From: a virus
DNA: 64,000 bases
Direction: 5' to 3' (one strand)
IMG/VR virus record: IMGVR_UViG_3300033182_000922
Coordinates: 1-64,000 of that record
Within the stretch, counting starts at the first letter, position 1, and each line of letters begins with the position of its first letter. Under the pieces are notes generated by a model that ran no database searches, was not told where the DNA came from, and worked only from the letters and a program-made list of their open reading frames with translations. Position numbers and translations under genes: made by a program. Shown one piece after another: positions 1 to 64,000 of this stretch.

Positions 1-1229
1 CAACTGGAGAAGATGGTGATCAAGGTTATCAAGGATTCCAAGGAGCAACTGGAGAAGATGGTTTACAAGGTTATCAGGGTTCAACTGGAGATCAAGGATT
101 CCAAGGTTATCAAGGTTCAACTGGAGAAGATGGTGATCAAGGTGAACAAGGATTCCAAGGGGCCACTGGTCATCAAGGATTCCAGGGATGGGAAGGTTCA
201 ACTGGAGCCGATGGTTTCCAAGGTTATCAAGGTTCAACTGGTTATCAGGGTAAGACAGGTTATCAAGGTTATCAAGGTTCTACTGGAGCGGTTGGAAGAA
301 CAGGATTCCAAGGTTCAACTGGAGATCAAGGATTCCAAGGTTATCAAGGTGCTACAGGTTCTCAAGGTGAACAAGGATTCCAAGGAGCAACCGGTGAAGA
401 TGGTTTACAAGGATTCCAAGGAGCCACTGGTGAAGTTGGTTTACAAGGTTATCAGGGTTCAACTGGAGATCAAGGATTCCAAGGTTATCAAGGTTCAACT
501 GGAGATCAAGGATTCCAAGGTTCAACTGGAGAGCAAGGTTATCAAGGTTATCAAGGTTCTACTGGTGTAGGTGGTAGAGCTGGATTCCAAGGTTCAACTG
601 GAGATCAAGGATTCCAAGGATCAACTGGTATAGATGGATTTAGAGGTTACCAAGGTTCTACTGGTACTGTTGGATCAGGTGGTGCTCAAGGTTTCCAAGG
701 TTCTACTGGTGTAGGTGGTAGAGCTGGTTTCCAAGGTTCTACTGGTGTAGGTGGTAGAGCTGGATTCCAAGGTTCTACTGGTACTGTTGGATCAGGTGGT
801 GCTCAAGGTTATCAAGGTGCTACTGGATTTAAAGGTGTTCAAGGTGATCCTGGTTATACTGGTGCAACTGGTGCTCAAGGTAAGCGAGGCTATTCGGGTT
901 CTCAAGGATTAACAGGTTTCCAAGGTGCTACTGGTGCAGGTGGTTCTCAAGGTTATACTGGTGCCACTGGTGCTCAAGGTTACCAAGGTAGACAAGGTTA
1001 CCAAGGTTACCAAGGTTACCAAGGTAGACAAGGTGCTCAAGGTTACCAAGGTTATCAAGGTTACCAAGGTGCTGGGCATGCCCACTCATTTACCTATACA
1101 GGATCTATCGGTGGTAGAAATGGATTCAATGGATTTGTACCAGATGATGCAGGACTACTGCCAGTAGGATGGGTACTCGTGGTAATTAGTGGAGCCACAT
1201 ATTGGGTACCTGCATGGAATGCACCATAA
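1..1229 (+). CDS. Collagen-like tail/head fibre protein, 3' part (5' end outside window)
   Basis: The reading frame whose first whole codon is at base 3 is open from the left edge to TAA at 1227-1229, giving 408 visible residues. Up to about base 1070 it is almost uninterrupted Gly-X-Y, well over 100 triplets, rich in Gln, Phe/Tyr, Ser-Thr and Asp (units such as GDQGFQGYQGSTG). This is the sequence pattern of a collagen-type triple helix, common in phage fibres. The last ~50 residues leave the repeat (AGHAHSFTYTGSIGGRNGF... ending VPAWNAP) and probably form a small globular tip or trimerisation domain. Other frames through the repeat also stay open because of the periodicity but give low-complexity Lys/Val products and are artefacts. 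The stop overlaps the next start (TAATG). Exact attachment on the virion cannot be told. Confidence 0.85.
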   Translation, partial: TGEDGDQGYQGFQGATGEDGLQGYQGSTGDQGFQGYQGSTGEDGDQGEQGFQGATGHQGFQGWEGSTGADGFQGYQGSTGYQGKTGYQGYQGSTGAVGRTGFQGSTGDQGFQGYQGATGSQGEQGFQGATGEDGLQGFQGATGEVGLQGYQGSTGDQGFQGYQGSTGDQGFQGSTGEQGYQGYQGSTGVGGRAGFQGSTGDQGFQGSTGIDGFRGYQGSTGTVGSGGAQGFQGSTGVGGRAGFQGSTGVGGRAGFQGSTGTVGSGGAQGYQGATGFKGVQGDPGYTGATGAQGKRGYSGSQGLTGFQGATGAGGSQGYTGATGAQGYQGRQGYQGYQGYQGRQGAQGYQGYQGYQGAGHAHSFTYTGSIGGRNGFNGFVPDDAGLLPVGWVLVVISGATYWVPAWNAP

Positions 1230-1432
1230 TGAAAACTATATATAGATTCATAAAGGCATTAGTAAAATACTTAATCTGGGGTGACCGGGTTTCTACTGAA
1301 GTTCAAAACTCCAGATTAAGTATATGTAATTCGTGTAGTGATCTATGTGGAAAAAAATGTTGTGTGTGTGGGTGTTATGTTAACAAAAAAACGCAATGGT
1401 CAACAGAAGCTTGCCCAAAAAACAAATGGTAA
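1229..1432 (+). CDS. Small Cys-rich zinc-finger-like protein
   Basis: A 67-residue protein whose ATG overlaps the fibre stop codon (TAATG), implying translational coupling. An upstream in-frame ATG at 1202 would lie inside the fibre gene and is less likely. The C-terminal half has a dense cysteine pattern (CNSCSDLCGKKCCVCGCYV) and ends ACPKNKW. This resembles small phage proteins found after fibre genes that end in a CP..KW motif, and it probably binds zinc. The N-terminus is basic and partly hydrophobic (IYRFIKALVKYLIWG). Function is unknown; position suggests a structural or assembly role. Confidence 0.6.
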   Translation: MKTIYRFIKALVKYLIWGDRVSTEVQNSRLSICNSCSDLCGKKCCVCGCYVNKKTQWSTEACPKNKW

Positions 1433-1434
1433 AT

Positions 1435-1569
1435 ATGTGTGGATGTAATAAAAAAGTTCAAACCCCAAAGGAATCTCTTAATAAAAAGAGAAATATAATT
1501 AAGAGAATGTGGAATCAGGCAAAAAATGAAGAGAAACCTGTGGTGGTAAAAGAAATAAATAAATCATAA
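1435..1569 (+). CDS. Very small basic protein starting MCGCNKK
   Basis: A 44-codon frame beginning two bases after the previous stop and ending TAA at 1567-1569. The product begins MCGCNKK and is otherwise Lys/Asn/Glu-rich. Tight packing on the same strand and the Cys-Gly-Cys start, which recalls other tiny phage proteins, are the only evidence that it is real. No function can be assigned. Confidence 0.45.
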   Translation: MCGCNKKVQTPKESLNKKRNIIKRMWNQAKNEEKPVVVKEINKS

Positions 1570-1576
1570 TTTATAA

Positions 1577-1759
1577 ATGTTCATGGAAAAACCATCTTGT
1601 ATAAGTCAACTTAAAGACTTGGCTGAATCACTGTCAGATAGAGATATTAATCTGAAGGCGTGCATGCACGCTGTTAAGAAGGTGATATATAATGATGATC
1701 TAACAGATGAGCAAAAAGTACAAGAAATAAAAACTATTTGTAAGAAAAATGGCAAATGA
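1577..1759 (+). CDS. Small hypothetical protein
   Basis: 60 residues (58 if the second Met at 1583 is used), mixed charge and predicted mostly helical, with no recognised motif. It overlaps the start of the next gene by 11 bases, as is usual in this phage. It sits in the short run of small genes after the fibre. Function unknown. Confidence 0.5.
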   Translation: MFMEKPSCISQLKDLAESLSDRDINLKACMHAVKKVIYNDDLTDEQKVQEIKTICKKNGK

Positions 1760-2078
1760 TCATCAAAACGGATGGAATGAATATTCTAAATTAGTCATTG
1801 CAGAATTGGAGAGACTTAATGAAGGTATTATTAAACTTAATGAAGAGATTCAAGGTCTTAAGAGGGAAATAACTGAGCTTAAGGCTAAGGAAGATTTTTC
1901 TAAAGAAGTTTGGAGATGGAAAAAGGAAGTTGATGAAATTGCCTCCCCAACCCAGTTAAAAGAAACTATTAAAGATGTACAAGAACTGAAAACATTCAAA
2001 ACACAAGCAATTACGGTTTGGCTCGTTGTACAAGTACTATTTGGAATGGCATTGGCTCTACTTAAATACTTTAATTAA
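1749..2078 (+). CDS. Coiled-coil protein with C-terminal membrane anchor
   Basis: 109 residues. Residues ~10-55 form a Leu/Glu/Lys heptad region, a likely coiled coil. The C-terminus (about residues 88-106, AITVWLVVQVLFGMALALL) is a single hydrophobic segment followed by KYFN. This layout (soluble coiled coil plus C-terminal anchor) resembles XhlA-type lysis-associated or holin-like proteins. It is the last gene before a strong terminator, a position often used by lysis genes near fibre genes. The lysis role is inference only. Confidence 0.55.
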   Translation: MANDHQNGWNEYSKLVIAELERLNEGIIKLNEEIQGLKREITELKAKEDFSKEVWRWKKEVDEIASPTQLKETIKDVQELKTFKTQAITVWLVVQVLFGMALALLKYFN

Positions 2079-2096
2079 CCATATAATTTTTTATGT

Positions 2097-2129
2097 AAAA
2101 AGATCTGGATTTTCTTTCAGATCTTTTTT
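2097..2129 (+). terminator. Rho-independent terminator
   Basis: An 11-base stem (AAAAAGATCTG / CAGATCTTTTT) with a 10-base loop and a T-rich tail, 18 bases after the coiled-coil gene. It closes the fibre operon. The A/T-rich outer stem could act in both directions. Confidence 0.75.
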
Positions 2130-2169
2130 AGTTTTGTTATATTTGAAATAAATAATCAAATAACATAAT

Positions 2170-2511
2170 ATGGAAGATTGGTTTAACACTAACCCTGATG
2201 ATGGATTTGATCCAGAAGATCATGGTATTGAAATGGATGAAATAGCGCAAATGTATGCAATGGCTGATATGAAAGATGATCATAGAAAATGGGCTAAGGA
2301 ACAGGCCGAGAAATTTTACCAAGACTTTGAGTCTTTGGATATTCCTGATGCGATCTCTGCCGTTGTGGTACTAATCAAAGCAAAGTCTGTTTCGTTGGAA
2401 CAAACAAATTTAATGTTAGATAATATGATTCAAATTTTTCAGGACGATGAAGAATATGAAAGATGTCATGTATGTTTAGAAATTAAAAAAGGTGTCAATG
2501 CTAGAATTTGA
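2170..2511 (+). CDS. Acidic hypothetical protein
   Basis: 113 residues, strongly acidic at the N-terminus (MEDWFNTNPDDGFDPEDHG) with a helical remainder and two Cys near the end (CHVC). No family recognised. The first gene after the terminator at 2097-2129; a TATATTTG octamer at 2138-2145 resembles the Bacteroidetes TAnnTTTG -7 element, but no clear -33 TTG is seen at the right spacing. Overlaps the next gene by 20 bases. Confidence 0.55.
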   Translation: MEDWFNTNPDDGFDPEDHGIEMDEIAQMYAMADMKDDHRKWAKEQAEKFYQDFESLDIPDAISAVVVLIKAKSVSLEQTNLMLDNMIQIFQDDEEYERCHVCLEIKKGVNARI

Positions 2512-2788
2512 AGCAAATAACTTAGAAGAACTTGAAGAAGAGGCAAAGCTAAAAGCCACTGAAATTTCATTGGCTATTGTCCAAGCAGTCTGTGATGGTC
2601 TTGATGAAGGTGCTGATGTAATTGCATTAGGTATCCTAAGTAGTCTTGATATGGATATCACAGTAAAAAGAAAAGACTACATGGAAGCTTTGGAACTTAA
2701 CATTGGTAGAGTAGAGGATGCTGAAGAATATGAATTATGTTCCCGTGCCATTAAGTGGATAGAACTACTTAAATCAGAGCAAGAATAA
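2492..2788 (+). CDS. Acidic helical hypothetical protein
   Basis: 98 residues, acidic, predicted almost fully helical (LEELEEEAKLKATEIS...). It starts inside the previous gene in another frame, so the two are probably translated together. No motif recognised; followed by a 95-base gap that carries a TATAATAA box before the Ro60-like gene. Confidence 0.55.
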   Translation: MSMLEFEANNLEELEEEAKLKATEISLAIVQAVCDGLDEGADVIALGILSSLDMDITVKRKDYMEALELNIGRVEDAEEYELCSRAIKWIELLKSEQE

Positions 2789-2860
2789 AGGTGATCTACA
2801 TACTTTCAGTTTCTTGCCTAATATTTTATTATTACTGTAAACAAACACTAATCAACTCCG

Positions 2861-2868
2861 TATAATAA
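2861..2868 (+). promoter_or_regulatory. TATAATAA box, possible late-type promoter
   Basis: TATAATAA 16 bases upstream of the Ro60-like ATG in an otherwise gene-free 95-base gap. It resembles the T4 late promoter TATAAATA. Confidence 0.35.
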
Positions 2869-2883
2869 CTAAACTATTGGTTT

Positions 2884-4329
2884 ATGGATCTTATGACTGC
2901 ACTTAAGGTAAAAGGTACTACTACCGAAAACGGTATGAGTACAAATACTACATCACTTAATGCTAATGTTGACCTGTTCTTTAAGGCAGGTGCTATGCGT
3001 AATGCCGATGAATCCGATATCATTGCCCTTGTATCTAAAGCATGGGCTGAAGATCCTACTGTGTGTCTTAAGATCTTGTTTTGGGCTCGCGATGTCCGAG
3101 GTGGTGCAGGTGAACGTAGGTTCTTTAGAACAGCAATGGCTTATCTTGTAGATAAGGATCCTGCTGGGTTTGCTGATCTTATGGCACTCATTCCTGAATA
3201 CGGAAGATGGGATGATCTAAAAGTTTTTGAAAATACTGATGCTGAAGAATACGCATTGGCTATGATTACTACTGCCTTAGAGCGCGGTGATGCACTCTGT
3301 GCAAAGTGGATGCCCCGTAAAGGTACCTTTGCTGCCAAGATCCGTAACTTCTTAAATCTTTCCCCTAAGCAATACCGTAAGCTTTTGGTAGGTCTCACTA
3401 ATGTTGTAGAAACACAAATGTGTGCAAAAGAATGGGAGAAGATTAACTTTGAACATGTGCCATCTTTGGCTATGTCTCGCTACGGAATGGCCTTTACTAA
3501 GAATGCACAAGATTCATTTAGTAAGTATGTACAGAGCCTTAAGAAAGGTGAAGCCAAAATTAACACCGGTGCAATCTATCCATATGATGTAACCAAGGCT
3601 TTATACAAAAACGATGCAGCCGAGGAACAATGGAAGGCTCTCCCAAATTTCCTAGAAGGTAATACTGAAAAGATTCTTCCTTTAGTTGATGTGAGTTGGT
3701 CTATGGGCACCGGATGCGGCGGTAATCTCACCTGTATGGATGTGGCAATTTCTTTAGGATTGTATATTAGCGAGAGAAATGAAGGCCCTTTTAGGGATCA
3801 TTTTCTCACCTTCTCAAGTAACCCAGAACTGCAACACTTAACAGGAAGTCTTAAGGACCGCTTCCGTCAAATGCAACGTGCAGATTGGGGTATGAGTACA
3901 AATCTAGAAAAAGCATATAAGCTTATCCTAGACCAGGCGGTTAAGCATAACATTTCACAAGAAGATATGCCTACGCAAATTCTTATTCTTTCTGATATGG
4001 AATTTGACCAGGCAACAAATCAACGAGAAGAAGTATTTGGTTGGGGGGAACAGAGTAGAGATACCTGGAATCCTACTGCACAAGAGATGGTAGAAAAAAT
4101 GTTTGCCGATGCAGGTTATCAGGTACCAAACATTGTATACTGGAACATCCAATCCAGAAATGGAAATGTACCAGTTAGATTTGATGAGCGAGGAACCGCC
4201 CTTATTAGTGGATTCTCTCCATCTATTATGACCTCTTTGTTAGGCGGTGCTGAAATGAATCCACAATCTATTATGATGGAAACGATTGGTAAAGAAAGAT
4301 ACAATCAAATCAGTTATGAGAGTATTTGA
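2884..4329 (+). CDS. Ro60/TROVE-like protein with vWA domain (DUF2828-type)
   Basis: 481 residues. The N-terminal ~260 residues are helical with a pattern typical of TROVE/DUF2828 proteins (WARDVRGGAGERRFFRTAM, PEYGRWDDL). The C-terminal part is a von Willebrand A fold with a complete MIDAS: DVSWSM from Asp269, a Thr in GMSTNLEKAY, and Asp in LSDMEFD. Family members related to Ro60/Rsr form a HEAT-repeat ring that binds misfolded or Y-type non-coding RNAs and can work with exonucleases in RNA quality control. That this protein binds RNA is inference from the family. About 500 bases downstream lies a structured RNA gene (4817-4997), a suggestive neighbour. Codon use is richer in C/G-ending codons than most of the window. 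Overlaps the next gene by 14 bases. Confidence 0.75.
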   Translation: MDLMTALKVKGTTTENGMSTNTTSLNANVDLFFKAGAMRNADESDIIALVSKAWAEDPTVCLKILFWARDVRGGAGERRFFRTAMAYLVDKDPAGFADLMALIPEYGRWDDLKVFENTDAEEYALAMITTALERGDALCAKWMPRKGTFAAKIRNFLNLSPKQYRKLLVGLTNVVETQMCAKEWEKINFEHVPSLAMSRYGMAFTKNAQDSFSKYVQSLKKGEAKINTGAIYPYDVTKALYKNDAAEEQWKALPNFLEGNTEKILPLVDVSWSMGTGCGGNLTCMDVAISLGLYISERNEGPFRDHFLTFSSNPELQHLTGSLKDRFRQMQRADWGMSTNLEKAYKLILDQAVKHNISQEDMPTQILILSDMEFDQATNQREEVFGWGEQSRDTWNPTAQEMVEKMFADAGYQVPNIVYWNIQSRNGNVPVRFDERGTALISGFSPSIMTSLLGGAEMNPQSIMMETIGKERYNQISYESI

Positions 4330-4798
4330 TCATCCTAAGTTTCAAGATACTAGAGAAGGGTATAAAATAGATAATACCAACGTAGACGCTTTAGTACCTA
4401 ATGCTATAGATATAGGTGAAAGGTTTACTTCATCTATGGGTTCATGGATTATTGCACATGATGCTTCATTAGAACCTATTATAGGTAAAATTGTAGTTAA
4501 GAAAGTTGTGATAGGGAATGGCGTATTTTTAGGACTAAATGCGATTGTTATGCCCGGTGTAACAATAGGAGATAATGTAATTATCGGTGCTGGTAGTATC
4601 GTAACTAAAGACATCTCATCTAATTCTGTTGCTGTTGGTTCTCCTGCTAAAGTAATATGTACAGTTGAAGAATACATAGAAAAGAATTCTAAAAAGCACA
4701 TTATGTTGGATGCATTAAAAGAGTTTACACTTAATGAATTTGCTAGGTTTAGAAATGATTGGGAAAATGAATATAGAAACCGAAACAATGTAACATAA
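4316..4798 (+). CDS. Hexapeptide-repeat (left-handed beta-helix) acyltransferase
   Basis: 160 residues from ATG 4316, which overlaps the end of the Ro60-like gene; a longer start at 4286 would overlap by 44 bases and add no conserved sequence. Residues ~55-120 contain hexapeptide repeats (IGNGVFLGLNAIVMPGVTIGDNVIIGAGSIVTKDI) and the typical VGSPAKVI end of the maltose/galactoside O-acetyltransferase fold. It probably transfers an acetyl or acyl group to a sugar, but the substrate is unknown. The C-terminal ~40 residues are helical and charged. It may belong functionally with the glycan genes at 11876-24860. Confidence 0.75.
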   Translation: MRVFDHPKFQDTREGYKIDNTNVDALVPNAIDIGERFTSSMGSWIIAHDASLEPIIGKIVVKKVVIGNGVFLGLNAIVMPGVTIGDNVIIGAGSIVTKDISSNSVAVGSPAKVICTVEEYIEKNSKKHIMLDALKEFTLNEFARFRNDWENEYRNRNNVT

Positions 4799-4803
4799 TT
4801 GCA

Positions 4804-4811
4804 TATAAATA
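4804..4811 (+). promoter_or_regulatory. TATAAATA, exact T4 late promoter box
   Basis: TATAAATA identical to the T4 late consensus, inside a 19-mer (CATATAAATAATAAAGGAT, 4802-4820) that recurs exactly at 49346-49364. A start about six bases downstream would place the RNA 5' end at the first helix of the RNA at 4817. Confidence 0.6.
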
Positions 4812-4816
4812 ATAAA

Positions 4817-4997
4817 GGATAAGTTCCGCAAACATTTTCTTTCAGCAAATTAGAAAAACCCTTATCCTGTGAAATATACAAAGGATGCTTACAGCAAACT
4901 TTTACTACTACAATAATCAATCAGTAAATAGCATCCTGACTTATAGGTGGCCTCCACTGGATACGATAAGTATTTCAGAACCGAGGCCACCTTTTTT
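4817..4997 (+). ncRNA. Structured non-coding RNA of three hairpins
   Basis: This fills most of the 312-base gap before the sigma gene and has no credible reading frame. Hairpin 1: GGATAAG (4817-4823) pairs with CTTATCC (4861-4867), inner stem TTTTCT (4835-4840)/AGAAAA (4852-4857). Hairpin 2: GGATGCT (4883-4889) pairs with AGCATCC (4930-4936), inner stem TTTACT (4901-4906)/AGTAAA (4923-4928). Both share AAAGGAT before, GCAAAC on the 5' internal loop and ATCCTG after, so they look like a duplicated unit. Hairpin 3 is a terminator (4946-4997) with an apical stem. A T4-late TATAAATA box stands just upstream. It could be a stable phage RNA, a partner of the nearby Ro60-like protein, or a regulatory leader; the terminator favours a free RNA. 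Confidence 0.65.
4946..4997 (+). terminator. Rho-independent terminator with apical stem
   Basis: Perfect 9-base stem GGTGGCCTC (4946-4954)/GAGGCCACC (4983-4991) followed by six T. The loop holds a second stem (CTGGATAC/GTATTTCAG, one bulge) closed by GATAA. It ends the non-coding RNA and insulates the sigma gene. Confidence 0.9.
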
Positions 4998-5016
4998 ATG
5001 CTTGCAAATTGTTAAT

Positions 5017-5074
5017 AACTTTTTTCATTTTTAGAGAAAAAAGTTGGTGAAAAATTTTTTATTCCCAAAAATTT
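5017..5074. repeat. Two adjacent inverted repeats upstream of sigma gene
   Basis: AACTTTTTTC (5017-5026)/GAAAAAAGTT (5036-5045) is a perfect 10-base inverted repeat with a 9-base spacer. AAATTTTT (5052-5059)/AAAAATTT (5067-5074) is a perfect 8-base repeat with a 7-base spacer. They fill the 100 bases before the sigma ATG and could be operators or leader hairpins. A/T-rich sequence raises the chance of coincidence for the second one. Confidence 0.45.
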
Positions 5075-5110
5075 GTATTATATTTATAATATACAAAACT
5101 AAACGGAAAT

Positions 5111-5677
5111 ATGGATACAACATTCTACAAACAAATCGGTCAATACAAAAACTCCGATGATCTCGTTCTGGGTAACCTCCGATTGGTGGTCCACCTCGCT
5201 AAGAAATACCAAGGTATGGGTCTGTCCCTCGAAGATTTGGTCCATGAAGGTACCATCGGTCTCTGTACTGCTCGCGACAAGTTCGATTCTTCAAAAGGTA
5301 AATTCTCTACCTATGCTGCCCAATGGATCAAGGCTACTATCCGCCAGGCACTTAACAACAAAAGTCGTACCATCCGCGTACCTGCTCACCGCACTCATCT
5401 TACTGAAGAGGCACCTAAGGTAAGCCAATTGGATACTGCCTACCAAGGTTCTTACATTCCTCAGGTGGATAAAAAATTCGAAGAGTCTCACCTTGATCAT
5501 AAGATCAAAAATCTTCTCGGTAAGCTTAAACCTAAGCAACAGGAAATCATCAAAATGAAATTCGGTATCGGATATGACGAGGAAATGAAAACCTCTGAAA
5601 TTGCCAAAGAACTTGGTCTGACTGTTCAGGCTGTCAATGGTAATATTCGTAATGCCCTTAAGCTGATGAAAGGATGA
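5111..5677 (+). CDS. Sigma-70-family RNA polymerase sigma factor
   Basis: 188 residues. Residues ~18-95 hold region 2 (NLRLVVHLAKKYQGMGLSLEDLVHEG, FDSSKGKFSTYAAQWIKATIRQAL) and the start of region 3 (RTIRVPAH). Residues ~138-188 hold region 4 with a helix-turn-helix (LKPKQQEIIKMKFGIG ... TSEIAKELGLTVQAVNGNIRNAL). It looks like a compact primary-type sigma lacking region 1 and most of region 3. It should direct host RNA polymerase to a phage promoter class, separate from the gp55-like late factor at 37831. Codon use is clearly richer in C-ending codons than neighbouring genes, which suggests high expression or recent transfer. Inverted repeats upstream may allow autoregulation. Stop overlaps the next start (ATGA). 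Confidence 0.9.
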   Translation: MDTTFYKQIGQYKNSDDLVLGNLRLVVHLAKKYQGMGLSLEDLVHEGTIGLCTARDKFDSSKGKFSTYAAQWIKATIRQALNNKSRTIRVPAHRTHLTEEAPKVSQLDTAYQGSYIPQVDKKFEESHLDHKIKNLLGKLKPKQQEIIKMKFGIGYDEEMKTSEIAKELGLTVQAVNGNIRNALKLMKG

Positions 5678-6183
5678 TACCAAAACTAAAACTTTATGCC
5701 GAGACGCTGAAGCCCTTATTAGAATGGGCTTCGGCTAATCCGCAGGATAAAGATATTAAGTATACTATAACTAGGATCATCCGATTTTCATCTGCCAACC
5801 CTAAGGAACATGGTATTCCTTTCATGTATTCATTGGGTGCATTGGATGAGGTAAAGAAAAAAGGTCTTTCAGATCCAGAAGATAGACTGATGTGGACAAG
5901 ATGGAAAGAGCAACTTCATAAAAGAGGCCTCCAAGATATCGGTAGACAAAAAGGCATCTTCCACCAAGAACACATTGTTCCTGTTTCCCAGATAGCAAAA
6001 ATGCTATATGATCTTAAAGACATTACGATTGAAAACATTTATCACATACTTGTAGATAATATGAAAATTGCATGGATACTGAAGACTGAACAAAAGACAT
6101 TGGATTCTGTTTGCCGAAGCGGTGTTCGTACTCCTGAATTACTAACCTCCTTAGATATTCATATTAAAGGATTTAATTGTTAA
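5674..6183 (+). CDS. Hypothetical protein with HNH-like EHIVPVS motif
   Basis: 169 residues, translationally coupled to the sigma gene by a 4-base ATGA overlap. Residues ~108-118 read HQEHIVPVSQI, resembling the first half of an HNH nuclease core (DHIVP), followed by a helical segment and ILKTEQKTLDSVCRSG. The second catalytic His/Asn is not obvious, so nuclease activity is uncertain. T4-like phages carry similar uncharacterised small proteins with a DHxVP motif. Function unknown. Confidence 0.5.
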   Translation: MIPKLKLYAETLKPLLEWASANPQDKDIKYTITRIIRFSSANPKEHGIPFMYSLGALDEVKKKGLSDPEDRLMWTRWKEQLHKRGLQDIGRQKGIFHQEHIVPVSQIAKMLYDLKDITIENIYHILVDNMKIAWILKTEQKTLDSVCRSGVRTPELLTSLDIHIKGFNC

Positions 6184-6186
6184 GAT

Positions 6187-7023
6187 ATGCCAGAATTAGC
6201 AGAACTTAGATTGACTGCCGATTATATCAATAAGTCGGCAAATGGTTTGAAATTTATCAACATTGTAAAGAATCCTGTTCATAAAGGGCAAGATATTAAA
6301 GCACCCTTTAAGTTCTTTAAGATCTCAGCAGAGAGCAGAGGTAAAGAACTTATGCTTACTCTTGCTGATAACGATTCGGATCAAAAGAGGTACCTACTAA
6401 TGACAATGGGTATGAGCGGTCATTTTGTTCATACAAATACAAGCAGAGAGAAAAAACACTCTCACTTAATGTTTATTGAAAAGGATGGCACCACCTTATC
6501 ATTTGTTGATGTAAGAAGGTTTGGCAAATGGAAATGGGTTGATGGTTGGTCAGTTAACCGTGGACCAGATCCTACAACAGAATATGAAGAGTTTATTGAC
6601 CATGTATTAGAAAACTTAGATAAGTCTGCGTTTAACCATCCTATTCATACTGTCTTAATGAATCAGTCTTACTTCAATGGTATTGGAAATTACTTGAGAG
6701 CGGAAATCTTATACCGCCTCCCTCATATTAATCCCTTTGAAGAAGCAAGAGAAGTCATAAAAAAGGAACCGGGTATTTTTTCTCTATGTAGAGATATTCC
6801 ACTACAAGCATATGCATTGGGCGGCGGCCAACTTAAAGATTGGGAAAGCCCTTTTGATAGTGACCCAGAACCTTTCCGTAAGTTTATGAGATGCTATGGA
6901 AATCCTAGTATGTCCAGAAAGAAAGATAAGAACGGCAGAATGTTTTGGTATGACCCTAAATGGAATGAAGAAAATCTTTGGGATCATTATAGTGGTCTCC
7001 CAAATCCTACTGCATACATGTAA
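6187..7023 (+). CDS. Formamidopyrimidine-DNA glycosylase / endonuclease VIII family (MutM/Nei-like)
   Basis: 278 residues beginning MPELAEL, with the catalytic N-terminal Pro2 and Glu3 of the Fpg/Nei family. A helix-two-turn-helix is seen at ~155-175 (LMNQSYFNGIGNYLRAEILYRL). The C-terminal zinc finger with four Cys is absent; RCYGNPSMSRKKDKNGRMFWYDPKW instead looks like the zincless finger of NEIL1-type enzymes. Expected role: removing oxidised bases from phage DNA by glycosylase/AP-lyase action. Lies between the sigma operon and dUTPase. Such repair enzymes are rare in T4-like phages. Confidence 0.9.
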   Translation: MPELAELRLTADYINKSANGLKFINIVKNPVHKGQDIKAPFKFFKISAESRGKELMLTLADNDSDQKRYLLMTMGMSGHFVHTNTSREKKHSHLMFIEKDGTTLSFVDVRRFGKWKWVDGWSVNRGPDPTTEYEEFIDHVLENLDKSAFNHPIHTVLMNQSYFNGIGNYLRAEILYRLPHINPFEEAREVIKKEPGIFSLCRDIPLQAYALGGGQLKDWESPFDSDPEPFRKFMRCYGNPSMSRKKDKNGRMFWYDPKWNEENLWDHYSGLPNPTAYM

Positions 7024-7043
7024 ACTATTATGAGATGTAGCCA

Positions 7044-7051
7044 TATAAAAA
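7044..7051 (+). promoter_or_regulatory. Class B A/T box (ATATAAAAA) before dUTPase
   Basis: TATAAAAA 12 bases before the ATG, in CATATAAAAAATAAATC. Same box precedes several replication genes; could be a promoter or an A-rich translation leader. Confidence 0.35.
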
Positions 7052-7063
7052 ATAAATCAAAAT

Positions 7064-7558
7064 ATGGCTAACATAGATAATCAATGTAAAGATTTAGAAG
7101 TACGAGATTACTTTGCAGAGAACGGTTACGAGCATTCTAAAAATTCATTAGAGGATCTCTATTCACTACAAGCAGAAACTCAAAACATGTACTTTAAGAA
7201 ACAAGGTCGTAAACCTTTTTCCGATTTTACTATCGGTGATGTTATTGATTTTCTTATGGTTACTAATCATGCAATTATTGATGAACTCCATGAAATGATG
7301 GATGCAGTAGGTGGCATTGAAGACGGTGTAGGTAATGCTGCATGGAAACCTTGGAAATCTGCTAATCCTGAAATTAGAAAACAAAAATTGTCAGATCTTA
7401 CTCCAGGAGATCTTAAGGAACTCAAAATGGAATGGATTGATGTAATGCATTTTGTATTTAATGCAGGTTTGGCAATCGGTGTAACTCCATCCGAGTTTTA
7501 TAATTACTATCTCTCAAAGAATGAAGAGAATTGGAATCGTCAAAAAAACAATTACTAA
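7064..7558 (+). CDS. dUTP diphosphatase, all-alpha dimeric family
   Basis: 164 residues, all-helical, matching the dUTPase-2/MazG-like superfamily: metal-binding helix IIDELHEMMDAVGG at ~75-88, the short AAWKPWK segment, and a second acidic helix ELKMEWIDVMHFVFNAGLAIG at ~122-142. It hydrolyses dUTP to dUMP, keeping uracil out of phage DNA and feeding dTMP synthesis. Unlike trimeric Dut, this family is alpha-helical and may also act on dUDP. Sits upstream of DNA polymerase and ribonucleotide reductase. Confidence 0.85.
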   Translation: MANIDNQCKDLEVRDYFAENGYEHSKNSLEDLYSLQAETQNMYFKKQGRKPFSDFTIGDVIDFLMVTNHAIIDELHEMMDAVGGIEDGVGNAAWKPWKSANPEIRKQKLSDLTPGDLKELKMEWIDVMHFVFNAGLAIGVTPSEFYNYYLSKNEENWNRQKNNY

Positions 7559-7566
7559 TCCTTACA

Positions 7567-7574
7567 TATAAAAA
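7567..7574 (+). promoter_or_regulatory. Class B A/T box before polymerase N-terminal half
   Basis: TATAAAAA in CATATAAAAATAAAAT, only six bases before the ATG. That is too close for a normal -10 box with a leader, so a translation element is at least as likely. Confidence 0.3.
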
Positions 7575-7580
7575 TAAAAT

Positions 7581-8990
7581 ATGCTTTTAGACATTACACA
7601 AGAAGACCGTACTTTATGGGTCTCATATTACAATATGAACGGTAAGACCGATTTTATGACCTATGAATTACAGCCTCACGATATGTTTAATTGGCAAGTA
7701 TGTGATCCTAATGATGAAGGTGCTAGTAAGAAAATGAAAAACTGGGATGGCCGTTCTGTAAAGAAGGTTAAATCTAAGTTTCTTAATAAGTATCGTCTGA
7801 TTGAATATGTAGAGAACTTGCCTTTCACGGACAAGAATACAATCTTTGGTTATGACTTTCCTAAAACATTTTTTGTTGATATTGAAGTTGAGGTAACCGA
7901 TTCGTTTCCTGAACCAAGTAAAGCAGAAAACCCAGTAACAACAATATGTGTTGTAACCTCAGAGAGACAATGTATTGTTTTGGCAACAAAGGATTTAGAT
8001 AAACCAACACAATCAAAAATTCAAAAACAGATTGATGAACATTTTAAAGATATTGACGATGAGTTCTCGTTTATCTTTAAATGCTTTAAGTCTGAATATG
8101 ATATGATGTACACCTTTATGGATTCTTTCGTTAAGAAGTTTCCTATGATGACCGGTTGGAACTATGTAAAATTTGACTGGCAATACATTGTTAACCGCTG
8201 TAAAAAATTAGGCATTGATCCAGGTATTGCTTCTCCGCTAGGAAGGACATTCGGTCGTGATGAATTCCCATGCCATGTAGGAGTAATGGATTATTTAGAT
8301 ATTTATGCCAAGTGGGACAGGACCGTAGATATTAAAGAAGACTTTAAACTTGATACGGTAGGTGAAGCCGTAGTAGGCATTAAGAAGGTTAAGTATGAAG
8401 GTACTATTCAGGATATGTATGAAAAGGATTATCCTAAGTATGTTTTCTATAATGCAATTGATACTGCATTGGTCTATCTCATTCACCAAAAGATTAAGAC
8501 AATGGATATTGCATTAACCATTGCTCACATGAGTCAAATCAGTATCTTTAAAGCCGCATCACCGGTTGCAATTACTGAAGCTCTTTTATGTAGAGAATTC
8601 TTAGGTAAGAATCTTGTGATGGCATCAGATCCAAAATCACCGCCTTCTAAAAGAGAACAATTTGAAGGAGCCTTTGTAAAAGAACCAATCACAGGTATGC
8701 ATAATGCTGTTGCCGCATTTGACTTTGCTTCTCTATACCCATCAGTTATGAGGCAAATGAATATTTCTCCTGAAAGTTTTATTAAGAAGGTTGATCCTGA
8801 TAAACGTGAAAACGAAAAAGGCAATGATAAAATTGTATCTGTCACGGGTGCAATTTATTCAACTGAAAGATCAATTCTTAAAGATGTTCTTACTCGTCTT
8901 TATTCCCAACGACGAGAGTATAAGAAAAAATCTTTTGATCTTCAACAAAAGGCATATGAGATGGAAAAGGAGTTAAAAAATGAGAACTAA
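7581..8990 (+). CDS. DNA polymerase B, N-terminal half (gp43A-like: exonuclease and first part of palm/fingers)
   Basis: 469 residues. The 3'-5' exonuclease is complete: Exo I FVDIEVE (Asp100, Glu102), Exo II NYVKFDW (Asp199), Exo III YNAIDTALV (Asp294). Palm motif A is AFDFASLYPSVM (Asp381). It continues into the fingers and stops after a charged helix (KAYEMEKELKNEN). Motifs B and C are missing here and are found in the separate gene at 25678-26793. The break is at the tip of the fingers, as in the 43A/43B split known in some Aeromonas T4-like phages. No intein sequence is visible at the end. The two halves must assemble to polymerise DNA. Confidence 0.93.
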   Translation: MLLDITQEDRTLWVSYYNMNGKTDFMTYELQPHDMFNWQVCDPNDEGASKKMKNWDGRSVKKVKSKFLNKYRLIEYVENLPFTDKNTIFGYDFPKTFFVDIEVEVTDSFPEPSKAENPVTTICVVTSERQCIVLATKDLDKPTQSKIQKQIDEHFKDIDDEFSFIFKCFKSEYDMMYTFMDSFVKKFPMMTGWNYVKFDWQYIVNRCKKLGIDPGIASPLGRTFGRDEFPCHVGVMDYLDIYAKWDRTVDIKEDFKLDTVGEAVVGIKKVKYEGTIQDMYEKDYPKYVFYNAIDTALVYLIHQKIKTMDIALTIAHMSQISIFKAASPVAITEALLCREFLGKNLVMASDPKSPPSKREQFEGAFVKEPITGMHNAVAAFDFASLYPSVMRQMNISPESFIKKVDPDKRENEKGNDKIVSVTGAIYSTERSILKDVLTRLYSQRREYKKKSFDLQQKAYEMEKELKNEN

Positions 8991-9042
8991 AATCTTTCTG
9001 TTCATAAACCTACAAAAATAAATAAACAACAATTAAATATGA

Positions 9043-9064
9043 ATGTGCAACTTAGGTTGCATAT
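9043..9064 (+). promoter_or_regulatory. Stem-loop in nrdB leader
   Basis: ATGTGCAAC (9043-9051) pairs with GTTGCATAT (9056-9064), one G-T pair, TTAG tetraloop. It lies 27 bases before the nrdB ATG at 9091 and also contains the upstream ATGs, so it may influence translation start or mRNA stability. Confidence 0.45.
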
Positions 9065-9090
9065 TTAGTCAAAAAATATCAAAATATAAG

Positions 9091-10086
9091 ATGAGTAAAT
9101 TATTTTCAGACCGTATTGCCTACAAGCCATTTGAATATCCAGAATATTACCTAGAAGGTTGGCTTCCTCAGGCACAGGCCTTTTGGCTTCATACAGAAAT
9201 TCCAATGCAGAGTGATCTTAAAGATTGGAATGAACATTTAGATGAATCAGAAAGGAATTTGGTTGGAAATATTTTACTTGGTTTTGCTCAAACAGAATGT
9301 GCAGTATCAGACTATTGGACTGGGATGGTAACAAAATGGTTTCCTAAACATGAAATTAAGCAAATGGCAATGATGTTCGGTTCTCAGGAAACTATCCATG
9401 CCACTGCGTATTCATATCTTAATGAAACATTAGGCCTTGAAGATTTTGAAGCATTCTTACATGAGCCATCAATCGCAGATCGTTTTGAATTCTTAATGGA
9501 AACAACTGCTGATTGGACACCGGAGGATTTAAAAACAAACCCAGAAGCCAGGAAAGAAGTTGCAAGATCTCTTGCTATATTCTCGGCTTTTGCTGAAGGC
9601 GTATCCCTTTACAGTTCTTTTGCCGTCTTATATAGTTTTCAAATGAGAAACCTTCTTAAAGGAATTGGTCAGCAAATGAAATGGTCTGTAAGAGATGAAT
9701 CGCTTCATTCTAAAATGGGTTGTCGCTTATTCCGCCATATGTGTGAGGAGTATCCTGAATTAAAAGAAGAGGCTCGTGGCTCTATCGAAGAAGCTGCATC
9801 CTTTATAGTTCAGATGGAACATAAATACATTGATAAGATCTTTGAACAAGGTGACTTAGAAAATCTTACTGCATATGATCTTAAGAACTTTATTCATAGA
9901 AGAACAAATGAAAAACTTGAAGAGTTAGGATATGAATCATTATTTGAATATGATCATGATTCTGCAAATAACTTGGATTGGTTTTATCACCTTACAGGAG
10001 GTCACACCCACACTGACTTTTTTGCAATTAGACCTACGGATTATGCAAAGGCTGGTGAAGGTGACGACTGGGATGATATTTGGTAA
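9091..10086 (+). CDS. nrdB: Ribonucleotide reductase class I, beta subunit (R2)
   Basis: 332 residues from ATG 9091 (MSKLFSDR); an in-frame ATG at 9043 falls in a hairpin and adds non-conserved residues. Dimetal ligands can be placed as Glu69, Glu100, His103, Glu169, Glu203 and His206, with the radical Tyr107 in ETIHATAYSYL. The first ligand is Glu rather than the Asp of E. coli NrdB. The acidic C-terminal tail (DDWDDIW) should bind the alpha subunit. It supplies the radical for reduction of ribonucleotides, providing dNTPs for phage replication. Forms an operon with nrdA 18 bases downstream. Confidence 0.95.
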   Translation: MSKLFSDRIAYKPFEYPEYYLEGWLPQAQAFWLHTEIPMQSDLKDWNEHLDESERNLVGNILLGFAQTECAVSDYWTGMVTKWFPKHEIKQMAMMFGSQETIHATAYSYLNETLGLEDFEAFLHEPSIADRFEFLMETTADWTPEDLKTNPEARKEVARSLAIFSAFAEGVSLYSSFAVLYSFQMRNLLKGIGQQMKWSVRDESLHSKMGCRLFRHMCEEYPELKEEARGSIEEAASFIVQMEHKYIDKIFEQGDLENLTAYDLKNFIHRRTNEKLEELGYESLFEYDHDSANNLDWFYHLTGGHTHTDFFAIRPTDYAKAGEGDDWDDIW

Positions 10087-10104
10087 GATTTAAAGAAATT
10101 AATA

Positions 10105-11883
10105 ATGACAGTAGAACAATTAGAAAAAGAATTAGGTTGGGAGTGCGGGGTTGATTACCCAGAATGGGGTAATACTGAAGTATACCTAAAGACAATATCA
10201 AAAGGGTATTGTTTAGCAAATGAAACCCCTAGAGATGCATATTGGCGAGTATCAACTACCGTTGCCAACAGACTTAAAAGACCTGAATTAGCAGAAAAGT
10301 TTTTTAAGTACATTTGGAAAGGATGGTTAAACTTGGCTACTCCAGTTCTTAGCAACACAGGTACCGAGAGAGGGTTGCCTATTAGTTGTTTTGGTATTGA
10401 TGTTGCCGACTCAATTAATGATATTGGTAATAAGAACTGGGAACTGATGTTATTGGCAAAACATGGAGGTGGTGTAGGTATCTGTCATAATCAGATTCGA
10501 CCTGCCGGTTCTAATATTACCGATAATGGAACAAGTGATGGCGTTGTTCCTTTTATTAAGATTAACGATTCTACTATTCTTGCCACCAACCAAGGTGCCG
10601 TAAGAAGAGGGGCTGCAAGTACTAACTTAAACATTGAGCATGGTGATTTTTGGGAATGGTTGGAAATTAGAGAACCTAAAGGGGACATTAATCGCCAATG
10701 TTTAAATATGAATCAGTGTGTTATCATTTCCGATAAGTTTATGAGAAGAATTGAGGAAGGCGATAGAGAAGCACGTCGTAGATATTCCGCCGTTCTTCAA
10801 AAAAGAAGGCAGACTGGTCAACCTTACATTATGTATAGAGGTAATGTAAATAAACAAAACCCTGAAGCATATAAGAAAAATGGTCTTAAGGTTTTTATGA
10901 CTAATATATGTTCCGAAATTACTTTACATAGTGATGAAAACCATTCTTTTGTATGTTGCTTATCTTCTCTTAACCTTTCAAAATATGATGAGTGGAAAAA
11001 CACAAATCTTATTTATGATGCTACTTGGTTTTTGGACGGTGTCTTAGAAGAATTTATTCAAAAGGCTAAGTTTATGAGAGGTATGGAAAATGCCGTTAGA
11101 ACTGCCGAAAAAGGAAGAGCGTTAGGTTTAGGTGTTTTAGGATGGCATACATATTTACAACAAAGAGGAATTGCATTTGAAGGATTACAGGCTCAATTTG
11201 AAACAAGAAACATTTTCTCTCAAATCAAAATTGAAAGTGAAAGGGCAAGCCGAGCTTTGGCTGAAGCTTACGGAGAACCTCTTTGGTGTAGAGATACTGG
11301 TTTTAGAAATTCGCATTTAAGGGCAATTGCTCCTACCGTATCCAATTCAAAATTGGCAGGTGGTATTTCTGCAGGTATTGAACCGGTCCCTGCTAACATT
11401 TATACTGATCAATCTGCTAAAGGTACCTTTATTAGAAAAAATCCAATTCTTGAAAAATACCTAAAAGAAATTGGACATGATAATAAAAAGGTATGGGATA
11501 AGATATTGGCTGATGGCGGATCTGTACAAGATCTTAAGTTTTTAGAAGATTGGTGTTTCGTTAGAGGAGAGTTAATGAAATGTAAAAATGTACCAGAGTT
11601 TGAAGAAGCCACTCCTTTTAAAGATGTGTTTAAAACCTTTAAAGAAATCAATCAATTGGAATTAGTAAAACAAGCAGGTATTCGCCAACAGTATGTTGAT
11701 CAAGCAGTTTCTTTAAATCTTGCATTTCCTAAAGAAGCTACTCCTAAATGGATTAACCAAGTTCATATAGAAGCATGGAAGCAAGGAATTAAGACCCTTT
11801 ACTATATGAGAACTGAATCTGTATTACGTGGTGATATTGCAGCAACTGCAATGGATCCTGAATGTTTAAGTTGCGATGGATAA
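10105..11883 (+). CDS. nrdA: Ribonucleotide reductase class I, alpha subunit (R1)
   Basis: 592 residues. Active-site residues visible: Cys95 (LPISCFG), Asn267-Cys269-Glu271 (TNICSEI), Cys284 (FVCCLSSLNL), the Tyr pair in YYMRTES, and the C-terminal redox pair Cys587/Cys590 (ECLSCDG). The protein starts directly at the catalytic region, without an N-terminal ATP-cone, so dATP feedback inhibition through that domain is absent. It is shorter than E. coli NrdA (761), as is common in phages. Reduces NDPs to dNDPs with NrdB. Overlaps the next gene by 8 bases. Confidence 0.95.
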   Translation: MTVEQLEKELGWECGVDYPEWGNTEVYLKTISKGYCLANETPRDAYWRVSTTVANRLKRPELAEKFFKYIWKGWLNLATPVLSNTGTERGLPISCFGIDVADSINDIGNKNWELMLLAKHGGGVGICHNQIRPAGSNITDNGTSDGVVPFIKINDSTILATNQGAVRRGAASTNLNIEHGDFWEWLEIREPKGDINRQCLNMNQCVIISDKFMRRIEEGDREARRRYSAVLQKRRQTGQPYIMYRGNVNKQNPEAYKKNGLKVFMTNICSEITLHSDENHSFVCCLSSLNLSKYDEWKNTNLIYDATWFLDGVLEEFIQKAKFMRGMENAVRTAEKGRALGLGVLGWHTYLQQRGIAFEGLQAQFETRNIFSQIKIESERASRALAEAYGEPLWCRDTGFRNSHLRAIAPTVSNSKLAGGISAGIEPVPANIYTDQSAKGTFIRKNPILEKYLKEIGHDNKKVWDKILADGGSVQDLKFLEDWCFVRGELMKCKNVPEFEEATPFKDVFKTFKEINQLELVKQAGIRQQYVDQAVSLNLAFPKEATPKWINQVHIEAWKQGIKTLYYMRTESVLRGDIAATAMDPECLSCDG

Positions 11884-12544
11884 AAAAGTATTTTGTATAG
11901 GTACTTGGAAAACAGGTACAACCTCAGTAGGAATAGCTCTTAACAAACTTATTGGAGGTAATCATCAAACATGTGATACACCAATGAATTCTGTTATGCA
12001 TTCCTATGCATATTATGCAGTAGATAGAAATAATCCTATAGCCAAAAGAAAAATTTCGCTGGATAATTTTATTAATCCTTTTTCTACCTTTGATGATTTT
12101 CCTTGGGTTACTATGGGATCTTTAGAATTACTTAAAGATCTTAAAGAATATTCTTATGTCTTAACAACGAGAAATGCAGATGAATGGCATTATAGCGCAT
12201 ATAAGTTTTTTAAAGAAAATAGAAATGTACCTGGCAAATTTGATCACGTACAGTTAGGTACTTTATATGCCGATGAGTTTTCTTATGTATATGATAAAGA
12301 ATACACTAGTGAAGAAATAACAAATTTAATTGAACCAGACTTTGGCGGAATGGTAAAAAATAAATCAGTTTGGGTCAATTGGTTTAATGACAGAAATCAA
12401 AAGGTTAGAGAAATGTTTAAAGATAATCATTTCATGGAGTATAACATTTCAGATGGTTTAGGATGGAAGCCTTTATGCGATTTTTTAAAGGTAGAAATTC
12501 CTAGTGAACCCTTCCCAAAATTAAATACACAGAATTATGGATAA
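11876..12544 (+). CDS. Sulfotransferase-like protein
   Basis: 222 residues. The N-terminus CIGTWKTGTTSVGIAL (residues 6-21) matches the 5'-phosphosulfate-binding loop of PAPS-dependent sulfotransferases (K-x-G-T-T/S), and TTRNADEWHYSAYKFF (~residues 97-112) fits the 3'-phosphate-binding element. The C-terminal LGWKPLCDFLKVEIPSEPFPKLN is typical of the family. It would move sulfate to a sugar or other hydroxyl. First gene of the glycan cassette, overlapping nrdA at one end and kdsA at the other, so it is cotranscribed with both. Substrate unknown. Confidence 0.75.
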   Translation: MDKKVFCIGTWKTGTTSVGIALNKLIGGNHQTCDTPMNSVMHSYAYYAVDRNNPIAKRKISLDNFINPFSTFDDFPWVTMGSLELLKDLKEYSYVLTTRNADEWHYSAYKFFKENRNVPGKFDHVQLGTLYADEFSYVYDKEYTSEEITNLIEPDFGGMVKNKSVWVNWFNDRNQKVREMFKDNHFMEYNISDGLGWKPLCDFLKVEIPSEPFPKLNTQNYG

Positions 12545-13277
12545 GTATATTTTAGGACCATGTTCCTTAGAAAGTAAAGAAAACTGTAAAGAGGTACTTG
12601 ATGTTTTAGTTCCTTTAATGGAGAGAACTGAGTGGTATTTTAAAGGATCTTTTGATAAAGCAAATAGAACATCTATACACTCTGAGCGAGGTCCAGGTAT
12701 ACATAAAGGCTTAGCTATTTTTGCATGGATTAAAGAAACCTACCCAGGTGTAAAACTGGTTACAGATATACATGAACCTTGGCAAGCAGAAAAACTTAGT
12801 GGGTATATTGATATGATACAGATACCTGCCTTTCTTTGTAGACAGACTGACTTAATTATAGCGTGTGCAAAATGGTTCAGGAAAATTAATGTAAAGAAAG
12901 GGCAATGGTTAGCACCACAGGCAATGGAACATGTAGTCAATAAGATTAAAGAAGTTAACCCAGAATGCAAAGTATACATAACCGAAAGAGGTACTTCGTT
13001 TGGTTATAGTGGTCTGTTACCTGATTTTAGAGCAGTTGATATAATGAAATCATTTAGTGATGGTGTCTTTTTAGACTGTACTCATTCAACACAGAAACCT
13101 AAAGGGGAAACCACCGGAGGCGACAGGGAGTTAGCAAAAAAATATGCTTTGGCTGCTCATATCTTTGATTATGATGGCGTATTTATTGAAACACACCCAG
13201 ATCCACAAAATGCAATATCTGATGCCGATAGTCAAATTGAATTAGAGTGGATTGTGTCTCAAATAAATAATATATGA
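12537..13277 (+). CDS. kdsA: 3-deoxy-D-manno-octulosonate 8-phosphate synthase (KdsA)
   Basis: 246 residues. Family motifs follow in order: GPCSLES, SFDKANRTS, RGPG, TDIHE, QIPAFLCRQTDL, NVKKGQW, ERGTSFGY, DCTHS and ETHPDP. The enzyme condenses phosphoenolpyruvate with arabinose 5-phosphate to make Kdo 8-phosphate, the first step to CMP-Kdo for lipopolysaccharide core or capsule. No clear KdsB, KdsC or KdsD is in the window, so the pathway would rely on host enzymes or genes elsewhere. Overlaps neighbours by 4-8 bases. Confidence 0.9.
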   Translation: MDKYILGPCSLESKENCKEVLDVLVPLMERTEWYFKGSFDKANRTSIHSERGPGIHKGLAIFAWIKETYPGVKLVTDIHEPWQAEKLSGYIDMIQIPAFLCRQTDLIIACAKWFRKINVKKGQWLAPQAMEHVVNKIKEVNPECKVYITERGTSFGYSGLLPDFRAVDIMKSFSDGVFLDCTHSTQKPKGETTGGDRELAKKYALAAHIFDYDGVFIETHPDPQNAISDADSQIELEWIVSQINNI

Positions 13278-13765
13278 AACAGAAACAATCTGCAGGTCTT
13301 GCTATAATCTATAATGGCATGGTTCTATTAGGACATACAACTGGTCGCGGTTGGTATGGTTCTTATGGAATACCTAAAGGTGGTATTGAAAAAGGTGAGT
13401 CCCGCCTGGATGCAGCTATAAGAGAAACTTATGAAGAAATTGGAATTAAGGTTCCTCGTTCTTTAATTGACCCAACTGAATATACATTTGCAGTAACCTC
13501 AAGAAAACAAGAATATAACAAAATTGTATATTACTACATTGTTAAAATTAACAGTTTATCTCAAATTGGACTTAAAGACTTAAAGGTTCCTAAATCACAA
13601 TTACAAGTTGAAGAAATTGATTGGGCTGGGTTTATATCTTATAAAGAAGCACAAAGAAGAATTATGAAATCTCAGCTTTCTTTAATTAATAACCTAGTAG
13701 GAAAGGGCCTTTTAGAAAACACTAATAACATTTTAAAGTTTAAAGACTTTGGAGCTAGACTATAA
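13274..13765 (+). CDS. Nudix hydrolase
   Basis: 163 residues with a complete Nudix box at ~35-57: GGIEKGESRLDAAIRETYEEIG (G-x5-E-x7-REx2EExG). Predicted to hydrolyse a nucleoside diphosphate linked to another group. Placement among sugar-nucleotide genes suggests an NDP-sugar or a housekeeping substrate such as an oxidised nucleotide; sequence alone does not decide. ATG overlaps the kdsA stop by 4 bases and its end overlaps the next gene by 17. Confidence 0.85.
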   Translation: MKQKQSAGLAIIYNGMVLLGHTTGRGWYGSYGIPKGGIEKGESRLDAAIRETYEEIGIKVPRSLIDPTEYTFAVTSRKQEYNKIVYYYIVKINSLSQIGLKDLKVPKSQLQVEEIDWAGFISYKEAQRRIMKSQLSLINNLVGKGLLENTNNILKFKDFGARL

Positions 13766-14804
13766 TATATTACTTGGTAGAAATCCTATTAAAACGGATC
13801 CTAATACAATCCAAGATTACATAAAGGGTAAAAGAATTATTGTTACTGGTGGGGCTGGTTCAATAGGGAGTGAAATAGTAAGACAGCTTTTAAATTTTGA
13901 AGCATCAAGCGTTGTTGTTTATGATAATGCAGAAGCATCAGTATTTCACCTGGAGCAGGAAATTTCTAGAACTTATCCAAAATCACACGTTAAATATGTA
14001 ATAGGTGACGTTAGGGATAAGTATAGACTTGAAGAAATTTTTGATTCATTTAAACCTAATGTAGTTTTTCATGCTGCTGCATATAAACACGTACCTATGA
14101 TGGAACTTAATCCTATAGAGGCAGTTAAAACTAATGTATTAGGAACCATGAATGTTGCTAATATATCAAGTATGAATGAGGTTGATAAATTTGTAATGGT
14201 ATCAACTGATAAGGCGGTGAATCCTACTAACATTATGGGTGCAACTAAAAGAATAGCAGAACTATATACCCAGTTCCTTGAAGAGAAATATCCTACGTCA
14301 TATGTAGTTACAAGGTTTGGAAATGTCTTAGGTTCTGAAGGTTCTGTAATACCAACATTTCTTTCCCAGATAAAAAGAGGAGGACCTATAAGTGTTACTC
14401 ATAAAGAAGTAATAAGATATTTTATGACTATTCCTGAGGCATGTCAATTGGTATTACAGGCCAGTTCATTAGGGAATGGTGGTGAGGTGTTTCTATTTGA
14501 CATGGGAGAACCTGTTAAGATTAACGATTTGGCAAAAAATCTCATTAAGTATTTTAAGAGTGATGCCAAGATTGAATATATTGGGCTAAGGCCTGGGGAA
14601 AAGCTTTATGAAGAATTGCTATGCGACGGTGAAAATGTTATTCCTACTGATGATCCTAATATAATGAAACTTAAACATATAGATTATGACTTTAATAATC
14701 TTATACCAAAAATTGAAAAGCTTTCCAAACTAAGATCAAATGACTTTTATAAAATTCTTTTATTAGTTAAGAGTATTGTACCAGAATTTAAAAGAGAGGA
14801 GTAA
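13749..14804 (+). CDS. UDP-GlcNAc 4,6-dehydratase-like (CapD/PglF C-terminal type)
   Basis: 351 residues of the extended short-chain dehydrogenase family. NAD-binding GGAGSIGSEIVRQL at ~34-47; active-site region VSTDKAVNPTNIMGATKR shows the Ser/Thr-Asp-Lys and Met-Gly-x-x-Lys arrangement of the CapD/FlaA1/WbpM group instead of YxxxK. It lacks the membrane domains of PglF or WbpM, so it is soluble like FlaA1/PseB. Likely product is UDP-4-keto-6-deoxy-GlcNAc. With the next two genes (acyltransferase, aminotransferase) it forms a bacillosamine-type trio. Confidence 0.88.
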   Translation: MELDYNILLGRNPIKTDPNTIQDYIKGKRIIVTGGAGSIGSEIVRQLLNFEASSVVVYDNAEASVFHLEQEISRTYPKSHVKYVIGDVRDKYRLEEIFDSFKPNVVFHAAAYKHVPMMELNPIEAVKTNVLGTMNVANISSMNEVDKFVMVSTDKAVNPTNIMGATKRIAELYTQFLEEKYPTSYVVTRFGNVLGSEGSVIPTFLSQIKRGGPISVTHKEVIRYFMTIPEACQLVLQASSLGNGGEVFLFDMGEPVKINDLAKNLIKYFKSDAKIEYIGLRPGEKLYEELLCDGENVIPTDDPNIMKLKHIDYDFNNLIPKIEKLSKLRSNDFYKILLLVKSIVPEFKREE

Positions 14805-15355
14805 TGATAAACATTTACGGTAAAGGTGGTCATGCAAATATGATTAAATCAAATCTAAAATCAGATCCAAAAAAGCATTGGGTAATAGGTGGTTTATATA
14901 ATGATGATGATTATAAATTAGCTGATGAATCGTTTTCTTGGATAATAGGAGTTGGAGATAATGACTCACGAAAATTAATTGCACAAAATAATTCATTTAA
15001 ATACAGTACATTTATATTTAGTACATATGAAAATGCAAAAAATATTGGGGAAGGTTGTTTTCTTGGTTACGGTAGTGTAGTACAAAATAATGTAATTATA
15101 GGAAATCATGTAATTATAAATACATCAGCTTCAATAGATCATGATTGTGTAATAGGAGATTTTGTACATATAGCACCAAACTCAACCTTATGTGGAAACG
15201 TAAAGATTGGTGAAGGTACTTTTATTGGGGCTGGTACAGTAATCATTCCTGGTATTACGATTGGAAAAAATTGTGTAATTGGAGCCGGTTCGGTTGTGGT
15301 TAGAGACATACCTGATAATTCAAAAGCATACGGAAATCCTGCTAAAATAAAATAA
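14804..15355 (+). CDS. Sugar O/N-acyltransferase, NeuD/PglD type
   Basis: 183 residues. N-terminal Rossmann-like sugar-nucleotide domain starting INIYGKGGHANMI, then a left-handed beta-helix from ~75 to 175 (IGNHVIINTSASIDHDCVIGDFVHIAPNSTLCGNVKIGEG) ending YGNPAKIK. The His of SIDHDCVIGD is the expected catalytic base. In the PglD family the enzyme N-acetylates UDP-4-amino-sugar to UDP-diacetylbacillosamine. Its start overlaps the dehydratase stop by one base and the aminotransferase follows after one base, supporting one pathway. Confidence 0.85.
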   Translation: MINIYGKGGHANMIKSNLKSDPKKHWVIGGLYNDDDYKLADESFSWIIGVGDNDSRKLIAQNNSFKYSTFIFSTYENAKNIGEGCFLGYGSVVQNNVIIGNHVIINTSASIDHDCVIGDFVHIAPNSTLCGNVKIGEGTFIGAGTVIIPGITIGKNCVIGAGSVVVRDIPDNSKAYGNPAKIK

Positions 15356-15356
15356 T

Positions 15357-16463
15357 ATGAAAAGAATTTACTTATCACCACCTCACATGACAGGTACTGA
15401 ACTTGAATATGTAAAAGAGGCATTTGATCAAAATTGGATTGCACCGGTAGGACCAGCCTTGAATAGGTTTGAAGAATATGTTGCAGAATATGTAGGATCA
15501 AAGTACGCGGTAGCAGTAACATCAGGTACGGCTGGAATACATTTAGCATTACGTGCATTAGGTATCAGTGAAGGGGATAATGTTATATGTTCTTCTCTTA
15601 CTTTTGCAGGTACGGTAAACCCAATTAAATATCTTGGTGCTAACCCGGTGTATGTTGACTCTGATCCAATATATTGGAACCTTAATCCACTCCTTTTAGA
15701 GGAGGCTATACTTAAACTATCTGAAAAACCAAAGGCTATTATACCTGTTCATATATTTGGGGTACCTTGTCAAATGGATGCAATAAAAAGAATTGCAGAT
15801 GCATATGAAATTCCTATCATTGAAGATGCAGCTGAAAGTTTAGGTTCTCAATTTAATGGTAAGCATACTGGTACATTTGGTAAGATTGGAGTATATTCAT
15901 TCAATGGTAATAAGTTACTAACAACATCAGGTGGTGGAATGATAGTAACTAATGATAAAGATTTGGCAGATCATATGAGATTTTTATCTACTCAAGCAAA
16001 AGATCCAATGCCTTACTATTGGCACACTCAGATAGGATATAATTATCGTATGAGTAATGTTCTTGCTGCGATTGGAATAGGTCAAATGGAATCAATAGAA
16101 GATAAGATAAAAAGGACTAGGGAAATTCGTCAAAGATATGAAGAAGAATTAGGAAGTTATTTTATGACATTTCAAAATGAGAGACCAACCGATAGATCCA
16201 ATATGTGGCTAAGCTGCGCCTTGTTAAAGGAAGAGTATAAACCAGAAGATCTTATTGAACATCTTAATAAAGCTAATATAGAAGCCAGAAGAATCTGGTG
16301 TCCTATGCATATGCAACCTATATACGCAGAGGATTCTAAATATATAAATGGAACGGCTGATGCTCTATTTGATCGTGGTATATGTTTACCTTCAGGCTCA
16401 AGTATGAATGATGAAGATCTAAATAGAGTAATAGGTGAAGTAAAAAAATTCTTTAACGAATGA
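15357..16463 (+). CDS. DegT/DnrJ/EryC1/StrS-type sugar aminotransferase (PglE-like)
   Basis: 368 residues, PLP-dependent fold type I. The PLP Lys is in YSFNGNKLLTTSGGGMIVT (~residue 183); other signatures are TSGTAGIHLALRALG and IPVHIFGVPCQMDAI with EDAAESLG. It should aminate the C4 keto group made by the dehydratase, using glutamate. With the adjacent dehydratase and NeuD/PglD-type acyltransferase the three steps to UDP-N,N'-diacetylbacillosamine or a close relative are all present. Overlaps the next glycosyltransferase by 4 bases. Confidence 0.9.
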   Translation: MKRIYLSPPHMTGTELEYVKEAFDQNWIAPVGPALNRFEEYVAEYVGSKYAVAVTSGTAGIHLALRALGISEGDNVICSSLTFAGTVNPIKYLGANPVYVDSDPIYWNLNPLLLEEAILKLSEKPKAIIPVHIFGVPCQMDAIKRIADAYEIPIIEDAAESLGSQFNGKHTGTFGKIGVYSFNGNKLLTTSGGGMIVTNDKDLADHMRFLSTQAKDPMPYYWHTQIGYNYRMSNVLAAIGIGQMESIEDKIKRTREIRQRYEEELGSYFMTFQNERPTDRSNMWLSCALLKEEYKPEDLIEHLNKANIEARRIWCPMHMQPIYAEDSKYINGTADALFDRGICLPSGSSMNDEDLNRVIGEVKKFFNE

Positions 16464-17359
16464 ATGTAGTATCATATGAAGATTTTCTTTTATTAGAAAA
16501 ACATGTAGGTCCTAATTTTGAAATTCTTTTAGAGAAAAACTTAACTAATGAAATTGATAAAAAGATTAAGTTTGGTATAGTTATGCCTACCCATAAAATT
16601 TCTGATGGCGGTGCTCAAACTGGTAGAGAAAAGTTTATGAATACACCTGACTTACTTAAAGATTCTTTAGGTTCAATTAGAGACCAAAAATATGATAACT
16701 ATGTAGTTTATTTGGTAGGTGATAAATATGACGGTGATGATGAAATTAAAAAAGTGATGGATGAAGTCATACCAAAAGGTAAACTTAAATATCATAATCT
16801 ATCTACACCAGGAGAAAGAAATAAAGGTTTTTCAAAACAACAGTTTAGATATACTGCAGGATGTGGTGCTATGAATAAAGGCCTTCAAATGGCAAAGAAT
16901 GATGGATGTGATTACATCGTAAGAATAGACCATGATGATAAGTGGAGCCCTGATCATTTAGAGCTCTTGGCAAAAGCATATACACAATATCCTGAATTGG
17001 CTTATGTATTTACGAGAAGCCGTAAAAAGGTAGATGCCACAAATTCTTCTAAAAAGTTTATGTATCAACCCAGAGAAGAGCGCCATACGACAACAATAGA
17101 ACCAAATAACCTCGGCTATACTCATGGCGATGTTAGTCATTCTGCTGTTTCATGGAGACCTAGTATGTGTGGTGACTTAAGATACCGTGATGCATCTCAA
17201 CAGGCAAACACTGCTCCTAAAATACCAATGTCTAAAACTAACCCAGCTGATGTTGATATGTTTAATAGAATGATGAAAGCTATAAAAGATAAAGGTCATA
17301 AGTATATGTATATCCCAAGGCTAACAAGTTTCTATAGAAACAGAAAAGGTAAATTCTAA
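16460..17359 (+). CDS. Glycosyltransferase, GT-A fold (family 2-like)
   Basis: 299 residues. An N-terminal ~30-residue lead precedes the GT-A start (KIKFGIVMPTHK). The nucleotide-sugar metal motif is in DYIVRIDHDDKWSPDHLELL (~residues 153-172, DHDD). Conserved spacing is typical of GT2. Being the last overlapping gene of the bacillosamine operon, it is a candidate to transfer that sugar. Acceptor unknown: host surface glycan, virion protein or DNA are all possible. Confidence 0.75.
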   Translation: MNVVSYEDFLLLEKHVGPNFEILLEKNLTNEIDKKIKFGIVMPTHKISDGGAQTGREKFMNTPDLLKDSLGSIRDQKYDNYVVYLVGDKYDGDDEIKKVMDEVIPKGKLKYHNLSTPGERNKGFSKQQFRYTAGCGAMNKGLQMAKNDGCDYIVRIDHDDKWSPDHLELLAKAYTQYPELAYVFTRSRKKVDATNSSKKFMYQPREERHTTTIEPNNLGYTHGDVSHSAVSWRPSMCGDLRYRDASQQANTAPKIPMSKTNPADVDMFNRMMKAIKDKGHKYMYIPRLTSFYRNRKGKF

Positions 17360-17363
17360 AGAA

Positions 17364-17371
17364 TATATAAA
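17364..17371 (+). promoter_or_regulatory. Class A box AATATATAA before H1-like gene
   Basis: TATATAAA within GAATATATAAA, 22 bases before the ATG. Same box precedes most virion genes; candidate late promoter. Confidence 0.45.
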
Positions 17372-17393
17372 AAAACAATAAAAAATAACTATT

Positions 17394-17570
17394 ATGGAAA
17401 AATTTGAAGAAATTAAAGCACTCATCGAATCTGTAGGTGAAGATGTAGAAAAGTTTTACGTTAAAGGAAATAAGGCAGCAGCCGTAAGAATTCGTAAATC
17501 TATGCAAGAAGTAAAAAATCTTGCACAAGAATTAAGACTACATGTTCAAGAGACTAAAAACAACATGTAA
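17394..17570 (+). CDS. Histone H1-like DNA-binding protein (Bacteroidetes type)
   Basis: 58 residues (MEKFEEIKALIESVGEDVEKFYVKGNKAAAVRIRKSM...). The pattern, acidic N-terminal helix then KGNKAA..R.RK..QE.K..AQ.LR, matches the small histone H1-like proteins of Bacteroidetes. It probably binds DNA and could help condense or protect the phage genome or alter the host nucleoid. Its own AATATATAA box upstream and terminator at 17598-17624 make it a single-gene unit. This protein is one of the better clues to the host phylum. Confidence 0.8.
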   Translation: MEKFEEIKALIESVGEDVEKFYVKGNKAAAVRIRKSMQEVKNLAQELRLHVQETKNNM

Positions 17571-17597
17571 ATAATACACGCCCAGACACCCTAAAGA

Positions 17598-17624
17598 GGG
17601 CCACTATTAAAGTGGTCCTTTTTT
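17598..17624 (+). terminator. Rho-independent terminator
   Basis: GGGCCACT/AGTGGTCC stem (one G-T pair), ATTAA loop and six T, 27 bases after the H1-like gene. Confidence 0.85.
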
Positions 17625-17694
17625 AGTTTATAAAGTCCTATTTATTTGAAACCTTTTTCAAAACCTCTATATAATAATAAATCAGTTTGATTAT

Positions 17695-18249
17695 ATGGAA
17701 AGGTGCTTAATACTAGATTTTGATGATACTTTAGTTGATACTATTGATACTCACGCAGATTCCTGGAAACAGGCATTGGAGAGAGTACTTAATACAGATA
17801 TCCCTATTGAGACGGTTATGGCCGATATTAATTATGGGATGGATGTTTTATTAAAAAAGTACCAACTAACCAGAGAAGAATCTATTTTAGCTCAAAGATA
17901 TAAAAAGGAAATTTTTGAAAAGAATATACATAAGACAAAGGTAAATAAATTACTTTTGTATATTATTGAAAATAATCTTTTTGAAAATTGTATCATTGCA
18001 TCAAATTCATCCAGAGAAAATGTTGATAAAATCATGGCATATCATGGAATTAATCAAGATCTGTTTTGGGGTATTTTTACCAGAGATGATGTAAAGAAAA
18101 AGAAACCTCATCCTGAAATGGGTGAAACTATATTTAGTTTGCTAAGAGCTTCATACCAAAAAGAAGACTATCTTATGGTTGGGGATTCTGAGGTAGATAA
18201 AATGTTTGCACGTAAACTTGGAATTAAATGCATACTAGTAAAATTTTAG
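17695..18249 (+). CDS. HAD-superfamily phosphatase (beta-phosphoglucomutase-like)
   Basis: 184 residues with HAD motifs: I DFDDTLVDT (residues 8-16), II ASNSS (~102-106), III Lys in KKKKPHPE, IV GDSEVD. A helical cap between motifs I and II places it in subfamily I, unlike KdsC, which lacks such a cap. Probably dephosphorylates a sugar phosphate or small metabolite. The first gene of a coupled trio with a kinase-like and a nucleotidyltransferase gene, with overlaps of 22 and 4 bases. Confidence 0.85.
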   Translation: MERCLILDFDDTLVDTIDTHADSWKQALERVLNTDIPIETVMADINYGMDVLLKKYQLTREESILAQRYKKEIFEKNIHKTKVNKLLLYIIENNLFENCIIASNSSRENVDKIMAYHGINQDLFWGIFTRDDVKKKKPHPEMGETIFSLLRASYQKEDYLMVGDSEVDKMFARKLGIKCILVKF

Positions 18250-18974
18250 TAGGGAACAGTGGAGATAAGGTTTATCTCCATGAAGATAAGGTTATTAAGG
18301 AAGCGGGGGTGTATCCTGAAAAGTTTAAACAACAAATGGATTGGTTAGTAAATTGCCACCATCCTAATTTTATTGATGTTAAACCTATTTCAGATACATC
18401 TTTTGAAATGAAAAGATACCCAACATGGTATGACCAAATATGTAATCAGCCTCTGGTAAAATCTCTATCACAATTAGATGATCTTATTCACATCGTTAAT
18501 TCATTTGAAGGGTATGGTAAAGATATAGATACCAGAGCATATCTTGATAAGTTGGAAGGTCGTACTGGTTATAAGTATGAAGGAAATCTTGATGGTGCAT
18601 CCAAGTGGGGTTTTGTTCATGGTGATCTAACCGTAAGTAATATTCTATATGATAAAGATTTTATCTTTATTGATCCAAGAGGAACCGAAGAACAAGATTA
18701 CTATGACTTTGGTAAACTAATGCAATCCTTTACTATGGAATATGAGGCCCATATATACAATAACAACAATCCAAAATACAGTAAGTTTTGTAAAGAAGCA
18801 GAAAAAATAATGTATGAATGGTATGATGAATATCTTCTGAAGTTTTACTTAGCAGTCCACCTTTTAGGGGCAGTACCGTTTTTTGAATTAAATGAAAGAT
18901 ATGAATTGGCTGGTATGTTCCTTAAGAAAGGGCATGAATTATTCAATGAATTAGAAATTAAGTATACAAAATGA
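18228..18974 (+). CDS. APH/choline-kinase-like phosphotransferase
   Basis: 248 residues of the protein-kinase-like small-molecule kinase fold. Catalytic loop FVHGDLTVSNILYDKDFIFIDPRG (~residues 126-149) gives the HGD-x4-N base/metal site and the IDPRG metal site. N-terminal lobe is short, with Lys in KVIKEA. Likely phosphorylates a sugar or an amino-alcohol such as choline. With the nucleotidyltransferase just downstream it resembles a LicA/LicC-like pair that activates a phosphorylated group for glycan decoration; this is inference. Confidence 0.7.
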   Translation: MHTSKILVGNSGDKVYLHEDKVIKEAGVYPEKFKQQMDWLVNCHHPNFIDVKPISDTSFEMKRYPTWYDQICNQPLVKSLSQLDDLIHIVNSFEGYGKDIDTRAYLDKLEGRTGYKYEGNLDGASKWGFVHGDLTVSNILYDKDFIFIDPRGTEEQDYYDFGKLMQSFTMEYEAHIYNNNNPKYSKFCKEAEKIMYEWYDEYLLKFYLAVHLLGAVPFFELNERYELAGMFLKKGHELFNELEIKYTK

Positions 18975-19678
18975 GTAGAGTAAGAAAGGCAATTATTTTA
19001 GCCGCAGGTAAATCCACCAGGTATGGATCTAATAAATTAGTAGATCCAATTTTAGGAAAGTCAACAGTTCAATACTGTATTGAATTTTGTATTGAAAATG
19101 GAATTGAGGATGCATATGTTACAATTAGTAAATCTGACTTCTTCTTTAAGAACAGAAATACAAAACTGTCTCATCCTATTATTGAAAGTTTATCTAAGTA
19201 TAAGGAAAAGATAAACATTTATTATGAATTCCAAAAGGATGATGAATACGGACCAGGTGCTGCCATTAAAGCATGGGAAGGCAAATTTTATGAGCCTTTC
19301 TTATGTCTCTTTGGTGATAATTATTACCAAGGAAATATTGGTTTAGAATATCATGATCCTAATACCTCTGTTGTTACATATAAAGATTATCAAACTCGTG
19401 CAAGGAACCTTCAACTTGCAACTATCTTAGAGGATGTGGTTATTGAAAAACCGCATGGTGTTGTAAACGGAAGATACTTTTGTGGTTATATGATATTTGC
19501 AAAAGAGGCATTTGATAATTTGAGTAGTATTAAATTATCAAATAGAAATGAATATGAAATTACTCATTTGATCAATTCCATGAGTAATCTTAAATTTGAA
19601 GAATTAGACATATGTTGGTATGACTTAACATATGAACAAGATAAACAAGTAATAGAAGATATCATTCAAAGTTGTTAA
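18971..19678 (+). CDS. Nucleotidyltransferase of NDP-sugar pyrophosphorylase type
   Basis: 235 residues. The N-terminus KAIILAAGKSTRYGSNKLVDPILGKS is the nucleotide-binding signature (LAAG-x-S-T-R) of RmlA/LicC-like enzymes. A metal-binding Asp is seen in LCLFGDNYY. It should join an NTP with a phosphorylated sugar or choline to make an activated donor. Not KdsB-like at the N-terminus. Overlaps the kinase by 4 bases and is followed after one base by a glycosyltransferase-like gene. Confidence 0.8.
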   Translation: MSRVRKAIILAAGKSTRYGSNKLVDPILGKSTVQYCIEFCIENGIEDAYVTISKSDFFFKNRNTKLSHPIIESLSKYKEKINIYYEFQKDDEYGPGAAIKAWEGKFYEPFLCLFGDNYYQGNIGLEYHDPNTSVVTYKDYQTRARNLQLATILEDVVIEKPHGVVNGRYFCGYMIFAKEAFDNLSSIKLSNRNEYEITHLINSMSNLKFEELDICWYDLTYEQDKQVIEDIIQSC

Positions 19679-19679
19679 T

Positions 19680-20942
19680 ATGAAAGAAAACGTAAAAAAG
19701 ATTGGCTTTTTTAAATTAGGTAAAGCCATTAAGTTTAATGAAAACAGTTGGAATGCTATTGGTGGAGACTGTGAACCTAAGCAGTTGATCAGTGCAATTG
19801 CCAACAGAAACCCTAATGTTGAATATTGGCTTCTTAGCCCAAATGACTTAGGAAAGGTTAGGGCTAAACAAAAGCCTAAAGTTAATTCTCTATTTGGTCC
19901 ACCTCCAACTAAAGAAAATGAAATTCCTACAAACATTAAGGAATTCCATTCAACTATGAATGATCGTAAATCAACCGATGAAGCAGTTGAAACGATTAAA
20001 GGTTTAGGATTAGATTTTGTATTCTTTTACACAGGTCCAACAAGTACTGTTAATATTGAAAACTTTATCAATAAGGTTGATGGTTCAGGTACAGTTAAAA
20101 CATTGGACTTTTTTAAGTATTATGCGGCTCCTATCATTAAGGCAATGAATGAAATGCCTAAGACTCCTATTGTAGGATTATTGGTAGACAACCGTTATGT
20201 ACTTTCATGTAAGGATTACACTGCCCATAACAGACCTACATATTACTTGGCCCAGAATAATTTTGAATTGGATGAAGAGTATTTCTGCAATCCTCCTACT
20301 AGAGAGACTGCAAAAATTCACTCTACTTTTGAATATTCCGGAATTGAAACGGTGTTCCTTTTAGATAAAAAGCGTTATGATATTGATGAGCTCTTTGCTA
20401 TGAAGAAGACTAATTCATTTATGATGCTTCAGAACCAAGGGAAGGGTTCAGGTGGAATGGACCGTTGGGATCCTGTTCGTGATTACATTGTAGAGAATGG
20501 AATCCAAACAGACATTTATGGTAAATGGGATGATGAACTTAAGGAAAAATATCCTGATTGGTTTAAAGGAGAACGCCGTATTGAAACCATGACCGAAGAA
20601 TTACTTGCAACCAAGTATACTTTCTGTGTTCCTATTAAAGAAGGAATGGTCACTTCTAAGTATGCCGAAATGTTGCACTATGGTATTATACCTTTCTTGC
20701 ATCCATCCTATGATACTGAATTTAATGTATTCCCTGAAGGGCATTTCATCAGATGTAAATCACCAGAGGATCTGAAAAAGAAAATTGAATTCTTAAATGC
20801 CAACCCAGAGCATTATAAGAAGCTATTCTACAATCTCCAAGAAAAGTATTTAAAGGATTCTTATTATACCGGAGAACATGTAGATAATAAAATCTGGGAA
20901 GCCTATAATCGTGTAAATCAAATAGAAACTGCAAATGTATAA
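19680..20942 (+). CDS. Probable GT-B glycosyltransferase
   Basis: 420 residues. The C-terminal third carries the pattern expected of a GT-B donor domain (DIYGKWDD..., TKYTFCVPIKEGMVTSKYAEMLHYGIIPFLHPSYD), comparable to other phage and exostosin-like glycosyltransferases. The N-terminal half starts KKIGFFKLGKAIKF and is less diagnostic. Donor and acceptor unknown. Overlaps the epimerase gene by 8 bases. Confidence 0.6.
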   Translation: MKENVKKIGFFKLGKAIKFNENSWNAIGGDCEPKQLISAIANRNPNVEYWLLSPNDLGKVRAKQKPKVNSLFGPPPTKENEIPTNIKEFHSTMNDRKSTDEAVETIKGLGLDFVFFYTGPTSTVNIENFINKVDGSGTVKTLDFFKYYAAPIIKAMNEMPKTPIVGLLVDNRYVLSCKDYTAHNRPTYYLAQNNFELDEEYFCNPPTRETAKIHSTFEYSGIETVFLLDKKRYDIDELFAMKKTNSFMMLQNQGKGSGGMDRWDPVRDYIVENGIQTDIYGKWDDELKEKYPDWFKGERRIETMTEELLATKYTFCVPIKEGMVTSKYAEMLHYGIIPFLHPSYDTEFNVFPEGHFIRCKSPEDLKKKIEFLNANPEHYKKLFYNLQEKYLKDSYYTGEHVDNKIWEAYNRVNQIETANV

Positions 20943-21957
20943 TTCAGAAACTAAAATCCTAATCACCGGCGGTGCTGGTTTTGTAGGAACTAATTTTATT
21001 AATGATCTCCTTAACCGAGGTCATAATCCAAAATGTATAGCCGTGATTGATAATCTTTCGCACGGTACTTATTTACCTCAGGTACATGACCAAATTGAAA
21101 ACTTTCATAAGGTAGATATTCGCAATCAGTATGTAGAAAATATTATCGAGGAATTTAAACCTGATTATGTTTATCATTTTGCTGGTCTTGTTTCAATTTA
21201 TGACTGTAACGAAGACCCTTATGAAGCAGTTGACAACAATATCTTAGGAAGTATTAATGTAATGAATGGCTGTGTTAAGGCTGGGGTTAAGAGAATCATC
21301 TTCAGTGAAACTTCTGCTGTTTATGAAAATTGTGAAATGCCTGAAGCTGGGTTTAATGAAACACAGTCCGATCCTACTACTGTTTATTCAACAACTAAAG
21401 CATGTCTTGCACTGTTGGCAGAATCTTACCAAAGAACAAAAGGCCTTAATTATACGGCATTAAGATACTTTAATGTTGCTGGCCCTCTTCAAGATTACAA
21501 TAGAACGATCCCTCCTGTATTTGCCGGATTTATCCTAAGAATTAAAGGGGGTCATAATCCTATCGTGTTCGGTGATTATATGAAAGCTCGTGATTACATT
21601 GATGTATCCGATGTTAATGCATTCCATATTCTCTGTATGGAAAATGAGAATACCGCAAACCAAACATTTAACTTAGGTACGGGTAAAATGACTAACCTAA
21701 TGGAACTTAAAAATATGATTGGTGATATTATGGGAGTTGGTGAAGTGCCTTTTGACCATTATGATCCTATTGCAGGTGAAGCATTAAATATTCGTGGAGA
21801 TATCTCTAAAGCTAAATCTATGGGATGGGAACCTAAAAAGGATATTAGAGATACAATTAAAGAAACTATTGTATATCTTGAAAATGAAATTGCCGAAGGT
21901 ACAATTGATCCTTTAACATTCATGGAGGATCTTGAAATAGAAAAAGTTAAAATATAA
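20935..21957 (+). CDS. NAD-dependent sugar epimerase/dehydratase (GalE-like)
   Basis: 340 residues, extended SDR. NAD-binding TGGAGFVGTNF at ~11-21; catalytic Ser/Thr in SETSAVYE and YxxxK in VYSTTKACL (~residue 150). Conserved RYFNVAGP and DYIDVSDV follow the UDP-glucose 4-epimerase pattern. It probably epimerises or dehydrates an NDP-hexose for the glycan made by neighbouring enzymes. Exact substrate not decided. Confidence 0.85.
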   Translation: MYNSETKILITGGAGFVGTNFINDLLNRGHNPKCIAVIDNLSHGTYLPQVHDQIENFHKVDIRNQYVENIIEEFKPDYVYHFAGLVSIYDCNEDPYEAVDNNILGSINVMNGCVKAGVKRIIFSETSAVYENCEMPEAGFNETQSDPTTVYSTTKACLALLAESYQRTKGLNYTALRYFNVAGPLQDYNRTIPPVFAGFILRIKGGHNPIVFGDYMKARDYIDVSDVNAFHILCMENENTANQTFNLGTGKMTNLMELKNMIGDIMGVGEVPFDHYDPIAGEALNIRGDISKAKSMGWEPKKDIRDTIKETIVYLENEIAEGTIDPLTFMEDLEIEKVKI

Positions 21958-21961
21958 TAGA

Positions 21962-22579
21962 ATGTCAGAGTATACGTTCAATGCAGATTATGCATCTATT
22001 GAATCTAGAGAATTACCTCAAGCAAAAATTCTTGCTAAATGGATTAAAGGATGCCTTAATCCTAATAGAGTAATTGATTTAGGTTGTGGTCCTGGTATCT
22101 ATGTTCATGAACTCATTAACCTCGGTGTTGATGCTATAGGATATGAATTAGACCCTAGGGCAAAAGAAATACCTCATGTAATTCATAAAAGTTTATTGGA
22201 CGTTCATGACAAATCAGATGTAGTTATCTCTCTTGAGGTTGCGGAACATTTAGAACCCAAGTATTCGCAAGCAATGGTTGATAAAGTATATGAAACATTG
22301 GAACCGGGTGGTACATTAATATGGACCGCTGCTAATGTAGGTCAAGGTGGAACTGATCATATTAACTGTAGGCCTAAAGAATATTGGATAAAGAAATTTA
22401 CCGATAAGGGACTGATCCACTGTCATACATTAGAAGGTAATCTTAAAAGCACATTGCGTAGTGTAATACCAAAGGAATATCATGGATGGCTATATATGAA
22501 CCTAGTAATTATGTATAAAGAAGACTGGGATGATAATCCAAGTAAGGCTGGATCTCTTATCGGTCTTGATTCAAAATAA
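21962..22579 (+). CDS. SAM-dependent methyltransferase, class I
   Basis: 205 residues. Motif I VIDLGCGPGIYVHEL (~37-51) binds S-adenosylmethionine; VVISLEVAEHLEP and LEPGGTLIWTAANVG are the post-I and motif IV/VI-like elements of a type-11 methyltransferase. Its place between an epimerase and a DNA-methyltransferase-like gene leaves the substrate open; O-methylation of a sugar is most likely. Confidence 0.8.
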   Translation: MSEYTFNADYASIESRELPQAKILAKWIKGCLNPNRVIDLGCGPGIYVHELINLGVDAIGYELDPRAKEIPHVIHKSLLDVHDKSDVVISLEVAEHLEPKYSQAMVDKVYETLEPGGTLIWTAANVGQGGTDHINCRPKEYWIKKFTDKGLIHCHTLEGNLKSTLRSVIPKEYHGWLYMNLVIMYKEDWDDNPSKAGSLIGLDSK

Positions 22580-22590
22580 AACGATTAAAT

Positions 22591-23853
22591 ATGAGTAAAG
22601 AAATAAAATGGGGAACAATCATACCGCTTATCGGTGGTAGTGCTATAGGCTGTAGCAAATCCACAGGAAATCAGCCATCATTTCATTTAAGTTACGATGC
22701 CTTTGCTGCAAACGAAAGCCATATTGAAAAATATTGGCCAGATGTTCCAATGTATAGATTGGACCATGAAGATTTAGAAATTCCTGGGGAAACTTTTGAA
22801 GGTGTAGATTATGTTAATAGTGTTTGCCCTTGCGCAGGATTATCTCTTTTAAATTCTGCAAGTGGATCTGCCGCCTCTAGGGGATCTGATGCAGTTCAAA
22901 ATAAATGGATGTATGATTCATCCGAATACATCTTGGAACACGTAAAGCCTAAAGTTCTCTGGGGCGAAAATGCACCTGGTCTTTTTACTAAGATGGGAGA
23001 GGGTGTAGTACAGAGACTTAGGGAAATTGCAGAAAAGCATGGATATAGTTTTTCTCTAATTAAAACCAATACTGAATTACATGGTATTCCACAGAGAAGA
23101 ATGCGTACTTTCTATTTCTTCTGGAACACACCAACAGTTCCAATGTTGGAATGGAAGTTTAGAGAAAAGAAAAAACTTATTGATTATCTTAACGAAATTC
23201 CAGAGGATGCTACTCAACAGGACATGTTTATGGTTCCTGGTAAAGTGTCCGAACATTTTAGACCTTATGAGTTTGTTTTAGAAAGGGAAGGCTTGACACA
23301 TGCTGAATTTTCTGCTAAATTTAAGAAAGGTACTATTGCACAATACCTTGATAAACATGAATTACTTGATGAGTGTATTGAATGGCTAAGAGAGAAATAT
23401 CCAAAAGAAGGTTTTTCAAATAAGAAGTCAACCAAAACATTTATTGATATGTTAGAGCATCAAAAGAATAAGGTAAGCCAAGGTCTTGGTTATTGGGATG
23501 CTTCTCCTCACTTCTTCCATGATTCGTTCTCTGCCTTAATTGGTCGTAACATGTTTAATGGTGTCCACCCTGTAGAAAATCGTTATCTTAATGTTAGAGA
23601 AATGTTACATCTGATGGGATTACCTTTAGACTTTGAAATTGAATCTTCTCGCCAAGTTAATCATATTGCACAAAATGTACCGGTTACAACTGCAATGGAT
23701 ATGGCCAATGAAGTTAAGAAGTTCTGTGAAGGTAATGCTAAAATGACAAATTATACCTTCTTAAAACAGGATAACACAAATCATAAAATCATAGCAGCTG
23801 AGGAAATTGGCTCAACTCCTAAAAAGAAGTATAAAGTAAAAAGTGTAATATGA
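22591..23853 (+). CDS. C5-cytosine DNA methyltransferase-like protein
   Basis: 420 residues with the ordered motifs of C5-cytosine methyltransferases: I-like IPLIGGSAIGCSKSTG near the N-terminus, IV with catalytic Cys (SVCPCAGLS, ~residue 90), VI GENAPGLF, VIII LHGIPQRRMRTFYFFW, and IX/X-like LNVREMLHLMGLPLDF ... NVPVTTAMDMA. The spacing between VIII and IX is long, typical of a target-recognition region. It should modify position 5 of cytosine in DNA. It overlaps by 4 bases the next glycosyltransferase, which is followed by the clamp gene, so a role in a multistep DNA modification is worth testing. No restriction endonuclease partner is seen. Confidence 0.82.
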   Translation: MSKEIKWGTIIPLIGGSAIGCSKSTGNQPSFHLSYDAFAANESHIEKYWPDVPMYRLDHEDLEIPGETFEGVDYVNSVCPCAGLSLLNSASGSAASRGSDAVQNKWMYDSSEYILEHVKPKVLWGENAPGLFTKMGEGVVQRLREIAEKHGYSFSLIKTNTELHGIPQRRMRTFYFFWNTPTVPMLEWKFREKKKLIDYLNEIPEDATQQDMFMVPGKVSEHFRPYEFVLEREGLTHAEFSAKFKKGTIAQYLDKHELLDECIEWLREKYPKEGFSNKKSTKTFIDMLEHQKNKVSQGLGYWDASPHFFHDSFSALIGRNMFNGVHPVENRYLNVREMLHLMGLPLDFEIESSRQVNHIAQNVPVTTAMDMANEVKKFCEGNAKMTNYTFLKQDNTNHKIIAAEEIGSTPKKKYKVKSVI

Positions 23854-24860
23854 AAAAGAACGCAGTAGCTATCGGGGTATCAAGCCTCGAGTTTATGAAC
23901 ATTCTTTTAACCTATTATCCTAAAGGAATTAAGGAAACCTTTGACTTTTACCTTTTTATTGATGATACTAAGGTAACATCAGATCAAGTAAATGAGGTTA
24001 TAGGTAAACATGATATACCTTCATTTAAATCTGCTAAGCATATTATCATTAGAGATTTATATGATTACTACGCAGAAAAACATGAGTATGAAGGTAAGGC
24101 TAAAGAATTCTTATACAATCACGGATGCTTATTTAAGGTTCTTATGCCAATGTATCTTAAAGAAAAATTTAATGTCAACCGGACTTATGTTTCTGATGAT
24201 GATGTTTTTATCTTTAATGATCTAAGCTATATGTTTACTAAATATAAGGAATTTGGTTATAAGAAAGAAAACCTATTTAACCTTAGAAATAAAGATAAGT
24301 ATGAAGTCTTAGGTGCATTTAATGAAATCTTTGAAGTTGATTTTACCTTAGAACAAATGAATGCATTATCTATTAATGCAGGTAATATCATTTATGGAGA
24401 TGATCCTAAAATGGAGTATTACTTCAAGAGGTATATGAATCACCCAATGGTTCATCACTTATTCTTTGACTTTGAAGGGTACACCAGTTGGACGGTTGAA
24501 CAGAGATTCCATCATTGGAACTTTCATAGGCTAATGGCTGAAGGTAGAACCGTTGATATATTAGGTCCTAAAGATTTAAGACTAATGCAAAATGTAAATA
24601 AGAAAGCTTTGGCAAATAATGAACAACCTCTCTATTTAAGACAAGTTACACCTTCTCTTATGCATTATGCTATAGGTGTTAAGAAGCCAATTTTCTTAAG
24701 GCAGTTTTTAAGAGGGATTGAATGGAAGTTTGGTTTTGAATATCAACCTCAATATGAGCTAAAGGATATCTTATATGATGAAACTTGGCAACCCCCTGCA
24801 TTCAAACAAGTTCAAGCAGAAATGAAAGGCGCAAAAAGTAAAGTAACCTCTCTGTTCTAA
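23850..24860 (+). CDS. GT-A (family 8-like) glycosyltransferase with clamp-binding-like C-terminus
   Basis: 336 residues. TYVSDDDVFIFNDLSYM (~residues 113-129) supplies a DxD metal/nucleotide-sugar motif and SINAGNIIYG (~172-181) the downstream GT8-like element. The last residues, KVTSLF, match the last four (TSLF) of the DNA polymerase C-terminal half at 25678 and resemble the SLF clamp-binding tail of T4 gp43. The gene lies between the C5-methyltransferase-like gene (4-base overlap) and the clamp gene. A clamp-tethered DNA glycosyltransferase is therefore possible; T4 alpha-glucosyltransferase is reported to contact gp45. A role in surface glycans is the simpler alternative. Confidence 0.65.
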   Translation: MKKNAVAIGVSSLEFMNILLTYYPKGIKETFDFYLFIDDTKVTSDQVNEVIGKHDIPSFKSAKHIIIRDLYDYYAEKHEYEGKAKEFLYNHGCLFKVLMPMYLKEKFNVNRTYVSDDDVFIFNDLSYMFTKYKEFGYKKENLFNLRNKDKYEVLGAFNEIFEVDFTLEQMNALSINAGNIIYGDDPKMEYYFKRYMNHPMVHHLFFDFEGYTSWTVEQRFHHWNFHRLMAEGRTVDILGPKDLRLMQNVNKKALANNEQPLYLRQVTPSLMHYAIGVKKPIFLRQFLRGIEWKFGFEYQPQYELKDILYDETWQPPAFKQVQAEMKGAKSKVTSLF

Positions 24861-24885
24861 CTTAAACTAAGTAATCATTAATCAA

Positions 24886-24893
24886 TATAAAAA
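24886..24893 (+). promoter_or_regulatory. Class B A/T box before clamp gene
   Basis: TATAAAAA in AATATAAAAATAAAC, 17 bases before the clamp ATG. Confidence 0.4.
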
Positions 24894-24910
24894 TAAACAA
24901 ATTCAAAACA

Positions 24911-25660
24911 ATGGAAGCAACAATTGAAAAAATCGATGGATACGAATTAAGTTCGTTCGTCAAAAAACTTCTTCCTATTGACAAATTCATCTTTATGAAA
25001 ATTGGTCAAGAAGGAACTGTCTCGTCTGTGTATTTTCCAGAGAGGGATGCGGTTAAGTTGGTAAACACTCCAACTAAAGATATCTTTGAAACTGATATCA
25101 CACAACCAGTTAAGGTAAGCTTTTACAATGGTACTAAAGTGATTGATGCATTGTCCCATTTTAATGGTGATGTAAAAGGTCGTATTAAGTATTCAGAATA
25201 TGATGGCGAACTTATGGCAAGTGATTTTATTTTAGAGAATGAAGATCTACAAATTAATCTTGCATGTAGTGATCCTTCGCTATCTTTCATGGAGATGAGT
25301 AAAGAAGAAACAGATCGTGCGTTTGGAACAGATTCTAAAATGTTCGAATTTGATCTTTTAACTACCCACGTTGATCGCATGAAGTCTCTCTTTAACTTAG
25401 ATAAAGACGAGGATATCTTTACTATCTACACTAGTGATAAAGGTATTGGAATCAAAGGAAGTTCATATGACGCTACGCTCTGCCACACATATGATTCAAA
25501 TGTTGATACAGGTGCAAGGGTGGTTATTTATAAAAAGTATCTTAATCTTTTAGATAAGGAAAACTATAAAGTTGTGGTTTGTGAAAATAAAGTAGTATTC
25601 CGCTCTCTTGATACTAACACCCATTTAACCGTCGCAGTTGCAATTACTGACGAGGATTAA
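24911..25660 (+). CDS. DNA polymerase sliding clamp, gp45-like
   Basis: 249 residues, close to T4 gp45 (228). Assigned on overall pattern: N-terminal helix (YELSSFVKKLLPIDKFIFMKI), alternating beta/short-helix repeats, and an acidic N-terminal half (FETDITQPVKVSFYNGTKVIDALSHF); and on context, immediately upstream of the polymerase C-terminal half. gp45 trimers encircle DNA, raise polymerase processivity and in T4 activate late transcription through gp55. Loader genes are at 46949 and probably 49365. Confidence 0.85.
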   Translation: MEATIEKIDGYELSSFVKKLLPIDKFIFMKIGQEGTVSSVYFPERDAVKLVNTPTKDIFETDITQPVKVSFYNGTKVIDALSHFNGDVKGRIKYSEYDGELMASDFILENEDLQINLACSDPSLSFMEMSKEETDRAFGTDSKMFEFDLLTTHVDRMKSLFNLDKDEDIFTIYTSDKGIGIKGSSYDATLCHTYDSNVDTGARVVIYKKYLNLLDKENYKVVVCENKVVFRSLDTNTHLTVAVAITDED

Positions 25661-25677
25661 TCACCTAATCAATAAGA

Positions 25678-26793
25678 ATGACAGAGGAACTTAAAAAGAC
25701 TAAAGAAGAAGCGAGTAAGTATTACAACTATGAACAGGCCGTTAAGCTTATGCTTAACTCTATCTACGGTGCATTTGGTAATCCTTACTTCTACTTCTTT
25801 AATGTTGATATTGCTGAAACTATTACTCTACAAGGTAAGGATGCAATTCTTTATACTGAAAAGCTAATCAATAAGTATTTTAAGGAATTCTGGCATAAAG
25901 ATATAGATGCCCACAATCAATTAGGTATTAAAGTTACCGGTAAAATTGAAAAACCCGTGGGCATCTATATTGATACAGATTCAATATATGTTAAGTTTGA
26001 TGAGATCATTAAAAAGTCTGATTGGGAAGGCTCGGAAAAGGATTTTATACTTAAGATATATAAAGTAAGATTAGCAGATTATATTGAAAAAATCTTACAA
26101 AAATATGCAGATGATAATAATGCAGAAAACTTTTTAAGCTTTGAATTGGAGAGCATCGCAAAGAATGCGATATGGCTTGCAAAGAAAAAGTATATGCAGA
26201 ATATTGTTTGGAAGGATCCTGATATCCACTATGATGAATTAACTAAAATTAGTGCCAAAGGATTTGAAATTATTCAATCATCAACGCCTGTTTTTGCTAG
26301 GGAAAAACTAAAAGACCTATTGACATATATCTTTTCTGTTGATCAATTGGATATGAAAGAATTTGCAAATTTACTTAAGGATGTAAAACGACAATTTAGA
26401 TTGGCTAACACTGATCAAATTAGTTTTTCAAAGAAAGTTAATAATTACCAAAAGTATATTGTTAATGATTATGATTCATTTGAAATTGCATCTAAATGCC
26501 CAATCGGTGTAAGGTCGGCCGGGTATCATAACTATCTTTTAAATAACTCAGGTCTTAAAGGAAAATATCAACCATTAGGAAATGGAGAAAAACTAAAAAT
26601 GTATTTTTCTGTTGATAAATCATGTGATGTATTTGCATATGCCCCTGGTGACTATCCTTATGAATTTGCACCAGAAGTAGATTATGATCGTCAATTTGAA
26701 AAAACAATATTGGATCCTATCAACAGGGTTGTAACTGCAATGGGATTTAAGGCATTTAATCGTAACCTTATTTATACTACGAGCCTATTCTAA
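25678..26793 (+). CDS. DNA polymerase B, C-terminal half (gp43B-like: fingers, palm, thumb)
   Basis: 371 residues. A short charged helix (MTEELKKTKEEASKYYNYEQ) leads into motif B KLMLNSIYGAFGN (~23-35); motif C is IYIDTDSIYVKF (Asp99, Asp101). KKKYMQNIVW and the C-terminal thumb follow. It completes the exonuclease/motif A half at 7581-8990, 16.7 kb upstream. The final residues TTSLF fit the clamp-binding tail of T4-type gp43. The helical ends at the break in both proteins may pair when the halves assemble. The gene begins 17 bases after the clamp stop. Confidence 0.93.
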   Translation: MTEELKKTKEEASKYYNYEQAVKLMLNSIYGAFGNPYFYFFNVDIAETITLQGKDAILYTEKLINKYFKEFWHKDIDAHNQLGIKVTGKIEKPVGIYIDTDSIYVKFDEIIKKSDWEGSEKDFILKIYKVRLADYIEKILQKYADDNNAENFLSFELESIAKNAIWLAKKKYMQNIVWKDPDIHYDELTKISAKGFEIIQSSTPVFAREKLKDLLTYIFSVDQLDMKEFANLLKDVKRQFRLANTDQISFSKKVNNYQKYIVNDYDSFEIASKCPIGVRSAGYHNYLLNNSGLKGKYQPLGNGEKLKMYFSVDKSCDVFAYAPGDYPYEFAPEVDYDRQFEKTILDPINRVVTAMGFKAFNRNLIYTTSLF

Positions 26794-26806
26794 AAATAAA
26801 ATTATT

Positions 26807-27994
26807 ATGACTAGTAAAAGAACATTCAGAATTCATGTATTAGGGCTACCTCATACAAAAACCACTAAAGATTTTACCGCTTGTGCATATACACAAAAGG
26901 TTTGGAAGTTTTGTAAAATGATGAAAGGGCGTGGGCATTACATTATGCACTATGGGCATGAAGATTCAAATCCTGCCGCGGATGAAAATATCACTGTAAT
27001 TACTAATGATGTTTGGAATAAGGTATATGGTTCTCATGATTACAAAAAGAAACTTTTTAAATACAATACGAGTGACGAAGCCTATCAAACGTTTTATCGT
27101 AATGCAATTAGAGAAATAGGTAAAAGAAAACAACCGGGTGATATCATACTTCCATTCTGGGGATCCGGCGTAAGACCTATCTGTGATGCTCATAATGATT
27201 TATGTATTATTGAACCAGGAATCGGTTACGCCGGTGGTATGTGGTCGGTATTTAAAATATTTGAATCTTATGCAATATATCATGCATACTGTAGTTTGGA
27301 AAACGTTAGTACATGTAAACAAAGTTGGTATGATCAAGTAATTCCTAACTATTTTGATCTTGATGAATTTGAATACAGCCACGAAAAGGAAGACTATTTT
27401 CTTTATGTAGGAAGAGTTTACGATGGTAAAGGTGTTAACATTGCCTTACAGACAACGCAGGCTATTGGGGCTAAATTAAAAATTGCAGGACAAATTGGCC
27501 AAGAGTTTTATGAAAAAATGGATAAAAATAATTCTTGGCCTGATCATGTTGAATTTGTAGGTTATGTTAACGCTGAAGAGAGAAAGAATCTGATGAAAGG
27601 TGCTATCGCATCCTTCTTACCTTCAATGTACGTAGAACCTTTCGGTGGGGTACAGATTGAAAATCTTTTATGTGGTACTCCAACAATTACAACTGATTGG
27701 GGTGCATTTGCAGAAAATAATATTCATGGTCTTACTGGGTACAGATGTAGAAGTTTTGAAGAGTTTGTTAAAGCCGCCAAGAATTGCCAAGAAGGAAAGA
27801 TTAGGCCTATTGATTGTAGAAATCATGGAGAAAACTTTTCACTTGAAGCCACTGCACCTAAATATGAAAAATACTTTTCACAGGCATTAAATGTTACTCA
27901 AGCAAAGGGTTGGTATACTATTGAAGATCCTTCCTTATATACACAAGAATGGCTTGATGATCATAAGGATTTTGTTTTTGAAAAAAAAAGCTAG
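26807..27994 (+). CDS. GT-B glycosyltransferase (family 4-like)
   Basis: 395 residues. C-terminal donor domain is clear: DYFLYVGRVYDGKGVNIALQ (~198-217), then EPFGGVQIENLLCGTPTITTDWGAFAE (~280-306) with the E-x7-E type motif. N-terminal half includes an acceptor-side Rossmann fold. The gene ends in a run of nine A (27981-27989) just before its TAG; a -1 slip there would join it to the next gene. It lies between DNA polymerase and UvsX, so glycosylation linked to DNA is conceivable, but surface glycan synthesis is equally possible. Confidence 0.8.
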   Translation: MTSKRTFRIHVLGLPHTKTTKDFTACAYTQKVWKFCKMMKGRGHYIMHYGHEDSNPAADENITVITNDVWNKVYGSHDYKKKLFKYNTSDEAYQTFYRNAIREIGKRKQPGDIILPFWGSGVRPICDAHNDLCIIEPGIGYAGGMWSVFKIFESYAIYHAYCSLENVSTCKQSWYDQVIPNYFDLDEFEYSHEKEDYFLYVGRVYDGKGVNIALQTTQAIGAKLKIAGQIGQEFYEKMDKNNSWPDHVEFVGYVNAEERKNLMKGAIASFLPSMYVEPFGGVQIENLLCGTPTITTDWGAFAENNIHGLTGYRCRSFEEFVKAAKNCQEGKIRPIDCRNHGENFSLEATAPKYEKYFSQALNVTQAKGWYTIEDPSLYTQEWLDDHKDFVFEKKS

Positions 27995-28011
27995 AGATTA
28001 AAAAACCTAAA

Positions 28012-28893
28012 GTGGCAACCTTTAATGAAAAAGGTTGGGCTATAGGTAGAATCCATACCGGGTTAGGTCAATCATTATCTGATGAATATGAGTTTGTTCA
28101 TTATGATTGGTCTAACCCAGATCATGTAAAAGAACTATGGGCAGATGGTGGCTGGAAAGAATATGATATCATATTAGGAAACGGTACATTGTCAGATATT
28201 CCAAACCTACCAAGAGAAGCATACGCAAAAATGATATGTGGAATATGGTCTATACCAAACCTCAGTTCTCATTTTAGAGAAATCATTATTCCTAGAAAGG
28301 AAATACTCTGGGGGTCTGTTGGTGATGATCTTAGCAAATATTTAAAGGAAACTTATAACATAGAATCTCACCCAATCATCGCGGGCGTAGATGAACATTT
28401 ATTTCATCCTTACAGAAAAATTACAAAGATTAGAAATTTAGGAATGAACGGTAAGCCTTTTGCGAATGATGGTTGGGATAAAGTAAAAAGACCACAGATG
28501 ATGGTTGATATTGCCGATGAAATTGATGGAAAGGCAATCTTTATACATGATAAAGAATTATCAGAAGGTCATTTAATGTATAAAGATATTGATATGTATG
28601 TTTGTGCTAGTACAAATGATAGAGGGCCTTATGGGATAGCTGAAGCAGCATTTTCAAAAATACCTGTCATATCTACACCAGTAGGATTTGCAAAAACATT
28701 TAAAAGTATTAAAACATTTACCAGCGTTGAAGAAGCGGTTAAAATTATACATGAACTTAATTCCTCAGAAGAATTATTAAATGATTATGTTAATAAAGTT
28801 TATGAGGAATTTACACAAAAACTCAGTTGGCAATACGTTTCCCAAAGGTACTGGAAACCATTATTTGAAAAACGGTTATCATTAAACAAATAG
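28012..28893 (+). CDS. GT-B-like glycosyltransferase, start uncertain
   Basis: 293 residues if the GTG at 28012 is used; no ATG is available upstream. The frame is open back to 27982, and the sequence before the GTG (KKLEIKKPK) would complete the first beta strand, so expression by -1 frameshift from the previous gene at A-A-A-A-A-A-A-A-A is possible. The C-terminal part (DMYVCASTNDRGPYGIAEAAFSKIPVISTPVGFAKTF) is a GT-B donor site with the Glu of GIAEA. Donor and acceptor unknown. Confidence 0.65.
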   Translation: MATFNEKGWAIGRIHTGLGQSLSDEYEFVHYDWSNPDHVKELWADGGWKEYDIILGNGTLSDIPNLPREAYAKMICGIWSIPNLSSHFREIIIPRKEILWGSVGDDLSKYLKETYNIESHPIIAGVDEHLFHPYRKITKIRNLGMNGKPFANDGWDKVKRPQMMVDIADEIDGKAIFIHDKELSEGHLMYKDIDMYVCASTNDRGPYGIAEAAFSKIPVISTPVGFAKTFKSIKTFTSVEEAVKIIHELNSSEELLNDYVNKVYEEFTQKLSWQYVSQRYWKPLFEKRLSLNK

Positions 28894-28905
28894 AGAAAAT
28901 TTCAA

Positions 28906-28913
28906 TATAAAAA
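28906..28913 (+). promoter_or_regulatory. Class B A/T box before uvsX
   Basis: TATAAAAA in AATATAAAAAATAAATC, 11 bases before the ATG; nearly identical to the box before dUTPase at 7044. Confidence 0.4.
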
Positions 28914-28924
28914 ATAAATCAAAT

Positions 28925-30124
28925 ATGGCAAAAGAGTTTTCATTCGCGGACTTAAACAAAGAAATGGCAAAACACTCTACTTACGGAGACACTTTGGATA
29001 AATCTACAGTTTCAGAAATTGATCATTTCATTCCAACCGGAAATTTTAATCTTAATGCATGTTTAACCGGTTCTTTTAGCGGAGGTTATCCTAATAACCG
29101 AGCAGTTGCATTAGCCGGGCCTTCAGGTACCGGTAAAACATTCCTCTTGTTAAATGCAATTAAACAGGCACAGGATATGGGATATAGTATTGTATTCTAT
29201 GATTCAGAAAATGCAGTAGACAAAGATTTGGTAGAAAAATTTGGAATTGATTCAACTAAGTTTCGTTATGAACCATGTAATACCGTACAAGAATTTAGAA
29301 GCTCTGTAACTGCATTAACTGATCTTCTTATTGAACAGAAAAAGAAAGGTGTAGAATTACCTAAGATTCTTATTGCATTGGATTCTGCAGGTAACCTTGC
29401 AACGCAAAAAGAAGTTGATGATGCCAAGAGCGGTTCAGATAAAGCGGATATGACTCGTGCAAAACTGCTTAAGTCTACGTTTCGTATTCTTATGACCAAG
29501 TTAGGTATTTGTAAAATCCCTTTCCTATTTACAAACCACACATACCAAACACAAGACCTTTTCTCTCGCCAAGTAGGTGGCGGTGGTACTGGTCCTGAGT
29601 ATGCTGCTTCTATTATTTTATTCTTAGGAAAGGCAAAACTTAAAGAAGGCACAGAACAGACAGGAATTATTGTAACTGCAAAGCCTAATAAAAACCGATT
29701 TGCTAAACCTCTACCGATTAAATTTCACATATCTTTTAACAAAGGTATGAATCCTTATATTGGATTAGAGGAATATATTAGCTGGGATAACTGTGGAATT
29801 GAAAGAGGGAGATTTATTAATCAGAACGCATATAATAAATTAACAGATGCAGGAAAGGCTGAATGTAGAGAACACATATATGAAAAGGATGGTAATGATA
29901 TTACAATTTATTTCCAATCTGCAGCAACTGCTAGGAAGATCTGTGTAGCCCATCTTAATGATACTGTTGAACTAAATGAACTCTTTACACCTAAAGTAAT
30001 TACACAAGAAGTTTTAGATAGATTAGAACCTATTGTAAATGAAAAATTCAAATACGGTACTGATGATTTGGATTTAGGTAATCTTTCTGAAATGCTTGAA
30101 GCTGATGTTACCGAAGACGCTTAA
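28925..30124 (+). CDS. uvsX: UvsX RecA-like recombinase
   Basis: 399 residues. Walker A GPSGTGKT (65-72), a RecA-type second strand YSIVFYDSENAVD (~residues 84-96), Walker B KILIALDSAGNL, and GGTGPEYAASIILFL typical of UvsX. It forms filaments on single-stranded DNA and drives strand exchange, recombination-dependent replication and repair. The C-terminus is acidic (LEADVTEDA). Placed at the head of the UvsX-helicase-gp47/46 recombination block as in T4-like genomes. Overlaps the next gene by 29 bases. Confidence 0.92.
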   Translation: MAKEFSFADLNKEMAKHSTYGDTLDKSTVSEIDHFIPTGNFNLNACLTGSFSGGYPNNRAVALAGPSGTGKTFLLLNAIKQAQDMGYSIVFYDSENAVDKDLVEKFGIDSTKFRYEPCNTVQEFRSSVTALTDLLIEQKKKGVELPKILIALDSAGNLATQKEVDDAKSGSDKADMTRAKLLKSTFRILMTKLGICKIPFLFTNHTYQTQDLFSRQVGGGGTGPEYAASIILFLGKAKLKEGTEQTGIIVTAKPNKNRFAKPLPIKFHISFNKGMNPYIGLEEYISWDNCGIERGRFINQNAYNKLTDAGKAECREHIYEKDGNDITIYFQSAATARKICVAHLNDTVELNELFTPKVITQEVLDRLEPIVNEKFKYGTDDLDLGNLSEMLEADVTEDA

Positions 30125-30404
30125 TACATCAAAGCTCAAGGTTAAATATGTATTAGGAAATCATTCATCAGTACCTGGTTATCCTGATGCAGAAGATATT
30201 ATCTTTGAACTTATCCGAGATTATTGCGGTAAAGTTGCCAAAGAAATTAAATTTACCAATGTTTCTTTACAAAAGAAATACAGCTTAACAGAGGAAAAGG
30301 CATCTTCCATTATAGAAAAATTAGTGGCAGATGGTATTTTAAAAGTATCACTTCAAAATTCTGCATATACAACATATGAAGTTATCCGTAATCCTTATGA
30401 ATAA
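30096..30404 (+). CDS. Small winged-helix-like protein
   Basis: 102 residues. After a basic lead (about 20 residues overlapping uvsX), residues ~55-95 read VSLQKKYSLTEEKASSIIEKLVADGILKV followed by a beta hairpin, which is the layout of a winged helix-turn-helix. It could bind DNA or act as a replication accessory factor; its position between UvsX and helicase suggests the latter. Not a recognised T4 gene. Confidence 0.5.
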   Translation: MKLMLPKTLNTSKLKVKYVLGNHSSVPGYPDAEDIIFELIRDYCGKVAKEIKFTNVSLQKKYSLTEEKASSIIEKLVADGILKVSLQNSAYTTYEVIRNPYE

Positions 30405-30438
30405 ACTAAGCATAGATTTATGCATAAAAAAATAAAAT

Positions 30439-31725
30439 ATGAACAGTAGCATAGATCACGAAAAAATATTCTTTAACTATTTCTTAAAGAAGCCAAGCTA
30501 TCTAAAGAGTGTTCGTCCTGGGTTTTTCTCAAACCGGGATTTAGATCAGGTTGCAAAACTAGCAAAGGATTTTTACATTAAGTTTGGAGAAAGCCCATCT
30601 AAAGAACAAATGAAGGCCTTGGTTAAAGATGATCCTAATGAAATTCCTTCTGATATTGTTACTGCTGTTTATGAAGTTAATATTGCGGAATATGATCAGG
30701 ATTGGTTAAAGAGAACCGGTGAAGCTTGGGTTAAATGGAAACATTTTGATAAGCAATTGGTTAAAACTATTGAGTTTGTAAAAACACAAGACGTATCACC
30801 AGAAAATGTTGAAGATGTAGTACAGAGAGCAATCGGTATGATCTCAACCGAAGGTTCACTTAACTTTGATACTGATGTAGGTTTGGACTTCTTTAACCCT
30901 GAAGACCACATACAGAGAAAAACTAAAAAGCTTGAAACAGGTTGGACTTTTATTGATAATGTATCAGGTGGTGGTTATGATCCTAAAGCCCTTGTGATTT
31001 ATGCAGGTGAACAGAATGTAGGTAAATCTATTTGGTTAGCAAATGATGCCGCTAATTTTGTTCGTATGGGTCATAATGTTGTATTCATCACAGCAGAGAT
31101 GTCTGCACGAAAGGTTCTTAAAAGAATAGGATCTAATGTATTAGATATCTCTATGATGGAATATGATGAAAAATCAGCCAATAGAGATTTTGTAAAAAGA
31201 AAATTGGAAAGAGTATCAAGAGGATTACTTCCACCAGGAAAACTATTCGTAAAAGAATTTCCAACATCCCAAGGTACTGTTCTTGATATTGAAGCTTACT
31301 TAAAAGATTTGGAAGAAAGCCAGGATCATAAAGTTAATGTACTCGTAGTTGATTACATTAATATTTTGGCTAACTATAGAAACCCAAATACTGAAAACAC
31401 ATACATGAAGATTAAGCAAATTGCAGAAGATCTTCGTGCACTCGCTGTTAAGAGGGATATGTTGGTAATATCCGCTACTCAGATTAACCGTGGTGCATGG
31501 GATTCAACTGAAATTAAAATGGAAAACATTGCTGAATCTGCCGGTCTTGCTCACACCGCCGATGTTATGTATGCAATTATCCAGGATGCTATGATGCATG
31601 CCAATCGTGAGTACTGGTTAAAAATACTAAAAATTAGAGACGGTCAAGGTAAAGGATCTAGGTGCAGATTTGAAATTGATTATGATCATATGAGAATTAC
31701 CGAAACCGACGACATTACACATTAA
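30439..31725 (+). CDS. Replicative DNA helicase, gp41/DnaB-like
   Basis: 428 residues. Walker A GEQNVGKS (190-197), Walker B VNVLVVDYINIL (~301-312), Gln of motif H3 in ISATQINRGAWDS, and Arg-rich C-terminus KILKIRDGQGKGSRCRFEIDYDHMRI. The N-terminal ~130 residues are the helical gp41/DnaB N-domain. It unwinds DNA ahead of the polymerase as a hexamer. A CATAAAAAAATAAA leader directly precedes the ATG. No primase (gp61) was seen in the window. Confidence 0.9.
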   Translation: MNSSIDHEKIFFNYFLKKPSYLKSVRPGFFSNRDLDQVAKLAKDFYIKFGESPSKEQMKALVKDDPNEIPSDIVTAVYEVNIAEYDQDWLKRTGEAWVKWKHFDKQLVKTIEFVKTQDVSPENVEDVVQRAIGMISTEGSLNFDTDVGLDFFNPEDHIQRKTKKLETGWTFIDNVSGGGYDPKALVIYAGEQNVGKSIWLANDAANFVRMGHNVVFITAEMSARKVLKRIGSNVLDISMMEYDEKSANRDFVKRKLERVSRGLLPPGKLFVKEFPTSQGTVLDIEAYLKDLEESQDHKVNVLVVDYINILANYRNPNTENTYMKIKQIAEDLRALAVKRDMLVISATQINRGAWDSTEIKMENIAESAGLAHTADVMYAIIQDAMMHANREYWLKILKIRDGQGKGSRCRFEIDYDHMRITETDDITH

Positions 31726-31726
31726 T

Positions 31727-32161
31727 ATGCAAGACGATAAAATATTCAATAATTCGTATGGTGATTATGATCCATCCGAAAGTAAAATATCATTTAACGT
31801 ATCTCCAACATACGGTGATGATATGGATCCAGATGATAAGATGCACTATGAATTACTATTTAAGAAAATTGATAACTTAATTAAAGGGAGTGAATTTGAA
31901 CATTTAAATGAAGTAACAACAGATGGTGTTATTAAGAAACTAAATAAAGTACAAATCAATAAGGTTTATTTTTACATTATTGAAAACTTAGGAACTTCTT
32001 ATACTAGGATTGATTTATTTGCTGTAATTTCAGATTACTTTGATGTATTTCCTAACAAGTTTTACAATTCGTTATCAAATAAATTTAAGGATGAACTTAT
32101 CAAAGAATTGGATGATAAGTACAACATCTTAGAAAAGAGAAAAATCCGCAAACTTTTTTAA
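31727..32161 (+). CDS. Hypothetical protein between helicase and gp47
   Basis: 144 residues. The first ~50 are acidic and probably disordered; the rest is helical (LLFKKIDNLIKGSEF ... VYFYIIENLGTSYTRIDLFAVISDYFD) with a basic C-terminus (EKRKIRKLF). Starts one base after the helicase stop and ends one base before gp47, so it is in the recombination operon. A helicase or recombination accessory role is suggested by position only. Confidence 0.55.
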   Translation: MQDDKIFNNSYGDYDPSESKISFNVSPTYGDDMDPDDKMHYELLFKKIDNLIKGSEFEHLNEVTTDGVIKKLNKVQINKVYFYIIENLGTSYTRIDLFAVISDYFDVFPNKFYNSLSNKFKDELIKELDDKYNILEKRKIRKLF

Positions 32162-32162
32162 T

Positions 32163-33251
32163 ATGGCTAGAATATGGATGGTTAGTGATTCACACTTAGG
32201 GTGTAGATCAAATTCAGTCTTATGGCTAAATATCATTGAAGATTATTTCTTTAACTTTTTTATTCCTCTTACAAAAAAGGAATACAAAAAAGGTGATGTA
32301 CTTTTTCATTTAGGTGATGTATTTGATAATCGCCAAAGTTTAAATCTTGCTGCACAGGATTTAGGTATTCGTGTTTTTGAAGAGCTTTCAAAAATATTTC
32401 CAGAAATTCATGTAATTGTAGGTAACCATGATATTATGAGAAAGAATTCAAATGAAATATCATCGGTTGACTGTATTAAGTATATTCCTAATGTTAATGT
32501 TCATAAAGAACCTAAGATCTTGGAATATAATGGAGTTAAATGTTTACTTATGCCATGGCGTAGAGATTCTGCTCATGAAAAGGAAACTCTTGGAAAGATA
32601 AAAGGCAAGATAGATTATATGTTTTGTCATACAGAAACCCAAGGTGTTCAAACTAGTCCAAGTACTCGCCATCTCCATGAAGGTGGAAATGATCTTAAAA
32701 CATTTAAAAGGTTTAAGAAGGTTTATTCAGGTCATATTCATTATCGCCAAGAAAAGGAAAACTTTATTCTTGTGGGTAATCCTTATCAAATGACAAGATC
32801 CGACCGAGGTAATCAAAAAGGTATCTATATCCTTGATTTAGAAACCGGAGACCACCAGTTTATCCAGAACGAGAGATCACCGGTCTTTATACGGTATTAT
32901 ATTAATGATATCTTAGAGAGGCGAATGGAGGATATATTAAAGGAAATAGAAGGTAATTTTGTAGATATTTTTATTCCATCAAATGTATTAGGAAAATACA
33001 ATATCAATAAGTTTATGGATTTTCTCGACGGTCATGCAAAGAAACTTGAGCCTAGAATTTATGATGAAGAAAACCCAGTAGATTTTGAAGATGAACAAAC
33101 TTCAGATTTTAGCGGAGAATTAAATCTTATGAATATTGCAGCAGATTACATTAATGGTTTAAGTTACGACGACGACCTTAAGGAGAGATTGGTTAAATCT
33201 GTATTGGAACTATATAAACAAACACTAACCCCTACACATGAAGATATCTAA
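32163..33251 (+). CDS. Recombination endonuclease subunit gp47 (Mre11-like)
   Basis: 362 residues of the metallophosphoesterase fold: DSHLG (9-13), GDVFDNR (51-57), GNHD (87-90), CHTE in the middle and GHIHYRQ near ~190. With gp46 it forms the Mre11/Rad50-type nuclease that resects DNA ends for recombination-dependent replication and degrades host DNA. Overlaps gp46 by 14 bases, so the subunits are coupled. Confidence 0.93.
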   Translation: MARIWMVSDSHLGCRSNSVLWLNIIEDYFFNFFIPLTKKEYKKGDVLFHLGDVFDNRQSLNLAAQDLGIRVFEELSKIFPEIHVIVGNHDIMRKNSNEISSVDCIKYIPNVNVHKEPKILEYNGVKCLLMPWRRDSAHEKETLGKIKGKIDYMFCHTETQGVQTSPSTRHLHEGGNDLKTFKRFKKVYSGHIHYRQEKENFILVGNPYQMTRSDRGNQKGIYILDLETGDHQFIQNERSPVFIRYYINDILERRMEDILKEIEGNFVDIFIPSNVLGKYNINKFMDFLDGHAKKLEPRIYDEENPVDFEDEQTSDFSGELNLMNIAADYINGLSYDDDLKERLVKSVLELYKQTLTPTHEDI

Positions 33252-34905
33252 AGTACAATTCAAAAATTTTGCCAGTTACGGTAACAGAATCCAGACTATA
33301 GAATTTGATAAAGAAAAAAGTGATCTTTATTTAGTTTTAGGTGGAAATGGTGCAGGTAAGAGTACGTTAGCAAAAGTAATTACCTATTTATGTTATGGAA
33401 AGGTTGAAGGGGCTAACCTTAGGGACTTACCTAATCGTGTTAATGGTGCTCTTTGGGGTAAGATTTGGATGGAGAGTAAAGGTAATCAGATTGAAATTGA
33501 AAGGGGCATTAATCCTGGTGCTTTTAATGTTTCTATAAACGGAACAGAATATGATGTTGCAGGTAAAGCAAATCTTCAAGAATTCCTAGAAACTGAAATT
33601 TATGAAATACCTTATCATGTCTTTAAGAATGTCATTATCCTGTCCGTTAATGATTTTAAGTCATTTATTACAATGTCTCCTTATGATAAGAAACAAATCA
33701 TTGATCGTATCTTTGGTTTTTCTGTCATAAATGAAATGAGAGAACTTGTAAAAAATAAGAGAAGATCTATCATAGAAGAAATCAGAACGTTTGAGGATGA
33801 AATTAGAACTCTTGATGATTCTATTAAATCTGTACTTCAAAAGATAGAAGAATATGAAGCGGTTAATAAAGAAAAGGATGCATCAAAAGTTGCAGACCTA
33901 AAGAAAAAATTAGTAGATCTTAATGAAGCGAGAAAAAAGCTAAAAGAAGCCAATGACAAGACAAAGGAGAAGATACAACAAAACGACGAGGAATATAGGA
34001 AAACGAGTAAAAGGGAATCCGAGATTAAATCCGAAATCAATTCGGTTAAGAAAGGTCTTGAACTCTATGAGAACAATTCATGTCCAACATGCCAAGCACC
34101 ATTAGATTCAGAATTTCATCAACACATTAAAAAAGAAAAGGAAGATACCCTAAACGAATTAACAAAAGATTATAAATCTGTAAATGAAGAAGTTTCCCAA
34201 ATAGATGAAAAACTAAAGGGGTTGAGAGAACAAGGTAAACAGATACATGTTAAAGTTGGTCAATTGGAAAACCAAATGAGTAGCCTTAAAAATGAACTTA
34301 TATCACTTGCAGAAAAAGAAGGTGACACTGATGGTCATCTCCAAGATCTTATTAAAGAATTTAAAGAAAAGAAAGAGGAGAAGGATAGGGACAAGCTTAA
34401 AAGCGAAGGTGAGGATTACTATTTAACAATTCTGGAAAATCTTATGGGTGATGATGGAATTAAGAACTTAGCAGTAAGATCAATTTTACCTTCATTTAAT
34501 AATCACATCCTTATAATGGGTAAGGAGATGGGTATTCCGTTTGGAATCCGATTTGATGATAAGTTTAATTGTACCCTTCATCATTTAGGTCAAGAGATTA
34601 GCCCAAAGACACTAAGTACCGGAGAAAAGAAAAAGGTTGATTTTGTAATTATTATGGCGTTAATGAAAATGATTAAGGTTAGATTCTCAAGTCTTAATAT
34701 TTTATTCTTAGATGAAATCTTTTCATCAATAGACAGTGACGGCGTCTATCATATCATTAACATACTTCATGAAACGATCCAGGACATAGGATTAAATACC
34801 TTTGTTATTAATCATACAGTTTTACCTAGTGAATATTTCGATAAGAAATTGGAAATCACTAAAGATGCTGGGTTCTCTGAATTTACCATTCAAAGCATTG
34901 GATAA
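33238..34905 (+). CDS. Recombination endonuclease subunit gp46 (Rad50-like)
   Basis: 555 residues of the SMC-like ATPase class. Walker A GGNGAGKST (35-43), long coiled coil (~165-410) interrupted by a zinc hook CPTC (Cys282, Cys285), ABC signature LSTGEKKK (~459), and Walker B ILFLDEIFSSID (~490). The ATPase regulates the gp47 nuclease and tethers DNA ends. Length is similar to T4 gp46 (560). Confidence 0.95.
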   Translation: MKISKVQFKNFASYGNRIQTIEFDKEKSDLYLVLGGNGAGKSTLAKVITYLCYGKVEGANLRDLPNRVNGALWGKIWMESKGNQIEIERGINPGAFNVSINGTEYDVAGKANLQEFLETEIYEIPYHVFKNVIILSVNDFKSFITMSPYDKKQIIDRIFGFSVINEMRELVKNKRRSIIEEIRTFEDEIRTLDDSIKSVLQKIEEYEAVNKEKDASKVADLKKKLVDLNEARKKLKEANDKTKEKIQQNDEEYRKTSKRESEIKSEINSVKKGLELYENNSCPTCQAPLDSEFHQHIKKEKEDTLNELTKDYKSVNEEVSQIDEKLKGLREQGKQIHVKVGQLENQMSSLKNELISLAEKEGDTDGHLQDLIKEFKEKKEEKDRDKLKSEGEDYYLTILENLMGDDGIKNLAVRSILPSFNNHILIMGKEMGIPFGIRFDDKFNCTLHHLGQEISPKTLSTGEKKKVDFVIIMALMKMIKVRFSSLNILFLDEIFSSIDSDGVYHIINILHETIQDIGLNTFVINHTVLPSEYFDKKLEITKDAGFSEFTIQSIG

Positions 34906-34911
34906 ATAGAA

Positions 34912-34919
34912 TATAAAAT
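34912..34919 (+). promoter_or_regulatory. TATAAAAT box before gp15-like gene
   Basis: TATAAAAT in GAATATAAAAT, 11 bases before the ATG; intermediate between the two box classes. It stands at the switch from recombination to virion genes. Confidence 0.35.
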
Positions 34920-34930
34920 AGATCTAATGC

Positions 34931-35872
34931 ATGAGTGCCTATAATCAAGAATTTAATAAGGACAACACAATCTTAAGATACATAACCGTTGCTACATTAG
35001 CGGAATTAAGAAATAAGGTATTCTATTACAATCAGACCGAAGAAGATTTGGTGACTAAGATTCCTGTACCTTTTTATTATTCAATTACAGGTAACGAAAG
35101 ATTTCTTGCAGATAATTTTCTATATGATGCTGTTGCTGATGGGAAAGCAATAGGTGATTATGAAGCAGTTCCTAGAGGTATTCTTCAGCTAAATTCTTTA
35201 GCTATTGATTCAGGCAGTCAAACTAATAAATTTACTCGTGGTGAATTTGTACATGAAGTTGAAGGTCAATTAAAAACGTTTGCATTAAATACCAACTTCC
35301 TACCTTTAACTATGACGTTTGGTGTAACCGTTGTTTGTTCCAACAATTTAGAAATGCTGAAGGTTACCGAGTCAATTATGACAAAGTTATATAAGACAAC
35401 TATGTATAGCGTAGATTTAGGCATGTTTAGGGTTGAAGCTTCTATGGCAGTTCCTGAAGACTATTCGCAAGATAGACTTTTTGAATTTGGTCTAAATGAT
35501 AAGAAAGAGTTTAATGTTACTTTTGATTTAGAAGTTAAATCCTTTATGCCTGTATTTGAAAATGGGATTTTATTAACTGAAGTTTCTGAAATGGCTAAAC
35601 AATCAACAGGCCAAGGCATTGGATTATTTAGAACTGGCCCTAACGGAGAAATAGGAATACAATTCGGTGGAATATTCCAGAAATTTGAATATATGATTGA
35701 AGATGTTAAGAAAGCTCCTATTGAAGGAGAGACTTCAAATAGTGGTTATGTTAACCAAGATTCTATTAAAACAGGAGGTCCTTACATAGAGACTACAATT
35801 GACGGCGCCCCTATAACACCAGAGGCAAGTGGAAGTAAAGAATATAGGAATGCAGAGGGAGATGAAGGGTAA
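34931..35872 (+). CDS. Tail terminator / sheath stabiliser, gp15-like
   Basis: 313 residues. The order of elements follows T4 gp15: N-terminal helix (ILRYITVATLAELRNKVFYY), a strand with IPVPFYY, a middle RGILQLNSLAID, then the core LTMTFGVTVVCSNNLEMLKVTESIMTKLY and the strand pair VEASMAVPEDYSQDRLFEFGLNDKKEFNVTFDLEVKSFMPV. gp15 caps the contractile tail and joins it to the neck. The C-terminal ~70 residues are Gly/Glu-rich and probably disordered. Match is by pattern, not by strong identity. Confidence 0.6.
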   Translation: MSAYNQEFNKDNTILRYITVATLAELRNKVFYYNQTEEDLVTKIPVPFYYSITGNERFLADNFLYDAVADGKAIGDYEAVPRGILQLNSLAIDSGSQTNKFTRGEFVHEVEGQLKTFALNTNFLPLTMTFGVTVVCSNNLEMLKVTESIMTKLYKTTMYSVDLGMFRVEASMAVPEDYSQDRLFEFGLNDKKEFNVTFDLEVKSFMPVFENGILLTEVSEMAKQSTGQGIGLFRTGPNGEIGIQFGGIFQKFEYMIEDVKKAPIEGETSNSGYVNQDSIKTGGPYIETTIDGAPITPEASGSKEYRNAEGDEG

Positions 35873-35893
35873 ATTAACTTTTAGATCTTAGAA

Positions 35894-35901
35894 TATATAA
35901 A
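35894..35901 (+). promoter_or_regulatory. Class A box AATATATAA before head gene
   Basis: TATATAAA in GAATATATAAA, 20 bases before the ATG. Confidence 0.45.
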
Positions 35902-35921
35902 ACAAATCAAAGTACTTAAAT

Positions 35922-37754
35922 ATGAATAGTTCAGTCAACGAAGGACAAACTCAGGTTTATATGGATGGTGGAATTGATCCTCAGTATGGTGTTAATACAG
36001 GTGCACCGTATTTGAATAATCCTCCACAGCAGCTTATAGACATTATTAATGAGTTCTATAAAAGCGGCAAATCAGATTCCCAGATTTTATCAATTCTTGT
36101 AGGTATGGGTACACCTCAACAATTGGCCATGTCTGGAATTAATGCCTTTAAAGCTGGAATGAATATGTATAACGAAAATAACAATAAACAAAAAAATCAT
36201 AACAAAATGAACTTTACACTTACAGAATTGTATGAAAATGTTATGAAGAGTATCAATGGCCTAAAGGAAATGGAATCTGATAATTCAAGGGTTTCTTATA
36301 CTGCCAAGAACGCTCTTAACATTTTAGAAAATTCATTAGGATCATTTCCTATGAGATTCAAAAGCGAGGATGTATCTGTTGTCAGTGAAGAAATTGAAAA
36401 CAGTGTTAATCCTACTCTTAAGTTTAAAATCGCTAAAGATTTGCATAACAGCCTTTCTTCTGCAGGATGGCTTAATCCTGTAAAAGAATTAAGATCTTAT
36501 ATTGCTAATACTTATGATAACGGAAAATGGTCATATAAGGTTGCTGAAGCAGTTGAAAGAAATTCTTCTCAAAGAGGTAAACTTTATGAAGGGCTTACTA
36601 ATTCATTGACAGAATTACTTTCTGAATCTGAAGATACTATTAAATCTAAACTTGGCGTAGTTGCTTCTAAACACCCATGGTCAAATGATTGTAAATCAAT
36701 CTTAAATGAAATGGCTGAAGCTGAACATAAAGCAACTGCAAATAACAGTGGTAAGATTGTTTCTGTTCTTTCTCCAGTATTGGAAAATGAAAATGGATTA
36801 ACATTCCACTTACATGGTAAAAACTATTCCTTTAACGGAAAAGAAATTACTGAAGCAAAAGTAGAAGATTCAAGATTCTTCGATGTTCTCGAAGGACTGA
36901 AGTTATTTAAGCATACTGGAGATTCTTTAGTAACATTCAGCGAAAATGGTAAAACATTAGAATTTAATCTTGCTGAAGGTACTCTTAAGTTAGGTGATGT
37001 TGATTTAACTAACTCAAGCGTTATTGAATTAAAGGAATCTTTAATGGCAACTAACTTCTTTGGTTATAGAGATCAATGGAAAGTTGATCAAGTTTGCAAA
37101 TTCTTTGAATCTACTGATATGTTAGCTGAGATGGATAACTTTACAAATATCCAATCAACTGAATTCTTAAATCTTTACTTAACCATGATTGCTGTTGAAG
37201 AAGGAATCTGGGTAAATAAAGTTAACGGCGGAATGCAACTTAATGAAATGAAATTTATTCCAACTGCAACTGAAGCCGTTGAGGTTATTAAAGAATTTAT
37301 TAATTACGATGCTTCTTCTATTCTTTCTGAAAAATTAATCTCTGAAGGAAATGAAAAGGCTGCTGCCGAAAAGAAAAGATCTGAAATTAATGATAAGATC
37401 TCTTTCTTAGAAGAAAAGAAAGCTAAGGTCGCTGAGGCCACCAAAAATGTAGGAGAAACTGAAGAGCTTAAAGAAGCTATGGATTTGTTAGATTCTGAAA
37501 TTGCTAAGTTTGAAAAGGAACTCCAAGAAACCTTTTCCGTGGTTGAAAAAAAAACTAAAGACGAGTATCTAGATGACGGATACGTTGAAGCCGAGGTGGT
37601 AAAAACCTCAGGTGGTCTTAGAAAAGGTGACCAGGTTTTAGTAAATGCTGAAGAGTATACATCTCTAGGTGATGATGATTTATTAAACGCGGTTGATCCT
37701 AAAACCGGAAAATCCAAAATCATCAAAAAGGAAATAGTTAAAGTACAACTTTAA
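35922..37754 (+). CDS. Large virion-associated protein of unknown role, possible nested start
   Basis: 610 residues. Residues 1-95 are Gln/Asn/Pro-rich (NNPPQQLIDIINEF, ILSILVGMGTPQQLAMSG). A second in-frame ATG at 36207 (residue 96, MNFTLTELYENV) is preceded by the A-rich leader typical of true starts here (AATAAACAAAAAAATC), so a shorter 515-residue product is possible. The rest is mixed alpha/beta with a coiled coil at ~488-540. LNE tripeptides occur, as in other head proteins likely cut by the gp21-type protease. Followed by a strong terminator. Position suggests a head or internal protein. Confidence 0.65.
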   Translation: MNSSVNEGQTQVYMDGGIDPQYGVNTGAPYLNNPPQQLIDIINEFYKSGKSDSQILSILVGMGTPQQLAMSGINAFKAGMNMYNENNNKQKNHNKMNFTLTELYENVMKSINGLKEMESDNSRVSYTAKNALNILENSLGSFPMRFKSEDVSVVSEEIENSVNPTLKFKIAKDLHNSLSSAGWLNPVKELRSYIANTYDNGKWSYKVAEAVERNSSQRGKLYEGLTNSLTELLSESEDTIKSKLGVVASKHPWSNDCKSILNEMAEAEHKATANNSGKIVSVLSPVLENENGLTFHLHGKNYSFNGKEITEAKVEDSRFFDVLEGLKLFKHTGDSLVTFSENGKTLEFNLAEGTLKLGDVDLTNSSVIELKESLMATNFFGYRDQWKVDQVCKFFESTDMLAEMDNFTNIQSTEFLNLYLTMIAVEEGIWVNKVNGGMQLNEMKFIPTATEAVEVIKEFINYDASSILSEKLISEGNEKAAAEKKRSEINDKISFLEEKKAKVAEATKNVGETEELKEAMDLLDSEIAKFEKELQETFSVVEKKTKDEYLDDGYVEAEVVKTSGGLRKGDQVLVNAEEYTSLGDDDLLNAVDPKTGKSKIIKKEIVKVQL

Positions 37755-37770
37755 TTACCATCAAATAACT

Positions 37771-37803
37771 AAAAGGCCGAATGTTAAACATTCGGCTTTT
37801 TTT
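37771..37803 (+). terminator. Rho-independent terminator
   Basis: GCCGAATGT (37776-37784)/ACATTCGGC (37788-37796), TAA loop, flanked by A-run and seven T; may work in both directions. Confidence 0.92.
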
Positions 37804-37812
37804 GCATATAAT

Positions 37813-37820
37813 TATAAAAT
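37813..37820 (+). promoter_or_regulatory. TATAAAAT box before gp55-like gene
   Basis: TATAAAAT 10 bases before the ATG, with a second ATATAATT just upstream (37806-37813). Confidence 0.35.
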
Positions 37821-37830
37821 AATATAGATT

Positions 37831-38196
37831 ATGCCAAGGAAAAGAAATTATCTTAACAATAGAGACCTTTTAGAAGAAATCATTAAGTCTCAAGAACAAG
37901 ACGAGTTAACACCAAAAGCTTTAGAATTTTTAATGTTATTAGCAGATAAATGTTCCCTAAAACTAACTTACCGTGATCCTAAAGATAGAGAAGACTGTAT
38001 AGCATATGCCTATATGGATCTTTATAGATATTGGAGAAACTTTAATCCTGAAAAGAGTACGAATGCATTTGCATATTTTACTGAAATTGCAAAAAGAGGT
38101 TTTGCAAAAGGATGGAATAAACTTCACCCTAAGAAATATGCAGGAACAGTATCAATTGATGGCAGCGCTGATAGCGAAGGAATCTACACAATTTAA
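37831..38196 (+). CDS. Late transcription sigma factor, gp55-like
   Basis: 121 residues. The N-terminus NYLNNRDLLEEI matches the start of T4 gp55 (NYVNNKELL), and DLYRYWRNFNPEKSTNAFAYFTEIAKRGFAKGWNKL follows the gp55/sigma region 2 pattern that recognises TATAAATA. It is clearly shorter than T4 gp55 (185 residues): the tail after ~105 is only SIDGSADSEGIYTI, so the T4-type C-terminal clamp-binding epitope is not obvious. It should drive late transcription with host polymerase, and possibly the clamp. It sits at the start of the head operon and overlaps gp4 by one base. Confidence 0.8.
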   Translation: MPRKRNYLNNRDLLEEIIKSQEQDELTPKALEFLMLLADKCSLKLTYRDPKDREDCIAYAYMDLYRYWRNFNPEKSTNAFAYFTEIAKRGFAKGWNKLHPKKYAGTVSIDGSADSEGIYTI

Positions 38197-38672
38197 TGAG
38201 CATAAAGAAAGTTAAACCAACCGCGAAATCAGGTTACAAACAAGGTTATTATAAACCTAAATATCCTGAAAAGTATATGGGGCCTGGTCCTATTATATAC
38301 CGTAGTAGTTGGGAACGAAAATTCTGTCATTGGTGTGATCATAATGAACAGGTTATCAAATGGATATCAGAACCATTTGCAATTAAGTATTTTAATATCC
38401 TAGATAAAAAATTTCATAACTACTATCCAGACTTTTATGTAAAGATGGAAAAGGAAGGTGTAATACAAGAATATGTAGTTGAAATAAAACCTAAGGCACA
38501 ATTACAAAAACCTAAACCGCCTAAGAGAAAGACTGCAAAAGCAATGGCTAATTTTAAATATGGTTATGAAACTTATGTTAGAAATCTTTGTAAAACTGAA
38601 GCTCTTAATAAAGCAGCAGAACAAAGAAACTTTAAGGTTATGCTAATAACTGAAGATTCAAATTTATTTTAA
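38196..38672 (+). CDS. Head completion protein gp4-like (nuclease-like fold)
   Basis: 158 residues. YRSSWERKFCHWCDHNEQVIKW (~residues 30-51) and HNYYPDFYVK ... YVVEIKPKAQ fit T4 gp4 and the TnsA/PD-(D/E)xK-like fold (Asp of PDF, Glu-x-Lys of EIKPK). In T4 gp4 acts late in head completion before tail joining. N-terminus basic. One-base overlap with gp55 gene. Whether it is catalytic is not known. Confidence 0.8.
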   Translation: MSIKKVKPTAKSGYKQGYYKPKYPEKYMGPGPIIYRSSWERKFCHWCDHNEQVIKWISEPFAIKYFNILDKKFHNYYPDFYVKMEKEGVIQEYVVEIKPKAQLQKPKPPKRKTAKAMANFKYGYETYVRNLCKTEALNKAAEQRNFKVMLITEDSNLF

Positions 38673-38674
38673 TT

Positions 38675-39247
38675 ATGATAGTTGGTAATTTTCAAGACGA
38701 TTTAGGTATTTACCTTGCTGAAAATAAAGGTAGGAGCGGTGCATCTAAAGCATCCACCAAAGCCTTGGCAAAAATAGGCCAAAAATCAAAGGGTGTTTTA
38801 GATCAAGGTAAAATGTACAGCTTTAGATACTTTACCGAAGATGAAACATTTTATGATACCTATCCAATTGTAATTGGTCTAGGAAAATCAATAGACGGCC
38901 ATCAATTAGGAATTAATTTACATTACATTCCTTATGATGCAAGAATCCCTTTTGTAAAAGATATAGTAAGATCATTTGGTAGTATAATGGAAAGAGAATC
39001 AGGAAAGGCTTTAGGTAATGCTAATGCGCAAAGCTTTCTTGCTGATTTTAATTATGAAACTGTTAAAAGATCTTTAGGTATGAAGTATAATATTAAATAT
39101 GCAATAAGGCAGTATAGGTTAGATCGTATGAAAAAGCCAAGAGTACTAGGCTATGAAGATTGGTATATTGGCACAGTTAACGATGATAACTTTTTCTTTG
39201 GTGGAACAATACTAAATGCGCAAGCATTATATTACAAGAATATATAA
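38675..39247 (+). CDS. Putative T4-like virion assembly protein
   Basis: 190 residues. Central block MYSFRYFTEDETFYDTYPIVIGLGKS ... LGINLHYIPYDARIPFV resembles a motif (YD-x-FPLV ... GLNLHYLP) recurrent in proteins of T4-like head/tail modules of marine phages. C-terminal third is basic (RQYRLDRMKKPRVLGYEDW). In T4 the gene after gp4 is the baseplate wedge gene 53, but no LysM-like region is visible here, so that name is not applied. Confidence 0.6.
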   Translation: MIVGNFQDDLGIYLAENKGRSGASKASTKALAKIGQKSKGVLDQGKMYSFRYFTEDETFYDTYPIVIGLGKSIDGHQLGINLHYIPYDARIPFVKDIVRSFGSIMERESGKALGNANAQSFLADFNYETVKRSLGMKYNIKYAIRQYRLDRMKKPRVLGYEDWYIGTVNDDNFFFGGTILNAQALYYKNI

Positions 39248-39248
39248 A
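39241..39248 (+). promoter_or_regulatory. Class A box AATATATAA before portal gene
   Basis: TATATAAA in GAATATATAAA, 18 bases before the portal ATG; it includes the stop codon of the previous gene. Confidence 0.45.
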
Positions 39249-39266
39249 ACAACAAATAAATAAAGT

Positions 39267-40916
39267 ATGGCAGGTTTTACTGACAGACGAGGTCCTCTTA
39301 CAAACACAAACCCAGTTAGAAAGATTTTAAAGGATTTATCTAACTTAGGTATGGCTTACGATGATATGATCATTCGTAACTCTAGGGCCGTAGGATTTAC
39401 TGAAAATCAGATAGGTTATACTATGAACCCTATGGGTTCAGATGCAGATGATATCTATTCTGCTTTTGCTGCATTATCCTTAACTGATACAACTCTTAAA
39501 AAGAATATTTCATTCTTTGATAAGGACTATGAAAAGAAAAGAGATCAATTAAGAACCTTTGCTGTTCAAGATGAGATTGAGGATATCTTAGATGTTTTAA
39601 CTGATGAGGCTATTGTATTTGATGAGAGTAATTATTGTGCATATGCAGAATTTAATGGTCATATAAGTAATAAGATTGAAGAAGAGATTGCCGACATATA
39701 CAATAATATTTACAATTACTTTGGATTTAATGATGCTATTCAACCTTGGAATTATTTTAGGAAGTGGTTAGTTGATGGTTTCCTTGCATTTGAAATAGTC
39801 TATAATGATAAACAAACAGAGATTATAGGATTTAAAGAATTGGACCCTATATCCCTAATGCCTGGTATTGATACTGATACAGGAAAGAAACAATGGGTAC
39901 AGTATAAAGGTGGTGGGGCCAAAGAAAGAAAGCTTTGGGATTCTCAAATTATTTACCTTTCATATTCTCAGGTTAATTCACCACAAAGAATATCATACGT
40001 TGAAAGACTTATCCGTTCTTTTAACCTTTTAAGAATCATGGAGACTACCAGAATTATCTGGGCTGTTTCTAATGCTTCATTTAAGACCCAGTTTATTATC
40101 CCAGTAGGTGGTAAATCTAAAACAAGAGCAAAACAGTCATTGGCACAGTTAATGAATTCTTACCGTGAAGTTGTAGACTTCAATTATGAAAGTGGTGAGA
40201 TTCAGACAAACGGAAAACCAATGATGCCATTCAACAAAGAATATTGGTTACCATCAAAAGATGGAGAATCTCCAGAAATTAGTACTATTGGTGGAGATGG
40301 ACCTGATTTAGGTGATACTGAATCTCTTAAGTATTTCTCAGATAAATTGAAGATGGCCTCTAAGATTCCATTCTCAAGATTTGATAAGGAAGGTGGAAAT
40401 ACATATGAGATGGATGCAAGCGGTATGATGAGAGATGAAATTAAATTCTCTAAGTTTATTGACCGCTTAAGATCAATGTGGCAGGAAATCTTAGTTAAAC
40501 CTGTATATCTTCAAATGTGTCTTAACCATCCAGAACTTAAGAATGATGTTGCATTTAAGGCTGGTTTAGGACTTAAGTTTGTTAAGGACAATGTCTTTGA
40601 AGAAATGAAAGAAATGGAATTACAAACAAAACGAGTTGACTTTATTGGAAATATGAAAACTCAATTAAGTGTAATGGATGCTGAGATGAACGAAATACCA
40701 TACTTTGATTTAGGATTCTTGATTAAGAGATACGGTGGCTTTACTAGAGATGACCTTAAGGCTAATCAAAGGGCTAAAGATCGCGCTAAATTAGAGGAAG
40801 AAGGTTATAAAGAAGATGATATTGAAAAGATCCTTTTAGGTGCCGATAAGGCCGATTTTAAACCAGAGAAAGATAGCGGTGGCGTTGAAGAGGATCCATT
40901 AGCCGGTCTTGGATAA
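39267..40916 (+). CDS. Portal protein, gp20-like
   Basis: 549 residues, close to T4 gp20 (524). The central region is characteristic: NSPQRISYVERLIRSFNLLRIMETTRIIW, then TKPMMPFNKEYW-like NGKPMMPFNKEYWLPSKDG and STIGGDGPDLGDTESLKYFSDKL, and IPFSRFD. Twelve copies form the vertex channel through which DNA is packaged and to which the neck binds. The C-terminus is acidic. Preceded by a class A box. Confidence 0.96.
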   Translation: MAGFTDRRGPLTNTNPVRKILKDLSNLGMAYDDMIIRNSRAVGFTENQIGYTMNPMGSDADDIYSAFAALSLTDTTLKKNISFFDKDYEKKRDQLRTFAVQDEIEDILDVLTDEAIVFDESNYCAYAEFNGHISNKIEEEIADIYNNIYNYFGFNDAIQPWNYFRKWLVDGFLAFEIVYNDKQTEIIGFKELDPISLMPGIDTDTGKKQWVQYKGGGAKERKLWDSQIIYLSYSQVNSPQRISYVERLIRSFNLLRIMETTRIIWAVSNASFKTQFIIPVGGKSKTRAKQSLAQLMNSYREVVDFNYESGEIQTNGKPMMPFNKEYWLPSKDGESPEISTIGGDGPDLGDTESLKYFSDKLKMASKIPFSRFDKEGGNTYEMDASGMMRDEIKFSKFIDRLRSMWQEILVKPVYLQMCLNHPELKNDVAFKAGLGLKFVKDNVFEEMKEMELQTKRVDFIGNMKTQLSVMDAEMNEIPYFDLGFLIKRYGGFTRDDLKANQRAKDRAKLEEEGYKEDDIEKILLGADKADFKPEKDSGGVEEDPLAGLG

Positions 40917-40935
40917 AAACTTTACAAAGATATAA

Positions 40936-40943
40936 TATATAAA
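40936..40943 (+). promoter_or_regulatory. Class A box TATATAAA before protease-scaffold gene
   Basis: TATATAAA within TATAATATATAAATC, 18 bases before the ATG. Confidence 0.45.
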
Positions 40944-40961
40944 TCAAATAATAATTAGAAA

Positions 40962-42668
40962 ATGTCAGGAAAGAAGCTTTTAATTCTTGAAAGGTCAACA
41001 TCTAACTTGGATTATAAAACAGACAAAGACGGTTCAGTAGTCTTAGAGGGTGTTTTTACCGAGATTGGGGTTCGTAATAAGAATAACAGAATCTATGAGG
41101 AAAAAGAAGTTCTCCCTCATATTAATGAATTGCAAGAAAAGGTTAAGTCAAGTAAACTTTTAGGTGAATTAGACCATCCAAAAGATTTTGATATTAGTCT
41201 TTCAAACGTTTCTCATGTTGTTGAGGATTTAAGATATGATGAAGACAATAAACAGGTTCTTGGAAAGATTAGATTATTAAATACTTCAAAAGGAAAGGAA
41301 GCACAAGCTCTTATTAAAGATGGAATCCCTCTCCACATTTCAAGTAGAGCCGCCGGAACCGTTGATGAGAGTGGTAAGGTTAAAATTAAGAAATTCTTTA
41401 CCTATGACCTGGTTGCTGATCCTGGATTTGAAAACGCTGAATTATCAAGAGTTAATGAGTCTTATGGCTTTGGTAATGATAGTGGAGTAATTATTTATGA
41501 AATGGAAGAAACACAAAATACAGAAGATAAAAAAGATCTAACAATGGAAAATAACGAATTCGTAACCGTTGAAGATTTTCAAAAGTATACTGAGTATGTT
41601 TCAGGTGTACTAAACAATGTCAAGGAATCTGCTAATTCAAACAACAATGAGTTAGTTGAAAAGCTTGTTAAGTATTCAGAGCATATTGCAGAAAAGGTTA
41701 ATCAATTAACTGACTATACAGAATACTTATCTGAAAATCTTGACAAAAACATTTCTTACTCTGACTATCTTGCAGAGAATGTTAACAAAATTAAAGATTA
41801 CACAACCTACTTGGCTGAAGAATTAGATAACTCTATTTCTTATGCTGAGCATGTAGCTGAACAGGCTGACAAAGGTATTCAGTATTCTAACTACTTAGGT
41901 GAAAGCTTAGAAAAAGGAATTGAGTATACTGAATATGTTGCTGAAAAGGTTGATCAAAATATTGCTTATTCTGAATACCTTGCCGAAGGTTTAGATAAGA
42001 GCATTAAATACTCTGAGTACATTGCAGAAAATGTAAACTCTGGAGAAGCTGCTACTCTTAATGAAGGTGTAGGCCATGCTTCGTTATCTGCTGCCCCTCA
42101 GGAAGAAGAAGTAGAAGAAACTAAAGCTGAAGAAAAAGATTATAAAGATTCTATTGAAGAAGCTCTAAATAAATTAATTGCTAAAGCAGAAGCCAAGAAT
42201 GTTTCTGAAATGCATTTTATGAACTTCTTATCTGAATCTAAGAAAAACGAATTTAACTCTCTTTCTGAAGAAAAGCAAACTGCGATTGTTGAGTCAATGA
42301 ATGCAACTCCAATTATGTCAACGGTACAAGCCGAGAACATCTGGGAGTCTTGCTTTACTGAAAAGAGAAAAGAATTGAACTTTATTGATGATATGCCAGA
42401 GAAATTCCGCGCCAGGTGGGATAACCTTTCTGAAGCTCGTCAATCGCAAATCATTGCGGAATCTAAGTTCCACCAATTAAATACACCTTATGCAATTAAC
42501 AATTTCTGGTCTACCAGAGATATGAGATCTGCACAAGTTGAAACTGAGAAATTAAATGAAAGTAAAACCGCTGCTGAACAAACCGCCGCTGCTAAGAAGG
42601 AACCTTTAATTAATGAATCCTTTGCTGCTGATTTGATCAACAGGGTTAAATTTAATTTAGGAAGATAA
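40962..42668 (+). CDS. Prohead protease (gp21-like) fused to scaffold/core domain
   Basis: 568 residues. Residues 1-~180 match T4 gp21 (S77 protease): NNRIYEEKEVLPHI, GELDHPKDFDISLSNVSHVV with the catalytic His72, and HISSRAAGTV with the catalytic Ser (~127/128). From residue 195 (MENNEFVTVEDF, ATG 41544) the protein changes to an acidic helical domain with nine 14-residue repeats (~236-360) and LNE/INE sites near the end, resembling a scaffold/core protein such as gp22. In T4 these are separate genes. The A-rich leader before ATG 41544 suggests that a scaffold-only product of 374 residues may also be made. Confidence 0.88.
   Translation: MSGKKLLILERSTSNLDYKTDKDGSVVLEGVFTEIGVRNKNNRIYEEKEVLPHINELQEKVKSSKLLGELDHPKDFDISLSNVSHVVEDLRYDEDNKQVLGKIRLLNTSKGKEAQALIKDGIPLHISSRAAGTVDESGKVKIKKFFTYDLVADPGFENAELSRVNESYGFGNDSGVIIYEMEETQNTEDKKDLTMENNEFVTVEDFQKYTEYVSGVLNNVKESANSNNNELVEKLVKYSEHIAEKVNQLTDYTEYLSENLDKNISYSDYLAENVNKIKDYTTYLAEELDNSISYAEHVAEQADKGIQYSNYLGESLEKGIEYTEYVAEKVDQNIAYSEYLAEGLDKSIKYSEYIAENVNSGEAATLNEGVGHASLSAAPQEEEVEETKAEEKDYKDSIEEALNKLIAKAEAKNVSEMHFMNFLSESKKNEFNSLSEEKQTAIVESMNATPIMSTVQAENIWESCFTEKRKELNFIDDMPEKFRARWDNLSEARQSQIIAESKFHQLNTPYAINNFWSTRDMRSAQVETEKLNESKTAAEQTAAAKKEPLINESFAADLINRVKFNLGR
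41670..42040 (+). repeat. 14-residue tandem repeats in scaffold domain
   Basis: About nine units of the form YSEYLAENLDKxIx (42 bases each) with Tyr-x-x-Tyr/His and Ala-Glu at fixed positions. Diverged at DNA level. Period 14 is two heptads, consistent with a long coiled coil. Confidence 0.85.
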
Positions 42669-42675
42669 AAATACT

Positions 42676-42709
42676 AATCTAATAGCTAAGAAGCAAAAAG
42701 CTACAGATT
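42676..42709 (+). promoter_or_regulatory. Stem-loop in capsid gene leader
   Basis: AATCT (42676-42680) with AGATT (42705-42709) and TAGCT (42683-42687) with AGCTA (42699-42703), 11-base loop, 34 bases upstream of the capsid ATG. No T-run follows, so it is more likely an RNA stability or processing element than a terminator. Confidence 0.45.
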
Positions 42710-42743
42710 TGATTAAATAAAACGCGAAAAAAACAATTTAAAA

Positions 42744-44477
42744 ATGTACGCAAATCAATTAATTAATGAGGCCGAAGTACAAAAGACTTGGGGACCTATT
42801 ATTGAGGAGGCTACTGGCGTTACTGAAAAGTCTAAGTTATCTTGGATGTCTAAGTACTGTCACTACCATAACCTTAATGAGTCGGTTTACAATACTGTAC
42901 ACCTCAATCCAAACATGAACACCCAAGCTATGGGTGCACCAACGTTCCCGGCTGCGCCAACTACCATGGATGCATTCAATAATCCTGCTACGCCTGGATT
43001 AAAAGGTTCTGGAGATAGACCATTCTCTTTGTTGCCACTTGCTATGCAGGTTGCTGCTCAGACTGTAGGTTTAGACTTAGTACCTGTTGTACCAATGCAA
43101 GGTCCTATGGGAGTTCTTACTTACTTAGACTTTGTATATGGTGGAGGTAGAGTTAGCAATGCCGGTAATAAAGTTACTGACAGTGCGCCATTGATGATTA
43201 AAGCTGACTACACATTGGCTTCAGGAGTTTCCGCTCTTGCTGTTGATGATTTAGTTTACGTTGGTACCGGTTCTTACGGTTCTTACGAATTAACTTATGT
43301 AGGTAAGTCTCGTATCGATGGTTACGGAATCTTCCGTGTAAGAGGTAAAGGTACAGATGCTGCTAAAGGAACTGACGCTTACGCTCAAGGTGAAGAAGGT
43401 TACGAAGCAATCTATGAAGCAATCACTGGTTCTACTAGCTTGTATTCTAACGATGACCTTTCTACTGATATCGGTGACTGGGCTGATACTCCTGAATTGG
43501 TAAAAGCTTTAGAAGACCACATTCCTGGATTCTCTGGAAATGCCTTCGAAGCTAACAACCCATTATCTGGAGATCCTGCATTCTCTGAAGCTATCGATTC
43601 TCCGAATCCATACGAAAGAGGTGTTGGTGAGGCTACCCCTGATAACATCATGGGTCTATCATTGTTCAACAAATCAGTTGCTGCTAAAACTTACCAAGTT
43701 GCTGCTGCTGTTACTCGTGAGCAAGTACAAGACCTTAAGCAATTCGGAATCGACGCAGTTGCTCAAGTAGAAGCTGTATTAGTTAACGAATTAACTCAAT
43801 CTATCAATAAGTACATCTTGGATAGAATCTTCCGTAACGGTGCAACTAATGCAAATAACGTTAATACAGTAGACGGATTGAACCTTTCTGCTTACTACGT
43901 TACTGCTGCTGCATCTACTACTATTAACTTAGGACCTGGTAACTCTAGTAACACTGCCGTTACTTTGACTACTGCTGGTACTGTTGTTAACGGTGGAGGT
44001 GAAACTCAAGGTACTTTACAACGTAGAGTTCTTACTAAGATCTTAGCTGCTTCTAATTTGATCGCTACTCGTGGTCGTAGAGGACCTGCTACTTTCGCAG
44101 TAACTTCTGGTGAAATTGCAACCGCTCTTCAAGATGTTGCTGGATTCGTTCCTTACCCATTGTCAAATACAGTTAACCAAGCTGGTGGATCTCTCTACCC
44201 AATCGGTGCTGTTGCTGGTGTAACTATTTATGTTGATCCAAACATGGCTTGGACTGACTACAGAGTTGCAGTTGGACGTAAAGGTGACGGAAACTCTCCA
44301 GGTTTGGTATTCATGCCTTACTTAATGGCTGAATCTGTTGAAACTATCGCTGAAGGAACTATGGCTCCTAAAATCGCGGTTAAATCTAGATTCGCTTTAG
44401 TAGACGCTGGATTCCACCCAGAAACTATGTACTACACTTTAGGTTTTGCATTCGGTTCAGGTGTAAGCTTGATCTAA
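42744..44477 (+). CDS. Major capsid protein, gp23-like
   Basis: 577 residues. HK97-fold capsid of the T4 type: SLLPLAMQVAAQTVGLDLVPVVPMQGPMG (~residues 94-122), AVTREQVQDLKQFGIDAVAQVEAVLVNELTQSINKYIL, GFVPYP, and the C-terminal FALVDAGFHPETMYYTLGFAFGSG. Residues 44-46 (LNE, before SVYN) are a good candidate for the gp21-type maturation cut, comparable to the N-terminal cut in T4 gp23; INE at 7-9 is another. Codons are strongly biased to GGT, GCT, AAC, TAC and TTC, as expected for the most abundant virion protein. Followed by a UUCG-loop terminator. Confidence 0.95.
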   Translation: MYANQLINEAEVQKTWGPIIEEATGVTEKSKLSWMSKYCHYHNLNESVYNTVHLNPNMNTQAMGAPTFPAAPTTMDAFNNPATPGLKGSGDRPFSLLPLAMQVAAQTVGLDLVPVVPMQGPMGVLTYLDFVYGGGRVSNAGNKVTDSAPLMIKADYTLASGVSALAVDDLVYVGTGSYGSYELTYVGKSRIDGYGIFRVRGKGTDAAKGTDAYAQGEEGYEAIYEAITGSTSLYSNDDLSTDIGDWADTPELVKALEDHIPGFSGNAFEANNPLSGDPAFSEAIDSPNPYERGVGEATPDNIMGLSLFNKSVAAKTYQVAAAVTREQVQDLKQFGIDAVAQVEAVLVNELTQSINKYILDRIFRNGATNANNVNTVDGLNLSAYYVTAAASTTINLGPGNSSNTAVTLTTAGTVVNGGGETQGTLQRRVLTKILAASNLIATRGRRGPATFAVTSGEIATALQDVAGFVPYPLSNTVNQAGGSLYPIGAVAGVTIYVDPNMAWTDYRVAVGRKGDGNSPGLVFMPYLMAESVETIAEGTMAPKIAVKSRFALVDAGFHPETMYYTLGFAFGSGVSLI

Positions 44478-44502
44478 TCAACCTAATAAAGTATATCTTT
44501 AG

Positions 44503-44530
44503 AAAGGTCCACTTCGGTGGACCTTTTTTT
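44503..44530 (+). terminator. Rho-independent terminator with TTCG loop
   Basis: AAAGGTCCAC/GTGGACCTTT stem closed by a TTCG tetraloop, then T-run to 44530. Strong stop after the capsid gene. Confidence 0.95.
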
Positions 44531-44544
44531 ATTTATTGCTCCAA

Positions 44545-44552
44545 TATATAAT
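44545..44552 (+). promoter_or_regulatory. Class A box AATATATAA before core protein
   Basis: TATATAAT in CAATATATAAT, 23 bases before the ATG, directly after the capsid terminator. Confidence 0.45.
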
Positions 44553-44575
44553 ACAACAGAAAAATAATACCTATC

Positions 44576-45604
44576 ATGAAATTATTATCTTTTGAAGGAT
44601 ATAGAATGTTAAATGAATCTGCTAAAACATTTGAAGCTGATTTAGATAAAATATTAAACGAAAACATTGGAGCTGCATTAGGTAGCCCTATCAAATTTAC
44701 CAAGATCAAAAATAATGCTAAAAAGTACCAACAGGCTTTGGTACAGATTGCAATTAATAATCTTGACTTTGAAAAGAAGAAGGCCGCCGGTAATATGGAT
44801 AAAGATAAAGCCGATGTTCTTAAAGCCGCAAATGCTCAAAAGAACCAGGCTCTTAAAGACCAGTCTAGCGCTATTTCTGATAGGATGGATCAATTGGCCA
44901 CAACGCCTGGCCTTAAAAAGGTTGCTTCTATTGCAAAGAATAAGTCAAGAATGGCCGCTGCTGAAACTGCACTTAAGACAGCAGATGGAGAAGAAGCAAA
45001 GGCACTTAAGTTAAAGATTAAGTCTCTTAACCAAAAGGTTGCTGCTGATCAACAAGAACTTAAAGATTACGAAAAGGCCGACGATAAGAAAGAAGGACCA
45101 GAAGGACCAGACCAACAGAATCTTGATAATGCAAAGACTGATGATGGTAAGCCAGAAAAAACTGATGGTAAAGATGGCAAGCCAGAAAAAACTGATGGTA
45201 AAGATGGTAAAGATGGTAAGCCAGAAAAAACTGATGGCGGAGATGGTAAAGATGGTAAGCCAGAAAAAACTGATGGTAAAGATGGTAAGCCAGAAAAAAC
45301 TGATGGCGGAGAAGGCGAACCAAAGGAACCTACAACTCGACCAGAGAGTGGTAAAAACTCTAAGGATGATATGATTGCCAGATACCAAAAACTAATTGAT
45401 GATACTAAAGACGAGGAAAAGAAAAAGAAATATCAGGATAAGATTGATAAGCTACAAAAAGAATCTGAAGAAAGATTCCTAGATCCTGAATTCTTAGCGG
45501 TAATGGAGTCAGAATTGGTTGCATTTGAATCAGAAGCAAGTTCATCGTACTTAAACGAATCAGTTTCTGCTAAATTCAGAAGGCTGATGCAAAATAAAGC
45601 TTAA
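44576..45604 (+). CDS. Highly charged prohead core/internal protein
   Basis: 342 residues. Begins MKLLSFEGYRMLNES and contains LNE tripeptides at ~12-14, ~27-29 and ~330 (SSYLNESV), fitting gp21-type maturation sites at both ends. The middle is Lys/Ala/Asp-rich coiled coil, then a GKPEKTDGKDG repeat (45145-45316), then another charged helix. High charge, repeats and cleavage sites are typical of phage core or internal head proteins. Overlaps the next gene by one base. No fold recognised. Confidence 0.65.
   Translation: MKLLSFEGYRMLNESAKTFEADLDKILNENIGAALGSPIKFTKIKNNAKKYQQALVQIAINNLDFEKKKAAGNMDKDKADVLKAANAQKNQALKDQSSAISDRMDQLATTPGLKKVASIAKNKSRMAAAETALKTADGEEAKALKLKIKSLNQKVAADQQELKDYEKADDKKEGPEGPDQQNLDNAKTDDGKPEKTDGKDGKPEKTDGKDGKDGKPEKTDGGDGKDGKPEKTDGKDGKPEKTDGGEGEPKEPTTRPESGKNSKDDMIARYQKLIDDTKDEEKKKKYQDKIDKLQKESEERFLDPEFLAVMESELVAFESEASSSYLNESVSAKFRRLMQNKA
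45145..45316 (+). repeat. GKPEKTDGKDG tandem repeat
   Basis: Five units of (DGK)nPEKTDG encoded by near-identical 24-33 base blocks (GATGGTAAGCCAGAAAAAAC). The DNA periodicity leaves several other frames open on both strands, which are not genes. Copy number may vary between isolates. Confidence 0.85.
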
Positions 45605-46095
45605 TGTACAAAGTTCGTAAAATTAACTTTGGATGGTATAGAAGGCGGCATGGTATTCTTTTGGAGAATCTGCCGCCTTCAAAGCAACGATTCATGGATG
45701 AAAGTAACTATCTTAAATGGTTAGAGCCAGATCCACAAACATATGAGATCATATTTAAGGTGGAAGATATGAATGACCATGAAAAGAATCCTAACAGAAT
45801 CTTATGGAATCCTTTTAGGGAATCTTTTACTAACATAAAAGAATTGGAAGCTGATTCAAATCTAATAGACTGGAATTGTGCAATCTGTCAGGTTGATATT
45901 AAATCCAGAATGGATTCCAAGAACATGGAAAATTTTGTTTGTAAGAAGTGTTCAGAAGCACATAACCGACGAAATAAAAGGGTTGATCAAAGGATAATAG
46001 ATTCGTCCATTAAATTTACAAAACACTGTAAATCTCTTCTAAAAGGTGAACAGAGGGAGTTCCTCACCTATGTTCGCAGATCATCGAAAGGATAA
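45604..46095 (+). CDS. Zinc-ribbon hypothetical protein
   Basis: 163 residues, basic. CAIC (~98-101) and CKKC (~118-121) form a likely four-Cys zinc ribbon inside a helical protein (KCSEAHNRRNKRVDQRII). It starts at the stop of the core gene (TAATG). The last 15 bases overlap tail-to-tail with the minus-strand gene. Function unknown; DNA or RNA binding is plausible. Confidence 0.6.
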   Translation: MYKVRKINFGWYRRRHGILLENLPPSKQRFMDESNYLKWLEPDPQTYEIIFKVEDMNDHEKNPNRILWNPFRESFTNIKELEADSNLIDWNCAICQVDIKSRMDSKNMENFVCKKCSEAHNRRNKRVDQRIIDSSIKFTKHCKSLLKGEQREFLTYVRRSSKG

Positions 46096-46875
46096 CGCTT
46101 TATCATAATTTATTTTAGGAAAGCAATTAATGTTACTTATTGGAGAAGCGTTAAAAACTTGTATATTCTTTTCTATTAATATGTTTGCTAGTATTTCAAA
46201 TCCTGGTAAAAATTGATCTCTATAGATTTTATCAGATGTTACAGGAACTGGATATCCATCATGGAAATGACCTTTCTTTCCATCATTCTTCATATCATAT
46301 CCCAATAAGATTATTCTTTTGGCCCCTAAATGATATGCTAAATTAATTGCTGCATATCCACTATTATTTCCATGGGAAAGGCGATCTCTTGGTTCTTCTA
46401 ACCCAAATTTCATTCCCTTTCTTAGTACTTTAATATCTTTTGTATACCCAACCCACGGTCTTATAGTATATTTTAAACCTTTAAAATTATTGATGTCATT
46501 TGTGTACCATCTATAAAACCTGGAATCGGTCCAATATAAAGCATCTGCTTTTGGGTAAGTCATAAATGCTTTATTAATTGCTATTGTTTTTTTACCAGCT
46601 AATCCATTCCAATTAAAGTTATGTAGTGAAGTACCTCCACCTATTATGTAAACCGTTTCACCTTTCCATAAAGGTTCTACCTTTCCATTATATTGTTCTT
46701 TAGGTGGTGTGGCCCTGTGGGTTATTTTCTTTTCGCCTCTGGTAACGGTAGGTATGTTATTAGACTTAGCGGTTATTTTCGTTATTCTTTTTCCTCCTGC
46801 TTTTGTCACATACTTATTTGAGTTTTCCTCAACTATAATAGGCGTTTTTCTAACTATCTTTCTAACCCTTCTCAT
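46081..46875 (-). CDS. DUF115/MptE-like Rossmann-fold protein (only minus-strand gene)
   Basis: 264 residues. A basic, low-complexity lead of ~70 residues precedes a Rossmann-like core: GETVYIIGGGTSLHNF, ALYWTDSRFYRWY, HGNNSGYAAINLAYHLGAKRIILLGYDMK, FHDGYPVP. The pattern fits the DUF115/MptE-like superfamily, which includes glycosyltransferase-like and flagellin-glycosylation proteins. It is the only credible gene on the minus strand, convergent with 45604-46095 and divergent from gp44, so it looks like an independent insertion (moron). Its minus-strand leader is A-rich like other starts in the window. Confidence 0.7.
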   Translation of the reverse strand: MRRVRKIVRKTPIIVEENSNKYVTKAGGKRITKITAKSNNIPTVTRGEKKITHRATPPKEQYNGKVEPLWKGETVYIIGGGTSLHNFNWNGLAGKKTIAINKAFMTYPKADALYWTDSRFYRWYTNDINNFKGLKYTIRPWVGYTKDIKVLRKGMKFGLEEPRDRLSHGNNSGYAAINLAYHLGAKRIILLGYDMKNDGKKGHFHDGYPVPVTSDKIYRDQFLPGFEILANILIEKNIQVFNASPISNINCFPKINYDKALSFR

Positions 46876-46928
46876 TAAGCTTTAGATTTTTTTATTTATT
46901 TTGTCTTAAACCTAACGGAGTTTCTTCA

Positions 46929-46936
46929 TATAAAAA
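46929..46936 (+). promoter_or_regulatory. Class B A/T box before gp44
   Basis: TATAAAAA in CATATAAAAATAAAT, 12 bases before the ATG, in the divergent gap. Confidence 0.4.
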
Positions 46937-46948
46937 TAAATTCTACAT

Positions 46949-47911
46949 ATGCGGAACATTCAAAATATTCTATTAACTGAAAAGTACAGGCCAAAAAATT
47001 TAGATGATCTTATTACACCTAAAAGAGTAGGTGATAAATTGGCAAAGGGTGTTTATCAACATTTGCTTTTACACGGGAGTCCAGGTACCGGTAAAACTTC
47101 AGCAGCAAAGGCATTGGTTAAACATTTTAATCATCCTTATCTTTACATTAATGCTTCAACTGATACATCAGTTGATATTGTGAGAAATCGTATTACCGAT
47201 TTTTGTGCTAATCGTTCTATCATGGATGAGCCAGGAAAAATGAAGGTCATTATTCTTGATGAGATTGACGGTGTATCTGATCAATTCTTTAAAGCATTAA
47301 GAGCAACGATGGATCAATTTAATGTAAATGCAAGATTCATTGCAACATGTAATTACATTAATAAAGTACCTGATCCAATCCAGTCAAGATTTGAAATGAT
47401 TGATTTTGATTTTAGTAAAGAAGAAGAAACTGAAATCATGAAGAGTTACATTATGAGAATTCTTCAAATCTGTAAAGAAGAGGAAATTGGTATTGATAAA
47501 CACGCGGCGGTTGAATTAGTAAAACGTAAGTTCCCTGATTTAAGAAATATGTTAAATCAGTTACAAGGATTTAAATCTCAAGGTAAAGATACGATTACTG
47601 TTGAGGATATCAAACAGTTTAGTTCTGTCTATAAGGATGTATTTGATCTTATCATTGATGAAACGGATCCTGTAAAGAATTACCAATATCTTTTATCTAA
47701 TTACTCAAATCGTACTGATGACGTGTTATCTTCTCTTGGTGCTGAATTCATTCAATATATACAACAGGAGAGACAATCATATACACAGTTTATTCCACAG
47801 ATTATTGTAACTGTGTCTAAGTATCAATCGCAAAGACAACAAGTAATTGATCCTGCAGTATCAATGCTTGCATGTATCTACGAACTGCAATCAATATTAA
47901 ATGGAGCATGA
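46949..47911 (+). CDS. Sliding clamp loader large subunit, gp44-like
   Basis: 320 residues, AAA+ ATPase. Walker A GSPGTGKT (43-50), Walker B LDEID (103-107), sensor 1 RFIATCNYINKV, and QSRFEMIDF in place of the SRC motif. C-terminal helical collar domain follows. It opens the gp45 clamp and loads it on primer-template DNA. Length equals T4 gp44 (319). Overlaps the next small gene by 4 bases. Confidence 0.95.
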   Translation: MRNIQNILLTEKYRPKNLDDLITPKRVGDKLAKGVYQHLLLHGSPGTGKTSAAKALVKHFNHPYLYINASTDTSVDIVRNRITDFCANRSIMDEPGKMKVIILDEIDGVSDQFFKALRATMDQFNVNARFIATCNYINKVPDPIQSRFEMIDFDFSKEEETEIMKSYIMRILQICKEEEIGIDKHAAVELVKRKFPDLRNMLNQLQGFKSQGKDTITVEDIKQFSSVYKDVFDLIIDETDPVKNYQYLLSNYSNRTDDVLSSLGAEFIQYIQQERQSYTQFIPQIIVTVSKYQSQRQQVIDPAVSMLACIYELQSILNGA

Positions 47912-48069
47912 CACCTGAATTTTTAGATCAATTAATTAAACTCTTTCCTAATAATTATGAATTAGGAAATGCAATCAGATCCTTTTGGCATATGAAGAGG
48001 GATAAGCCAAATGTATCTGTTATTGAATTAGAGAATGAGTTTCTTAGAAACTTTCAGAATAACATTTAA
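47908..48069 (+). CDS. Small protein coupled to gp44
   Basis: 53 residues from ATG 47908, which overlaps the gp44 stop (ATGA). A longer frame from 47872 would lie inside gp44. Product MTPEFLDQLIKLFPNNYELGNAIRSFWHMKR... is helical. In T4 the clamp loader small subunit gp62 follows gp44, but this is too short to be it. Function unknown. Confidence 0.55.
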   Translation: MTPEFLDQLIKLFPNNYELGNAIRSFWHMKRDKPNVSVIELENEFLRNFQNNI

Positions 48070-48100
48070 TTTGTTATATTTTACTAAATAAAACATTAAT

Positions 48101-49321
48101 ATGAAGAAAACCGGCAGACATACATTTGTCATAGATGGTAATTACTTTTTGTTTAGAACGCTGTATGTATTACCTAGACATGGCAAATCAAAAGAAATGC
48201 TTGGTACACAGGAAGACACTAATGCCTTTATGAAAAAATTGGCAACTGATTTTGCTTACCAAGTTCGGTTATTTGAAGGTCTTATTGATAAAATTGTTTG
48301 GACTCAAGATTCAAGATCTTGGCGTAAGGATTTTTATCCAGAAGCAGACTATAAAGGTAATCGTAAACAAGATAGTTCTATTAACTGGGAAAACTTTTCA
48401 AAAGTAACGGAGGATTTTATTTCTCTTATATCTAAAAGCGGTGTAATTATATCTAAGGTAGATGGCGCTGAAGGCGATGACCTTATGTATGCATGGAATA
48501 CGGAATCATTGGCTAACGATAAATCCGTTATTATGTTTACTGGTGACCGTGACCTTGTCCAATTAGTTAACAAGAGTGTAAATAACAATACTCATACCAT
48601 TTTGTTTTCACCGGCGCATAAAAAGCTGTATACATATCAAGGATTTACTGAATGGATGGATTCTCAAGAAGACCAGGAAACTACTGATATCTTTGATTTA
48701 ATGAAAGTTTCTATTTCACCAGAAAACCAAGCCAAGAAGTTATTACAGACTCTTATTAAAAAGAAAAAGGTAAACGTTGTAGAAGTTGACCCAGAAGAAT
48801 TCCGTTTTCGTAAAGTTCTTACTGGTGATGCAGGAGATAATGTACCACCTGCATATTGGTATGTATCTAAAAATCGTAGATATGGTATTAGTGAGAAAAA
48901 AGCAATAGAAATCATTTCTGAATTTAAAGAAAAACATGGAGTCCTTTCTCACATGTATCTTTATAATGATGAGTATATTACCGACCTTGCAAATATCCTT
49001 ATTAGAGTAATGAAGGCAAAACATATGAGCCGAGAACAGATCATTACTAATCTAAAGTCTAATGTTAACCTTATGGTTCTTGCTGCTGAGTCTATCCCTG
49101 AAGGTATCCTAGATGAGATGTTCCGCTCTGTTGAATCTAAAATGAATCATAATGCTTTGGAACTTAAAAGAGTTTCAACAATGAAATCGTTATTGGAAAA
49201 TACTTCTTATGGCGGAAACGATAGTATTGCTGTATCGTCAAAGATATTTAAAGATGACGATGACGATGGCGATGACTTCTCATTCATTAAGGATAAAAAA
49301 TCCCAAAAGAAAATTTTCTAA
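48101..49321 (+). CDS. RNase H / 5'-3' exonuclease of FEN family (T4 Rnh-like)
   Basis: 406 residues. Acidic active-site motifs of T4 RNase H/FEN: VIDGNYFLFR (Asp13), DSRSWRKDFYPEADYKGNRK, VDGAEGDDLMYAW, TGDRDLVQLV, and LTGDAGDNVPP. It removes RNA primers from lagging-strand fragments. Longer than T4 Rnh (305); the C-terminal ~90 residues end in an acidic stretch (DDDDDGDDFSF) and KKSQKKIF, a tail that could contact the clamp. Confidence 0.88.
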   Translation: MKKTGRHTFVIDGNYFLFRTLYVLPRHGKSKEMLGTQEDTNAFMKKLATDFAYQVRLFEGLIDKIVWTQDSRSWRKDFYPEADYKGNRKQDSSINWENFSKVTEDFISLISKSGVIISKVDGAEGDDLMYAWNTESLANDKSVIMFTGDRDLVQLVNKSVNNNTHTILFSPAHKKLYTYQGFTEWMDSQEDQETTDIFDLMKVSISPENQAKKLLQTLIKKKKVNVVEVDPEEFRFRKVLTGDAGDNVPPAYWYVSKNRRYGISEKKAIEIISEFKEKHGVLSHMYLYNDEYITDLANILIRVMKAKHMSREQIITNLKSNVNLMVLAAESIPEGILDEMFRSVESKMNHNALELKRVSTMKSLLENTSYGGNDSIAVSSKIFKDDDDDGDDFSFIKDKKSQKKIF

Positions 49322-49347
49322 TTTAGAAACTATTTTATTACTTTTCA

Positions 49348-49355
49348 TATAAATA
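49348..49355 (+). promoter_or_regulatory. TATAAATA, exact T4 late box
   Basis: Part of the 19-mer CATATAAATAATAAAGGAT (49346-49364) also found upstream of the non-coding RNA at 4802-4820. It ends directly at the TTG start of the next gene, so a transcript from it would have almost no leader. Confidence 0.5.
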
Positions 49356-49364
49356 ATAAAGGAT

Positions 49365-49775
49365 TTGAAACTATTTGATTACATAAAAGTTTTATTCGGT
49401 AAGGATGAACATTGGGATAAGGTAACTAATTACGATAAGTCAAAAAACTCATTTATGACAAATCGTTTTATGAGTATTAAATTTCCTATCCAGGCAAATC
49501 TATTTAATACACTTAAAATTGATCCAGTAGGTCAAGCCGAAGCATGGCGTATGGTTGCATCAAAATTTAATAGAGTTCCTGGTTTTATTTACACTAAAGT
49601 AAAGAAACAGCCTAAAGTAAAAGAATGGGTACCTAATCCAAAGGCGGTTGAATTATATATGAAATTTAATGAAATTGGTAAGCGTGAGTTTACTGAAGCA
49701 CTAAAACATAACCCATCCCACGTTCAATCTTCGATAGATATATTAGAAAAACAGATGGGCAATGATGCTGATTGA
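49365..49775 (+). CDS. Putative clamp loader small subunit, gp62-like
   Basis: 136 residues with a TTG start; the frame is open only to 49353 upstream and has no ATG before residue ~30. SFMTNRFMSIKFPIQANLFNTLKIDPVGQAEAWRMVASKF and PGFIYTKVKKQ resemble the short gp62-type loader subunits of cyanophage T4-like viruses (NR-x-S motif and a C-terminal YTK), by memory of pattern. Position after gp44 and RNase H supports a replication role. Start codon usage is unusual and could reflect low or regulated expression. Confidence 0.5.
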   Translation: MKLFDYIKVLFGKDEHWDKVTNYDKSKNSFMTNRFMSIKFPIQANLFNTLKIDPVGQAEAWRMVASKFNRVPGFIYTKVKKQPKVKEWVPNPKAVELYMKFNEIGKREFTEALKHNPSHVQSSIDILEKQMGNDAD

Positions 49776-50427
49776 CAATACCTTTGAATTAGGAATCCCT
49801 ACACACATTGAGTTTACTCTTTATAAATTTGATTACATTGATAGTATCATAATTTCTAGAGTACTTAAAGAATGTAAAAATTATAATGAAGATTCTACTG
49901 TGTATACTGTAAAGGTGGACTCATTCAGAAGAGCAGTAAAAGGCAGTAAGAAACTTCATAGAGAAATACAAAAAGTCTTAATCAACGGATTATCACCCAA
50001 CCCAGATAATAAACCTAACACTATTCATTTCTTGTGGTCTATTATGGATCGCTTAGTTAATTTAGAGTGGTTTACATTTAAGATTTCTTATGATAATAAA
50101 TACTCAAGAATGATTAAAGTTGAGAACAGGGAAATAATGAGCTTTTACTTTAAAATCAATGAAGGTTTATTTGATCTTACTAAGATATATGATAGAAAAG
50201 ATTTGGATGCCATTAACAAAAAGATCATTGAATTTGGTATGATGCCAAATAAGTATCTTGAAAGATCTCCTTATTTTTATATGAAAGCATCGGTGCTTTT
50301 TGATCTTCTTGGTCAGTTGGAAATAGATGGAACGGTTGGCACTTTTGATTTTCTTAATCAAATTGACCCAAAGCTAGAGGAAGACGATCCTATACTAACC
50401 GTAAAGACAGACTATACCCCATATTAA
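49762..50427 (+). CDS. Hypothetical protein downstream of clamp loader
   Basis: 221 residues (220 from the second Met). Mixed alpha/beta, with a central HFLWSIMDRLVNLEWFTFKISYDNKY and repeated aromatic residues; no motif recognised. It overlaps the previous gene by 14 bases and ends the replication block. In T4 the translational repressor RegA follows gp62, but this protein is longer and shows no clear RegA pattern. Confidence 0.55.
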   Translation: MMLIDNTFELGIPTHIEFTLYKFDYIDSIIISRVLKECKNYNEDSTVYTVKVDSFRRAVKGSKKLHREIQKVLINGLSPNPDNKPNTIHFLWSIMDRLVNLEWFTFKISYDNKYSRMIKVENREIMSFYFKINEGLFDLTKIYDRKDLDAINKKIIEFGMMPNKYLERSPYFYMKASVLFDLLGQLEIDGTVGTFDFLNQIDPKLEEDDPILTVKTDYTPY

Positions 50428-50432
50428 GGGAA

Positions 50433-50440
50433 TATATAAA
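50433..50440 (+). promoter_or_regulatory. Class A box AATATATAA before membrane protein
   Basis: TATATAAA in GAATATATAAAC, 15 bases before the ATG. Confidence 0.45.
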
Positions 50441-50455
50441 CAAAAATATTCTCTT

Positions 50456-50881
50456 ATGCGAAAGTTTTTAAGCAGGTGTTGCGAATCCAAAAGAGAATGC
50501 ATCACCTATCTAGTAGTTTTTCTTTGGGTAACTGTTGGAGTTATAGCTACCTATTTTGATACAAATTTTACTGACCTGGCTGCGTACTTTGTTTCTCTTA
50601 CTGGTTTTGTCGCAACTTATATCTTTGGTGAAAGTGTAAGAAAGAGTGAGAAGAGTTCAATTTTTCTTAAAGGGCCAACGAGTAGAAGAGAAATGATGAT
50701 GTACATAACAATAGGCTTATGGGCAATCGTTGGTATCTGGGTAATAGTACAAAGAGCCGACCTTATTGGAGTAAGCGCATATTTTGCAGCACTAACGCCT
50801 TTTGTTGGATCATATATTATTGGAGAAACGTTTAAAAAAGAATCAGAAACTTCTGATGAAGTTCAACAAATAAACTCTTAA
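50456..50881 (+). CDS. Four-helix membrane protein made of two tandem copies
   Basis: 141 residues with four hydrophobic segments arranged as two similar halves: RECITYLVVFLWVTVGVIATY...LAAYFVSLTGFVATYIFGESVRKSE and REMMMYITIGLWAIVGIWVIV...VSAYFAALTPFVGSYIIGETFKKES. Each half is two membrane segments followed by GE(S/T)-x-(R/K)K. The internal duplication is evident. It could be a holin or an inner-membrane protein; its position before virion genes does not decide. Confidence 0.65.
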   Translation: MRKFLSRCCESKRECITYLVVFLWVTVGVIATYFDTNFTDLAAYFVSLTGFVATYIFGESVRKSEKSSIFLKGPTSRREMMMYITIGLWAIVGIWVIVQRADLIGVSAYFAALTPFVGSYIIGETFKKESETSDEVQQINS

Positions 50882-50885
50882 GTTA

Positions 50886-52847
50886 ATGGCAGTTACAGGA
50901 ACAACCACAAACGAGAACGGTGATGCTATTCTTATAAGTCTACAAGAACCTTATAAAAATGTTGTTGAGGTAGTATCTTATTCTGACGTAACTGTTGGTG
51001 AAGACACTTCAGTGTTTTTTAGTAAATCTTTTAGATGGGGAACTGATGGTGTTACATATTCCGATTGGGTTCCTTTAACAAATGTGAATCTAGAAGCCTT
51101 GTTATTGGATCCAAATAAACCGTTTTGGGTTCAATATAAGTATGAACAGGTGGGCGACGGCACACTAGAATTTAAGTCTATATCACTTGAAATAGTTACC
51201 GATGGAGGGGTGATCTGTAAAGTACCTCAAGTTGAGTGCTGTGATGGTCAAACATTATCAGGTGCGCAAAACCTAGTAATAGACTGTTGTGGAACTTCAT
51301 GGAACCCTTATGATTTATCCAGGGCTTCACAAATGTATAATCAGCTATCTCAGGTTGCATCTAACCTATTCGGCTTTTGTGTTGACTATTTTAAGACTGC
51401 TGCTGACCAAAGAAGTAAAGATGTTATTCTTAAAGAGTATTCATTATTCGATGTTATTGCAAATGCTGAGGTTAAAATAATGATTCCTGATAATGAACTG
51501 CCAACAAGAGAGATTCAGTTTAATCCTCTTATGATGGATTTTCCAGTTCAGTTTGAAGTTCATATTGTTAAATCTGCATTTGAGGCAGTGTTTGGGGCTG
51601 GTGCAAAACCTCAGATGAGAGACTACTTATACTTTAAACAGTATATGAATAGGATGTACGAAGTTGATGCAGTAGCAGAAGCTGATGACTTTTTATATAG
51701 TGGATCTTATTGGAGAGTAAGTCTTGTCCCATATCAACAAAGAACCGCTGTTCTCTATCCTGATAAAAATATTGAGGATGTTAAGGATTCTTTAGTTTCT
51801 AATGTAGAGGATAAGTTCAAGGAAGAGAGAGAAGATGAATTTGCCGATGTAAGAAAACCTAATCAGTATAACACAATCGGAACCCAATCAAATGATTATG
51901 TTAGAAGGATTCTTGATAAGAAGCTAATCATTAAGGAGGAAAATGTTTACAATAACTGGACTATTATATCTAAATATCATTATCAATTAAAAACATTAAC
52001 CACCCAGGAAGAAGGCGTGGAATACAGATATGATAAAGGCTGGTCTACAACCGATGATAGGGCTTTTACATTTTGGTTAAGACCTCAATACGATAACCCA
52101 ATTGGGCAAAATGTTCTTATTACAGGAATAAGCAATAGCAGTGGAAGGGTAAAGCTAAACACCGCAGGCTTGCCTGAAAAAATCGCCGAAAAATTATCAG
52201 TTGGTGATTGGGTTAAAGTTAATGGAACTAAATCATATAATGGAATTCATAAGATAACTGCAATAGGAAACACTAGCATAGATTTAGATGTTCCTTATGT
52301 AGATAACATTACACAAGGTACTCCTAGATTTAATAGAGAGAAAAGCTGTAACTTTATGATATATGAAAATGACCTATTGCCGCCAACGCAATATGTTTCA
52401 ATTACATATACTCCTAATTGGTTCATTATAAAGATCGGTGACACTTACTTTAAATATGATCTATCATCGCAAGGATTAATTCTTAATAAAGATGATTGGT
52501 ATGCATTTGTAATAAATCTAAATAGTACCGCTAAACAGTTAAGCTTATTTGGCTACAATACTTTAGAAACCACCGGCGCAATAAATCCTGAGGACACACA
52601 AATTCTAAATAAGTTATTTAGTGAAATCAAAACATATAACCCAACAGCGGTTCCTGATTTAAATAAGTGGAAACTTTTAGGTTGCCCAACAGACATAACA
52701 AATATTAGGATCTGGAAAAAGCCTATTGAGGAAGAATTACAAGAACTTATTTTATCCCAGTACGTAGTAAAAGATACTCATTTATCACTTCTCCTTGATA
52801 ATGCAGCTCCTCAATTATTACTTAACAGGGAAACCGACCCTCGTTAA
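50886..52847 (+). CDS. Large virion structural protein, neck/tail region, with LamG-like C-terminus
   Basis: 653 residues. The middle (FPVQFEVHIVKSAFEAVFGAGAKPQMRDYLYFKQYMNRMYEVDAV) resembles motifs in T4-like neck and baseplate proteins. The C-terminal ~270 residues are beta-rich (RAFTFWLRPQYDNP..., YVSITYTPNWFIIKIGDTYFKYDL..., TNIRIWKKPIEEELQELI), the pattern of a concanavalin A/LamG-like jelly roll, often a carbohydrate-binding domain. N-terminus has a Cys cluster (ECCDGQ...DCCG). In T4 the genes before gp16 are the neck genes gp13-gp15. It probably belongs to the neck; the jelly roll may bind host sugars. Confidence 0.55.
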   Translation: MAVTGTTTNENGDAILISLQEPYKNVVEVVSYSDVTVGEDTSVFFSKSFRWGTDGVTYSDWVPLTNVNLEALLLDPNKPFWVQYKYEQVGDGTLEFKSISLEIVTDGGVICKVPQVECCDGQTLSGAQNLVIDCCGTSWNPYDLSRASQMYNQLSQVASNLFGFCVDYFKTAADQRSKDVILKEYSLFDVIANAEVKIMIPDNELPTREIQFNPLMMDFPVQFEVHIVKSAFEAVFGAGAKPQMRDYLYFKQYMNRMYEVDAVAEADDFLYSGSYWRVSLVPYQQRTAVLYPDKNIEDVKDSLVSNVEDKFKEEREDEFADVRKPNQYNTIGTQSNDYVRRILDKKLIIKEENVYNNWTIISKYHYQLKTLTTQEEGVEYRYDKGWSTTDDRAFTFWLRPQYDNPIGQNVLITGISNSSGRVKLNTAGLPEKIAEKLSVGDWVKVNGTKSYNGIHKITAIGNTSIDLDVPYVDNITQGTPRFNREKSCNFMIYENDLLPPTQYVSITYTPNWFIIKIGDTYFKYDLSSQGLILNKDDWYAFVINLNSTAKQLSLFGYNTLETTGAINPEDTQILNKLFSEIKTYNPTAVPDLNKWKLLGCPTDITNIRIWKKPIEEELQELILSQYVVKDTHLSLLLDNAAPQLLLNRETDPR

Positions 52848-52854
52848 CCTGGAA

Positions 52855-52862
52855 TATATAAT
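52855..52862 (+). promoter_or_regulatory. Class A box AATATATAA before terminase small subunit
   Basis: TATATAAT in GAATATATAATC, 16 bases before the ATG. Confidence 0.45.
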
Positions 52863-52878
52863 CTAAATTTAGGGATTA

Positions 52879-53493
52879 ATGAAAGAAGAGTCTAAGGATA
52901 AGTTTAGAGATAGCCTTGGTGATTTATTAAATGATTTACCTGACGAGGTTCCGGGTTTAGATGAGTCTCCTCAGCTACCAAAGGTAAGAGCAGAAAATAC
53001 GCAATCCGCTCAGTTAATTAAAGCAAAAGGTAAAGCTCAAAGGGTTATGAATAATCTTTTAAAATTTTATCTTAGTGAACAGATAATTGAGGAACATGAG
53101 TATATTAAAGCTAAAGCAGATTTAGATGAATATGCATTAAGTATGCTTATTCGCCAAATGCAAAATAGTGAATATGCCATCACTGCTTTAATGGATCAAA
53201 TTAACGAAGGTGATGTATCTCCTAGAATGTTTGAAGTACTTAGTGATTTACAGAGAACTTTGCTGGATATCATAAAGAGCCAAACAATGTACATGGTTGC
53301 GATTGAAGAAAATGCAAAAAAGATTTCCAGAGACATTGATGTATATCATGGCGGTTCTGATACAGGACAATCTACTAATAAGTCAAATGGTGGAATTAAA
53401 TCCAGAGGTACAAAAGATCTAATGAGAGCCTTACAGGATACTATTAACGAAGAAGATATTCAAGATGTCGATAGCAATGAAGATGAAGAATAA
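52879..53493 (+). CDS. Terminase small subunit, gp16-like
   Basis: 204 residues. Central helical/coiled-coil region (~45-150: AQLIKAKGKAQRVMNNLLKFYLSEQII ... MFEVLSDLQRTLLDIIKSQTMYMVAIEENAKKI) with acidic disordered ends, as in T4 gp16 (164). It binds DNA and regulates the large terminase. Call rests largely on order: class A box, this gene, GroES-like gene, large terminase. Overlaps the next gene by 29 bases. Confidence 0.75.
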   Translation: MKEESKDKFRDSLGDLLNDLPDEVPGLDESPQLPKVRAENTQSAQLIKAKGKAQRVMNNLLKFYLSEQIIEEHEYIKAKADLDEYALSMLIRQMQNSEYAITALMDQINEGDVSPRMFEVLSDLQRTLLDIIKSQTMYMVAIEENAKKISRDIDVYHGGSDTGQSTNKSNGGIKSRGTKDLMRALQDTINEEDIQDVDSNEDEE

Positions 53494-53749
53494 GTATGTT
53501 CTTGTAAAAGAACTACCACAAGAAACGGTTACCTCCGGTGGAATAATTATACCTGAGGAAAAGTATAACCGTAAAGCTATTGTAATTTCCGCTTCTGATG
53601 ATATAGATGTAAAGGAGGGGGATACAATAATAAAAACAATAGGTAAGGGTACGATGTATACTTTTGGTGATGAAGAATTAGAAATCCTTCATGAAAATCA
53701 TATTCTTGCCGTCATAGAAGAAAATGGCACAAAGACCACAGGCACCTAG
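53465..53749 (+). CDS. GroES-like co-chaperonin (gp31 analogue)
   Basis: 94 residues, or 90/88 if starts at 53477/53483 are used. NKYVLVKELPQETVTSGGIIIPEEK is the GroES N-terminal strand plus mobile-loop region (SGGIIIP matches the GGI/V-L contact to GroEL), and AIVISASDDIDVKEGDTIIKTIGKG ... DEELEILHENHILAVIE gives the rest of the Cpn10 barrel. T4 gp31 is needed for GroEL to fold gp23. Here the sequence looks more like a normal GroES than gp31. Wedged between, and overlapping, both terminase genes. Confidence 0.85.
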   Translation: MSIAMKMKNKYVLVKELPQETVTSGGIIIPEEKYNRKAIVISASDDIDVKEGDTIIKTIGKGTMYTFGDEELEILHENHILAVIEENGTKTTGT

Positions 53750-55541
53750 TGCAGGATTTGAATTTAGCGTAGGTAAAGCTGAACAATCTTTTTCATGGAC
53801 GAGTGAAAAGGTTGAGCAACTCATGCTTGCATTAGAAGAAGGGTATAAACCTAAGGCAACCCCTTTTTATGAAGGTAACCCAAATCTCAGAAAAGGTAAC
53901 ATTGTATTTAATTATACTCCTCATGAAATTAGGGAGATAAAGAAATGCGCAACTGACATTGTGTATTTTGCAAATCATTATTGTACTGTTATGACCGATC
54001 ATGGTTTACAGACAATTACATTAAGACCTTATCAGGAAGAAATGTTAAGGCAGTTTCAGGCAGAGAGATTTAATATTTGTCTTGCTGCAAGGCAGATTGG
54101 TAAAACAATTTGCTCTTCTATTTTTATTGCTTGGTATTCTCTTTTTAACTTTGACAAGAATGCTCTTATTCTTTCAAACAAAGGTGCAACGACCAGAGAG
54201 ATTATTGATAAAGGTAAAACAATTCTTGAACACTTACCTTTCTTTTTAAAGCCAGGCGTTCTTAAATGGGATGTATTTAATTCTAAGTTTGATAATGGAT
54301 GTAGAATCATTGGTCAAACTACAACCAAGAAAGCAGCAATTGGTTTTACTATTCATTTGCTATTTATGGATGAGTTTGCCCACATACCCCAAAACTTTGT
54401 TAACACCTTTTATGAAAACGTGTATCCAACGGTATCCGCTTCTACGAATTCAAAAGTAATTATTACAAGTACCCCTAATGGGTTTAATAAATTTTATGAT
54501 ATTTACTCAGCGGCAGAAAAAGGTGTTAATGAGTATGCGCCTTTTAGGGTAGATTGGTGGGATGTACCTGGTCGTGATGAAGCTTGGATGAAGCAGGAAG
54601 TTTCTAATCTCGGATCCGAAGAAGCATTTAATCGACAATATGGAAATCAGTTTATTGCTAGTTCTTCTTTACTACTTGGCGCAGATAGCCTAAAAAAATT
54701 ACAAAATAACCAAAAGGAGTTTGTTCATCGTGAGCTGCCGGCTTTTGAAGAAGAGGGCGTAGTTTATGATGGTTTACTTTGGGATCCTGATTTTGATTTA
54801 GATGAAGTGGAAGAAGACACCAATTATTTTGTGTTTTCAATTGATATAGCTGAAGGTAATGGCGGGGATTATTCAATTGTAAATATCTTTAAAGTTGAGA
54901 TGATGGATGAAAAGGATTGGGGTAAGGTTACATCACCTGGAAGCTTTGTTGACTTTTTTAGAATTAGACAAGTAGGAAGGTTTAGAAGTAATGAACATAC
55001 TATTGAAGAATTCGCAAAAGCAATTTACATTCTTGCATTTGATATGTTCTATTCAGAAAATGTTAAAATGATCATTGAGTGGAATATGTTTGGTGGGGAG
55101 GTTATTAAGAGATTAGAAACTGTCTTCCCACAGAGAAATGATTTTGATGAGGAAATGGTTGTTAAGTTTAAGCATCGTATTGATGCAAGAACAAAGCAAT
55201 TTGGTCTTAAGGTTAAAAAAGATAATAAACCTATTTTTTGCCAAAATTTTAAGAAGTACATTACACAGAATAGAATAATCATTAATGATAAGAAAACTGT
55301 TTATGAAGCCTCAACGTTTGGAAAGATGCCAAATGGATCTTATGCAGGCCAATTAGGTAATGATGATCTTATAATGACATGTATAAATAGTTCGGAATTC
55401 TTCTTTACATTGGACTTTTCCGATTTTGCAGAAGAGATTTATGATGAGATTGATGAGTCTGTACAAAATAAGATTGATGAAATTCTAGAAAAAGATTCAA
55501 AGGGTGGTAACCTCAATTATGATATCTATGATCTGGTATAA
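53724..55541 (+). CDS. Terminase large subunit, gp17-like
   Basis: 605 residues, same length class as T4 gp17 (610). ATPase: Walker A ARQIGKT (122-128), Walker B LLFMDEFAH (~212-220), coupling motif VIITSTPNG. Nuclease: FSIDIAEGNGGDYSIV (first acidic residue ~373), MIIEWNMFGGEVIKRL, and GNDDLIMTC. It pumps DNA into the prohead and cuts concatemers. Preceded by a region PYQEEMLRQFQAERFNICLA typical of the family. Confidence 0.96.
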   Translation: MAQRPQAPSAGFEFSVGKAEQSFSWTSEKVEQLMLALEEGYKPKATPFYEGNPNLRKGNIVFNYTPHEIREIKKCATDIVYFANHYCTVMTDHGLQTITLRPYQEEMLRQFQAERFNICLAARQIGKTICSSIFIAWYSLFNFDKNALILSNKGATTREIIDKGKTILEHLPFFLKPGVLKWDVFNSKFDNGCRIIGQTTTKKAAIGFTIHLLFMDEFAHIPQNFVNTFYENVYPTVSASTNSKVIITSTPNGFNKFYDIYSAAEKGVNEYAPFRVDWWDVPGRDEAWMKQEVSNLGSEEAFNRQYGNQFIASSSLLLGADSLKKLQNNQKEFVHRELPAFEEEGVVYDGLLWDPDFDLDEVEEDTNYFVFSIDIAEGNGGDYSIVNIFKVEMMDEKDWGKVTSPGSFVDFFRIRQVGRFRSNEHTIEEFAKAIYILAFDMFYSENVKMIIEWNMFGGEVIKRLETVFPQRNDFDEEMVVKFKHRIDARTKQFGLKVKKDNKPIFCQNFKKYITQNRIIINDKKTVYEASTFGKMPNGSYAGQLGNDDLIMTCINSSEFFFTLDFSDFAEEIYDEIDESVQNKIDEILEKDSKGGNLNYDIYDLV

Positions 55542-55560
55542 AAAGTATCTATGTTGTGGA

Positions 55561-55568
55561 TATATAAA
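55561..55568 (+). promoter_or_regulatory. Class A box ATATATAA before sheath gene
   Basis: TATATAAA in GGATATATAAAA, 27 bases before the sheath ATG. Confidence 0.45.
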
Positions 55569-55595
55569 AAAAGCAAATAAAAAAAATAATATAAG

Positions 55596-58500
55596 ATGGC
55601 ACTAGATCCGAAAATCGCTTCTCTTAAAGCTGCAGGTACTTATCGTTTTGAATTCGATAAGAGTCAGGTTGTAAGTATTCCTGCCAACCAGACGAGATTA
55701 ATCGTAGGTTTCTCGAAAAAAGGACCTTTCAATACTCCGGTCTTTGTCCCAGATACAGCATTCTTTAAACAAGTGTTTGGTGATATTGATAGAAATTTGG
55801 AAAGAAAGGATTCATTTTTCCACAGAAGCTGTTTATCAGCATTAGAAAGAGGTCCTATTTTGGCACTTAATCTTTTAGCTTTAGATTCAGACGATAACGT
55901 TGATTACATTAAGTTTGGTACAGCTTCTACACCAGAGGCACAGATTAATACAGGAGCTTCAGGCGAATATCAAAAGTTTTACAATAGAGATAAATTCTTT
56001 TACCCTGATAGCGATGCATTTTTAGATAACGTTGGAGCAAACAGAACAACTTTAAGTTCTACTTCAACTAATGACTTATTGGACTTTGTTAATTTAGGAC
56101 AAAATCCAATTTCAGTTATTGTTAAGAAAGCTGCAAATGCAAATGTAGCTGCATTTAATGTAACTGTTGAAGAATGGTACGGCGCAGCTAATGTACCAGG
56201 CTTCTTAGATAAGGATAGTTTAATTTCAGACTTCATGGTTGATATATTCGTCATTGGCGGAGACTTCGGTGGAGACTTTAGTTCTGCTACGCCTTATGAG
56301 AGATTTGAAGCTGACCCAACATTCCAAACTTACTTTGATCCAACTAAAGGTATTCAAAGAAAGGTATTTACATCTGATGCTACCGATACTAAATTAACTG
56401 AATTCTTTAACGAATCAGAAGTTAACTTAATCGCAACTTATACTGCATGTTTAATTCCTGATTTTGTTGATTTGATTGGAAATAACCTTTTCGTTGAAAA
56501 GCTTGTTAACGCAGATACTGCTACAACAGGTTTATTCTGTACTGTTAATGAAGATCTATTCAGTGGAGACTTCTTAATTGACGGTGTTGCAGGTGGTATT
56601 GATTTAATTGGACATAACATTGAGTATACTCAAGCAACTAGCATCCAGGATGATGTTAACTTCTTATCATATGGTGCACCTATTGTATCTGATCTTTCTT
56701 ATGCAAGAAATGCTCAGGTAACAAATACTGCAACTGTAACTACTGAGGTACTTTCGGTTTCAACTACAACCGATGGAAACATTCAGGTTCAATTGACCGG
56801 ATCTGCTAGTGATTCGGTATATGATGCATTTGCTTCAATGACGGCAAATGATTCTTCTGCTGTAGGATCTTATATCTTAGGTGCTGTAAGTGGAGAATAC
56901 ATTCCGGTATTATCTGTTAATATTACAACTAATGTTGTTACCTTAGTATTATCAGGCGCTGGTTCTACTGCAGTTGGAGATTTCCCAACTGCCGGAGGTA
57001 CAGTGTATACTTACATTAACGAATCTGACTTTAACTTTACTGTTCAGGAATATCCTAATACTAATACAGGTATTGTAGGTTCTTACGGATCTGCGATGTA
57101 CACTGCATTCTCTAACGGTACTCTTACCGATGGTGATGAAGCTGTATATGAAGTAGGAGGTACACAATATACTTCGTTCTTGGTATTTAATGCTGCTGAA
57201 TACGGATACATCCATACAGGTGTTCCTACCACAGCTGTTGATAAAATCGCTATTTCAGATCCAGATTACTACTTACCAGTTGCTACGGTTACTGCGTATG
57301 AAGAAGATGGATTTGTAAACTTAACCCCAAGAGCCCAGTTTGATTTAGATGGTACAGGTGTATTCTTGGATTCTGATGGTACTGCACTTGCTGCAAATAC
57401 TTTAGGAGTTCAAACTCTTAAGGGAGCATTAAACCTTACTATTGATATTTTAGCCGATGCTGCTAGTGAACCTTCTCTTAAGCCTAACCAAGTACTTATT
57501 TCATCCACTTCACCAGAAGCTGCTGATTTGGTTGTAGGAAATTACTTATTACATTTTGAAGGTTCTATCGCGGTTCCTCATTCTAGGTTAACTAGAATTA
57601 ATGAAGTTGTAGGAGGATTAACAATTAATGAATATCCTATTATTCCTGCCGGAACTACTGCATTACTTGTAACTTGTCAATCTGAGATTTCTGTAACTAC
57701 TGTAGGCGGTGTTAAGAAAGTAGAATTGTATTACCCAATCGATGAATGGGTTGATTACTTAAACATATTTACTTTAGATGGATTCCAATTGGATGTTACT
57801 AAACATGTACCTGATGGATCTAATGATAGACAAAACGCAATATTAAGCGGTACATTAAGCGGTACCAATTTATATAAGGCACTTACTGATAGAGAAACAA
57901 TTAACTTCCGCTATGTGGTTGATACCTTCGGGAACGGAATTGAAAGTGGATCTAAGGCAATTTACACTCAGTTGTGTAACGATAGAAAAAATGCATTCGC
58001 TATAATTAATGCACCTTCTGCTAAGGACTTTAAAAATAGCACTGATCCTTCTTTCTTAGATGCAACTGGAAGCCTTTCATCTAGATTGATTTCTACTGGT
58101 GGTGATCTTACTAAGAATCCTACCGTTAGATACTCATTACCATCACCAACACAAGGTGGTAGCTGGGGAGCATTCTATTATCCTTACATTACCGTAAGAG
58201 ATCTTGGAAAGAACATTAACGTTCCACCTGCTGCTTATGTTTCTAATAACTTTATTGCAAAATATGAAAATGCTTTACCATGGTCATTAGTTGCAGGAGT
58301 TCGCCGAGGCGTTGTAGGTGGTACTGGAGTTGTGGGATTAGAACTTAACTTGGATAAAGAAGATAGAGAATACTTAGAACCATTTGGATTAAATCCGATT
58401 GTATTCCAAAGTGGAACTGGTCCAACTATCTTCGCAAACAAAACTGCTCAACAAACTCCAAAATCTGCATTAAGCTCAATTAATGTTAGAGAGGTTGTTA

Positions 58501-58799
58501 TTTACATCCAAGATGGAATTGAGGCAATCCTTAAGAACTACTTGTTCGAGTTCAATACTGCTCAGACAAGATTGGAAATTAAGACACTTGCTGATAACTT
58601 CTTATCAACTGTACAAAACGACGATGGGGTATATGACTTTAGAAATATTATGGATGAAACCAATAATACACCTGAAGTTATTGATCAGAACATTGGTATT
58701 CTTGATACCTATATCGAACCAGTAAGAGGTATGGAGGTTCTTGTACAAAGAACTACAATCTTAAGAACTGGGGCAATTAGCACAGGAAACTTCCAATAA
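55596..58799 (+). CDS. Contractile tail sheath protein, gp18-like (very long)
   Basis: 1067 residues against 659 in T4. N-terminal PANQTRLIVGFSKKGPFNTPVFVPDTAFFKQVFG and the C-terminal third (GGSWGAFYYPYITVRDLGKNINVPPAAYVSNNFIAKY ... EAILKNYLFEFNTAQTRLEIKTLADNFL ... PVRGMEVLVQRTTILRTG) match T4-type sheaths. The extra ~400 residues lie in the middle (~250-720), are beta-rich with many Thr/Val/Gly, and probably form surface-exposed domains on the tail. Tube gene follows directly, as in T4. Confidence 0.93.
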   Translation: MALDPKIASLKAAGTYRFEFDKSQVVSIPANQTRLIVGFSKKGPFNTPVFVPDTAFFKQVFGDIDRNLERKDSFFHRSCLSALERGPILALNLLALDSDDNVDYIKFGTASTPEAQINTGASGEYQKFYNRDKFFYPDSDAFLDNVGANRTTLSSTSTNDLLDFVNLGQNPISVIVKKAANANVAAFNVTVEEWYGAANVPGFLDKDSLISDFMVDIFVIGGDFGGDFSSATPYERFEADPTFQTYFDPTKGIQRKVFTSDATDTKLTEFFNESEVNLIATYTACLIPDFVDLIGNNLFVEKLVNADTATTGLFCTVNEDLFSGDFLIDGVAGGIDLIGHNIEYTQATSIQDDVNFLSYGAPIVSDLSYARNAQVTNTATVTTEVLSVSTTTDGNIQVQLTGSASDSVYDAFASMTANDSSAVGSYILGAVSGEYIPVLSVNITTNVVTLVLSGAGSTAVGDFPTAGGTVYTYINESDFNFTVQEYPNTNTGIVGSYGSAMYTAFSNGTLTDGDEAVYEVGGTQYTSFLVFNAAEYGYIHTGVPTTAVDKIAISDPDYYLPVATVTAYEEDGFVNLTPRAQFDLDGTGVFLDSDGTALAANTLGVQTLKGALNLTIDILADAASEPSLKPNQVLISSTSPEAADLVVGNYLLHFEGSIAVPHSRLTRINEVVGGLTINEYPIIPAGTTALLVTCQSEISVTTVGGVKKVELYYPIDEWVDYLNIFTLDGFQLDVTKHVPDGSNDRQNAILSGTLSGTNLYKALTDRETINFRYVVDTFGNGIESGSKAIYTQLCNDRKNAFAIINAPSAKDFKNSTDPSFLDATGSLSSRLISTGGDLTKNPTVRYSLPSPTQGGSWGAFYYPYITVRDLGKNINVPPAAYVSNNFIAKYENALPWSLVAGVRRGVVGGTGVVGLELNLDKEDREYLEPFGLNPIVFQSGTGPTIFANKTAQQTPKSALSSINVREVVIYIQDGIEAILKNYLFEFNTAQTRLEIKTLADNFLSTVQNDDGVYDFRNIMDETNNTPEVIDQNIGILDTYIEPVRGMEVLVQRTTILRTGAISTGNFQ

Positions 58800-58838
58800 G
58801 AAAAAGAAAAGAGAATAAATAAAAAAATAAGATAAGTT

Positions 58839-59393
58839 ATGCCATTACCACATTATACGCAATCAAGGGCTAGCAGTCAAAGATATGAACCGATTCAACC
58901 TAACTTGTTTGAGGTTACTGTCTTTAGTCCACTAGGCGATGATACAGGTTTGATCTTAGAGCACGTTAAGACTATTGGAGGTTTGAATAACCTTAACCCA
59001 AGTGTAGATGCTATCGGACAGAAATACAAATTTGCTGACCGTTCATTTGCAAGTATGCCAGGACAGACTTTCGTCGACTTAACGCTGAACTTCACTCTTA
59101 ACTTGAATGAAGCAAATGAAAACTACATCTATAATACCTTCCGCAATTGGTATAAATTAATCTATGATCCGTTGACTGGGGAAATGGGATTAAAGAAAGA
59201 CTATGTTGGAAGTATGATCATTGTACAATACAACAGAGCAGGTGATATCTTTAGAAAGATTACCCTCAAAGATGTATTCCCAACCGGTCAACCTGATTTT
59301 GTGGATGAATTAAGTTACGAAACTCCGGACGCAGCTGAATTATCAATGACTTACCGTTGTGATCACTGGGTTGAGGAAAACGTAGGATCTTAA
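58839..59393 (+). CDS. Tail tube protein, gp19-like
   Basis: 184 residues, similar to T4 gp19 (163). LPHYTQSRASSQRYEPIQPNLFEVTVFSP at the N-terminus, then beta barrel strands (QTFVDLTLNFTLNLNEANENYIYNTFRNWYKLIYDPLTGEMGLKKDYVGSMIIVQYNRAGDIFRKITLKDVFPTG). Hexameric rings form the inner tube. Directly after the sheath and before a strong terminator. Confidence 0.93.
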   Translation: MPLPHYTQSRASSQRYEPIQPNLFEVTVFSPLGDDTGLILEHVKTIGGLNNLNPSVDAIGQKYKFADRSFASMPGQTFVDLTLNFTLNLNEANENYIYNTFRNWYKLIYDPLTGEMGLKKDYVGSMIIVQYNRAGDIFRKITLKDVFPTGQPDFVDELSYETPDAAELSMTYRCDHWVEENVGS

Positions 59394-59412
59394 TCTAACT
59401 TTTATACTAAAA

Positions 59413-59436
59413 ACTGGCCTTAGGGCCAGTTTTTTT
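59413..59436 (+). terminator. Rho-independent terminator
   Basis: ACTGGCC (59413-59419)/GGCCAGT (59424-59430), TTAG loop, seven T; ends the sheath-tube unit. Confidence 0.93.
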
Positions 59437-59449
59437 GTCATTACACTAA

Positions 59450-59457
59450 TATATAAT
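59450..59457 (+). promoter_or_regulatory. Class A box TATATAAT before GIY-YIG-like gene
   Basis: TATATAAT in CTAATATATAATATA, 22 bases before the ATG. Confidence 0.4.
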
Positions 59458-59479
59458 ATAGAATACATATTACATAATT

Positions 59480-59950
59480 ATGATCATATTTAAAGTTGAA
59501 AATGTTAATGACGGTAAAGTTTACATTGGCCACTCTGTAAATGATAACCCAAATAACTTAGGAACGGGAAAATATATCAAAAGAGCAGTTAAAGATTTTG
59601 GTACAAAAACATTTACCCGAGAGATCCTAGAGCAATTTGATAATGAAGAGTCTCTAGGAAAGATAATGGATAGAGTGGAATATTGGATTAAAAAGTATAA
59701 AGCCGATAATCCTAAATATGGGTATAATGAAAGTGTCCAAGAAATGATTCCTCAAAAGAAAAGACTAACAAAAAAATTACAAGTTCTTTTAACACCTGAG
59801 GATGAAGACAATCTAAATTCAATTATCATACAAAAATCAATGGAAAATGGTATTAAGCCACTTCCAGTTTCACGTTATGTAAGAAACCTTATAGTTGAAC
59901 ATATCGTCGAAGAAACTTCACCAGAAAAACAATTAACAAAAATTAAGTAA
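59480..59950 (+). CDS. GIY-YIG-like nuclease domain protein, degenerate first motif
   Basis: 156 residues. Residues 1-85 follow the GIY-YIG layout: IIFKVENVNDGKVYIGHS (second motif YIG kept; the first GIY replaced by IIF), LGTGKYIKRAVKDFGTKTFTREIL, and an E-x-x-WI helix (DRVEYWIKKYK). The C-terminal part (LLTPEDEDNLNSIIIQKSMENG ... SRYVRNLIVEHI) looks like a DNA-binding helical domain. Such proteins in T4-like phages are often homing endonucleases (SegA-E type). The changed first motif may mean lost catalysis. Placed between tail genes, the usual site for such insertions. Confidence 0.6.
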   Translation: MIIFKVENVNDGKVYIGHSVNDNPNNLGTGKYIKRAVKDFGTKTFTREILEQFDNEESLGKIMDRVEYWIKKYKADNPKYGYNESVQEMIPQKKRLTKKLQVLLTPEDEDNLNSIIIQKSMENGIKPLPVSRYVRNLIVEHIVEETSPEKQLTKIK

Positions 59951-59952
59951 AC

Positions 59953-60972
59953 ATGAGCAACCACGAGGAAGACATTAAAAAAGAATTTGAGGCAGCAGAA
60001 GGCATCCAAGATGCACAAGTTGTTGAATCAAATGAAGTTACAGAGAAAAATGAAGATGGTACCGTTTCATCTTTAGGTAAGGTTGATCCTTCAAGAGGTA
60101 GGGGTATTACTTCACCGGATGATCCAGAAATTAAAAGAATTCAAGAATTAGCAGGATATGTTAAGTTAGATTTAACAAGATTACCTTCAGGCGGTAGATT
60201 TTACAGGGATGATTTTGAAATTCATATGAGAGCTGCACGAGTTGGTGAGATTCGTGATTTCTCTACAATGGAAGAAGATAACATTAGAGATGTAGATGAA
60301 AAGCTTAATTCTTTAATTGTTAATTGTACTAAAATTATGTACGGTTCTACAAGAGGATCTTATAGAGATATCTTAGAAGAAGACCGTATTTTTGTTCTTT
60401 TATCAATTAGAGAACTTACCTTTAAACAAGGTGAGAATAAACTTATGATGCCAGTAGGTAAAAAGAAATGTACATCTGGTGTATGTAAGTCTCAGGATAG
60501 TATGGAACTTAAAACTGATAATCTTCAATTTCAAATTGTAGATGATCTTCTTGAAAAATATTACGATCCTGTAAATAAATGCTATACCGTTACCACTAAA
60601 AATCATGGTGAGGTTGTGTTAGCACCTCCTACGATTGGGGTTATGCGATCTGTTACTGATTGGGTTAGAAAAAGAGAAGAAGAAAATAAACCTTGGGATA
60701 AATCAACTCTTAGTATCATTCCTTATATTCAAAGAGAATGGCGAGGATTTAATGATAGGGAAATCTTTTCTTTGGCTTCATCTTTACAAGGATGGGATTC
60801 TACCAAATATTCAATCATATACAGACTTATTGAAAAACTAAAATTGGGAGTAAAACCTGAGTTTACGGTCCCATGTGAATCCTGTGGCGCGGAGGTCACA
60901 GTTCCGCTTTCCTTTCCCGGAGGCATCAAGGCTCTCTTCATTGTTTCAGATATCTCTTCTGAACTTCTTTAA
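59953..60972 (+). CDS. Baseplate/tail assembly protein, gp26-type (T4_baseplate family)
   Basis: 339 residues. Acidic disordered N-terminus (~60), then LDLTRLPSGGRFYRDDFEIHMRAARVGEIRDFS and a C-terminal PCESCGAEVTVPLSFPGGIKALF, a putative zinc-binding CxxC end also found in gp26-like hub-assembly proteins of T4-like phages. A second Cys pair (KKKCTSGVCKS) lies at ~174-180. Its place immediately before a small partner gene and the tape measure gene also fits a tail assembly chaperone. Precise T4 equivalence not certain. Confidence 0.6.
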   Translation: MSNHEEDIKKEFEAAEGIQDAQVVESNEVTEKNEDGTVSSLGKVDPSRGRGITSPDDPEIKRIQELAGYVKLDLTRLPSGGRFYRDDFEIHMRAARVGEIRDFSTMEEDNIRDVDEKLNSLIVNCTKIMYGSTRGSYRDILEEDRIFVLLSIRELTFKQGENKLMMPVGKKKCTSGVCKSQDSMELKTDNLQFQIVDDLLEKYYDPVNKCYTVTTKNHGEVVLAPPTIGVMRSVTDWVRKREEENKPWDKSTLSIIPYIQREWRGFNDREIFSLASSLQGWDSTKYSIIYRLIEKLKLGVKPEFTVPCESCGAEVTVPLSFPGGIKALFIVSDISSELL

Positions 60973-60988
60973 GATTAGGGTCTTACTT

Positions 60989-61222
60989 ATGGAGAAATTG
61001 CATATCCAGCCAACTGAGTTGGATATGCTCCCTTTCTATGAATATGAGTATACTCTTGAGATATACAATGATATCATGAAAGAGCGTAACGACGAAGAAA
61101 AGAAGGCAAGTTCTTCATATGAAGATAAATACAATCCTAGCTCTATGCAGAAGTCGGCACAAAAACAGATGAGTAGTTACAAAATGCCATCTATGCCTAG
61201 TATAAGCATGCCGAAGTTCTAA
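60989..61222 (+). CDS. Small tail assembly chaperone-like protein
   Basis: 77 residues from ATG 60989; a longer frame to 60875 lies inside the previous gene. MEKLHIQPTELDMLPFYEYEYTLEIYNDIMKERNDEEKK is helical with the bulky aromatic pattern seen in the second tail chaperone of many long-tailed phages; the C-terminus is Ser/Met/Pro-rich (KMPSMPSISMPKF). Situated directly before the tape measure gene, the standard place for such chaperones. Confidence 0.55.
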   Translation: MEKLHIQPTELDMLPFYEYEYTLEIYNDIMKERNDEEKKASSSYEDKYNPSSMQKSAQKQMSSYKMPSMPSISMPKF

Positions 61223-61223
61223 A

Positions 61224-61231
61224 TATATAAT
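61224..61231 (+). promoter_or_regulatory. Class A-like box AATATATAA before tape measure gene
   Basis: TATATAAT in AAATATATAATG, only three bases before the ATG. At that spacing it cannot give a normal leader, so it may be chance, or the true start may differ. Confidence 0.25.
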
Positions 61232-61234
61232 GTA

Positions 61235-64000
61235 ATGGCAGCTGTTACACTTAAAGACTTAATGGATCCGCTATCCAAAATTGCAGCGGCGGCAGAAGCG
61301 ACTAACGAAAAATTAGACGCTTTTGTTGCTATGGCGACCGGGGCAAGCGGTGGTGCTGGTCTAGAACAGGCCATTTATACACAATTAGAAACCCAGACTA
61401 CATATCTTAAACTTATTTATGAAAATACTAAAGGTGGCGGTCTAGGTGGTATTTTTAGTGGTAAGAGTTCTAAGAAAGAAGTTGCGTCAGCAGGTAAAAC
61501 TTTAGAAGCATTAGGATTAGGTGCAAAGTCAACAGCACAAGGAATGTTACTTTGGATGTTAGTACCTTCAAAGGCAGTCAATAAATTTATTGACTTCGTT
61601 ACACGAACATTTGAGGCATTAGCGGAACAGGACCAAAAGAAAGTCAAAGAAGGCGTAAAGGTTCTTGATATGATGGGTGGCGCAATTAAATCATTTGCAT
61701 TAGGATTGGCTGTTGCTACATTAGCAATTATACCAGGTATGATTGCCATACCATTCTTGGCCATCTCTGTGGCTGCAATGGGCTTAGTCTTTACCTTACT
61801 TGGTAAAAGAGATAAGCAGATTAAGAAAGGTGCTAGAGTGATGGATAAGATGGGAGATGCCATGAAGTCCTTTGCCATAGGATTAGCATTCTTTGCTCTC
61901 ACTGCTTTCGTTGTAGTAATGGCACCGGTTGTTTTATTAGGTATGGTTGCCTCCCTTGTCTTAATAGGTGGTGCATTTGCTTTACTTGGTAGTAAAAAGA
62001 TGTCTAAAAATATCCGAAAGGGTTCAGCGGCAGTAGCATTAATAGGCTTAGGGTTAATTGTATTTTCTGTTGGTCTTGGAATATTCCGTCTTGCTACCGC
62101 GGGTATGGGACTCATGGATGTTTTAATACAATCCGCTGTTATATTAGGTGTTGGGATAGCTACTGCTCTTGTAGGTAAATTTGGTTTAAGTAATATTGCA
62201 CAAGGTGCTCTTTCATTGGCTCTTAATGGTATTGGCTTATTGGTCTTTTCATTAGGCTATGTACCTTTTGCTAAAGCTACAAAAGGGCAAGGCCTTACTG
62301 ATATCTTAGTACAGTCAGGTATCCTATTGGCGGTAGGTGGTGTAATGGCTTTAGCTGGTCTTGCTGTTGCTGCAACAGTCGGAGCTGCTCTACTAGGCCC
62401 CGTTCTTTTTGCTGCTGCTGGTGGTGCATTACTACTTTTAGCCCCAGGTCTTGAGGCAATGAAAAAGCTGGACTATTCTGAGCAGGATTCTAAAGATCTT
62501 GCAACTACATTAGGTGCCGTTGCAATGGCATTCTCTGGTGTTGATCCTGAAGCCGGTGTATTTGGAATGATCGGTGGATTATTTACCAGGGTTGTTCAGA
62601 GTGGAGGTGGCCTTGCCGCTGCTGGCATGTATGCTGCTGCTGGTGGTGCATTACAAGTATTATCAAAAGGTCTTGGTGATTTTCAGAAATTAGATTTTAC
62701 TGAGGAAGATTCAAAACAATTAGGTATTGCTTTAGGGTCGGTTAGTGGAGCATTTGCTCAAGCTGGTGGAGAACCTGCTAGCCCTGGTGGATTATTTGGT
62801 GCAATATTTGGAAATACATTTAGTCCTAATGCAACCGAAAGAGGTATTAAATCAGTTATGAAATCTGGTGATGCTCTTACCGAAATTACAAAAGGCTTGG
62901 CTGCATTCTTGGATCTTAAAAAGAAATATAATTTAGGACCAGAATCATTTGAAGAAGGTGGATACCTTAATGTTGCTATCACGGACACGTTAGGATTCTT
63001 AAGTAAGGCTTTTGCTACCATCGGCGGTATGGAAGTACAGGATGGGTGGGGTCCATTTAGCTGGGATGAGAACCTTGTTGAAAAAGGTATTGATGCAGTT
63101 AAAGGTGCAGGCCGAGCTCTTACTGAAATCACAGGTGGATTAAAATCATTCCTAGACTTACAGGTTGAATATGGTCTAACATCTGAATCATTCCAAGAAG
63201 GTGGATATTTAGCAACAGCAGTTACAGATACATTAGGGTTTGTAAGTAAGGCTTTTGCTACCATCGGCGGTATGGAAGTACAGGATGGGTGGGGTCCATT
63301 TAGCTGGGATGAGAATCTTGTGGAAAAAGGTGTTGATGCGGTTAAGGGTGCTGGTACAGAATTAACAAACATTGCAAATGGTCTCAAATCATTCCAAGAA
63401 TTAATTGATCAAGATATTGATTGGGATAGGCTAAGAACTGCGGTAACAAACTCTTTAACAACTGTGGCCGAAGCGTTTAAGGCAATTGGTGGAATGGAAG
63501 AAACTGATGGTTGGTTTATCTTTAGCTGGGATGAGAATCTTGTGGAAAAAGGTGTTGATGCGGTTAAGGGAGCAGGTTCTGAATTGACTAACATTGCAAC
63601 AGGATTAACATCATTCCAGGATCTGATTGATAAAGATATTAATTGGTATACGCTAAGACAAGCTGTTACTCAATCTCTCACCACGGTTGCCGAAGCATTT
63701 AAGGCAATTGGTGGAGAGGAAGAATCAGATGGTTGGTTTATCTTTAGATGGGATGAGAATAAAATTGCAAAAGGTGTTGATGCAGTTCAAGGCGCTGGTC
63801 AAGAGCTTAAGAACATTGCAGACGGTCTTAAAATGTTTGCAGAGAACGACGATATTGATTGGGTTACATTAGGCGATCAAATTAGTTTTGTTTTAACCAC
63901 GGTGGGATCTGCGTTTGCTTCTATTGGAAAAAGTGAACCTTCAAGTAATCCATATTTAAGTTTCTTTGGATTCCAACAGAATGCGGTACAAGAAGGTATA
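61235..64000 (+). CDS. Tail tape measure protein, 5' part (3' end outside window)
   Basis: Open from ATG 61235 to the right edge without a stop: 922 residues visible. N-terminal ~130 residues are helical; ~135-410 contain several long hydrophobic Gly/Ala/Leu/Ile segments (AIKSFALGLAVATLAIIPGMIAIPFLAISVAAMGL), as in tape measure proteins that insert into the host membrane. From ~570 on there are repeats of ~74-81 residues around FSWDENLVEKGVDAVKGAG. Position after the tail chaperone-like genes supports the call. Length sets tail length. Long open frames on the opposite strand here are shadows of the biased codon pattern. Confidence 0.85.
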   Translation, partial: MAAVTLKDLMDPLSKIAAAAEATNEKLDAFVAMATGASGGAGLEQAIYTQLETQTTYLKLIYENTKGGGLGGIFSGKSSKKEVASAGKTLEALGLGAKSTAQGMLLWMLVPSKAVNKFIDFVTRTFEALAEQDQKKVKEGVKVLDMMGGAIKSFALGLAVATLAIIPGMIAIPFLAISVAAMGLVFTLLGKRDKQIKKGARVMDKMGDAMKSFAIGLAFFALTAFVVVMAPVVLLGMVASLVLIGGAFALLGSKKMSKNIRKGSAAVALIGLGLIVFSVGLGIFRLATAGMGLMDVLIQSAVILGVGIATALVGKFGLSNIAQGALSLALNGIGLLVFSLGYVPFAKATKGQGLTDILVQSGILLAVGGVMALAGLAVAATVGAALLGPVLFAAAGGALLLLAPGLEAMKKLDYSEQDSKDLATTLGAVAMAFSGVDPEAGVFGMIGGLFTRVVQSGGGLAAAGMYAAAGGALQVLSKGLGDFQKLDFTEEDSKQLGIALGSVSGAFAQAGGEPASPGGLFGAIFGNTFSPNATERGIKSVMKSGDALTEITKGLAAFLDLKKKYNLGPESFEEGGYLNVAITDTLGFLSKAFATIGGMEVQDGWGPFSWDENLVEKGIDAVKGAGRALTEITGGLKSFLDLQVEYGLTSESFQEGGYLATAVTDTLGFVSKAFATIGGMEVQDGWGPFSWDENLVEKGVDAVKGAGTELTNIANGLKSFQELIDQDIDWDRLRTAVTNSLTTVAEAFKAIGGMEETDGWFIFSWDENLVEKGVDAVKGAGSELTNIATGLTSFQDLIDKDINWYTLRQAVTQSLTTVAEAFKAIGGEEESDGWFIFRWDENKIAKGVDAVQGAGQELKNIADGLKMFAENDDIDWVTLGDQISFVLTTVGSAFASIGKSEPSSNPYLSFFGFQQNAVQEGI
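62950..63930 (+). repeat. Internal repeats of tape measure gene
   Basis: Four complete units and the start of a fifth. A 72-base block at 63001-63072 is exactly repeated at 63244-63315 (offset 243 = 81 codons). A 50-base block at 63299-63348 is exactly repeated at 63521-63570 (offset 222 = 74 codons), and the next unit begins 222 bases later at 63743. Exact DNA identity points to recent duplication. Confidence 0.92.

What the first reader, a model, noticed from the sequence alone, without database searches (positions are those of the whole stretch)
22591..26793. Possible clamp-directed DNA modification: C5-methyltransferase-like, glycosyltransferase, clamp, polymerase
A C5-cytosine-methyltransferase-like gene overlaps a GT-A glycosyltransferase that ends KVTSLF; the next gene is the clamp and then the polymerase half ending TTSLF. 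In T4-type polymerases the SLF-containing tail binds the clamp, and T4 alpha-glucosyltransferase is reported to contact gp45. The gene order and shared tail suggest cytosine modification followed by glycosylation at the replication fork, without the dCMP-hydroxymethylase route of T4 (none seen here).
Basis: partly seen in the sequence, partly recalled or inferred. Interest (0 to 1): 0.8.

Follow-up and report, generated by a model that had tools for sequence, protein, structure and literature searches.

The report
Clamp-tethered phage cytosine-modification enzymes
A giant-phage relative of T4 appears to hang its DNA-decorating enzymes (a cytosine-methyltransferase look-alike and sugar transferases) on the replication clamp, using the same short protein tail as its DNA polymerase, so new DNA could be disguised as it is copied; none of this has yet been tested at the bench.

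Summary
The four genes and their tails are as described: C5-MTase-like 22591-23853, GT-A 23850-24860 (…KVTSLF), PCNA-fold clamp 24911-25660, polymerase C-half 25678-26793 (…TTSLF). The tail is not chance. In 14 GT sequences the final Ser and Phe are invariant while the linker varies. Genome-wide, such tails occur mainly on clamp clients (polymerase, gp33-like protein, FEN, topoisomerase, sigma factor) and on modification enzymes. In divergent phage G018 only four of 193 genes end [DE]FF[AS]: polymerase, FEN-like nuclease, MTase and a second GT. Some relatives carry tails on MTase, GT19, GT25, an AGT-like GT and LicD. This supports clamp tethering. The claim 'no dCMP-hydroxymethylase' is a truncation artefact: collinear relatives encode one about 12 kb beyond the window's end, and 25 of 27 MTase-bearing records of at least 70 kb have one. 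No TET/JBP was found. The MTase family (41 dereplicated sequences) keeps every covalent-catalysis residue, but SAM motif FxGxG became [IV]PL[IV]G in 40 of 41, so its chemistry is open. Best reading: a clamp-tethered, hmC-based cytosine glycosylation cassette with an atypical C5-MTase-like enzyme. Unproven: clamp binding, the sugar, the MTase reaction.

The parts
22591..23853 (+). C5-cytosine-methyltransferase-like protein, 420 aa; all covalent-catalysis residues kept, SAM motif I altered; tail KYKVKSVI (SLF/NLF/KLF/DFFA in distant orthologues)
23850..24860 (+). GT-A (GT8-like) glycosyltransferase, 336 aa, DDD motif; C-terminal clamp-binding-like tail KVTSLF, S334 and F336 invariant in 14 sequences
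24911..25660 (+). sliding clamp (PCNA/gp45 fold), 249 aa
   Evidence: profile comparison with gp45 not significant
25678..26793 (+). C-terminal half of split family-B DNA polymerase, tail TTSLF
7581..8990 (+). N-terminal half of the split family-B DNA polymerase, by order and synteny
19680..20942 (+). GT19: GT-B-like glycosyltransferase, the most constant partner of the MTase; internal KVNSLFG here, C-terminal KSLF/TSLF/KLF/DFFS in distant orthologues
18971..19678 (+). sugar-1-phosphate nucleotidyltransferase (fused to the kinase in relatives; RB69 ORF53_52c / Thanatos TH1_060 family)
18228..18974 (+). APH-like kinase, split counterpart of the fused nucleotidyltransferase-kinase
17695..18249 (+). 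HAD phosphatase next to the sugar-activation genes
20935..21957 (+). NAD-dependent nucleotide-sugar epimerase/dehydratase
31727..32161 (+). 144-aa protein with tail KRKIRKLF; gp33-like (late-transcription coactivator) by position, size and tail only
   Evidence: no family hit
48101..49321 (+). FEN/RNase H-like 5' nuclease, tail KKIF
38196..38672 (+). head-closure (gp4-like) nuclease, tail EDSNLF

Best explanation
The cassette makes sugar-modified cytosines in phage DNA. In the wider lineage a dCMP-hydroxymethylase-type enzyme probably supplies 5-hydroxymethyl-dCMP (5hmC) at the nucleotide level; that gene lies outside this fragment. The kinase, nucleotidyltransferase and epimerase make an NDP-sugar, probably a pentose or related sugar as in RB69 and Thanatos. 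GT19 and the GT-A enzyme transfer sugars to the base or to the first sugar. A C5-MTase-like enzyme with intact covalent-catalysis residues but altered cofactor motifs acts on the same cytosines in a step not yet known. GT-A, and in many relatives also MTase, GT19 and further transferases, end in the short hydrophobic tail that the phage's polymerase uses to dock on its sliding clamp, so modification is tethered to the clamp on newly made DNA. Shown here by computation: gene content, tails, conservation, similarity to each genome's polymerase tail, HMase co-occurrence. Inferred: clamp binding, the sugar, order of steps, MTase chemistry.
For: GT tail S334/F336 invariant across 14 sequences despite linker indels. 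Polymerase tail TTSLF/TTNLF in the lineage and SSSLF in megaphage LR756500. Genome-wide tail lists are dominated by clamp-client types plus modification enzymes. G018: only polymerase (SLEDFFS), FEN-like nuclease (NLEDFFS), MTase (SSDFFA) and GT19 (LSDFFS) end [DE]FF[AS] among 193 genes. G031: GT19, MTase, LicD and GT25 tailed, together with pol and a gp33-like protein. Chance that both MTase and GT19 are tailed: 3e-4 to 2e-3 per genome in four genomes, combined 5e-9. T4 polymerase, gp33 and gp55 carry SLDFLF, TLDFLL and SLDFLY; T4 clamp-binding motifs are joined to the protein body by a linker and bind a hydrophobic patch of gp45 (PMC7892883). HMase: best PDB hits CMP/dCMP hydroxymethylases E about 1e-24 versus ThyA 4e-11, Asp at the dCMP-specifying position, in 25 of 27 records of at least 70 kb. 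Sugar-activation enzyme homologous to a family annotated for UDP-arabinose biosynthesis (PMC6024577, PMC12838424).
Against: No binding, structure or nucleoside data. The window MTase itself ends KSVI, not SLF. XG4 and G034 have family-B polymerases but no tail on MTase or GT19. L032/G019 have an MTase tail (QTSLF/QTQLF) but a polymerase without one. NrdB also ends DDLF/NELF, presumably for other reasons, so the pattern is not specific by itself. The contrast between family-A and family-B polymerase phages rests on only 2-3 independent comparisons on the tree. G018 has the cassette but no detectable dCMP-hydroxymethylase, and G036 has only ThyA. T4 alpha-GT binds gp45 but shows no such C-terminal motif, and in T4 the clamp contact was not the main cause of alpha-glucosylation dominance (PMC13216743).
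Confidence: 0.72

Rival explanations
1. One reading: the C5-MTase makes 5mC in situ and the GT then acts, with no dCMP-hydroxymethylase.
For: No HMase in the 64.5-kb fragment. G018 has MTase, GT19 and sugar activation but no HMase-type or ThyA-type TS hit in 155 kb; a ThyX-like ORF is present.
Against: Collinear relatives encode a dCMP-hydroxymethylase-type protein just beyond the window's end; 25 of 27 long MTase-bearing records have one. 5mC has no hydroxyl to glycosylate, and no TET/JBP homologue passes the cut-off.
Confidence: 0.06
2. The tails bind a clamp, but the MTase is an ordinary SAM-dependent 5mC methylase protecting residual cytosines, and only the GTs belong to the hypermodification pathway.
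For: PF00145 match; invariant Cys, ENA, RxR and Q-x-V-P residues; MTases are common in jumbo phages (PMC7824862).
Against: FxGxG became [IV]PL[IV]G in 40 of 41 and the motif-II acidic residue is lost; near-obligate association with HMase and GT19, where unmodified C should be scarce.
Confidence: 0.3
3. The C-terminal LF tails serve another hub or are lineage noise; the genes are neighbours only because they are co-transcribed early genes.
For: Some tail-bearing proteins (NrdB, membrane proteins) are unlikely clamp clients.
Against: Conserved Ser and Phe with a free linker, tails on unrelated modification enzymes, and the G018 DFF[AS] set.
Confidence: 0.12
4. The glycosyltransferases build surface or virion glycans, not DNA sugars.
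For: The window also carries KDO/amino-sugar genes 12537-16463 and other GTs (26807, 28012) without tails, as in cyanophage polysaccharide clusters described in PMC7824862.
Against: GT-A, GT19 and AGT-like GTs bear tails shared with replication proteins and sit with MTase and, in distant relatives, HMase, while the untailed GTs do not carry the motif.
Confidence: 0.1

Closest known systems
T4 hmC glucosylation (gp42 dCMP-hydroxymethylase, alpha/beta-GT; alpha-GT binds gp45; PMC13216743, Sommer 2004 cited there)
   Same: dCMP-HMase-type enzyme plus GTs, contact with the clamp
   Different: GT families differ (GT8-like GT-A, GT19); tail shared with the polymerase, which T4 alpha-GT lacks; an added C5-MTase-like enzyme; an NDP-sugar route
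RB69 arabinosyl-hmC / Thanatos pentosyl-cytosine pathway (ORF53_52c, TH1_060; PMC6024577, PMC12838424)
   Same: homologous nucleotidyltransferase-kinase in genomes with a dCMP-HMase-type gene
   Different: GT19 finds no RB69 match; MTase-like protein and clamp tails added; sugar unknown
T4-type sliding-clamp-binding motifs (gp43, gp33, gp55, ligase; PMC7892883)
   Same: short hydrophobic motif at or near the C-terminus on a linker, shared by clients of one clamp
   Different: consensus [ST][SN]LF or DFF[AS] instead of SLDFLF; found on DNA-modification enzymes
DNMT1-PCNA maintenance methylation (from own knowledge)
   Same: a C5-MTase-fold enzyme brought to replicating DNA by the clamp
   Different: phage enzyme with altered SAM motifs in an hmC/glycosylation context; convergent at most
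TET/JBP plus TAGT hypermodification of 5mC in phages (from own knowledge)
   Same: C5-MTase with glycosyltransferases
   Different: no TET/JBP homologue over cut-off in any record searched

Membership tests
T4-type sliding-clamp-binding motif | C-terminal hydrophobic motif shared with the phage's own polymerase | tested here: met
T4-type sliding-clamp-binding motif | physical binding to the gp45 hydrophobic patch | not testable with these tools
C5-cytosine DNA methyltransferase (PF00145) | fold and catalytic PC, ENV-type, RxR motifs | tested here: met
   invariant in 41/41
C5-cytosine DNA methyltransferase (PF00145) | SAM motif I FxGxG and motif II acidic residue | tested here: not met
   [IV]PL[IV]G in 40/41; Ser/Tyr in place of the acid
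GT-A glycosyltransferase | GT-A fold with DxD-type motif | tested here: met
   DDD 116-118; Foldseek GT8 hits E about 4e-6, TM about 0.4 with a low-confidence C-terminal third
Sliding clamp | PCNA/gp45 fold | tested here: met
   (low-confidence model); gp45 profile match not significant
T4/RB69-type hmC glycosylation pathway | dCMP-hydroxymethylase in the same genome | tested here: inconclusive
   absent from the fragment, present in collinear relatives
T4/RB69-type hmC glycosylation pathway | glycosylated hmC in virion DNA | not testable with these tools
   no isolate or LC-MS data
TET/JBP-based cytosine hypermodification | TET/JBP dioxygenase | tested here: not met
   no hit over cut-off in any of the records searched; records may be incomplete

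The most novel reading that the evidence does not exclude
The C5-MTase-like enzyme is no longer a SAM methyltransferase. It uses the conserved Cys/Glu/Arg chemistry to form a covalent adduct at C6 of 5hmC and activates the 5-hydroxymethyl group for attachment of another group, at the sliding clamp. This would be a cytosine counterpart of thymidine hypermodification and a new role for the C5-MTase fold.
Probability: 0.22. Interest if true: 0.92.

Novelty: new variant of a known kind. Interest (0 to 1): 0.74.

Why it matters
If right, these phages attach a multi-enzyme base-modification line to the replication clamp with one portable tail, giving a sequence signature that could flag DNA-acting transferases in uncultured phages (for example LicD or GT25 with an LF tail). 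It also gives a testable reason why a C5-MTase-fold enzyme persists in phages that appear to make hydroxymethylcytosine.

Tried and rejected
TET/JBP route: no hit over cut-off. Profile match of the clamp to T4/cyanophage gp45: not significant, so a fold search was used. PDB sequence search for the GT and clamp: none. Annotated phage relatives of the GT: none. Association of polymerase class with tail: Fisher p 5e-4, but only 2-3 independent contrasts, so not claimed as significant. T4 alpha-GT as a direct precedent for the tail: its C-terminus FKEQFDIITK has no such motif. Literature search for a clamp-tailed MTase or DNA glycosyltransferase in open papers gave only the T4 alpha-GT case.

Full report
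Observation. The window is a 64.5-kb IMG/VR fragment of a T4-like phage with a split family-B polymerase. The four ORFs are exactly where reported. The MTase is PF00145 at E 1e-18. The GT has no family hit, but its AF2 model matches GT8-type GT-A enzymes. The clamp has no family hit, but its model matches PCNA and beta clamps; the model is low-confidence and a profile comparison with gp45 failed. The polymerase C-half is clear.

Is the tail real? Among 14 GT sequences, the others 44-89% identical to the window's, the last Ser and Phe are invariant while the preceding linker differs in length and sequence. The polymerase tail is TTSLF or TTNLF throughout the lineage and SSSLF in megaphage LR756500. 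In the collinear 139.8-kb relative G003 only 7 of 186 genes end [LIVM]F: GT, polymerase, a gp33-like 144-aa protein, FEN/RNase H, topoisomerase large subunit, head-closure nuclease and one membrane-like protein. T4 uses SLDFLF, TLDFLL and SLDFLY on polymerase, gp33 and gp55, the known clamp clients (PMC7892883), so the client list is what a clamp-binding motif predicts.

Do other modification enzymes carry it? A family search found 484 MTase-family loci, of which 80 were kept. In distant jumbo-phage relatives the MTase ends SLF, NLF, KLF, CLF, TLF, ALF, VLF or PLF, and GT19 ends KSLF, TSLF, KLF or ALF. Neighbouring tailed proteins include an AGT-like GT (PF11440, E 4e-5, just under its cut-off), weak TAGT and GT47 matches, GT25, LicD and a sigma factor. 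In G018 the tail type is different: polymerase SLEDFFS, FEN-like nuclease NLEDFFS, MTase SSDFFA, GT19 LSDFFS, and no other gene among 193 ends [DE]FF[AS]. The chance that both MTase and GT19 carry a tail is 3e-4 to 2e-3 in each of four genomes, combined 5e-9 (the tail patterns and genomes were chosen after looking and the lineages are treated as independent, so this is indicative). The family-A polymerase phages tested have no such tail on the MTase (0 of 5), but only 2-3 comparisons are phylogenetically independent. Exceptions are XG4, G034 and L032/G019.

Is there a hydroxymethylase route? The window has none, but it is a fragment. G003 is collinear with the window to its end and carries, about 12 kb further on, a TS-family protein whose best structural relatives are CMP/dCMP hydroxymethylases (E about 1e-24 versus 4e-11 for ThyA), with Asp at the dCMP-specifying position. 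Of 27 MTase-bearing records of at least 70 kb, 25 have such a protein (in G002 and G004 inferred from near-identical G003; several records are closely related). In L036 it is one of four consecutive genes: MTase, DXD glycosyltransferase, nucleotide kinase, hydroxymethylase. No TET/JBP passes the cut-off. G018 and G036 lack the hydroxymethylase.

Which sugar? The recurrent partners are a nucleotidyltransferase-kinase, often fused, from the family of RB69 ORF53_52c and Thanatos TH1_060, implicated in NDP-pentose synthesis (PMC6024577, PMC12838424), plus GT19. Enterococcus phage 9183 has kinase, HMase-type, dUTPase, HAD, nucleotidyltransferase-kinase and GT19 without an MTase nearby, so the MTase is an add-on. 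L037 adds KdsC/KdsD-like and ribulose-phosphate epimerase-like ORFs (by inspection), compatible with arabinose. The actual sugar is unknown.

What does the MTase do? In 41 dereplicated sequences Cys81, Glu126-Asn127, Arg170, Arg172, Gln361, Val363 and Pro364 are invariant, whereas FxGxG became [IV]PL[IV]G in 40 and the motif-II acidic residue is absent. Cytosine flipping and covalent attack are thus probably retained and SAM use is doubtful. That is inference. A normal 5mC enzyme cannot be excluded.

Verdict. Known in principle: the T4 alpha-GT-gp45 contact (PMC13216743), hmC glycosylation, and clamp-binding motifs. Apparently not described in the open literature searched: a polymerase-type clamp tail on C5-MTase-like and multiple transferase families, and the C5-MTase-like/hydroxymethylase association (DNA-modification section of the jumbo-phage survey PMC7824862 read). 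Subscription literature and preprints were not searchable.

Noticed in passing
window 7581-8990 and 25678-26793: DNA polymerase split into two genes about 17 kb apart; in megaphage LR756500 (L060) the C-half is further interrupted by an intein or homing-endonuclease-like insertion.
   Followed up: partly
L140:12626-13273 (G031:41751-42398): A LicD-family protein (PF04991 E 1e-16) with tail GKTLF next to tailed MTase, GT19 and GT25: possible phospho-decoration of DNA sugars at the clamp.
   Followed up: partly
L131, L134, L135: Two tandem MTase-like genes per genome, both with LF tails, beside an AGT-like (PF11440) GT with tail TKLF or TALF.
   Followed up: partly
L027, L102, L104-L109, L111, L114, L116: Where no GT-A gene was found in the fetched locus the MTase tail reads ...TF instead of ...S[VI]I: possible tail change linked to loss of its neighbour (L110 and L112 are exceptions).
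   Followed up: no
L032:2801-3697 and G022:45583-46443: Cysteine synthase-like genes in MTase-bearing phages (near the cassette in L032), of interest if a thiol is coupled to hmC.
   Followed up: no
L037:12425-14019: KdsC/KdsD-like fusion and ribulose-phosphate epimerase-like ORF inside the cassette of a family-A polymerase phage, suggesting arabinose.
   Followed up: no
window 19680-20942, residues about 66-72: Internal KPKVNSLFG loop in GT19 (KVASLFG, KAAPLFG, VKSPLFG in orthologues) resembling the C-terminal motif.
   Followed up: partly
window 12537-16463: KDO-8-phosphate synthase-like, UDP-sugar dehydratase-like, PglD-like and DegT-like genes: a second sugar pathway, probably for surface glycans.
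   Followed up: no
L028:11233-13848: RecA/UvsX-like gene interrupted by an intein-like insert.
   Followed up: no
G018:2001-2687 and 7393-8295: ThyX-like and radical-SAM-like ORFs near a cassette that has no detectable dCMP-hydroxymethylase.
   Followed up: no
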